A stretch of 32,335 nucleotides of DNA from an uncultured Oceanisphaera sp. (GTDB lineage Bacteria > Pseudomonadota > Gammaproteobacteria > Enterobacterales > Aeromonadaceae), in NCBI RefSeq assembly GCF_947495715.1, contig NZ_CANLZU010000029.1:1-32335 (forward strand). The letters run 5' to 3'. A program made the position numbers and the translations under genes. The notes beneath the pieces were generated by a model that made no database searches, was not told the DNA's origin, and saw only the letters and a program-made list of their open reading frames with translations. Shown here piece by piece: positions 1 through 32,335 of the stretch; position 1 is the stretch's first letter, and each line of letters opens with the position of its first letter.

Positions 1-25
1 ACTTAATAAAGGCAGCTTCGGGCTT

Positions 26-80
26 GTTCAACACCCGGATGAAGTGTCGGCTGCGCGACACTTATCCTTATTTGTTAAGC
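26..80 (-). other. attC-like recombination site of the AbiGi cassette
   Basis: On the minus strand the site runs from GCTTAAC (R'', plus 74-80) to GTTGAAC (R', plus 26-32), 55 bp. The interior folds as GGAT-AAGTGTCG / CGACACTT-C-ATCC, a perfect 8-bp stem extended by 4 bp with one unpaired C. An extrahelical base of this kind is typical of folded attC sites. The TAA stop of the upstream gene lies inside R''. It is short for an attC but within the known range. Confidence 0.75.
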
Positions 81-809
81 ATTTTTTTCCCATATTTTCA
101 TTGCCATTTCTTCCACTACATCTTCATACGACCAATCTGCGGAAATAATTGGAATTCTTTTTATGAAGTTGACCCTTCGAGTAGAGAGCTGCTTTTCACA
201 TTTCCTAAGAAATTTCTCTGGATTTTCAGTAACGATGGCAACTACATCACTATATTTGAATTTAAAGTCACCACTATGTCGCCACTCACGCTCCCACGAA
301 AAATCATGCCTGCCACTCATAAGATTGACTAAAGAATAATAATGTACGATCTCTTTATAATTGTCTTCATGTTGCTTTAGCTTCGACATTGAATTAATTC
401 CTTCGAAGTGACGGTCAAACTCACTGAGTAAATACTCTCTTAACGAGGTTCCATCCGCATTAAGATATATCGCTGGATTAGCGCCTGAATTAAGCATCTC
501 ATCGCGCCAAAAAACAAGACCATGTGGCTGAAGTTTAATTCTTCGAGGGAAATCTTCAGCTGCTAATTTATATATTTGATTCAATGGCGCTTCCGTGAAA
601 CATACCGTTTTAAATGCATTCCTTAACTTCTGAGTAAAACCCATTGCGTTAATCTTAGGGCTAAAAAGACAGTGATGGTTTCGTGCTTCTATTGTCTTTG
701 ATTGAAGCATATTAATAAGATTATCTTCCGCAGAGACCTTTCTAGTATTCCTCGTTAAATGAACAAGAAACTTAGAAATATCACTTCTATATCTAGGATC
801 AGACAACAC
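75..809 (-). CDS. AbiGi-family protein (putative abortive phage-resistance antitoxin family)
   Basis: A 244-residue cytoplasmic protein with no signal peptide or membrane segment. It carries a set of motifs I associate with the AbiGi family (PF10899, named from a lactococcal abortive infection system): LVHLTR near residue 16, CFTEAPL near 70, a GLVFWRDEML segment followed by NPAIYL around 97-115, and FSWEREWRHSGDF near 170. Similar layouts also occur in DUF2971 proteins. Biochemical function is not established for this family as far as I know. The gene occupies its own cassette, with an attC-like site overlapping its stop and another just upstream of its start. No partner toxin is next to it; the neighbouring cassette genes are a beta-barrel protein and a HEPN-motif protein. 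The family assignment is from recalled motifs; the defence role is inference. Confidence 0.65.
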   Translation of the reverse strand: MLSDPRYRSDISKFLVHLTRNTRKVSAEDNLINMLQSKTIEARNHHCLFSPKINAMGFTQKLRNAFKTVCFTEAPLNQIYKLAAEDFPRRIKLQPHGLVFWRDEMLNSGANPAIYLNADGTSLREYLLSEFDRHFEGINSMSKLKQHEDNYKEIVHYYSLVNLMSGRHDFSWEREWRHSGDFKFKYSDVVAIVTENPEKFLRKCEKQLSTRRVNFIKRIPIISADWSYEDVVEEMAMKIWEKNA

Positions 810-842
810 AATGCTCCTTTTAATCGATCAACTACATAAAAT

Positions 843-920
843 GCTTAACGCGGAGCTTTGCGGCAATTTTGGAACCGCGAAGCGGTGGAAAAATTGTCCG
901 ACAACAGCGTATTGTTAGCA
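843..920 (-). other. attC-like recombination site of the beta-barrel cassette
   Basis: On the minus strand the site runs from TGCTAAC (R'', plus 914-920) to GTTAAGC (R', plus 843-849), 78 bp. The arms GCTGTTGTCGG and CCGCAAAGC pair with two bases left unpaired on one side, the expected arrangement of extrahelical bases in a folded attC. The centre is a long imperfect hairpin (CAATTTT..CC.CCGC against GCGG..CC.AAAATTG). It lies 13 nt downstream of the stop of the beta-barrel gene. Confidence 0.75.
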
Positions 921-932
921 CTATCCGGCTGT

Positions 933-1463
933 TCACCAAACTGGAATACTGACACCCAGGTAAGTTTGCTGTTGCTCAGTTTCATAACTCAAAACTATTC
1001 TCGGGCCATCATCGGCGAAGCTAAAGCTTGCACCAATGTCCGCGCCGATTTCAGCGAAATCTCTTTCACTCTTGTCACCAATATTAACGTCAGAGCTATA
1101 AAGCGCGGCGACCAAACCACCGTGCAGTCTTATTCGATCAGATAACCAATAGGTTGGTCCCAGTACCAACCCATATCTATTGAACTCAGTTGCTTTTGTA
1201 CCACTGACTCCCCCATGCCCGGAACACGTTCCGCTGCCCGAAGAACCCGATATTGAGCCATCAGAGCAGATGCTCACAGTTGTTCCATCTTCATATTCTT
1301 CAAAGTCCCACAAAAACCTAGAATACAGTCCAATTTGAGAATTAAGCTTCTTGGAAGACCATAAATCGAGGGAAACGGCATCACCGGAGCCTGAGACACC
1401 CAGCTCTACGGCGACCACGACAGGCGAAAACATCAACGAGCACAGCAGAACCAAATTCCTCAT
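933..1463 (-). CDS. Secreted, outer-membrane beta-barrel-like protein of unknown function (cassette gene)
   Basis: I do not recognise a named family. The start chosen is the ATG at 1463, which has AAGGG seven bases upstream; it gives 176 residues, and a longer version from 1511 is possible. The N-terminus MRNLVLLCSLMFSPVVVA is a convincing signal peptide with likely cleavage after VVA. The mature protein has alternating polar and hydrophobic strands with many Tyr and Gly residues, a Ser/Gly-rich two-Cys loop (roughly residues 65-85), and ends in ...VSIPVW. A C-terminal aromatic residue is the usual recognition feature for outer-membrane barrels. A small 8-strand barrel would fit the size. It is a stand-alone cassette gene between two attC-like sites. 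Confidence 0.6.
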   Translation of the reverse strand: MRNLVLLCSLMFSPVVVAVELGVSGSGDAVSLDLWSSKKLNSQIGLYSRFLWDFEEYEDGTTVSICSDGSISGSSGSGTCSGHGGVSGTKATEFNRYGLVLGPTYWLSDRIRLHGGLVAALYSSDVNIGDKSERDFAEIGADIGASFSFADDGPRIVLSYETEQQQTYLGVSIPVW

Positions 1464-1528
1464 TTCGCATCCCTTCATTTTTGCGTTGCTCGATGTATAA
1501 GTGCGTATCACGGGCTTCTCTAAGCAGG

Positions 1529-1604
1529 TGCTAACGCTGCCAACACAGGCGAGCGTCAGCGAGTCCAGCCAGCTTGCTGGCGTTTGTGATTGGCCTTGTT
1601 AACT
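1529..1604 (-). other. attC-like recombination site of the HEPN cassette
   Basis: On the minus strand the site runs from AGTTAAC (R'', plus 1598-1604) to GTTAGCA (R', plus 1529-1535), 76 bp. GCCAA-T-CACA pairs with TGTGTTGGC leaving a single unpaired T, and the centre contains CGCCAGC/GCTGGC pairing. The TAA stop of the HEPN gene lies inside R'', the same arrangement as in the AbiGi cassette. Confidence 0.75.
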
Positions 1605-2252
1605 ACTTACTTTACTAGTGCCTAAAGTATTAATAAATCCTCTTATTAAGCGATTTTTTGAAACAACAAATCCTTCTGAGAGCAATATATCTGAACCGCT
1701 CTCCGTCTCATTTAACAACTCAATATATTGCACACTTCTTAATTTTTCGGCAAGTTTTTTATGACTACTATTTTCGTAGTTAAGCTTACCAGCAGCATGG
1801 GCAATTACGTTTCTAATTTCACCAGCTAGTTTTATTTCTTGCCATTCACAGGTGTTAAAACACCTTTCAAGACCTGCCACTTTACTTAAATAATTCTTTG
1901 CTCTTTCTATACCTTGACCAGATAAATCTTTAAGTTTCAAATTTGAATCAACCTTTTGAGCTGCAATACTACAGTAGCTATTAAGAATAGTTTCAAATAA
2001 TCCGTATAAAAGCAGATAATGAGAGTGCCACAGAAACTTAGGGTATTGACTAGTTAAATTCCAATGTTCATCTTGTAAAACCCCTTCAAATAAATCTCTG
2101 TGCTCAGGAGAAACCTTTTCTATTTCTTGTGAATAATTCTTTTTTAAATCATCCACAGCATGACTTAAGGAACTTGATATAAATGAACAACTAGTTTCTA
2201 AGCAGTCAAGTTCAATAAAATGCCGAGTTCTTGTCCACTGGTCAATAAACAT
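1599..2252 (-). CDS. HEPN-motif protein, hypothetical (cassette gene)
   Basis: About 217 residues, soluble and predicted mostly helical. The ATG at 2252 is preferred because AGGA lies eight bases upstream; an ATG at 2261 is the alternative. The segment EIRNVIAHAAG near residue 145 has the R-x4-H signature (RNVIAH) of HEPN domains, which in many toxins and defence proteins form a ribonuclease site on dimerisation. The preceding helices (LLLYGLFETILNSYC...) fit the helical bundle in which that motif sits. No nucleotidyltransferase (MNT) partner is adjacent. It is the cassette closest to the presumed insertion end, and its stop lies within an attC-like site. The HEPN call rests on one motif and the fold pattern; activity is inference. 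Confidence 0.55.
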   Translation of the reverse strand: MFIDQWTRTRHFIELDCLETSCSFISSSLSHAVDDLKKNYSQEIEKVSPEHRDLFEGVLQDEHWNLTSQYPKFLWHSHYLLLYGLFETILNSYCSIAAQKVDSNLKLKDLSGQGIERAKNYLSKVAGLERCFNTCEWQEIKLAGEIRNVIAHAAGKLNYENSSHKKLAEKLRSVQYIELLNETESGSDILLSEGFVVSKNRLIRGFINTLGTSKVSS

Positions 2253-2285
2253 ACAAACCATCCTAAATAGTTAACATTTTAATAC

Positions 2286-2613
2286 TGCGCATGCGCATAT
2301 TTATTCCACCGAGCCAGTTTGTTTTTATTTTTAAGTAACTGAGAATAAATAAATTATTACTGATGATCTGTATGTAATGGTGAGCAAAAACACGCATGCG
2401 CGTTATCAGCAACAGCTTGCGCACTATCTTCTCTTCCCTGCCCGTAACTTTTTCATATCATGAGTGTTTTTCAACCTGCTCTGCTGTACACGCGCATGCG
2501 TTGTTGATAGTGCGCACCGTTCCTGCAGTCTCGCCAATATACTGTATAAATCACCAGGTCATTTGTCTCGACCACGCTACCGCCCCTCGCTGTTCCGGGG
2601 CTTAAGCGCATGC
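2286..2613. repeat. Four GCATGC-centred palindromic sites spaced about 100 bp apart
   Basis: TGCGCATGCGCA is at 2286-2297, ACGCATGCGCGT at 2392-2403, ACGCGCATGCGT at 2490-2501 and a shorter GCGCATGC at 2606-2613. The second and third are exact reverse complements of each other. GCGCACTATC at about 2419 also recurs inverted as GATAGTGCGC at about 2506. Centre-to-centre distances are about 105, 100 and 114 bp. They could be binding sites of a regulator or recombinase or parts of an attI region; I cannot assign them. Confidence 0.6.
2540..2559 (+). promoter_or_regulatory. Putative LexA (SOS) box without an obvious target gene
   Basis: CTGTATAAATCACCAG fits the gammaproteobacterial LexA pattern CTG-N10-CAG with an AT-rich core, preceded by TA. 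Integrase promoters of integrons commonly carry such a box facing away from the cassettes. This one lies beyond the insertion-proximal end of the array and would read rightward, but no integrase or other SOS gene follows before the repeat element. Confidence 0.5.
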
Positions 2614-2748
2614 CCGTCTTACTTGTTTGGGTCCATTTTTGTCGTGTGAGGCTGAAAAGGCAACGTGAAAAATCATTTTGCGAGGCGGGTGTATGAATTT
2701 GGTTGGATTATGGTCGTTTGTGGGGAGAGAATGCCGGAGCCAGAAGGA

Positions 2749-2984
2749 GGGCAAAGGGCCCGCTCGGCCGACCATCATATGACGGGGCCAACAAAAGCTC
2801 CTGCAATGTTGGCACTCCCGCCCTCCGTGGCGGTCGGATGTCATGTGCTGAGCGCACATGGGGCGAGCTTGTCTCGCCGTGACGAACGGTTTCAGCCTGA
2901 CCGAACATCCAGTGAATGTTCGCAGTAGGCTGAAATCGTGAGTGTCATTTACCTGAGCGAGTCGGCGGAGCGGGCCCTTTGTCC
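2749..2984 (+). repeat. Palindromic intergenic repeat, long copy (MITE/ERIC-like), copy A
   Basis: It is bounded by GGGCAAAGGG on the left and CCCTTTGTCC on the right. The first 24 bases and the reverse complement of the last 24 differ at about three positions, giving a long terminal inverted repeat that continues into CCCGCTC..CCGAC. It shares the core GATGTCATGTGCTGAGCG with copies B and C but is about 236 bp long because of two inserted segments. One of these (about 2891-2937) is itself a hairpin with AGGCTGAAA/TTTCAGCCT arms. Confidence 0.75.
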
Positions 2985-3130
2985 GACGTGCCGCGATACA
3001 GCCGGGCGCCGATGTGAGCAACAGGTCCACATCATTCAAATGAGCCCCACTTAACATGCCAAGGTCGCAGACGGAAAAACAGCCCTTATCAGCATGCTGG
3101 TAATATGCTGAAAAACACAGGAAGCGAAAC

Positions 3131-3898
3131 ATGACAATATCCACACTCGGAATCCTGGGGGTCGGGCATCTGGCCACCTACACCGTCACCGGCCTGCGCA
3201 ACAGTGGTGAGCAAAGGCCGATCACCTTGAGCCCCCGTAATGCTGAAGCCTCGGCGCTGCTAGCCGAGCGCTGCCAGTGTTCCATTGCCGCCAATAATCA
3301 GCAGGTGGTGGATAACAGCGATATCATACTGCTGGCGGTAAGGCCGGAGAGGCTGAGCGAGCTGCTGGAGGATTTGACATTCAAACCTGGGCAACTGGTT
3401 ATCTCGGTGATCGCCGGTGTCGTGTTAGCACAGTTGCGGCAATATCCGGCACTGCAAGAAGCTACCCTGACCCGTTCTCTGCCCCCCGCCAGTGTCGAGG
3501 TCTGTGCCGGACCCGTGCCGCTGTTCCCGGCCAACGCAGCAGCCGAGCAACTGTTTGGCAACATCGGCAAGGTCATCGTACTGGAGTCGGAAGCACTGTT
3601 TGATGTGGCGCTGGCCCATGGCTGCCTGCATGGCTGGAGCTATTTTCTGGTGCAACAACTGATCGACTGGAGCGTAACTCGGGGCATGGACAAGGCAACC
3701 GCGCGGGATATGGTGGTGCACTCTATCGGCAGTGCCTTTGAACTCGCAGAATCCCGTCCCGAGCTCGACTATGGCGACATCGGCAACGCCATTGCGACTC
3801 CCGGCACCTTTACCCTGCAGGGCATTGAACAGATCAAAGCAGCGAATGGTCTGCAAGCCTGGAATGATGCCATGGACAGTATCTGTAAACAGCAATAA
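3131..3898 (+). CDS. Pyrroline-5-carboxylate reductase-like protein (ProC family)
   Basis: 255 residues. An N-terminal Rossmann domain opens with LGILGVGHLATYTVTGL, the dinucleotide-binding Gly-rich loop, followed by the NSDIILLAVRPERL strand typical of ProC. The C-terminal helical domain includes IATPGTFTLQGIEQI, which corresponds to the conserved SPGGTT..GL substrate-binding segment of ProC, but in variant form. ProC reduces pyrroline-5-carboxylate to proline with NAD(P)H. This copy is slightly short and divergent, so it may be a paralogue acting on a related cyclic imine. AGGAAG lies seven bases before the ATG. It is a single gene flanked by two same-orientation copies of the palindromic repeat. 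A link to proline-betaine or hydroxyproline-type catabolism elsewhere in the window is possible but unproven. Confidence 0.75.
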   Translation: MTISTLGILGVGHLATYTVTGLRNSGEQRPITLSPRNAEASALLAERCQCSIAANNQQVVDNSDIILLAVRPERLSELLEDLTFKPGQLVISVIAGVVLAQLRQYPALQEATLTRSLPPASVEVCAGPVPLFPANAAAEQLFGNIGKVIVLESEALFDVALAHGCLHGWSYFLVQQLIDWSVTRGMDKATARDMVVHSIGSAFELAESRPELDYGDIGNAIATPGTFTLQGIEQIKAANGLQAWNDAMDSICKQQ

Positions 3899-3937
3899 TA
3901 CAGATGGCGCCTACAGGCAGCGCCAGAGCTTCAAGGA

Positions 3938-4041
3938 GGACAAAGGGATCTGCTCTACCGACCATCACATGACAGGGACGTCATGTGCTGAGCGTCACAT
4001 GGATGTGCTTGAAGCGGGTCGGTTGAGGAGACCCTTTGTCC
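3938..4041 (+). repeat. Palindromic intergenic repeat, short copy B
   Basis: 104 bp bounded by GGACAAAGGG and CCCTTTGTCC, with inner arms ATCTGCT..CCGACC / GGGTCGG. It contains two smaller internal inverted repeats (CACATGAC/GTCATGTG and CACATGGATGTG). It is roughly 90% identical by eye to the reverse complement of copy C and lies 40 bp after the ProC-like gene, so it could also act as a transcript 3' end. Confidence 0.85.
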
Positions 4042-4179
4042 GATGTTTACATTGAGATGAAATAGATCAATTTCTTAATCCGATTTGTATCACTCGGCCG
4101 GCAGCATCAAGACTCGTCATTCACCGAAACCTGCATCGAGCAAGAGAGGTAATGACTGCTGGTTTTGTGAGCTGGACGA

Positions 4180-4509
4180 TTAAACGTTATAAAACTTCAA
4201 TACCCAGAAGGTGACCATGCCCATGCATAATGGCCAGAATACACCTCTGAAACGCCAGGCCAGTATGGCCGTGACGAGGGCCGCCGTTATCTGTGTGATG
4301 CTCACCGAATCCAGCGACGTTTTATCCTGGAATATGATGGCGGGGATGGACAACGCGGCCAGCACGGCGGGGGCCAGCAGTTGCAATGCCCTCTGGTGCT
4401 TGCCAATATCGAAGCTTCCCCTGCCATGGAGATGAACAAACGACAGCCGTATGGCGAAGGTGCCGATGCCGACGGCGATGAATATCAACCAGAGTGTCAG
4501 GTTATCCAT
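4180..4509 (-). CDS. azlD: AzlD-family branched-chain amino acid exporter small subunit
   Basis: 109 residues with about four hydrophobic helices (starting LTLWLIFIAVGIGTFAIRLSF, then ALQLLAPAVLAALSIPAII, ITAALVTAILAWRF and a C-terminal helix). The size and the FAIRLSF / LAPAVLAALSIPAI segments match AzlD, the small partner of AzlC in the LIV-E exporter family for branched-chain and related amino acids. The start overlaps the end of azlC by eight bases, pointing to translational coupling. No terminator hairpin is obvious downstream. Confidence 0.85.
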   Translation of the reverse strand: MDNLTLWLIFIAVGIGTFAIRLSFVHLHGRGSFDIGKHQRALQLLAPAVLAALSIPAIIFQDKTSLDSVSITQITAALVTAILAWRFRGVFWPLCMGMVTFWVLKFYNV

Positions 4510-5227
4510 TGTTTTCTCTCTGTACCTTCAGGCTGTTTTTGGTGATGAAAGAGCTGGCAACCAGGCCGATGGTGGTTCCGCCGATAATCGCCGCAATAAA
4601 GCCCAGATTATAGGGAAGCTGGATCAGGCTGGTCGCCACCAGAGCCGAAAACACCGCCGTGATCAGCGATGCCCGGTTACGGATACTCGATACCAGCATG
4701 GCGATAAATGCCAGGGGAATGGCGAACTCCAGTGACCACTCGGCCGGTATCTGTTCGCCAACCAGCAGGCCCAGGATGACGGAGCCAACCCAGCTTACCG
4801 CCAGCGCCACTGCCGTACCGGCGTAGTAATAAAGCTTCTCCCTGTCACTCTGGTCGGGCGTAAAGCGAGTCGAACACAAGCCATAGGCCTGATCGCTGAT
4901 CAGGTAGGCCAGGGACCATTTGTGGCGGGTCTTCAATGAGTGCAGCAGCGGGGCGAAGGTGGCGCTGTAGATCAGGAAGCGAATATTCACCATTAGCGCG
5001 GTGAAGATAATGACCGCCGGTAACGCCTGTTCCTGAATCAACTGATAGGCCGCCAGCTGGGCCGAACCGGCAAAAAACAGCAATGTCATGCCAATGGTCA
5101 TCTCGGGGCTGAATCCCAGGCTGGTACCATTGGCCCCGGCGATCAGGCCAAAGGGAAGCACCCCCGGCACCATGGGCAGCAAATCTCTTACTCCTTCAAA
5201 AAAAGCGCTCTTGCTGCTTGTTTGCAT
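4502..5227 (-). CDS. azlC: AzlC-family branched-chain amino acid exporter large subunit
   Basis: 241 residues from the ATG at 5227, chosen because AAGGA precedes it by nine bases; an in-frame ATG at 5251 has no such signal. After a short polar N-terminus it shows the AzlC opening FFEGVRDLLPMVPGVLPFGLIAG, then multiple membrane helices, including the conserved FLIYSATFAPLLHSL and SLAYLISDQAYG segments. AzlC and AzlD together form an inner-membrane exporter; substrates in characterised members are branched-chain amino acids and analogues. The pair follows the PrpD-family gene on the same strand after about 90 bp and may be its own transcript or the end of that unit. The true substrate cannot be read from sequence. 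Confidence 0.85.
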   Translation of the reverse strand: MQTSSKSAFFEGVRDLLPMVPGVLPFGLIAGANGTSLGFSPEMTIGMTLLFFAGSAQLAAYQLIQEQALPAVIIFTALMVNIRFLIYSATFAPLLHSLKTRHKWSLAYLISDQAYGLCSTRFTPDQSDREKLYYYAGTAVALAVSWVGSVILGLLVGEQIPAEWSLEFAIPLAFIAMLVSSIRNRASLITAVFSALVATSLIQLPYNLGFIAAIIGGTTIGLVASSFITKNSLKVQRENNG

Positions 5228-5318
5228 GTTTTGTTGTCCTTGCACGTTCATGAGGCGTCAGGGCTGAATGGGTCAGGGACCCAATGTGCAGGATCCCTTG
5301 TTATATCTCAATACTCGA

Positions 5319-6653
5319 TTAAGGATTCAATACCTGGTCGAGTAATGCACCGCAATCGCCGGCCTGTTCCAGCTGGTCTACCGCCGATATAATAGACTCG
5401 ATACGCTCCTGGCTGAAGTTGACCGAGGCCAGTTGTACGAACTTGGTCCTGAACTCTGCCCGGGTCATGGCGGTATCCGGGTCGCCTTTGGCGGCGGTGA
5501 TCGGGCTTTCGAAGTGTTTGCCGTCTTTGAGCCGTATGCTGACCCGCGACAGAATTTCCCGGGGAAAGCGGGCCGACAGATCCTCGGCTTCGACGATGTC
5601 GATGCGGCGGCTGACTGCCAGTATATCCTCTGCGTGAATGGCATCGCCGGTCACCTCGTTCGGCCCCACCTGGCCCCGGCTGAGCAGGGCCGCCAGGGGG
5701 AAGGCCAGCCCATACTGGGCTTCATCCGCATTCGCCGGAAAATGACCCTGCAGGCGCACCGACTCATGGAAGGTTTCCACCCGAACCTGTTCTATGGCGT
5801 CGTTGTTGATCTCGGGATGGGCGGCCAGCAGGGCGGTGGCGGCGGTGAGTGCGGGCTGGGCCCAGCGGCATACCGGCCAGGGTTTGAAGTACTGGGCATC
5901 GATTTCCCAGTGGCTACCCAGATCCTGCCAGCAATGCCGGACCCGCTCCATCTCGACGGTTTCCGCCGGAGCACCGGTGATCCCGGCCTGGGCCATCAGC
6001 AGGGCATTGAGCCCGGCATAGGCGCCGGCCCCGTGAGCGTCGCGCAGCATGGAGGGAAAATCCACCAACCGCATCATGGGGCAGCGGGGGCCAAAATATT
6101 CGGCGATGCCCAGTGCATGCAGAAACTGCTCTTCATCCAGGCCCAGCAGGCGGGCGCCACCGCAGACCACGCCGATGCCGGAAAAAGCCCCGGAGGCATG
6201 GTATTCGGCTGCCGTGTCCATCAGCGCGACGCCGGCACGCAGGCCGGTTTCATAGGCAACGGTGAGTGCTGCCAGAAATTCGGCACCGCTGATGGTGCGT
6301 CCCTGATCGCGGCAGGCATCGACCAGCGCCAGCAGGGCCGGGACCACGGTGGCACCGGCGTGACCTTTGGAGGTGAAGTGGCCTTCATGAGCGTCCAGGC
6401 TGTCGATGGTGAAGCCGCCGACCCAGGCCGATCCCAGGGGGTGAGCGGGTCGGCCGTCGAATAGCAGACGGCTGCTCAGCCGAGAAGGCAGATAGTGGGC
6501 GAGGGCATAGTTTTTTATACACTCGGTGGTGTTGTTTTTCTGGGCACCGGCCGCGACACCCAGAATATCCAGCAATGCGGTGCTGACCAGATACCGGGTA
6601 TGTTCGGGTACTTCGGCAAAGGTCAGTCCCTTTACAAACGGATATAAAGACAT
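5319..6653 (-). CDS. MmgE/PrpD family protein (putative 2-methylcitrate dehydratase-like enzyme)
   Basis: 444 residues from the ATG at 6653, which has AGGATAG six bases upstream; the open frame extends further but lacks another good start. Recognisable MmgE/PrpD features are the opening helix EHTRYLVSTALLDILGVAAGA, the HPLGSAWVGGFTIDSLDAHEGH segment, and GHAGATVVPALLALVDACRDQG, which carries the conserved His/Gly region of the family. Family members include 2-methylcitrate dehydratase and cis-aconitate decarboxylase, but many are uncharacterised dehydratases or isomerases, so the reaction here is open. It lies directly downstream of proVWX, separated by an intrinsic terminator that ends only 28 bases before the start, so expression may depend on readthrough. 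The association with betaine uptake suggests a catabolic role. Confidence 0.75.
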   Translation of the reverse strand: MSLYPFVKGLTFAEVPEHTRYLVSTALLDILGVAAGAQKNNTTECIKNYALAHYLPSRLSSRLLFDGRPAHPLGSAWVGGFTIDSLDAHEGHFTSKGHAGATVVPALLALVDACRDQGRTISGAEFLAALTVAYETGLRAGVALMDTAAEYHASGAFSGIGVVCGGARLLGLDEEQFLHALGIAEYFGPRCPMMRLVDFPSMLRDAHGAGAYAGLNALLMAQAGITGAPAETVEMERVRHCWQDLGSHWEIDAQYFKPWPVCRWAQPALTAATALLAAHPEINNDAIEQVRVETFHESVRLQGHFPANADEAQYGLAFPLAALLSRGQVGPNEVTGDAIHAEDILAVSRRIDIVEAEDLSARFPREILSRVSIRLKDGKHFESPITAAKGDPDTAMTRAEFRTKFVQLASVNFSQERIESIISAVDQLEQAGDCGALLDQVLNP

Positions 6654-6680
6654 GATCACTATCCTGTATAAGTCGGTAAT

Positions 6681-6705
6681 AAAAAAGGTGCCCGACTGGG
6701 CACCT
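6681..6705 (-). terminator. Rho-independent terminator or attenuator after proX
   Basis: On the minus strand AGGTGCCC-AGTC-GGGCACCT is followed directly by a run of six T. It lies 45 bases after the proX stop and ends 28 bases before the start codon of the PrpD-family gene, leaving little room for a separate promoter. Confidence 0.85.
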
Positions 6706-6749
6706 GTTCCCATCATGGGGATAAAACAATCACCGTGAACAGATCTGCG

Positions 6750-7772
6750 TCAGTTGGCCACAGAACGGGCCTGTTCCAGCCAGCCGTCAAAGGTGGTGCG
6801 GTGGGCGGCAATCCACTCCTGGGCGTGGCGCTTGATATCCTTGACTGATTTTTCGCCATTCTGCATTTTCAGGTTTTGGGCGCTCTCGTCAGCGGTGGTG
6901 ATTTGCACCTGAGACAGAAAGGTTTTTGCGACCGGGTTTTCTTCGGCAAATTCACGGTTCATCACCGCCATTACCCTGTCGATAGCAAAGCCCAGATTTT
7001 TACCTTCATGCATGGTGTTCACGCCCTCATTGCCACCGGGCAGGCTGGTATAGGGAACTTCCAGCCATTCCACATCTTTGCCTTCAACCAGAACACCGGC
7101 GATCCACTGGGGTACCCAGGTAAAGTAGAGCACGGGTTGGCCTGCCTGGTAACGGGCGATGGTATCCGCCATCAGGGCAAAGTATGAGCCCTGATTGTTG
7201 TTGACATAGTCCTCCAGCCCGTAGGCCTTCATGTGGTGGTTGATCACCAGTTCGCAGCCCCAGCCCGGGTTGCAGCCGGTCAGATCGGCCTTGCCGTCGC
7301 CATTGGTATCGAACAGTTTGGCGATTTCCGGTTTTTTCAAATCTTCCACCGAGCGGATGTCATAGGCATCGGCGGTTTTTTTATCGATCAGGTAGCCCTG
7401 CAAAACGCCCGGTATAATACTGCCGGCCTGGACCATGGTCTCGTCACCGCCGGCTTTCTGGTAAAAGCTGTCGTGCAGTACCTCCCAGGGGTGTACGCTG
7501 AAGTCCGCGTCGCCGTATGAGAGGGCCAGCATCAGGGCGGCATATTCGGTTTCCTTGGGTTCCTCCACGTCGTAACCCAGCTCTTTCAGACCGGCCATGG
7601 CAATTTCACCCCGAAAGCGCTCTTCGGCGATGCTCGGGAAGATGGGAGTGACCGACACCCCTTCGCCCGGCTGGCTGGCGGCATGGGCTGCGCCGCCGAG
7701 GGACAGGGTGAACAATGACGCTGCGGTCAGTTGCAGTGCTTTCCTTGTCAGTTGCTTGAACTCTATTTGCAT
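6750..7772 (-). CDS. proX: Glycine betaine/proline betaine ABC transporter periplasmic binding protein
   Basis: 340 residues from the ATG at 7772, chosen because GGAG lies nine bases upstream; the in-frame ATG at 7787 has no ribosome site. The first 31 residues form a signal peptide ending AHA. The mature protein matches E. coli ProX closely in recalled segments: HPWEVLHD, GYLIDKKTADAYDI, IAKLFDTNGDGKADLTG (a Ca-binding-like loop), TGCNPGWGCE and FTWVPQW. The Trp residues of these segments correspond to the three that form the aromatic cage for quaternary ammonium ligands in ProX. It binds betaines in the periplasm for the ProVW importer. It is the last gene of proV-proW-proX and is followed by a strong terminator. 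The exact ligand may differ from that of E. coli. Confidence 0.93.
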   Translation of the reverse strand: MQIEFKQLTRKALQLTAASLFTLSLGGAAHAASQPGEGVSVTPIFPSIAEERFRGEIAMAGLKELGYDVEEPKETEYAALMLALSYGDADFSVHPWEVLHDSFYQKAGGDETMVQAGSIIPGVLQGYLIDKKTADAYDIRSVEDLKKPEIAKLFDTNGDGKADLTGCNPGWGCELVINHHMKAYGLEDYVNNNQGSYFALMADTIARYQAGQPVLYFTWVPQWIAGVLVEGKDVEWLEVPYTSLPGGNEGVNTMHEGKNLGFAIDRVMAVMNREFAEENPVAKTFLSQVQITTADESAQNLKMQNGEKSVKDIKRHAQEWIAAHRTTFDGWLEQARSVAN

Positions 7773-7820
7773 CTTCTCATACTCCATATGATGGTTGTTG
7801 CGGTCTTGTTTTACAGGGGT

Positions 7821-8780
7821 TCAAGGGTCGGTTCTGGGTGAGTGCTGCTTGCCCAGAAGGTTGCGATAGAGACGGACGCAGATGCCGGCCGGCCCGCTTT
7901 CGTACCAGTGCTGGGTATTGCCGCTCTCGGAGCGCTTGCCCATCGCCTGGGTCAGGCGATCGAGAAAGATGGCCAGCAGCACCAGGCCGACACCGCCAAC
8001 GGTGGCCAGACCCATATCGAGGCGACCGATACCGCGCAGTACCATCTGGCCGAGGCCGCCAACCGAAATCATGGAGGCGATCACCACCATCGATAAAGAC
8101 AGCATCAGGGTCTGATTGAGGCCGGCCATGATGGTCGGGGTCGCCAGTGGCAACTGGATTCGAAACAACATCTGGCGCGGAGTGCAGCCGAAGGCGCGGC
8201 CGGCTTCTACCTTGTCGGCCGGGACCTGACGGATGCCCAGGTTGGTCAGGCGTACCAGTGGCGGCAGGGCAAACACAATAGTGACCAGTACACCGGGTAC
8301 GTTGCCGATACCGAACAACATCACCACCGGTACCAGGTAAACGAAGGCCGGCAGGGTCTGCATGGCGTCCAGCACCGGGCGCACAATACGCTCGAGGCGG
8401 TCGCTGCGGGAGCAAAGTATGCCCAGCGGAATACCGAACAGCACGCAGAAAAATACCGAGGTCAGCACCAGCGACAGCGTGGTCATGGACTCGGACCAGA
8501 CCCCGATCAGGCCGAGGCAGAACAGGGTGACGGCACAGAACAGGCCCATCTTCTTGCCCGCCAGCTGCCAGCCGAGCAGGGAAGAGAGAATGATACCGAT
8601 CAGTGGCGGGATCGACTGCAGTACGAACTCGATACCGTCAAGTACCTGATCTATTGGCCAACGAATGCTACGGAATACACTGCGAAAATTCTGTACCAGG
8701 TAATTCAGGATACTTTCTACCCATTCACCCAGCGGCACATTTAAATATTGAAACGGATCTAACAGGCTGAAATCTGACAT
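7821..8780 (-). CDS. proW: Glycine betaine/proline betaine ABC transporter permease
   Basis: 319 residues. The N-terminal stretch [20 protein letters not shown] and the following helices match ProW. The core has about six or seven membrane helices. The binding-protein-dependent transport (EAA-type) segment appears as [33 protein letters not shown] around residue 200 and is the contact site for the ATPase. A second conserved segment is [23 protein letters not shown]. It is the inner-membrane channel for ProX-delivered betaines. It lies between proV and proX, 40 bases after proV and about 50 before proX, so the three genes form one operon. Confidence 0.93.
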
Positions 8781-8820
8781 CAGGTTACCCCTTCCTTTGA
8801 ATAGTGGTGACAGTGGTTGC

Positions 8821-10002
8821 CTAGCTGTGACTCAGGGTTTGCAGCAGGCGGCTTCTGGAGATGGTGCCGTGGAACAGGCCGTCCCTGTCGACCACCGGGA
8901 TCGGGTAGGGCGTGGTGGCCACGGTATCCAGAACCTCATGCAAGGGGGTATCGTGGTAGAGGCTGTAATGACCGTTGATACGCAAGGCCTGCAGATCCGT
9001 ATTTTTACCATCGTAGTCTTTGGTGGAAATCACTCCCTGCAGAAGGCCCTGCCCATCAATCAGATAGCCATAGGGGGTGTCTGCAGAGATGCTGAAGGAG
9101 GGGATGCTGCCGTTGACGGTGATCAGGTTGTCGGTGTGTTTTTCGGCGATATCGCCGGCCTTGAGCACCTTGGACACGTCGACTCCCTTGAAGAAGGTTG
9201 CCACGTAGTCATCCGCCGGGTTGTTCAAAATCTCTTTTGGTGTGCCTATCTGTACGATGCGGCCGCCTTCCATGATGGCTATCCGGTCGCCGATGCGAAT
9301 GGCTTCTTCCAGATCATGAGAAATGAAGATGATGGTGCGTTCCTGCTCTTGTTGCAGGCGGATCAATTCCCCCTGCATCTCCTGGCGGATCAGCGGATCC
9401 AGAGCCGAAAATGCCTCGTCCATCAGCAAAATGGTGGGATCATTGGCCAGGGCGCGGGCCAGTCCGACCCGTTGCTGCATGCCGCCGGACAGCTGATGCG
9501 GATAACTGGCGCCATGCTCACCCAAACCAACCTGAGCCAGGGCATCGGCGGCCCTGGCATGGCGTTCCTGTTCGCCGACGCCGGAAACCGACAAGCCAAA
9601 AGCCGCGTTTTCCAGTACCGTCATGTGAGGCATCAGGGCGAAGGACTGGAACACCATGCTCATGTCTTTGCGCCGAACCTGCAGCAGGTCGGTATCCGAC
9701 AGGCCGGTGATCTCGCGGCCATTGAGCTGGATGGTACCGGCGGTGGGTTCGATCAGGCGGTTGAGCAGCCTCACCATGGTGGATTTTCCCGACCCCGAAA
9801 GGCCCATGATGACAAATATTTCTCCCCGGTTAACAGAAAAGCTGGCATCAAATACGCCAACGGCCTGACCGGTTTCCTCAAATATCTCGTCTTTACTGGC
9901 CCCTTTATTAAGCATCTCCATCGCAAGTTCAGGCTGGGCGCCAAATACTTTATAGACATTTTTTATCGAGAGGATTTCTCGTGACTCCGTCGTTACAGCC
10001 AT
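8821..10002 (-). CDS. proV: Glycine betaine/proline betaine ABC transporter ATP-binding protein
   Basis: 393 residues, close to E. coli ProV. It contains, in order, Walker A (GLSGSGKST), the ABC signature ([15 protein letters not shown]), Walker B ([13 protein letters not shown]) and the switch His (FISHDLEEA). After residue about 275 come two CBS-type repeats ([16 protein letters not shown] and [18 protein letters not shown]). In this family the CBS domains sense ionic strength, making transport osmotically controlled. The N-terminal [21 protein letters not shown] extension is also typical of the ProV/OpuAA group. It is the first gene of the operon. The ~550 bp upstream contain an ATTACCG/CGGTAAT inverted repeat that could be a control site. 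Confidence 0.93.
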
Positions 10003-10554
10003 AATTGCTACATTCCCTGTGATGATTACCGATGATTTATTTAGCGGTAATGATTAACGCTATTCAGATTGTCTGGCTGCCCGCATTAATCAACTGTCAT
10101 ATTATATGGCAGAATTAATGTTGGCTGCAGGATGACCATGAATATCCGTTTGGCCTGGTTATATATCTCCCTGATTGCCATGAAAATACAGCGGCACTAC
10201 ATGCCATTAGTTAAAAATATTTAACAACACTTTCTTTATTGATGCCGATGTATAAGTGCCATCGGATATTTGTTGTTTATTTGTAACAATCAATTTATTG
10301 CTTTTGGTCAGGTCCGTCTAACTATGTTTGGTAGGTGGAAACCATAACGATAAGTTATTGTTCGGGGTAATTTCAGTGTGCGAGGACAGCGCAACCCGGT
10401 GGAAGCAACATCATCGATGGCAAGAGTGGCTGCCCTGCACAGGGAGCTGGGTGGTGAATGCAGAACAAGCAAGAGGTGCACGCGCAGAGACAGCGCTCGG
10501 AACAAGGCTGGGAGTCAGTGCGGAAAGCGGGGGGTATCGGAGAAGTATGGTATG
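10003..10554. other. proV upstream region and unexplained G-rich stretch
   Basis: The part next to proV (10003-10320) is AT-rich and holds the likely proV promoter. It has two inverted repeats: ATTACCG/CGGTAAT (10025-10051, centres two helical turns apart) and CCGATG/CATCGG (10245-10265). The part at 10328-10555 is GC-rich and open in one plus frame for 75 codons, but the translation matches nothing I know and has unusual composition. I do not call it a gene. Confidence 0.5.
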
Positions 10555-10588
10555 AACATGCCTCCTGGCTATGGGCAGGAGGCATGTT
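10555..10588 (-). terminator. Strong hairpin after the module A Rieske gene
   Basis: AACATGCCTCCTG and CAGGAGGCATGTT form a perfect 13-bp stem with an 8-base loop, 18 bases beyond the stop of the Rieske gene. There is no T-run on the minus strand, so it is either a rho-dependent or mRNA-stabilising 3' structure rather than a classic intrinsic terminator. Confidence 0.7.
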
Positions 10589-10606
10589 GCCGGACTATGT
10601 CATTGG

Positions 10607-11833
10607 TTAGTCGTTTAGCTTCTTTTTCATGGTGTCGCAGTACCAGTCGACGAACTGGCAGACGCCGTTCTCTGCAATATCCGAATAAGGTCCCGGAATA
10701 TAGGATGGTGAGCCGGTGCCCTGGAAGGTTTCTTCCACCAGCTTGCGATCCTGGTTGTTGGTTGCCAGCCACACCTTGGTCAGGTTGTCCAGGTCATAAT
10801 CGACGCCTTCCTGTGCATCCTTGTGTACCAGCCACTTGGTAGTGACCAAGGTTTCACCCGGGCCCAAGGGCAGGATGCGGAAACTCAGCGCATGATCGCC
10901 GAGGAAATGGTTCCAGGTGGAGGGATAGTTGAAGTACAGCAGAGCACCGATATTCTGCTCGTCGGTACTGTCCAGCCTGCCGTTGACGGCGGGTTTGCCG
11001 TTCATGGTATAGCTGACGGCGTTCTTGAACAGCGGGATGCGGGTCATGCGGTACCGGCCGTTGGGGTCCATTACCAGGCGGCTGGGCAGGCCCGCCGCTT
11101 CGCAGCGTTCCCAGTGGGCCAGCAGCTCGGGATCTTCGGCCCCGGCCACACCCGCGACAGCCAGATTTTCCAGGAAGGAGTTGAGCAACTCGGGGTGGCA
11201 GCCATCGCAATGGTAACATTCCCGGTTGTTTTCAAATACCAGCTTCCAGTTGCCTTTTTCAATCAGGTTTGACTCAAAGGCTACCTTGCAGTCTTCCAGG
11301 TTGTGCGGACCGATAAAGGGGGATACATCGCGGCGGAAGGGTTCAAAATCGGGCGCATCCTGTGCCACACAGACATAGATGTAGCTGTTGACCACTTCAC
11401 AGTGAACCGGTAACAGGCCGTGTTCATCGGGGTTGAACTGCTCGCCCATATTGGCGGCAAACTTGAGCTTGCCGTCCAGATCATAGGTCCAGCGATGGTA
11501 GGGGCAGACCAGCTTGGCAACCTTGCCTTTTGACTCGGTACAGAGGCGTGAACCCCGGTGGCGGCAGCTGTTATGGAAGGCGCGGATATCGCCGCTGTTG
11601 TCACGCACGATAACAACCGGATAGCTGCCAATCTGCAGGGTCAGGTAATTTCCCGCCTTCGGGATTTCGAAGGTGTGACCGGCAAAAATCCACTCCTTGT
11701 ACCAAATCTGCTCGAGATCCTGCTGATAGGTATCGGCATCGTGATAGAGTTCACGACTCAGGCTGTGGCGCGGCTTGCGCTCATTGATAAGCGAAAGGGT
11801 CTTCATTTTGCCCGTCATCATTTTAACTTCCAT
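10607..11833 (-). CDS. Rieske oxygenase, quaternary ammonium N-demethylase alpha subunit (GbcA/CntA/stachydrine demethylase group), module A
   Basis: 408 residues; AAGGAG lies seven bases before the ATG. The Rieske 2Fe-2S site is C90-R-H92 and C110-PY-H113. The catalytic part has ENNRECYHCDGCHPELL, giving His208 and His213 with Asp313 (LGDHAL) as the probable iron triad. Glu205 occupies the position that links Rieske cluster and iron; in most ring hydroxylases this is Asp, while carnitine monooxygenase CntA uses Glu. That, with TTKWLVHKDAQEGVDYDLDNL, places it with oxygenases that remove a methyl group from betaines as formaldehyde (glycine betaine, proline betaine) or cleave carnitine. The nearest remembered match is GbcA. 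It needs an electron donor, probably the reductase at 17470-18582. It is divergent from the LysR gene at 12141. The substrate is uncertain. Confidence 0.85.
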   Translation of the reverse strand: MEVKMMTGKMKTLSLINERKPRHSLSRELYHDADTYQQDLEQIWYKEWIFAGHTFEIPKAGNYLTLQIGSYPVVIVRDNSGDIRAFHNSCRHRGSRLCTESKGKVAKLVCPYHRWTYDLDGKLKFAANMGEQFNPDEHGLLPVHCEVVNSYIYVCVAQDAPDFEPFRRDVSPFIGPHNLEDCKVAFESNLIEKGNWKLVFENNRECYHCDGCHPELLNSFLENLAVAGVAGAEDPELLAHWERCEAAGLPSRLVMDPNGRYRMTRIPLFKNAVSYTMNGKPAVNGRLDSTDEQNIGALLYFNYPSTWNHFLGDHALSFRILPLGPGETLVTTKWLVHKDAQEGVDYDLDNLTKVWLATNNQDRKLVEETFQGTGSPSYIPGPYSDIAENGVCQFVDWYCDTMKKKLND

Positions 11834-12140
11834 TGCCCTGCTCCTTGCTTTAACGGCTTTGACATGCGGTATTAATTACAGGAAGACAGACATTCTTGAT
11901 TGAATGTTTGCTGATTAAAAATACAGTAAGGTATACATTTTAATTGATAAATGCTGACAATAAACAAGTGTTCTTAATGTGCAGCTTTCCAGGTTGCACG
12001 GTAGGGTTTTGTTATGCTTTATCCCTTCATCAAGAAAATCTTCAATCTGTTTATTAAGAGATAGCTGATTGACTAACTATATAAGTACGATAGAGTTGAG
12101 AGAAGCAACTTTAACTTATCGGAATTGATAATAAAATATT
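11834..12140. promoter_or_regulatory. Divergent promoter region between the module A Rieske gene and its LysR regulator
   Basis: 307 bp, AT-rich, no gene. It contains ACATTC-TTGATT-GAATGT (11890-11907) and GTGCA-N11-TGCAC (11979-11999). The second has the arm spacing common for LysR-type operators. These are the best operator candidates seen, but neither is verified. Confidence 0.45.
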
Positions 12141-13130
12141 ATGGTTAAGCTTGTAGAACCGGACAAAATATTGGTCAGAATGCCCTCGTTAAGGGCAGTC
12201 AGGTCGTTTGTGGCCGCCGCCAAATACTTGAGTTTTACCCGGGCGGCCGAGGCGCTGTGTGTCACCCAGGCGGCGATCAGCCGTCAGATCCGCGAGCTGG
12301 AAGCCCATCTGGAGGTGGAGCTGTTCAGGCGTATCGGGCGCTCGGTCGAGTTGACCGAAGCCGGCACTATCTTCTACGACGCAGCCTACCTGTCATTTGT
12401 GAATATTGCCCAGGCGGCTGAACGTATTCAGAGTACCAAGAGCGGCAAGCCGGCCCTGACCATCTGTTGTTCACCGGCGTTTTCCGGACTTTGGCTGTCG
12501 CGCCGTCTGCCCGATTTTTTTGCCGACAACCCGGATATCGATATCAATGTGGTGACTACCGGCAATTTTCTGCAGATGGAACCCGGTGTGCATCCCGATG
12601 TGTTTATCAACAAGGTCACGGATCCGCGGGAGGGGTATCATTCCACCCCTCTGTTTTATGATCTTATCTACCCGGTCTGCACTCCGGCGTTTCTGCAGCA
12701 AAACCCGGCCATTGCCAGCCTGGAGGGCCTGCGAGATACCGTGCTGCTGAATCTGAGCCCCTACGGCAGGGCACAGGTTGCGGAGCATGTGGACTGGAGC
12801 GTCTGGTTCTCCTTCTTCAATATCAACCTGGAAACCCGTTCCAGAGACGACAAGCATTTGTTTAATGCCAATGATTACAACATGCTGATACAGATGGTGC
12901 TGAACAATCAGGGCGTGTCGCTGGGCTGGCACCATCTGGTGTCGCCGCTGGTGGAGCAGGGGCTACTGGTCAGGCCGGTAGCGCAGGAAGTGGTGTTTCG
13001 GGAGAAACGGCACTATCTCACCTATCTCGAGAGCAAGGTCAATAACGAGGTGTTCTGTCGGTTCAGAGACTGGATGCTCGGCTGCATGGACGATGAACGG
13101 ATCTCGGTCCCGGCGCTCGAAAGGGAATAA
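12141..13130 (+). CDS. LysR-family transcriptional regulator (GcvA-like), module A
   Basis: 329 residues, or 316 from a second ATG at 12180, which would fit the family N-terminus (MPSLRAVRSFVAAAKYLSF) better; neither start has a clear ribosome site. The winged helix-turn-helix is at about residues 20-75 with FTRAAEALCVTQAAISRQIRE, the recognition region typical of the GcvA/AmpR subgroup. The remainder is a type 2 periplasmic-binding-like effector domain. It is transcribed away from the Rieske gene and upstream of the DapA-like operon, so it is the likely regulator of both, with a betaine or breakdown product as effector. A terminator at 13333-13364 separates it from the next operon. It is paralogous to the LysR at 26032. 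Confidence 0.85.
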   Translation: MVKLVEPDKILVRMPSLRAVRSFVAAAKYLSFTRAAEALCVTQAAISRQIRELEAHLEVELFRRIGRSVELTEAGTIFYDAAYLSFVNIAQAAERIQSTKSGKPALTICCSPAFSGLWLSRRLPDFFADNPDIDINVVTTGNFLQMEPGVHPDVFINKVTDPREGYHSTPLFYDLIYPVCTPAFLQQNPAIASLEGLRDTVLLNLSPYGRAQVAEHVDWSVWFSFFNINLETRSRDDKHLFNANDYNMLIQMVLNNQGVSLGWHHLVSPLVEQGLLVRPVAQEVVFREKRHYLTYLESKVNNEVFCRFRDWMLGCMDDERISVPALERE

Positions 13131-13540
13131 GCCGCGGAGGGTATCTTTATTGCGGGCCAGCAATCCGCGTGGCCCGAGAGCAATATTACTTTTGGCTCCA
13201 CTTGGTGCTTTATTCTATTTTATGAAAATGCACATTCTTTTTCTGCCATTACTCAGCGGCATTGCTTATTCGAATTTCTCTGGGGTTATCCCGGGATAAC
13301 CAGCAGGATGCACATGGTCAAAGTTTCATTCCAAGCCTGCCTGTCTGCAGGCTTTTTGTTTTTTATCCTCATGATTGGATAACCCAAGGTTATGTTTATC
13401 CTTCAATAAAAGTGTGTTGTGGCGTCCGGTAGCTCTTGGTTAATCTTGCCTTAATGAAATTAACCGAGCCCTGCCGGGATATTGAATATCCCTTGTGCAG
13501 ACATTTAAGACGATATGATACAGGGATATAGGTGATTAAC
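13131..13540. promoter_or_regulatory. Upstream region of the DapA-like operon, rich in palindromes
   Basis: 410 bp with a terminator at 13333-13364 and four dyads: GGTTATCCCGGGATAACC (13284-13301, perfect), ATAACC-CAA-GGTTAT (13379-13393), GGTTAAT-N14-ATTAACC (13438-13465) and GGGATATT-G-AATATCCC (13476-13492, perfect). The last lies about 50 bp before the start codon, where a repressor or activator would act. A 25-codon frame (13222-13299) exists, but nothing supports it as a gene. Confidence 0.6.
13333..13364 (+). terminator. Rho-independent terminator after LysR A
   Basis: AAGCCTGC-CTGTCT-GCAGGCTT followed by TTTTTGTTTTTT. It lies 200 bp after the lysR stop and separates the regulator from the catabolic operon. 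Confidence 0.85.
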
Positions 13541-14464
13541 ATGCAATTCAAGGGAATTTACACACCAGTCATCACGCCGTTTGCCGAGGATTACAGCATT
13601 GATTATCAGGCCTTCACGGCACTGATTGATCATCTGGTCGATGCCGGTGTGCACGGCATTATCGTCGGTGGTACTACCGGTGAATATTACGTTGAAACGT
13701 TGGACGAGCGGGTCCGCCTGCTGCAGTTGGCCATCGAGCGTTGTGCCGGGCGGATACCTGTCATCTTTGGTACCGGCTCTATCAATCCGGATGAATCTAT
13801 TGCGCTGGCAGAGGCTGCTGCCAAGCAGGGAGCCGATGCGATCCTGGTGGCCACTCCTCCCTATTCATTGCCAACGGAGCATGAAGTGGCGCAGCACATT
13901 CTCGCCGTCGATCGCGCCGCGGACTTGCCGATTATGCTGTACAACTACCCGGCCCGTATGGGGGTGACGATGGGCGAGGCGTGTCTCGACGAGATTGCAT
14001 CTTCCAAAAACATTTGTGCGATCAAGGAAAGTTCCGGCGATATTAACCGCCTGCACTTGCTGGTCAATGATTATCCGCAACTGCAGTTGTCCTGCGGCAT
14101 GGATGATCAGGCGCTGGAGTATTTTGCCTGGGGTGCTCAAAGCTGGGTTTGCGCCGGCTCCAATTTCCTCGCTAAAGAGCATGTTGCCTTGTACAACGCC
14201 TGTGTGGTGGAAGGGGATTTCAACAAGGGGCGCCGCATCATGGCGGCCATGATGCCGCTGATGAGCGTACTGGAGCAGGGTGGCAAGTTCATCCAGAGCG
14301 TCAAGCACGGCGTGACCCTGTCCGGGCATTTTGCCGGTGTGACCCGCAAGCCCCTGTATGGTCTGAACCAGGATGAGCAGGATTCACTGGCGCAGGTGGT
14401 TTCTACCCTCAAGCGCACGATTGCCGATATCCAGGCGGAAAGTGCCGTTTTTGCGAAGGAGGCA
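13541..14464 (+). CDS. DapA-family (dihydrodipicolinate synthase/N-acetylneuraminate lyase superfamily) lyase or deaminase
   Basis: About 308 residues; the ATG at 13541 is chosen because AGGTG lies seven bases upstream, and a GTG three codons earlier is possible. It is a class I aldolase-type TIM barrel with the family landmarks: GGTTGE (residues 43-48), catalytic Tyr134 in MLYNYP and Schiff-base Lys162 in AIKESS. The superfamily includes DapA, N-acetylneuraminate lyase, keto-deoxy-sugar dehydratases and the hydroxyproline-pathway deaminase that yields alpha-ketoglutarate semialdehyde. Lysine synthesis is unlikely here, because the gene leads a catabolic operon whose next gene, three to six bases downstream, is an aldehyde dehydrogenase. 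A dehydratase or deaminase producing a semialdehyde fits that pairing. The precise substrate is inference. Confidence 0.8.
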
Positions 14465-14470
14465 TAAGCC

Positions 14471-15961
14471 ATGAGCGAACTGTTGACCCGGGAACAATAC
14501 CACGCCATCGCTGCAGACCTGCAATTGCCGACCCAGAGCTTTATCGACGGTCGCTTCCGTCCGGCTCTGTCCGGCAATACCCTGCCAACCGTCAACCCGG
14601 CTACCGGTGACGTGCTGACAAATATCGCTGCCTGTAACGCCGAAGACGTCGACTTCGCGGTGCAGAAAGCCCGCGCGGCGTTTGATGACGGTCGCTGGAG
14701 CAACCTGCATCCGGGCGAGCGCAAGGCGGTACTGTTGCAGCTGGCCGAGCTGATGGAGCAGCACAGCCGCGAGCTGGCGGTACTGGAAAGCCTCGACTCC
14801 GGCAAACCGGTTGCCGAGTGTGAGACCGTTGATGTGCCCGAAACCATCCACTTTATTCGGTGGCACGCCGAATCCACCGACAAAATCTACGATCAAACCG
14901 CGCCGGTTGGTTCCGATGCGGTGGCGATGGTGGTGCGTGAGCCGATCGGCGTGGTGGGTGCGGTACTGCCCTGGAACTTCCCGTTGCTGATGCTGGGCTG
15001 GAAACTGGGCCCGGCGCTGGCGGCCGGTTGTACCGTGGTGCTCAAACCCGCCATTCAGACCTCGCTGACCGCCCTGCGTGTGGCCGAACTGGCGCACGAA
15101 GCCGGCCTGCCGAACGGGGTGCTGAACGTGATCACCGGCCGTGGCTCCGAGGTAGGGGCTGCCATAGGACGTCATCCGGATGTGGACATGGTGACCTTCA
15201 CCGGCTCCACCGAAACCGGTCGTCTGTTCCTGAACTACGCCGCCGAGTCCAACCTGAAAGAGGTGGTGCTCGAGTGCGGTGGCAAGAACCCCTGTGTCGT
15301 ACTGGACGACGCCGAAGATCTGGATGCGGTGGCCGAACACGTGGTGGCGGCGGCGTTCTGGAACATGGGTGAGAACTGCTCTGCCGGCTCGCGCCTTATC
15401 GTGCACGAAAACATCAAGGATGCCCTGCTGGAGCGGGTGTGTGCTCACACCCGCGAATGGCGTACCGGTGACCCGCTGGATCCGGCCAACAAGCTGGGGG
15501 CCCTGGTCGATAAAGGGCACTTCGATAAAGTGGTGAGTTACCTGAATCGAGGCAAGGAAGACGGTCACACCCTGTTGCTGGGCGGCGAGTCGATGGAAGG
15601 CAATTTTGTGCCGCCGACTATTTTCGACGGCGTGAAGAATGGCGATGCGCTGGCGCGGGAAGAGATCTTCGGCCCGATACTGGTCGTGATCACCGTGGCC
15701 AGCGTCGAGGAGGCCATTGCGGTAGCCAACGACACCGACTACGGCCTGGCCGCCTCGGTGTTTACGGCCAATGCCAAAAAAGCGCTGCGTGCAGCCCGGG
15801 CCATTCGTGCCGGTACCGTCACGGTGAACTGTTTCGGTGAAGGAGATGCGACGACGCCTTTTGGTGGCTACAAGCAGTCCGGCTTCGGCGGACGCGACAA
15901 TTCTCTGCACGCCCACGATCAGTATACCCAACTGAAAACCGTCTGGATTGACCTGAGCTAA
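14471..15961 (+). CDS. NAD(P)-dependent aldehyde dehydrogenase (PuuC-like), module A
   Basis: 496 residues, full length for the ALDH superfamily. Catalytic residues are visible: Cys303 in GENCSAG, general base Glu268 in VLECGGK, oxyanion Asn169 in PWNFPL and cofactor Lys192 in LKPA. By recalled sequence it is nearest to gamma-glutamyl-gamma-aminobutyraldehyde dehydrogenase PuuC (for example the ending QYTQLKTVWIDL and FGGYKQSGFGGRDNSLHA). It begins just after the DapA-like gene, implying translational coupling and a shared pathway, probably oxidising the semialdehyde that enzyme releases. It could alternatively oxidise an aldehyde formed by the FAD oxidoreductase encoded next. NAD versus NADP preference cannot be told. 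Confidence 0.88.
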   Translation: MSELLTREQYHAIAADLQLPTQSFIDGRFRPALSGNTLPTVNPATGDVLTNIAACNAEDVDFAVQKARAAFDDGRWSNLHPGERKAVLLQLAELMEQHSRELAVLESLDSGKPVAECETVDVPETIHFIRWHAESTDKIYDQTAPVGSDAVAMVVREPIGVVGAVLPWNFPLLMLGWKLGPALAAGCTVVLKPAIQTSLTALRVAELAHEAGLPNGVLNVITGRGSEVGAAIGRHPDVDMVTFTGSTETGRLFLNYAAESNLKEVVLECGGKNPCVVLDDAEDLDAVAEHVVAAAFWNMGENCSAGSRLIVHENIKDALLERVCAHTREWRTGDPLDPANKLGALVDKGHFDKVVSYLNRGKEDGHTLLLGGESMEGNFVPPTIFDGVKNGDALAREEIFGPILVVITVASVEEAIAVANDTDYGLAASVFTANAKKALRAARAIRAGTVTVNCFGEGDATTPFGGYKQSGFGGRDNSLHAHDQYTQLKTVWIDLS

Positions 15962-15974
15962 GAACCCGAGAGCG

Positions 15975-16026
15975 CCCGGCATGATGCCGGGGATCTTCTC
16001 TGACCCGGGCCGCCGGCCCGGGTCAG
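15975..16026 (+). other. Two strong hairpins between the ALDH and FAD oxidoreductase genes
   Basis: CCCGGCAT-G-ATGCCGGG (15975-15991) is followed by CTGACCCGGGCC-GCC-GGCCCGGGTCAG (16000-16026), a perfect 12-bp stem. Neither has a T-run. They lie within the operon, 33 bases or more before the next start, and may set the ratio of upstream to downstream transcript. Confidence 0.75.
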
Positions 16027-16059
16027 GTTCCACCGTTTCTCCCCGAGAGGAACCAGAGA

Positions 16060-17406
16060 ATGACCAAAACGATAAATGTCAGCCGCATCCCTAAAGACAC
16101 GGGGCCTGCCGGCTGGAATCAGATACTCCCCTCCGCAAAACACTACCCTCAGCTGAAGGAAGATATCCAAGCTGAATGGGTGGTGGTCGGTGGAGGATTT
16201 GCGGGCATTGCCGCCGCGCGACGGTTGAGTCAGTTGACCGGCAATGACCGCATCGTCTTGCTGGAAGCCAACCGTTTGGCGGAAGGGCCGGCGGGACGTA
16301 ACAGCGGCTTCATGATTGACCTGCCTCATGAGCTGAATTCGGAGACTTATGCCGGTGCGGCGGAAGCGGATCTACAACAGATCCGGCTTAACCGGACGGC
16401 CATCGACTTTGCCCGCCAGATGGCGGAAGAGTTTGAGATGCCCAAACGGGTATTTGACCCCTGTGGCAAAGTCACAGGGGCTGCCTCGGCCAAAGGCGAA
16501 CAGCATATCGATAGCTATGTGAACCATCTCGGCAGCCTGGGTGAGCAGTACCGGTTGCTGACGGCGGCCGAGATGAAAGAGCGGACGGGTACCGATTATT
16601 ATCGCAAGGGGCTGTTTACCCCCGGTGCCGTGATGATCCAGCCGGCGGCCTATATCCGGATGGCGGCAGAGGGGATTTCCGGACGGGTGTCCATTTATGA
16701 GCAAAGCCCGGTACTGGCAATGGAGCTGGGCGACGAGCATGTGCTGACCACGCCGGGGGCCAAAATTCGTGCCCGGAACGTGATCCTGGCGGTAAACGGA
16801 CATATTCAGTCGTTCGGGTTTTTCCCTCGTCAGTTGTTGCATGTGTTTACTTATGCATCTATGACCCGGGCTCTGAGTCCGGCAGAGGTGGCGCGGCTGG
16901 GCGGCCAGCCCGACTGGGGCGTACTACCGGCCGATCCCATGGGCACCACGGTGCGCCGGGTCTCGAGCCTGATGGGCAGTGGCGACCGGGTGACGGTACG
17001 CAACCGCTTTACCCTGAACCAGTCGATGGAGATATCACAGCGGCATATAAAGGAGGTGGCGCGGGCCCATGACAAGTCCTTCGCCACCCGTTTTCCCATG
17101 CTGGACGGGGTGCCGATGGAACATCGCTGGGGGGGGCGGCTCTGCCTGTCCTGGAATTCGGTGCCGGCGTTCGGCGAGCTGGAGGAGCGAGTCTTTTCCG
17201 CTGCCTGCCAGAACGGCCTGGGAACGGTAAAGGGCACCCTGTCCGGAATGATGGCGGCGGAGCTGGCGGTGCGTCGTCAATCGCCGCTGCTGGAAGAGTT
17301 TACCCGTTGCGACGCGCCGCGCCGGCTGCCACCCGAGCCCTTTCTGTCGGTGGGCGCTAATATGACCATGCGCTGGAAAGAATGGCTGGCGGGTATCGAG
17401 TTGTGA
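16060..17406 (+). CDS. DAO-family FAD-dependent oxidoreductase (gamma-glutamylputrescine oxidase/N-demethylase-like), module A
   Basis: 448 residues. An unusual ~38-residue N-terminal segment precedes the FAD-binding Rossmann motif VVVGGGFAGIAAARRLSQL, followed by the ribose-binding Glu in LLEANRLAEG and the GPAGRNSGFMIDLPHE segment typical of this subgroup. The C-terminal WGGRLCLSWNSVPAFGEL and QNGLGTVKGTLSGM are conserved DAO features. Members oxidise secondary or tertiary amines (PuuB, N-methyl amino acid demethylases). In this operon the likely task is oxidising the dimethyl- or monomethyl-amino acid left by the Rieske demethylase. It is a paralogue of the enzyme at 24490-25809. No signal peptide or covalent-FAD His is evident. 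The substrate is unassigned. Confidence 0.82.
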   Translation: MTKTINVSRIPKDTGPAGWNQILPSAKHYPQLKEDIQAEWVVVGGGFAGIAAARRLSQLTGNDRIVLLEANRLAEGPAGRNSGFMIDLPHELNSETYAGAAEADLQQIRLNRTAIDFARQMAEEFEMPKRVFDPCGKVTGAASAKGEQHIDSYVNHLGSLGEQYRLLTAAEMKERTGTDYYRKGLFTPGAVMIQPAAYIRMAAEGISGRVSIYEQSPVLAMELGDEHVLTTPGAKIRARNVILAVNGHIQSFGFFPRQLLHVFTYASMTRALSPAEVARLGGQPDWGVLPADPMGTTVRRVSSLMGSGDRVTVRNRFTLNQSMEISQRHIKEVARAHDKSFATRFPMLDGVPMEHRWGGRLCLSWNSVPAFGELEERVFSAACQNGLGTVKGTLSGMMAAELAVRRQSPLLEEFTRCDAPRRLPPEPFLSVGANMTMRWKEWLAGIEL

Positions 17407-17469
17407 TTGCCGACCGCATCTATTGTTTTGCCGGGCAGGCAGTGAACAGGTTTGAACAAGGAGTATGCC

Positions 17470-18582
17470 ATGAGTATTAACACTGCCGAGTTTCTTAACC
17501 CGGTGAATACCCAGACCTGGGAAAATGGTCGACATCTGGTTCGTTGTGTCAAGGTCATACAAGAAACCCATGATGTCTGCACCTTTACCTTCGGCATGGG
17601 GCAGCCGGTGCTGTTTTTCTTCAAGCCGGGTCAGTTTGTGACCCTGGAACTGGAGATTGAGGGTGAGCGGGTCATGCGCTCCTATACCATTTCCAGCTCT
17701 CCTTCCATTCCCTACAGTTTTTCGATCACGGTGAAACGGGTGCCCGGGGGCGTGGTATCGAATTGGTTGCATGACAGCTTGCAACCCGGCGATCAGCTGG
17801 CGGTGCATGGTCCGGTAGGACAGTTCAACTGTCTGGATTACCCGGCTGACAAGGTGCTGCTGCTGTCGGGCGGCGTGGGCATTACTCCGGTGATGTCGAT
17901 GGCGCGCTGGTGGTTCAACACCGACTCCGAAGTGGACATGGTGTTTGCCCACAGCGCCAGGACGCCCAGCGACATGATCTATGGCCATGAACTGGAATAC
18001 ATGTCGTCACGCATTGACAACTTCCGGCTGCACCTGATCTGCGAACGAATTGACGTAGGCCAGTCATGGAGTGGCTACCGGGGGTATATGGGACGGTCGA
18101 TGCTGGAGCTGATTGCCCCGGACTTTCTCGAGCGGGAAGTCTTCTGTTGTGGCCCTGCGCCCTACATGAAGGCGGTGCGAAACCTGCTTGAAGACGCCGG
18201 TTTCGATATGCGGCATTACCATGAGGAATCGTTCGGCGCAACGCCCGTCGAGGACATCCAACAGGCGGAAGTACACGCGGATGAAGCCGAGGTGCTGGAA
18301 GCCGAGCAGGAGCTGCTGGAAACGGTGGCGGTCAGTTTTGCCGATTCAGATGTCAGCATCGATGTGGTGATGGGTACCAACCTCAACGAGGCGGCCCTCG
18401 AGGCTGGGGTGAGCATTCCCAAGGCCTGCGGCATGGGGATCTGTGGCGCCTGCCGGGTGAAGGTGAATGCCGGCCAGTATGACATGGAGCATAACGGCGG
18501 TATTAGCGAGGCAGAGATTGCCGACGGTTATGTGCTGTCCTGCTGCACCAAAGTCAACGGGGCCATGGAGGTCGAATACTGA
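17470..18582 (+). CDS. Rieske oxygenase reductase, ferredoxin reductase fused to 2Fe-2S ferredoxin (GbcB-like), module A
   Basis: 370 residues from the ATG at 17470, with AAGGAG six bases upstream; an upstream TTG is unlikely. Order of domains: FAD-binding barrel with RSYTISSSP (70-78), nucleotide-binding domain with LLSGGVGITP (131-140) and CCGPAPYM (226-233), an acidic linker (about 260-285) and a plant-type 2Fe-2S domain with Cys320, Cys325, Cys328 and Cys358. It passes electrons from NAD(P)H to the Rieske oxygenase. The nearest remembered proteins are GbcB and the carnitine and stachydrine demethylase reductases. It is the last gene of the module A operon and is followed by a terminator at 18617. 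It is closely similar to the enzyme at 23303-24403. Its partner is probably the oxygenase at 10607-11833, which lies in a separate transcript. Confidence 0.88.
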   Translation: MSINTAEFLNPVNTQTWENGRHLVRCVKVIQETHDVCTFTFGMGQPVLFFFKPGQFVTLELEIEGERVMRSYTISSSPSIPYSFSITVKRVPGGVVSNWLHDSLQPGDQLAVHGPVGQFNCLDYPADKVLLLSGGVGITPVMSMARWWFNTDSEVDMVFAHSARTPSDMIYGHELEYMSSRIDNFRLHLICERIDVGQSWSGYRGYMGRSMLELIAPDFLEREVFCCGPAPYMKAVRNLLEDAGFDMRHYHEESFGATPVEDIQQAEVHADEAEVLEAEQELLETVAVSFADSDVSIDVVMGTNLNEAALEAGVSIPKACGMGICGACRVKVNAGQYDMEHNGGISEAEIADGYVLSCCTKVNGAMEVEY

Positions 18583-18616
18583 AACAGAGCGGGCGTTGGC
18601 CTGCAGATGGAGTGAC

Positions 18617-18647
18617 AAACGCCGGGGATGCCCCGGCGTTTTTGTTT
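18617..18647 (+). terminator. Rho-independent terminator after the module A operon
   Basis: AAACGCCGGGG-ATG-CCCCGGCGTTT forms a perfect 11-bp stem and is followed by TTGTTT. It lies between convergent genes and, with the A-rich left flank, may work in both directions. Confidence 0.85.
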
Positions 18648-18671
18648 CCAGTAGACTCGTAACTAGCGCTT

Positions 18672-19550
18672 TCAAGCCTCGCAGGCGCGTTCGACCAATA
18701 CCGTCTTGCGGCGCCGCCTGACCGGCCACGACTGGCAGGCGAGGGCGGCGAGTACCACCAGGCCGCCCATCCAGGCCTGCGGGCCGGGTTGCTCTGCCAG
18801 TACCAGCCAGACCCACAGCGGGCCGAGCAGCATTTCCAGCATCATCAGCAGGCCCACTTCCGGCGCCGACAGGTAGCGCGGGCCTTGCGTTATCAGGGCA
18901 TAGGCCAGGGGCACCACCAGCAGGCCGAGAATGGCTATCCACACTATGTCTTGGGTCGGTAGTGCCAGAGTAGGTGCCTGAAACAGGGCGAACAGGCTGA
19001 CCATAAGGCCGGCCGGTACCAGTGCCGGGGTCATGTTGGCGGGGCTGGCGGCTCGCTCTACCACAAACTTGGCCGCCATGCTGGCGGCACACAGCAGGGC
19101 GGTGATATCGCCCTGCAGGTGGCTGCCGTCCCGGCTGCCGGAAAACACCAGTGCCAGTCCGCCCAGGCACAGCAGTATCGCCAGCCAGGTGCGGCCGGAT
19201 ACGCGTTCTTTCAGCACAAAACGGCTGAGCAGGGCACCGATCAGCGGCGCGGCGCTGAGGATGATCAGGGTATTGGCCACGCTGGTCAGGCGTATCGAGA
19301 TCACGAAGGTGATGGTACAGACTGCATAAAACAGCGCCGAGCCCAGGCCCAGCGAAAGCAGCTTGCGAGTGGGGCGGTAGCTGTGAGCACGAAACAGGCA
19401 GACACCGCCGATGCACAGGCTGAGCAGCAGGCCGCGCCAGAACAGTAAAATCCAGGGATCGGCGCTGATCAGCCGGATCAGCAGGGCGTCCAGGCTCAGC
19501 ACCGCCACCCCACCCGCAGTCAGCAGCCCACCTTTCAAGCGGTTATCCAT
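18672..19550 (-). CDS. DMT-superfamily (EamA) permease
   Basis: 292 residues with about ten hydrophobic helices arranged as two EamA repeats. GGGAG lies seven bases before the ATG. Landmarks are the first-repeat segment SLDALLIRLISADPWILLFWRG, the end of repeat one LKERVSGRTWLAILLCLGGLALVF, and in repeat two PLAYALITQGPRYLSAPEVGLLMMLEMLLGPLWVWLVLAEQPG, with the conserved E and P residues of this group. Members export or import amino acids and other small metabolites. It converges on the module A operon, so shared regulation is not evident. An involvement in export or uptake of an osmolyte or amino acid is a guess. Confidence 0.85.
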   Translation of the reverse strand: MDNRLKGGLLTAGGVAVLSLDALLIRLISADPWILLFWRGLLLSLCIGGVCLFRAHSYRPTRKLLSLGLGSALFYAVCTITFVISIRLTSVANTLIILSAAPLIGALLSRFVLKERVSGRTWLAILLCLGGLALVFSGSRDGSHLQGDITALLCAASMAAKFVVERAASPANMTPALVPAGLMVSLFALFQAPTLALPTQDIVWIAILGLLVVPLAYALITQGPRYLSAPEVGLLMMLEMLLGPLWVWLVLAEQPGPQAWMGGLVVLAALACQSWPVRRRRKTVLVERACEA

Positions 19551-19682
19551 GATGTTCTCCCGTTTATTTTGTTGTTATGCCGGCATGGTACCCTGCCTTT
19601 TCTTCGGCATGGCTCTGGCAGCGGCCCGGTATTGTCTTAAAACGACCTGTGGGGTGGATGTCGTCTGCGTCATATCAATCCC

Positions 19683-19785
19683 GGACAAAGGGCCCGCTTC
19701 TCCGACCCGCTCAAGCACATCCATGTGACGCTCAGCACATGACATCCCTGTCATGTGATGGTCGGTGAAGCAGATCCCTTTGTCC
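19683..19785 (-). repeat. Palindromic intergenic repeat, short copy C (inverted relative to A and B)
   Basis: 103 bp bounded by GGACAAAGGG and CCCTTTGTCC. Its reverse complement aligns along its whole length with copy B, with only scattered differences. It lies between the EamA promoter side and the end of betA. With copies A and B it defines a dispersed, mobile or formerly mobile palindromic element of this genome. Confidence 0.85.
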
Positions 19786-19847
19786 TCCTCGATACTCCGG
19801 CGTGGCCTGTTGGTGACGTCTACAGGCCCCTCAATACTGCCGGTGGT

Positions 19848-21525
19848 TCAGGATAGATTCCGCAGGGGGGATTTTGCCCGCTGGCGTTGCTGCCATTGCT
19901 CATCCATCCCCACTTCCGCCACCGAGGGCGCCAGCGGCGTCTTGCCCAGGATCAGATCTGCGGCCCGCTCTGCCACCATGATGGTGGGCGAGTTCAGGTT
20001 GCCGTTGGGAATGGTGGGGAAAATGGACGAGTCCACCACCCGGAGGCCCTGTATGCCGTGCACCCGGGTGTCCGGGCCTACCACGGCCCGCTCGTCCGTG
20101 CCCATGGGGCAGGTGCAGGTGGGGTGATAGGCGCTTTCTACCGCCTGGCGCACGAAGGCATCTATCTCGTCATCGGTCTTGATCTGCTCGCCGGGCTGGA
20201 TTTCCTCCGCCCGGTAAGGGTCCACCGCCGGCTGGTTGATGATCTCCCGGGTGCAGGCGCGAAAGCCTTCCCGGTCGTCTTCGTGCTCCAGATAGTTGAA
20301 GCGTATTTTCGGCGCCACGCTGGGGTCGGCACTGGCCACCTTGACCGTGCCGCGGCTTTTCGGCTTGTTATGGCCGATATGCAGCTGAAAATCGTGGCCG
20401 GAAAAGGCTTCCTTGCCGTCGTAGCGCATCGCCGCCGGCAAAAAGTGGTACTGCAGATCCGGCCATTCGACACCGGCTTTGGAGCGTATGAAACCACAGG
20501 ACTCGAAGTGGTTGGTGGCACCCAGGCCGTCTTTTTTCAGCAACCAGCGGCTGCCTATCTTGAACTTGCTCCACAGCCCCAGCTGACCGTTGAGGGAGAT
20601 GGGCTGCTTGCAGCGAAACTGGAAGTAGAACTCCAGATGATCCTGCAGGTTTTCGCCCACGCCGGGCAGCTCGTGCTGGAGTGGAATACTGGCCGCCTCC
20701 AGGGGGGCTCTGGCACCGATGCCCGACAACTGCAGCAGGTGCGGCGAGCCGATGGAGCCGGCGCTGAGGATCACTTCCTTACCGGCCCGTACTTCCTGCA
20801 CCTGCACCTGACCCTGCCGCTCGTAACGCACGCCCACCGCCTGTTTGTCTTCCAGCAGCACCTTGTGCACCAGGGCATGGGTGACCACGGTCAGGTTGGG
20901 GCGGTTCATGGCCGGGCGCAGGTAGGCGTTGGCGGTAGACCAGCGCCTGCCGTGCTTCACCGTCATGTGCATGGGGCCGAAGCCTTCCTGCTGGCGGCCG
21001 TTGTAGTCGGGGGTATGAAAATAACCGGCTTCCTGCCCCGCATCGACAAAGGCCTGGTACAGGGGGTTTTTCATGTTGTTGCCGTTGTTGACCCCGAGCG
21101 GGCCCTGGTCGCCCGGTAGTCGTCACCCCCGAAGGCCCAGCTTTCGGCTTTCTTGAAGTAGGGCAGGCAGTGGGCATAGTCCCAGCCCTCGGCGCCTCGG
21201 CTCTGCCATTCGTCGAAGTCCCGGGCGTGGCCGCACACATAGACCATGCCGTTGATGGAGGAAGCCCCCCCAGTACCTTGCCGCGGGGGCAGTGCATGAC
21301 CTGGTTGTCGAGAAAGGACTCGGGCTCGCTGTGAAACTGCCAGGCGTATTTCTTGGTGTTCATGGGAATGGACAGAGCAGTGAGCATCTGAATGAAAATG
21401 CTCTTGCCGCTGCTGCCGGTTTCCAGCAGCAGTACCTTGCTGGTGCCGTCTTCGGTGAGGCGGTTGGCCAGCACACAACCGGCGGAGCCGGCGCCCACTA
21501 TGATGTAGTCGAATGCGTTGTTCAT
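19848..21525 (-). pseudogene. betA: Choline dehydrogenase, interrupted by two single-base frameshifts
   Basis: BetA oxidises choline to betaine aldehyde at the membrane with FAD. The start at 21525 has GAGG seven bases upstream and opens with the GMC-oxidoreductase motif [19 protein letters not shown]. Frame breaks are at the C7 run 21265-21271 (after CPRGKVLGG) and near CCC 21112-21114 (after GGDDYR). Adding one G on the coding strand at each restores [16 protein letters not shown] and then [12 protein letters not shown], giving a single frame of about 559 residues, the normal BetA length. The C-terminus retains GMC signatures such as [21 protein letters not shown] and [11 protein letters not shown]. 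Both gaps fall in homopolymers with no other damage, so base-calling error is as likely as a young pseudogene. It follows betB by 21 bases. Confidence 0.88.
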
Positions 21526-21546
21526 TGCGTTACCTCGTCACCGCCC

Positions 21547-23010
<1,464 letters not shown>

Positions 23011-23054
23011 GCTTTTGCTCCATGCGAGGTTAACAGCTGTTCGATAAAGGATTT

Positions 23055-23150
23055 TCACAGGCTCTCGGCACGAGCGAAGTAGGCCGAGGGCTCTGCACTC
23101 AGGGTACTACGCAGCCAGAAACCGTCGATCATGGCTGCGGCAAAAGCACC
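23055..23150 (-). pseudogene. betI: betI C-terminal remnant (choline-responsive repressor)
   Basis: The minus strand reads [19 protein letters not shown] and then [11 protein letters not shown] before a TGA, which I recognise as the end of the TetR-type repressor BetI (the IDGLWLR segment). The position directly upstream of betB is that of betI in the usual betIBA operon. Everything before this stub is missing, and the frame runs into the transposase fragment at about 23152. The N-terminal DNA-binding domain is therefore gone and the repressor cannot be made. Confidence 0.75.
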
Positions 23151-23154
23151 CCTA

Positions 23155-23257
23155 GTCCTCCCAACCACCGGCGCCTGCAATGACGGCACAGATGGTGAGA
23201 AACAGCACATCAAAGAGAAGGTAACTAATTTTAGTCGGCTGGCTAGGATTGTTTATC
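23155..23257 (-). mobile_element. ISAs1/H-repeat-type transposase fragment
   Basis: The minus strand encodes TKISYLLFDVLFLTICAV and then IAGAGGWED, ending at a TAG. This matches the N-terminal region of ISAs1-family (H-repeat-associated) transposases, where FDILFLTICAVIAGAEGWE is highly characteristic. There is no start codon and only about 30-35 codons remain. It adjoins the betI stub on one side and the end of the reductase gene on the other, so it marks the scar of an insertion followed by deletion. Confidence 0.7.
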
Positions 23258-23302
23258 TCACCCTGGGACGGCTGGGCCGCCCCATTCTTGATGCCTTACT
23301 GT

Positions 23303-24403
23303 TTAATAAGCAACGACCAGATCTTTCTCCGGGATGCTACAGCAGCTGAGGATATATCCTTCGGCGATATCGTCCTCGGAAATGCCTCCGTTATGTTCCA
23401 TGGTCACCTCGCCGGATACTTTGAGTACCTTGCAGGTACCGCAGATACCCATGCCGCAGGCCTTGGGAATATAGAGCCCCAGCTTGGAGGCTGCGCTATG
23501 TACGGTTTCACCCGGGGCAATTTTGACACTTTTACCCGATTGGGCGAACTCGACCCGCAGCATATCCTCGCTGACCAGGTTGTCGCTTTCTTCCTGGGCC
23601 AGCTCAATCTGTTCGGCCACATCTGTCTTGACCTCATCCGGCGTTGCCCCGAAGCTTTCTTCGTGATAGCGCTCCATGGGAAACCCCTGGCGTTCGAGCA
23701 TGGCTTTAATGGCACGCATATAAGGAGTCGGCCCGCAGCAGAAAATTTCCCTGTCCATAAAGTCGGGAGCGATCAGCCTGAGCATGTCTTCTCCCAGATA
23801 ACCGGTAAAGCCGCTCCAGGTATCACCGATCTCATAGCGCTCGCAGATCAAATTAAGGTTAAAGTTAGTTACGCGTGAGTCCATGTGTTCCAGCTCACGG
23901 CGGAAGATAATGTCCTTGGGGGTGCGCGAGCTGTGTACAAATACCATGTCCACCTCGGCGTTGCTGTCGAACCACCAGCGGGCCATGGACATCACCGGTG
24001 TGATGCCTACGCCACCGGAAAGCAGCAGCACCTTGTCGGCCGAGTGGTCGATACAGTTGAAATCGCCGACCGGGCCATGCACCGCAACTTCATGACCTTC
24101 CAGCAGGTGATCATGTAGCCAGTTAGAAACCAGGCCGCCCGGGACCCGTTTGATGGTGATGGAAAAGCTGTAGGGAAGCGAGGGGGAGGACGAAATGGTG
24201 TAGCTACGCATCACTGGCCGCCCGTCGATTTCCAGCTCCAAAGTGACAAATTGGCCCGGTTTAAAGAAAAACATCACCGGCTGCTCGGCCATAAAGCAAA
24301 AGGTTCTTACATCCCAGGTTTCCTGGATGACCTTGACGCAGCGCACCAGATGACGGCCATTGACCCAGGTCTGGGTATTAACAGAGTGTACAGAAGGGGT
24401 CAT
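23303..24403 (-). CDS. Rieske oxygenase reductase, ferredoxin reductase fused to 2Fe-2S ferredoxin (GbcB-like), module B
   Basis: 366 residues from the ATG at 24403, preceded by AGAGAG, which aligns with the start of the module A paralogue (VNTQTW-NGRHLVRCVKVIQET in both). An in-frame ATG at 24493 overlaps the upstream stop as ATGA but would add 30 unrelated residues. Domains: FAD site RSYTISSSP, nucleotide site LLSGGVGITP, CCGPTPYM, and a C-terminal 2Fe-2S domain with Cys316, Cys321, Cys324 and Cys354. It should deliver electrons to the module B Rieske oxygenase (30582-31817) or to either oxygenase. It is the second gene after the FAD oxidoreductase. Downstream lies the IS/betI scar rather than a terminator, so transcripts might run on into betBA. 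Confidence 0.88.
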   Translation of the reverse strand: MTPSVHSVNTQTWVNGRHLVRCVKVIQETWDVRTFCFMAEQPVMFFFKPGQFVTLELEIDGRPVMRSYTISSSPSLPYSFSITIKRVPGGLVSNWLHDHLLEGHEVAVHGPVGDFNCIDHSADKVLLLSGGVGITPVMSMARWWFDSNAEVDMVFVHSSRTPKDIIFRRELEHMDSRVTNFNLNLICERYEIGDTWSGFTGYLGEDMLRLIAPDFMDREIFCCGPTPYMRAIKAMLERQGFPMERYHEESFGATPDEVKTDVAEQIELAQEESDNLVSEDMLRVEFAQSGKSVKIAPGETVHSAASKLGLYIPKACGMGICGTCKVLKVSGEVTMEHNGGISEDDIAEGYILSCCSIPEKDLVVAY

Positions 24404-24489
24404 GATTGTTGCTCTCTTGGGAAAATCAATGGATTCGGAATTAAGGAAAAGTCCCCGGCTATACCTGATGGCTATGGCCGAGGAAGCCT

Positions 24490-25809
24490 TCATATTTCAC
24501 CAGCTGCCTTGCCTGCTTCGTAATGGAGCCGGATGCGGGCACCCACGGAACGAAGGGGATCAGGTGGCACCCAGCTGGGCTGGTTGTGCCGGCGGATAAA
24601 GTCGAGTTCGTCACTGTCACGACCAGCAATCCATTCGGCCAGGTAATAGCCCAAGTAGGTGCCCTTTGCGACCCCGACCCCGTTCATGCCGCTGAGCGCA
24701 TACAGGTTATCTGCCGACTGCTGGAACAAAGACTGGTGATTGAGAGTCATGCACAGCATACCTCCCCAGGTATATTCGAAGTCGAGTTCGCTGAGTTCCG
24801 GGAAGCGGGCGGAGAACGATGCCCGGTGTTGCTTCCAGGCCCGATCCAGGGTGTGCTGATCGGTCCGCAGCGAGGTTTCGAAGCTGAAGCTATTGCGGAT
24901 AAAAATGCGTCTGTCCGGGGTCAGACGTACCGTAGTGCCTGCAGGATGCGCAGAGGTCAGGCCCCAGGGAGCAGTATCCGGGAAATACTGCCCGGCCTGA
25001 GCCTCGCTCATGGGGCGGGTCAGGCTGGCATAGGTGAACACCGGCGCCAGGCGCTGCTGGAACAGACCAAACTCCTCGCCAAATGAATTGGTGCTGAGCA
25101 CCAGCGTGTTGGCTTCAATCTCGCCACCCAGGAAACGGGCTCGGTGGGGGCTGCCATATTCGATGCCGGTGACCGGGCTGTTCTCAAACAGGGTGACATT
25201 GGCGGGCAGCGCCAGCGCCACCCCCTGGGCCAGGGCCGCCGGGTTCATCAGTATGTTATCCGGTGTGTACACGGCCTTCTGGTAATACCCCGTTCCCAGC
25301 CGCTGCTGTAATGCGGAGCCTTCGATGACTTCATAGGGGGTATTTAGTGTATCCAGGGTTTTGGTGAAGCTATCGAGATGGCATAAGTTGCTGGCTTCAT
25401 GAGCGGCAAAATACTTGCCTGTTTTCTGCCATGAGCAATCGATGCCGTTTTGCTGGCGGATCTGATCCAGGCGGCTAATGGCAAAGCGGTTGAGCTGATA
25501 GATCTTTTTGTCTATCTCGGGGTCGGCATTGGCATCCAGGTTATGGGGCAGATCTATGATAAAGCCGGCATTCCTGCCCGAGGTACCCTGGCCGACACGC
25601 AAAGCATCGACCAGAGCAATACGGCTGTCGGGCCATAGTTCGGCCAGGTGGCCGGCGGTAGAGAGGCCGGAGAAGCCGGCACCGATAATAAGCACATCGA
25701 ACTTATGCTTGCCTTTTAGCCGGTCCCCCTTGGTGTGTCCGGTTAACGGAGATGTTTCATACCAACCGAGTTCACCATCGATGGCAGGAAGGCGATGTAT
25801 CTTTTTCAT
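24490..25809 (-). CDS. DAO-family FAD-dependent oxidoreductase, module B
   Basis: 439 residues. FAD-binding motif VLIIGAGFSGLSTAGHLAEL at about 39-58, then GTSGRNAGFIIDLPHNLD, the same subgroup signature as the module A enzyme. The C-terminal part has YTWGGMLCMTLNHQSLF and SGMNGVGVAKGTYLGYYLAEW. The two proteins are clear paralogues along their whole length but well diverged, suggesting different amine substrates. Probable role: oxidative demethylation or deamination of the partly demethylated betaine (for example dimethylglycine or N-methylproline). It forms a two-gene unit with the reductase downstream and is divergent from the LysR at 26032, which likely controls it. PuuB-like oxidase activity on another amine is an alternative. 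Confidence 0.82.
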   Translation of the reverse strand: MKKIHRLPAIDGELGWYETSPLTGHTKGDRLKGKHKFDVLIIGAGFSGLSTAGHLAELWPDSRIALVDALRVGQGTSGRNAGFIIDLPHNLDANADPEIDKKIYQLNRFAISRLDQIRQQNGIDCSWQKTGKYFAAHEASNLCHLDSFTKTLDTLNTPYEVIEGSALQQRLGTGYYQKAVYTPDNILMNPAALAQGVALALPANVTLFENSPVTGIEYGSPHRARFLGGEIEANTLVLSTNSFGEEFGLFQQRLAPVFTYASLTRPMSEAQAGQYFPDTAPWGLTSAHPAGTTVRLTPDRRIFIRNSFSFETSLRTDQHTLDRAWKQHRASFSARFPELSELDFEYTWGGMLCMTLNHQSLFQQSADNLYALSGMNGVGVAKGTYLGYYLAEWIAGRDSDELDFIRRHNQPSWVPPDPLRSVGARIRLHYEAGKAAGEI

Positions 25810-26031
25810 GGTCTGGCTCCCGATATGTTATGGAACTGATACTAAATTCTGACGAAACATTTACAATGGACGAATAAGCACCGATTGATTCCTGTGAGGA
25901 ATCTCAAATGATAGGTGCCACCGGACGATAAATAGAAAGAGGCTCTTTGACTCTTGTGCTCTTTTCTATGAGACTGGGCTGCTCGGTAGTATGATGAAAA
26001 GGAATGAGTTCAATGACATGGAGTCGAGATA

Positions 26032-26985
26032 ATGAAGCCCCTGTTTAAGCAATTGCCACCGTTGCTGACTCTTACCTTTTTCGAGGCCGCTGCCAGGCAC
26101 GGCAGCTTTACTCGTGCTGCCGACGAGCTGTGCGTGACTCAGAGTGCGGTCAGTAAGCAGATCAAGTTGCTGGAGGAATATCTGGGGATCGAGGTGTTTT
26201 ATCGAGAGCGGCGGCAGGTGGTGCTGACCGATGATGGCCAGAAGCTGTTTATCGATGTAAAAATGGTGTTGGGGCAGTTGGCGGACAGTTGCAACCAGAT
26301 CCGCTCACACGTCTACAGTAAGAATATTACTATCGTTTCAACGGTTGCGATGGCAAATTACTGGTTGTTTCCCCGCATTGCCCGCTTCAACATGGAATAT
26401 CCTGATATTAATATCAATATCTATGCCACCGACGATATCGATGAAGAACATTGTCGCAAGTCGGATTTGGGGATCCTTTACGGTTATGACAAGTGGCAGA
26501 CAAACCTGACCGGGCACTATCTTTTCCGTGAGCGTATTTACCCCATCTGTGCCTATGATATGCCATTGACCGAGATAAATACGCCCGAAGACTTGCTGAA
26601 TAACCGCATCGTTCATTTTGACCCCTTGAAGTGGCGTTGGATGAACTGGGGCGACTGGTTCAGTTACTTTGGTATTCATTACCATGTTCCTTCAAACTCG
26701 TTGATTTTTAACCAGGTCCCTTTGGCGGTCAATGCTGCTCTGAAAGGGATGGGGATCACCCTAGGTTGGGAGTTCATGCTCAAGGAGATGCTGGAAAACC
26801 GTTTTATCAAGATAGCCGGAGATTTTTATGTCGAAACCGGCCGGGCCGATTACCTGGTTTACAGCACGACAAAACCCTTGTCGGCTTCGGCCGGTATCTT
26901 TCGTGACTGGTTGCTGAATGACGCCGAGAAGGATGTAGCTCAGCTGGATGCCATCGTCAACAACATCGATATACAGGCCGACTGA
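26032..26985 (+). CDS. LysR-family transcriptional regulator (GcvA-like), module B
   Basis: 317 residues. The helix-turn-helix at about residues 15-70 includes GSFTRAADELCVTQSAVSKQIKLLEEYLG, followed by a substrate-binding-like effector domain with several Trp/Tyr residues (KWRWMNWGDWFSYFGIHYH) in the centre. The DNA-binding helix is close to that of the module A regulator (FTRAAEALCVTQAAISRQI). It is transcribed divergently from the FAD oxidoreductase/reductase pair across about 220 bp and convergently with ridA, so it probably controls the module B genes in response to a betaine-type effector. No terminator is obvious in the 76 bp before the end of ridA. Confidence 0.86.
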   Translation: MKPLFKQLPPLLTLTFFEAAARHGSFTRAADELCVTQSAVSKQIKLLEEYLGIEVFYRERRQVVLTDDGQKLFIDVKMVLGQLADSCNQIRSHVYSKNITIVSTVAMANYWLFPRIARFNMEYPDININIYATDDIDEEHCRKSDLGILYGYDKWQTNLTGHYLFRERIYPICAYDMPLTEINTPEDLLNNRIVHFDPLKWRWMNWGDWFSYFGIHYHVPSNSLIFNQVPLAVNAALKGMGITLGWEFMLKEMLENRFIKIAGDFYVETGRADYLVYSTTKPLSASAGIFRDWLLNDAEKDVAQLDAIVNNIDIQAD

Positions 26986-27061
26986 GCTATTGTCAGGGCG
27001 TTTGTTACAGAATACAGGCGGGGTCCGTCAACCAGGCCCTTTGCATCATGGAAAGTACGAC

Positions 27062-27424
27062 TCAAGCTTGCGGCGTTGCCAACGCCACGGCCTGAGCCTC
27101 GATAAGGTAGCCCGGATCTGCCAGTGCCGATTGTACACAGGCTCTGGTGGGTTGGTGCGAATTATCCAGCCAGGCTTCATAGACTTCATTCATCTCATCG
27201 AAATGACTCATGTCACTGAGCCAGATATTGACGCTGATTAATCGCGATTTGTCTGAGAGGGAAACTGACAACAGCCTTTCTATTTTTGCCAGTACCTCTG
27301 TGGTCTGTTGTCGGATATCGCCCTGCAGGTTGTCGGCGACCTGACCCGACAGGAAAACGAAGTTATTGACCGCTACCGTCTGGCTCATGCGCGGGCTGCT
27401 TTCTTTACGTAAGATAGTCGTCAT
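27062..27424 (-). CDS. RidA-family (YjgF/UK114) enamine/imine deaminase
   Basis: 120 residues from the ATG at 27424; the longer frame to 27505 adds a non-homologous tail overlapping the BCCT gene. The short alpha/beta fold shows VNNFVFLSGQVADN near residue 20, an LSDMSHFDEMNEVYEAW segment, and the C-terminal PTRACVQSALADPGYLIEAQAVAL, with the Arg and Glu positions used for imine hydrolysis. RidA proteins hydrolyse reactive imines and enamines released by PLP enzymes and amine oxidases. Next to a FAD amine oxidoreductase this is a sensible clean-up function. It follows the BCCT gene by about 80 bp on the same strand. Confidence 0.83.
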   Translation of the reverse strand: MTTILRKESSPRMSQTVAVNNFVFLSGQVADNLQGDIRQQTTEVLAKIERLLSVSLSDKSRLISVNIWLSDMSHFDEMNEVYEAWLDNSHQPTRACVQSALADPGYLIEAQAVALATPQA

Positions 27425-27501
27425 CTTGGTTTCCAGTAATAAGTATGGATTTTGGTTTATATTATTTTTAATAAAGCGGGCGGGAATTACCCGCCCGAAT
27501 C

Positions 27502-29136
27502 TCACACCGGCTCAGTTTGTATTCTCGCGCCCTGTCTTCTGGTAAACGCAGATCTTAGGGTGCCGAGACACATCAGTATCATGATCACCGAGAAGGGTAG
27601 CGCACCTATGACCATGGCCGTTTGAATGGCACTGAGGCCACCGGCCAGCATCAGTGAGCCCACCACCAGGGTAAGGATGCTTCCCCAGATCACGCGGTGA
27701 CTGACACCAGGTTGGTCGTTACCGCCCGCCATGATGGTGTTCAATACCAGCACGCCGGAGTCCGCCGACGTGACCAGGTAGGTCAGGATCAGCAGGATAA
27801 CCATCAGCGACATGGCCATGGCTGCCTCGGCCGGCAGCAGCTGCTGCAGAGTCACGAACATCTGGGATTCGATGGCCGAGCCTATAATGCTGCCGTTGGC
27901 GCCGCCGTTCAGCTCCAGATCCAGGGCGGTACCGCCCAGCAGGGCGAACCAGAAGGCACACATCAGGGTCGGAATGATCATGGCACCCATGACGAATTCC
28001 CGAATGGTGCGGCCCCTGGAAATGCGTGCCAGAAACAACCCGACGAAGGGAGCGAAGGCGATCCACCAGGCCCAGTAATAGATGGTCCAGCTACCCTGCC
28101 ATTGACCCAGTTTTGACTCTCTGTCCCAGACGGTAAAGCTCATTGCCGGCAGTTCGATCAGATAATCGGTCAGGCCGCTGATATAGGTTGAGAAGGCAAA
28201 ACCGGTGGATCCGAAGATAATAAACACCGCCAACAGGATAAAGGACAGCGTCAGGTTGATATTACTCAGCCATTTGACACCTTTTCCGACGCCGGTCATG
28301 GCCGACAGGGTAGACAGGCCCATCACCAGTAGCAGGGCGAGCACCATGGCCGTGCTGGTGGGTTTACCCTCATCATTCAATAACCAGGCAGCACCGGTGA
28401 CGCTTTCAAAGCCGGAAATCAGCTGTAGCACGCCGGTACCGACAGTGGTAGAAATCCCCAGTACGGTCGCCACCACGGCGATGATATCGATGGCATGTCC
28501 CAGAGAGCCGTTCAGCCGGTCACCAAACAACGGGGTCAGGGCGGAGCGAATGGTCAGCGGCAGGTTCAGTCGATAGGCGAAATAGGCCATGGCCAGGCCG
28601 ACAGAAACATAGATACCCCAGGCATGCAGCCCCCAGTGGAGGAAGGAGAAGCGCATGGCGGATTCCACGGTATCGGCGGTGTTAGCGCTGACCGCCCCCT
28701 TGATCACTTCCGGATTACCGGCAAAGTGATACATGGGCTCACCGATGGAGTAAAACATCAGCCCTATGCCCATGCCGGCACCGAACATCATGGCAAACCA
28801 GGAAAAGTTGGAAAATTCCGGTCGCTCCCGATCCTGCCCCAGCTTTATTTTACCCAGTGGGCTAAGTGCCATGGCAAGGCAGAAAATAAGAAACAGGCTG
28901 ACGGAGATAATATAATAGGAATTAAACGTCGAAAGTAGTGCGGTATTAACTATGCCCAGTGCTTCCGTCGCTTTGTTCGGCATGACGATGGCAAACAATA
29001 CCAGCGTAACAATAATAACCTTGCTGATAATGGTAATCGTTGGATTCAGGCCCTTATAGAATCCCTTTTTAGAGGTGTGTATGTTGACTTCTATATCAAC
29101 ATCAACGGGGTTGTTTGCTGTGTATTCCTTAAGCAT
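27502..29136 (-). CDS. BCCT-family betaine/carnitine/choline/DMSP transporter
   Basis: 544 residues with about 12 membrane helices after a ~35-residue cytoplasmic N-terminus. Signatures include FGAGMGIGLMFYSIGEPMYHF (the glycine-rich segment of helix 3), the long WTIYYWAWWIAFAPFVGLFL with the Trp residues of the substrate box, and ARISRGRTIREF just after it, all standard for BCCT carriers. Substrates in the family are quaternary ammonium compounds and DMSP (DddT is a BCCT protein). The extended charged C-terminal osmosensor of BetP is absent, as the protein ends soon after helix 12, pointing to a feeding rather than osmosensing role. It lies between ridA and a DddP-like lyase gene; a terminator at 29243-29272 separates it from the latter, so it needs its own promoter in 29137-29240. 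Confidence 0.9.
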   Translation of the reverse strand: MLKEYTANNPVDVDIEVNIHTSKKGFYKGLNPTITIISKVIIVTLVLFAIVMPNKATEALGIVNTALLSTFNSYYIISVSLFLIFCLAMALSPLGKIKLGQDRERPEFSNFSWFAMMFGAGMGIGLMFYSIGEPMYHFAGNPEVIKGAVSANTADTVESAMRFSFLHWGLHAWGIYVSVGLAMAYFAYRLNLPLTIRSALTPLFGDRLNGSLGHAIDIIAVVATVLGISTTVGTGVLQLISGFESVTGAAWLLNDEGKPTSTAMVLALLLVMGLSTLSAMTGVGKGVKWLSNINLTLSFILLAVFIIFGSTGFAFSTYISGLTDYLIELPAMSFTVWDRESKLGQWQGSWTIYYWAWWIAFAPFVGLFLARISRGRTIREFVMGAMIIPTLMCAFWFALLGGTALDLELNGGANGSIIGSAIESQMFVTLQQLLPAEAAMAMSLMVILLILTYLVTSADSGVLVLNTIMAGGNDQPGVSHRVIWGSILTLVVGSLMLAGGLSAIQTAMVIGALPFSVIMILMCLGTLRSAFTRRQGARIQTEPV

Positions 29137-29242
29137 AAATTCTCCTTGATCACATTAAAATTAATTTAAGTGAATCATCCTTGGTGATGTGAGCTTATAG
29201 GCGCCCTGACGGTAAATATTTTTAAATTGACAGAGTGTAAAT

Positions 29243-29272
29243 AAAAAAGGCTGTGGGTCATATCCCACAGCC
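29243..29272 (-). terminator. Rho-independent terminator after dddP
   Basis: On the minus strand GGCTGTGGG-ATATGA-CCCACAGCC is followed by TTTTTT. It begins eight bases after the dddP stop, so the Rieske-dddP unit ends here and the BCCT gene is transcribed separately. Confidence 0.9.
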
Positions 29273-29279
29273 CGAAGCC

Positions 29280-30530
29280 TTAGATGAGCCAGCCCTCTTC
29301 CCAGCGGTAGCTGGAAAGCGGCACGCATCCATCTTTGGTGATCAGTACCTGTTCCTCCAGCTTGATACCTTCTTTTCCACCTTCTACGGCGATACAGCTT
29401 TCGATGCAAATAGTCATATTTTCTTCGAAAACTCCGTCATATCCCGACTTTTCCCAATCGTCGCCAGCATGGGCAATGGCCGGGTATTCATCCGCCATGC
29501 CGATACCATGGGCCACGCAGCAATAGCGGTTCTTGTAGAACTCATCGGAAATGGACCAGCTCTTGTCTACAAATTCCTTGATGCTCATCCCGGCTCTCAG
29601 AATATCCATGTTGTGGTGTATTTGTTGATAGGCGGCGCTGTAGAGGCGACGCTGTTCGTCCGTGGGGCGTACATGGCCCACTGTCCAGGCGCGGGAGATA
29701 TCGGCGCAATAGCCGTAGGGTCCAATCATATCCGTATCGAAGGCGATAATTTCCCCTTCGTTCATCACCCGGTTGCTGCATTCCTGCATCCAGGGGTTGG
29801 TACGCGGGCCTGAGGCCAGCAGGCGGGTTTCGATCCACTCGCCGCCATTACGGATGTTTTCGAAGTGCAGATAGGCCCACAGTTCCTGCTCGGTCATGCC
29901 CGGGCGAAGTTCGTCGGACATCCGCTGGATGCCGTGTTCGCATACGGTGATGGTCCATTTCATCAACTCGAGCTCTTCCGCCGATTTAACGGAGCGGGCC
30001 TGCTCCAGCAGGGGTTGGCCCTGCTGGAGCTGAACCCCCAGGGCATTGAGGCAGGGCACGCCTTCCGGCTCCATCTTGTCGACCGCCAGGCGCATGTTTC
30101 CGCCTCCGTGTTGCCGGAGCAGGTCGGCGATCTCTGCCGCCCATATCTTGGCCTTTTCCGAAACCCGTGGGCCGGCACCAAAATAGGCCCAGTTGATAGC
30201 CATGCGCACTTCATCCACGGTTTCTAGGTGTTCGCACAGGTGCTCACAGTTGTGGAATTCCCAGATGATCACCGGCCCATCGGCAAAGACCATGGCATAA
30301 CGGGAGGCGTTGTGGGCGGTCCAGACCTGCATATTAGATGCATCGGTGGCGTACCGGATATTGACAGGATCATAGAGCAGCACGGCCGAACAGTCGTTCT
30401 TGACCAGTTGTTCCCTGACCCGTTGCAGGCGATAGGCCCTGGCCGCCCTGTGTGTTTCTTCCGATACCGGGTTCTTGAGTGGCTGATCCTTGGCGATATC
30501 ATTGAGATATGAATTCTTGGTTTCGAACAT
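29280..30530 (-). CDS. dddP: DddP-family DMSP lyase (M24 metallopeptidase fold)
   Basis: 416 residues of the M24/creatinase fold. Diagnostic segments shared with marine DddP are LLYDPVNIRYATDASNMQVW and GGEWIETRLLASGPRTNPW. The six metal ligands of Ruegeria lacuscaerulensis DddP, as I recall them (Asp295, 297, 307, His371, Glu406, 421), fall on Asp265, 267, 277, His341, Glu377 and Glu392 at a constant offset of 29-30. Catalytic Asp377 falls on Asp347 (HGIGMADEYP) and Tyr366 on Tyr336. DddP cleaves dimethylsulfoniopropionate to DMS and acrylate in the cytoplasm. It lies 51 bases after the module B Rieske gene, probably in one transcript, and is followed by a terminator. Related creatinase-type hydrolases are the main alternative, but the active-site match argues for lyase chemistry on DMSP or a close analogue. 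Confidence 0.82.
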   Translation of the reverse strand: MFETKNSYLNDIAKDQPLKNPVSEETHRAARAYRLQRVREQLVKNDCSAVLLYDPVNIRYATDASNMQVWTAHNASRYAMVFADGPVIIWEFHNCEHLCEHLETVDEVRMAINWAYFGAGPRVSEKAKIWAAEIADLLRQHGGGNMRLAVDKMEPEGVPCLNALGVQLQQGQPLLEQARSVKSAEELELMKWTITVCEHGIQRMSDELRPGMTEQELWAYLHFENIRNGGEWIETRLLASGPRTNPWMQECSNRVMNEGEIIAFDTDMIGPYGYCADISRAWTVGHVRPTDEQRRLYSAAYQQIHHNMDILRAGMSIKEFVDKSWSISDEFYKNRYCCVAHGIGMADEYPAIAHAGDDWEKSGYDGVFEENMTICIESCIAVEGGKEGIKLEEQVLITKDGCVPLSSYRWEEGWLI

Positions 30531-30581
30531 GTTTTTACCTACCGAAAAAGGTGCGATTGAGCCGATGAGAACGAATCTCTG

Positions 30582-31817
30582 TTAAATACCGGATTGCAAC
30601 TGCTTGATGTACCAGCCGATGAAATTCATCACCAAGCCTTCGGTTTCTTCCGAATACTGTCCCGGCCGGTATGCGTCGGAACGAATGCCGGCATAGTTGA
30701 TTTCTGCCAGCCATCTGTCCTGGTCATTGGTCTTGACCCACACATGAGTCAGGTTATCCAAGTCATAGTCGACCCCTTCCTGAGCGTCTTCATGCACCAG
30801 CCAGCGAGTGCGCACTAGGGTTTCGTCCTCCGAAAGGGGGATGACCATGGTGGTGACCACATGGTCACACATGAAGTGGTGCCAGGAGTTGTAATGGGTC
30901 CACATGGACAGGTCGCTGTTGTCTGGTTCGCTGAAACCGGGCAGCAGTTTCTTGCAGGCCAGTTCGCCGTTCATGGTCTGCGACAGGGCACCGTTTTCCA
31001 GGATCATCATCATGGCGCGATACCAGCGATCCTCGGTCAGATCCAGCGGCTCGTGGGCCATGCCCATGTTGTCCCATTGGGGGCGTTTGACTGCATAGGC
31101 CTCGTCTATCTTCTGGGCGATGGCGGCGGCTTCCCGGGGGTCGTCCGGCCAGCCGAATCCGGCACCAAACGGAGGCCAGCTTTTCAGCAGCTCGGGGTGG
31201 TTGGCGTTGCAGTGATAGCACTCCCGGTTATTTTCCACCACCAGTTTCCAGTTGGCCTTTTCGATGATGTCGATCTCTTTGGCGACCTTGAGCTTGTCCA
31301 GCTGATAGAAGCCCACATAGGGAGCGAGATCCGCCTTCATCTTCTCTATGTCGGTATAGGAGGGGTCTTCCGACAGGTTGATAAACAGCAGACCGGCGAT
31401 CGACTCGATAGCGACCGGCTTGAGGCCATTGCCCTTGCAGGAGAAGGACTCACCCATGCGTCCGGCGTAGATTAAGTCGCCGTTCAGGTTATATGTCCAC
31501 TGGTGGTAGGGGCAGACCAGGTTGGGCACATTACCTTTGTCGGTGGTACAGATCTGGGCCCCTCGATGGCGGCAGGAGTTATGGAAGGCGCGGATCTCGC
31601 CCTGTTGATCCCGAACCAGTATGATGGAGTTGTTATCCACCTGAACCACCCTGAACTCGCCCTTTTTCTTGAATTCGGATACCACGCCGGCATAAATCCA
31701 GGTTTTCTTGAATACCTGCTCCATATCGAATTTGAACATCTCTTTGGATGTATAAAAATCGGCCGGTAATCCCTGACTATGGCGATATTGACGTAACAGC
31801 TCAGTGATGTTTTCCAT
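30582..31817 (-). CDS. Rieske oxygenase, quaternary ammonium N-demethylase alpha subunit, module B
   Basis: 411 residues; GAGGA lies seven bases before the ATG. Rieske ligands are Cys82, His84, Cys102 and His105; the catalytic iron ligands are probably His202, His207 and Asp318 (CDHV); the linking residue is Glu199 (ENNRECYHCNANHPELL), as in carnitine monooxygenase and GbcA. Compared with the module A enzyme it has an extra segment around residues 210-265 (PPFGAGFGWPDDPREAAAIAQ...), which lines the region expected to shape substrate choice. By recalled similarity it is at least as close to glycine betaine GbcA (SHPELL region, CKKLL.G, VDYDLDNL). It heads a two-gene unit with dddP. Its reductase partner is likely at 23303-24403. 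Confidence 0.85.
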   Translation of the reverse strand: MENITELLRQYRHSQGLPADFYTSKEMFKFDMEQVFKKTWIYAGVVSEFKKKGEFRVVQVDNNSIILVRDQQGEIRAFHNSCRHRGAQICTTDKGNVPNLVCPYHQWTYNLNGDLIYAGRMGESFSCKGNGLKPVAIESIAGLLFINLSEDPSYTDIEKMKADLAPYVGFYQLDKLKVAKEIDIIEKANWKLVVENNRECYHCNANHPELLKSWPPFGAGFGWPDDPREAAAIAQKIDEAYAVKRPQWDNMGMAHEPLDLTEDRWYRAMMMILENGALSQTMNGELACKKLLPGFSEPDNSDLSMWTHYNSWHHFMCDHVVTTMVIPLSEDETLVRTRWLVHEDAQEGVDYDLDNLTHVWVKTNDQDRWLAEINYAGIRSDAYRPGQYSEETEGLVMNFIGWYIKQLQSGI

Positions 31818-32335
31818 TGTTCTTTCCTCGAAAATAATCTGTTGATGCCAAGAGGTTAAGTAAAGCAGTCAATACTTATCCGGCTGTTGAACAAGATGTT
31901 CAATATGTTCGACTTAACTTTAATTAGTGCTTTTATTTACTTGTTAAGCTGGGATGACCGTTGGTTTTTTTAACCAAGGCAAGCCTGGCAATTCTTCCTT
32001 GTGTTTACAGTTTGGCTATTCTTTAATAACAATGAAGTAACATCAAGTGACTTGTAAGACTCTGTTGATGAGTGGTAGGAATGTGTAGTGTGGCGAGTTA
32101 AACAGGATTGCTTTCTGTATATGAAAATAAAGTGTTCGACCTTGATTTAATTGAAATTGATTATCTGCTTACGACTATTGCCATTCTAAAAACGAAGTTA
32201 GGAAAAGCGATATTACAAACTTTGTATGACTACTTGCCATAGCTCTGGCGGCGGCAGGCTTAGCCATCCCCTCATATGAACTAGAGCTGGCGCGGCCTGG
32301 CGGGTAGACTACCCGCCTTTGAACCAAACTCGATG
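31818..32335. other. Promoter region of the module B Rieske-dddP unit and right-edge non-coding sequence
   Basis: 518 bp without a supported gene. Close to the Rieske start are TTGAACA-AGA-TGTTCAA (31887-31903), framed by GTTAAGT (31855-31861) and ACTTAAC (31912-31918). Further right are a TTGGTT-T5-AACCAA hairpin (31961-31977) and a GGCGGGTAG-A-CTACCCGCC palindrome (32299-32317). The rest is AT-rich with stop codons in all frames. Confidence 0.6.
31887..31903. promoter_or_regulatory. Perfect 7-3-7 palindrome upstream of the Rieske-dddP unit
   Basis: TTGAACA-AGA-TGTTCAA, about 70 bp upstream of the Rieske start codon, in the position expected for an operator. A longer GTTAAGT/ACTTAAC dyad surrounds it. 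The binding protein is unknown; the LysR at 26032 is one candidate. Confidence 0.5.

Follow-up and report, generated by a model that had tools for sequence, protein, structure and literature searches.

The window analysed here, the whole 32,335-nucleotide stretch of DNA from an uncultured Oceanisphaera sp., carries a gene pair. A Rieske non-haem iron oxygenase of the GbcA/Stc2 family (411 aa, 30582..31817, minus strand) is encoded 51 nt upstream of a DddP-like M24 protein of the group that we call clade II (416 aa, 29280..30530, minus strand), and the pairing of a DddP-family enzyme with a Rieske oxygenase in the original prediction is confirmed by these two reading frames. Judging from sequence and gene neighbourhoods, we favour, over a plain DMSP lyase, the reading that the DddP-like protein acts as a lyase within a pathway of betaine demethylation, for which DMSP would be a secondary or shared substrate, and we give this reading a probability of about 0.5.

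The best PDB matches of the DddP-like protein were the DddP lyases 4b28 (340 bits) and 4rzy (331 bits), followed by a Thermotoga aminopeptidase at 73 bits; at the level of sequence, its fold is already fixed. W70 aligned with a Trp found in both solved DddP lyases, presumably the substrate-binding Trp95. The prediction had all metal and catalytic residues of DddP at a constant offset. In the alignment to RdDddP, all six metal ligands were retained and the catalytic residues were complete, but the offset was not uniform: in the numbering taken from the available text of PMC4108388, D265/D267/D277/H341 correspond to D295/D297/D307/H371 and Y336/D347 to Y366/D377 with an offset of 30, while E377/E392 correspond to E406/E421 with an offset of 29. 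Loss of a catalytic residue in the lyase was considered and rejected for the window protein; elsewhere, the Asp377 equivalent is substituted by Val (L016) or Gly (L017, L101 and three Bacillaceae rows). The retention of all residues assigned to DMSP cleavage stands against the reading that we favour.

On the curated DddP model NF043017, the window protein scored 427.1 bits, under the cut-off of 600, compared with 853 for Paracoccus, 592.7 for SAR116 and 626.5-633.3 for the 448-aa proteins of seven congeners. The match began at residue 29 of the protein, aligned with position 53 of the 443-position profile, and the N-terminal extension of canonical DddP is absent. Peptidase and ectoine-hydrolase models gave at most 59 bits, and a peptidase/creatinase identity is disfavoured by both the model and the PDB scores. 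A prolidase/creatinase-type hydrolase that releases proline- or hydroxyproline-type substrates for the adjoining pathway would agree with the M24 fold and with the occurrence of hydroxyproline-type genes close to several members of clade II and, in the window, 11 kb off. We consider it unlikely, given hydrolase-model scores of at most 59 bits where the DddP model gives 427, 73 bits for the best PDB peptidase against 340 for DddP, and the retained DddP Tyr/Asp pair. Moreover, the accessible part of PMC5395565 reports that the valine-proline activity of RlDddP was not measurable.

In a 54-row tree, clade II (29 rows) stood apart from the solved DddP lyases with support of 100/100. Forcing clade II together with RdDddP was 396 lnL worse (AU p 1.2e-170). 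This tree was built with O. doudoroffii DddP1 (G5CZD9) and DddP2 (G5CZE7), HWgs001 and the unchosen rows, long-branch ones among them, outside it; the window copies L004 and L006 were left out, and the frame-broken L045 was dropped from both trees and from the neighbour counts. With L033, L034 and L042 set aside, 37 aligned positions separated canonical DddP from clade II; five of these are Tyr or Trp in clade II and never Tyr, Trp or Phe in canonical proteins, and at ten the 448-aa/SAR116 group has the clade II residue. Tyr78 and Tyr274 are clade II aromatics. The prediction of a DMSP lyase held as far as the DddP family, on PDB matches and residues; DMSP-lyase identity is not established, because the score is below the curated cut-off and the clade is separate. 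The proposed phylogenetic comparison, made here with the solved DddPs, gave this separate clade. Leisingera ANG1 and Tropicibacter R16_0 each carry both kinds of DddP, and clade II genes are frequent among bacteria of soil and plants, strains of R. leguminosarum included.

The partner has Rieske and Ring_hydroxyl_A domains and scored 452 bits on the GbcA model NF058607, under its cut-off of 670, in agreement with the quaternary-ammonium-type oxygenase that had been predicted. Its best PDB matches were 3vca/4qup, entitled 'Ring-hydroxylating dioxygenase' and 'Monoxygenase; demethylase', which we take to be the stachydrine demethylase Stc2, and 3n0q. Three GbcA-like genes are present in the genome, this one included, and the other two products share 43% and 45% identity with the window Rieske protein. 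A housekeeping GbcA role is disfavoured: some GbcA-like gene occurs in 15 of 23 same-genus genomes (E <= 1e-60), and the window orthologue in 3.

The adjacency of Rieske and dddP was found in 3 of the 23 same-genus genomes. The two other congeners, G021 and G004, are the only ones with Rieske orthologues (95% and 91% identity) and hold DddP orthologues of 95% and 90%; in the remaining 20, neither protein had a close orthologue and the best matches were at most 50% identical. The window Rieske gene was found only in same-genus genomes having this dddP. Since the order Rieske-DddP-BCCT-RidA-LysR-DAO is repeated in both congeners with the DddP orthologue and matches elsewhere do not exceed 50%, the pairing goes beyond chance. 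The intergenic gap (30531..30581, minus strand) is alike in length and sequence in the three species. An intrinsic-terminator-like hairpin (29248..29273, minus strand) lies 6 nt past the dddP stop; its stem is preserved in G021 and G004 through substitutions in both arms, and its T-tract is shorter in G004. From the shared strand, the 51-nt spacing, the order kept in all three genomes with the genes and the hairpin after them, we infer that Rieske and dddP are probably co-transcribed.

As predicted, a betaine/choline/carnitine-type BCCT carrier lies next door (544 aa, 27502..29136, minus strand; TIGR00842 432 bits, cut-off 407.55; 489 bits on the glycine-betaine BCCT model, under that model's 650). 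It is probably a separate transcription unit, because the conserved terminator-like hairpin lies between it and dddP. The hairpin disfavours a single transcript including BCCT, but counts of promoter and terminator motifs in the region were not above shuffles. Profile and domain matches identified a RidA-like protein (27062..27505, minus strand) and a DAO-family FAD oxidase (24490..25809, minus strand), the latter having no PDB match at E <= 1e-10, and a profile match a GcvA-like LysR-type regulator (26032..26985, plus strand). A GbcB-type reductase follows the oxidase (23303..24493, minus strand; 680 bits, cut-off 500) and is a possible electron donor for the GbcA-type Rieske protein; it is also present after DAO in G004 and was not seen there in G021. 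A second cluster 11 kb away holds Rieske 2, DapA-like, ALDH, DAO and GbcB genes.

The suggestion that this clade acts on a betaine-derived substrate, made as an alternative to joint use with DMSP, gained clade-wide support from the neighbouring genes. A Rieske, MTTB or 2OG gene was found within 6 kb of the clade II gene in 35 of 50 rows and within 10 kb in 38, the Rieske genes of L007 and L008 being added by hand; in 15 rows, none of four partner types was matched within 6 kb. These rows were assigned to clade II after an earlier tree had been seen and are not independent: L062 and L102 are identical, and three are the window and its orthologues. The survey of Rieske-dddP adjacency thereby extended beyond the genus to demethylase-type or oxygenase partners drawn from three unrelated families. 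Partners were detected by tblastn with single representatives, at E <= 1e-20 for clade II rows and E <= 1e-10 for Leisingera-family and window-class regions, so that distant ones may have escaped detection; distances were measured from the ends of the matches, and several loci have shortened flanks. In the Leisingera family, a partner was found in 14 of 20 regions whose DddP scored below the cut-off (from 23 such rows, with a 585-bit row, a row truncated by a contig end and L046 itself set aside) versus none of 28 top-scoring regions (the top 20 and 8 of the next 10 among 69 over the cut-off, not a random sample; Fisher p 8e-8). Nine of these 20 best matched the clade II protein of L046, and all nine had a partner. 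For the 2OG partner of L046, nothing was matched in the PDB at E <= 0.01 or among NCBIfam models at E <= 1e-30. In the window's own class the contrast was weak, with a partner in 1 of 12 over-cut-off regions (all 12 taken) versus 6 of 20 below-cut-off regions (of 22 rows). Non-clade-II rows had a partner within 6 kb in 18 of 51 cases (11 MTTB, 7 RieCnt); therefore neighbours of this kind also occur outside clade II. The DMSP-lyase DddPs of Roseobacters had none in the regions examined.

In Rhizobium, Paraburkholderia and Caballeronia, clade II genes have a Rieske gene and one for a GbcB-like reductase in their vicinity (320 bits for Rhizobium and 339 for Paraburkholderia on the GbcB model, cut-off 500), and the Rhizobium locus also has a 4-hydroxyproline epimerase and a betaine ABC transporter. 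The window's second cluster has no 4-hydroxyproline epimerase, and none was matched in the genome by a search run without a positive control. This absence would fit the DddP-like protein being an epimerase or racemase of proline-type betaines, which would abstract the same alpha proton with no elimination and would share the chemistry up to the enolate. We hold this even less probable than the hydrolase, as the enolase-superfamily genes of G000 could serve instead and some clade II loci hold an epimerase-type gene too.

The strongest competitor, to which we give clearly less weight than to the favoured reading, is that of a genuine DMSP lyase in an operon coupling DMSP cleavage with N-betaine demethylation, the genes being joined because the same carriers import both osmolytes. 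The complete catalytic constellation agrees with it, as does the accessible text of PMC12093977, in which Vibrio natriegens BCCTs transport both glycine betaine and DMSP. A dddD-type cluster (837-aa double CoA-transferase, BCCT, Fe-ADH, MMSDH and LysR) is also present in the genome, and on a Pseudomonas MPC6 plasmid such a cluster adjoins a clade II gene. Over-cut-off 448-aa DddPs occur in seven congeners, in six of them beside a LysR-BCCT-RieCnt-ALDH-rubredoxin reductase(-DAO-EutQ) cluster, and the orthologous cluster of Pseudomonas, Oceanospirillum and Halomonas has the clade II type; taken most simply, the two types share one function. RieCnt genes occur in 14 same-genus genomes, and 7 of these have no 448-aa DddP; therefore DddP there is accessory and not an obligate step. 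The HWgs001 DddP, 55% identical to O. doudoroffii DddP2, was active on DMSP according to the available part of PMC10989825, and its numbering there (Asp263/265/275, His339) implies a short N-terminus like the window's. The dddD-type cluster, the over-cut-off DddPs by the Rieske cluster and HWgs001 keep the predicted joint use of DMSP and nitrogen betaines in consideration.

On the other hand, none of the 50 clade II rows had a match to an acrylyl-CoA reductase (YhdH/AcuI family; E <= 1e-20) within 10 kb, while one lies 1.2-1.3 kb from three SAR116 DddPs. The frequency of clade II in soil and plant bacteria also argues against a plain DMSP lyase, and no part for a Rieske oxygenase in the use of DMSP is known to us. 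As stated in the accessible part of PMC10686828, R. leguminosarum J391 served as library host for DMSOP lyases, and strains of this species carry clade II genes.

In the favoured betaine-pathway reading, the pair would be a two-gene unit within a betaine-catabolism island. Betaines would enter through BCCT (and ProU) carriers, and the Rieske protein, probably with electrons from the GbcB-type reductase 6 kb off, would act on a quaternary betaine instead of, or alongside, glycine betaine and strip off an N-methyl group oxidatively; the FAD oxidase and RidA may carry the breakdown further. The DddP-like enzyme would hold the carboxylate on its two-metal centre, Asp347 would remove the alpha proton and the beta group would depart. 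Its main substrate would be a betaine of this pathway or a demethylation product; DMSP cleavage, giving DMS and acrylate, would be secondary or shared. This chemistry would be carried over from DddP, and the substrate and the order of steps are likewise proposed. No single natural betaine among those weighed (glycine, proline and hydroxyproline betaine, carnitine and beta-alanine betaine) fits every neighbourhood.

More tentatively, and with odds that we put well below even, the whole DddP family may be rooted in N-betaine catabolism. Clade II and those relatives that lie beside MTTB, Rieske and 2OG genes would then be lyases of betaines or betaine-derived amines, working in sequence with exchangeable demethylases, and the Roseobacter DMSP lyases would be a specialised offshoot. 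The Roseobacter DMSP lyases have a millimolar Km for DMSP. If the clade is wired into betaine demethylation, labelling such genes as DMSP lyases is unsafe. In ocean data, according to the accessible part of PMC10686828, dddP makes up about 65% of the ddd genes of bacteria, and if the family is rooted in N-betaine catabolism, environmental dddP counts that include clade II would overstate DMSP cleavage. If clade II does cleave DMSP, possible DMS production extends to many soil and plant-associated bacteria.

In a literature search with most subscription papers outside its reach, we found no paper that pairs DddP with Rieske, with or without betaine, and none on hydroxyproline betaine with Rieske and demethylase; proline betaine, M24 and demethylase came together in PMC7876524. 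The hydroxyproline/proline betaine pathway comprises a 4-hydroxyproline epimerase, a DapA-type deaminase, DAO and an aldehyde dehydrogenase in the available text of PMC4113996; like enzymes lie beside clade II in Rhizobium and 11 kb off in the window, minus the epimerase. Unlike the clade II setting, that text has neither the term M24 nor Rieske. The four-gene cluster of Vibrio resembles the window in having a DddP homologue in a conserved cluster of osmolyte-using Gammaproteobacteria; the likeness seen here is that of this homologue, which was termed a likely DMSP lyase from sequence alone (PMC7876524, accessible part). With GbcA and Stc2 (3vca, 4qup), its closest solved relatives, the window Rieske protein shares the Rieske and catalytic domains and a GbcB-type reductase, here 6 kb off; it differs from GbcA in its score (452 vs 670 bits), in being one of three in the genome and in its linkage to dddP. 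The DddP lyases (RdDddP 4b28; RlDddP 4rzy/4rzz/4s00/4s01; NF043017) have the M24 fold, the ligands, the Tyr366/Asp377 equivalents and the Trp in common with the window protein, which differs in its score (427 vs 600 bits), the absent N-terminal extension, the separate clade, the 37 group-specific positions and the Rieske partner. The RieCnt-ALDH-rubredoxin reductase-DAO-EutQ-BCCT cluster of Pseudomonas, Oceanospirillum, Halomonas and the window's genus has another Rieske type, another reductase, and a DddP of either clade or no 448-aa DddP, but it combines Rieske, reductase, DAO, BCCT, LysR and DddP as the window does.

The DddP-like protein (gene at 29280-30530, minus strand) had been called a DMSP lyase that keeps the metal and catalytic residues of DddP, and this agreed with our results as far as family and residues are concerned. 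Its closest solved relatives were two DddP lyases, well above every peptidase, and it retains all the metal ligands, the Tyr/Asp pair put forward as catalytic in DddP in the available text of PMC4108388, and a Trp common to both solved lyases. It did not group with these enzymes, however. The top NCBIfam model was DddP at 427 bits, under the 600-bit cut-off, and in a 54-row tree the protein fell within a 29-row group, here called clade II, apart from the solved lyases RdDddP (4b28) and RlDddP (4rzy) and their kin, the canonical group (100/100). A tree constrained to unite clade II with RdDddP was rejected, and the split was the same in an earlier, larger tree (103 rows), where clade II held 50 rows (SH-aLRT 98). 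When 32 canonical sequences (at least 90% one residue) were compared with 47 of clade II (at least 80% another), 37 aligned positions distinguished the groups; Tyr78, Tyr274, Trp114, Trp192 and Trp325 of clade II are Ala, Ile, Leu, Cys and His, respectively, in the canonical proteins. At ten of the 37, the 448-aa/SAR116 group has the clade II residue. Val or Gly replaces the equivalent of Asp377 in the DddP-like proteins of six loci (L016, L017, L101, L069, L078 and L090), several of them close to betaine-type genes or transporters; proteins with this replacement possibly have another activity.

The Rieske oxygenase gene (30582-31817, minus) is the first of the pair, and the DddP-like gene starts 51 nt past it. 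The BCCT carrier gene of the original prediction is present at 27502-29136 (minus), 143 nt past the DddP-like gene, and is followed by a RidA-like gene (minus), a LysR regulator gene (plus) and, further along, genes for a DAO-type FAD oxidase, a GbcB-type reductase and betB/betA. The predicted pairing is real, as the order Rieske-dddP-BCCT-RidA-LysR-DAO is conserved in both relatives that carry it, G021 and G004; GbcB follows DAO in G004, and none was seen at that place in G021. Among 23 same-genus genomes, DddP-like orthologues were found in the window's own, G021 (95%) and G004 (90%), other matches reaching at most 50%, and Rieske orthologues were confined to the same three (100, 95 and 91%; remaining matches at most 47%). 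The Rieske-dddP gap is alike in all three, and a hairpin with a T-rich tail begins 6 nt past the dddP stop; its stem is conserved in the three species despite changes on both sides, and the G004 tail is short. From the conserved order, similar gap and hairpin, we infer that Rieske and dddP would form a two-gene transcript, with BCCT on a separate one.

Contig C29, which the window covers in full (32,335 bases), belongs to a 3.65-Mb genome, and this region is an island of betaine-osmolyte genes. It includes ProU genes at 6.8-10.0 kb and a second cluster (10607-18582), which contains a GbcA-like Rieske gene (509 bits against a cut-off of 670), LysR, DapA-like, aldehyde dehydrogenase and DAO genes, along with a second GbcB that scores 670 bits (cut-off 500). 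This cluster looks like one for hydroxyproline(-betaine) breakdown; no 4-hydroxyproline epimerase was found near it, and a genome search that had no positive control gave no match to one either. The choline dehydrogenase gene betA (19848-21525, minus) appears split into two overlapping frames, the first covering model positions 3-90 and the second 156-559, either by a frame break or by sequencing error.

The adjacency of Rieske and dddP genes recurs elsewhere. A scan of genome contigs gave at least 586 confirmed loci, of which the best 80 were kept. We counted as partners Rieske oxygenases (GbcA-like or RieCnt, another Rieske type), MTTB methyltransferases and 2OG oxygenases. Among the rows listed, a partner lay no more than 3 kb away in 34 of 50 clade II rows, no more than 6 kb away in 35 and no more than 10 kb away in 38, and 15 had none of these types within 6 kb; of the 51 rows outside clade II in the first survey, 18 also had one (7 RieCnt, 11 MTTB). 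Rieske and reductase genes lie close to the clade II gene in two Burkholderiaceae loci and before it in an annotated Rhizobium locus, where 4-hydroxyproline epimerase, betaine ABC transporter, DAO, aldehyde dehydrogenase and DapA-like genes follow. Ten rows, most of them from Alphaproteobacteria, have a 2OG gene that ends 20-143 nt ahead of the clade II gene; its product (L046 9189-9974 and relatives), with weak HalD/WelO5-type Pfam matches only, is a candidate demethylase, not a proven one. The one MTTB partner tested, that of L029, resembles 4yyc and the glycine betaine methyltransferase 9yce. In the Leisingera family, a partner lay within 6 kb in 0 of 28 regions of top-scoring DddPs versus 14 of 20 of below-cut-off DddPs, four of the 14 being weak (32-33% identity) or in a DddP tandem; regions with L046 as best match all had one (9/9). 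The contrast was weaker in the window's class (1/12 over the cut-off, 6/20 below). One Leisingera-family locus, L157 (G110:C832), has three tandem DddP-family genes, two of them passing the cut-off and the third falling short of it, plus a 2OG gene. Taken together, the DddP-like protein may act in a betaine pathway, at a probability of about 0.5, the choice between N-betaine and DMSP being decided on gene neighbours, not chemistry.

The main rival is that the protein is a plain DMSP lyase, which we consider possible at lesser odds. Seven same-genus genomes encode a 448-aa DddP over the cut-off (all seven, 626.5-633.3 bits). In six it shares a contig with the RieCnt gene, at most 6 kb apart, in a cluster of LysR-BCCT-RieCnt-ALDH-rubredoxin reductase and, in stretches that are long enough, DAO and EutQ; in the seventh, G015, the two lie at opposite contig ends. 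In four Pseudomonas loci a clade II gene replaces the 448-aa DddP in the orthologous cluster (54-77% identity to the genus loci, except BCCT at 37-47%). In Oceanospirillum L021 and Halomonas L045, too, the same cluster genes accompany a DddP of clade II type, that of L045 being assigned by 74% identity, not by tree. The L045 gene (Halomonas sp. KAO, 10001-11244) is broken into two overlapping pieces that do not share a frame. The occurrence of either type beside the same Rieske cluster favours the rival and argues for one function shared by both. The RieCnt gene is present in 14 of the 23 genomes (whole clusters were viewed in 6 of the 14), and seven of these, including the window's own, are without the 448-aa DddP; DddP is therefore accessory there. 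The plain-lyase reading stays strong because the DddP of HWgs001, with window-like residue numbering, is active on DMSP, according to the accessible part of PMC10989825.

The genome also encodes a protein of 837 aa that has two CoA-transferase III domains and shares 79% identity with its counterpart on the Pseudomonas MPC6 plasmid. It lies in a cluster (L122 3772-12510, G000:C7) with BCCT, an iron alcohol dehydrogenase (Fe-ADH), MMSDH and LysR genes, and the same set adjoins the clade II cluster on the MPC6 plasmid. No NCBIfam DddD model matched the 837-aa protein, which we take to be DddD from the gene arrangement. This dddD-type cluster makes DMSP use by the organism likely, irrespective of the role of the DddP-like protein.

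A DddP homologue in a conserved gene cluster had already been noted: a review describes one among four clustered genes in Vibrio species and takes it as a likely DMSP lyase (PMC7876524).
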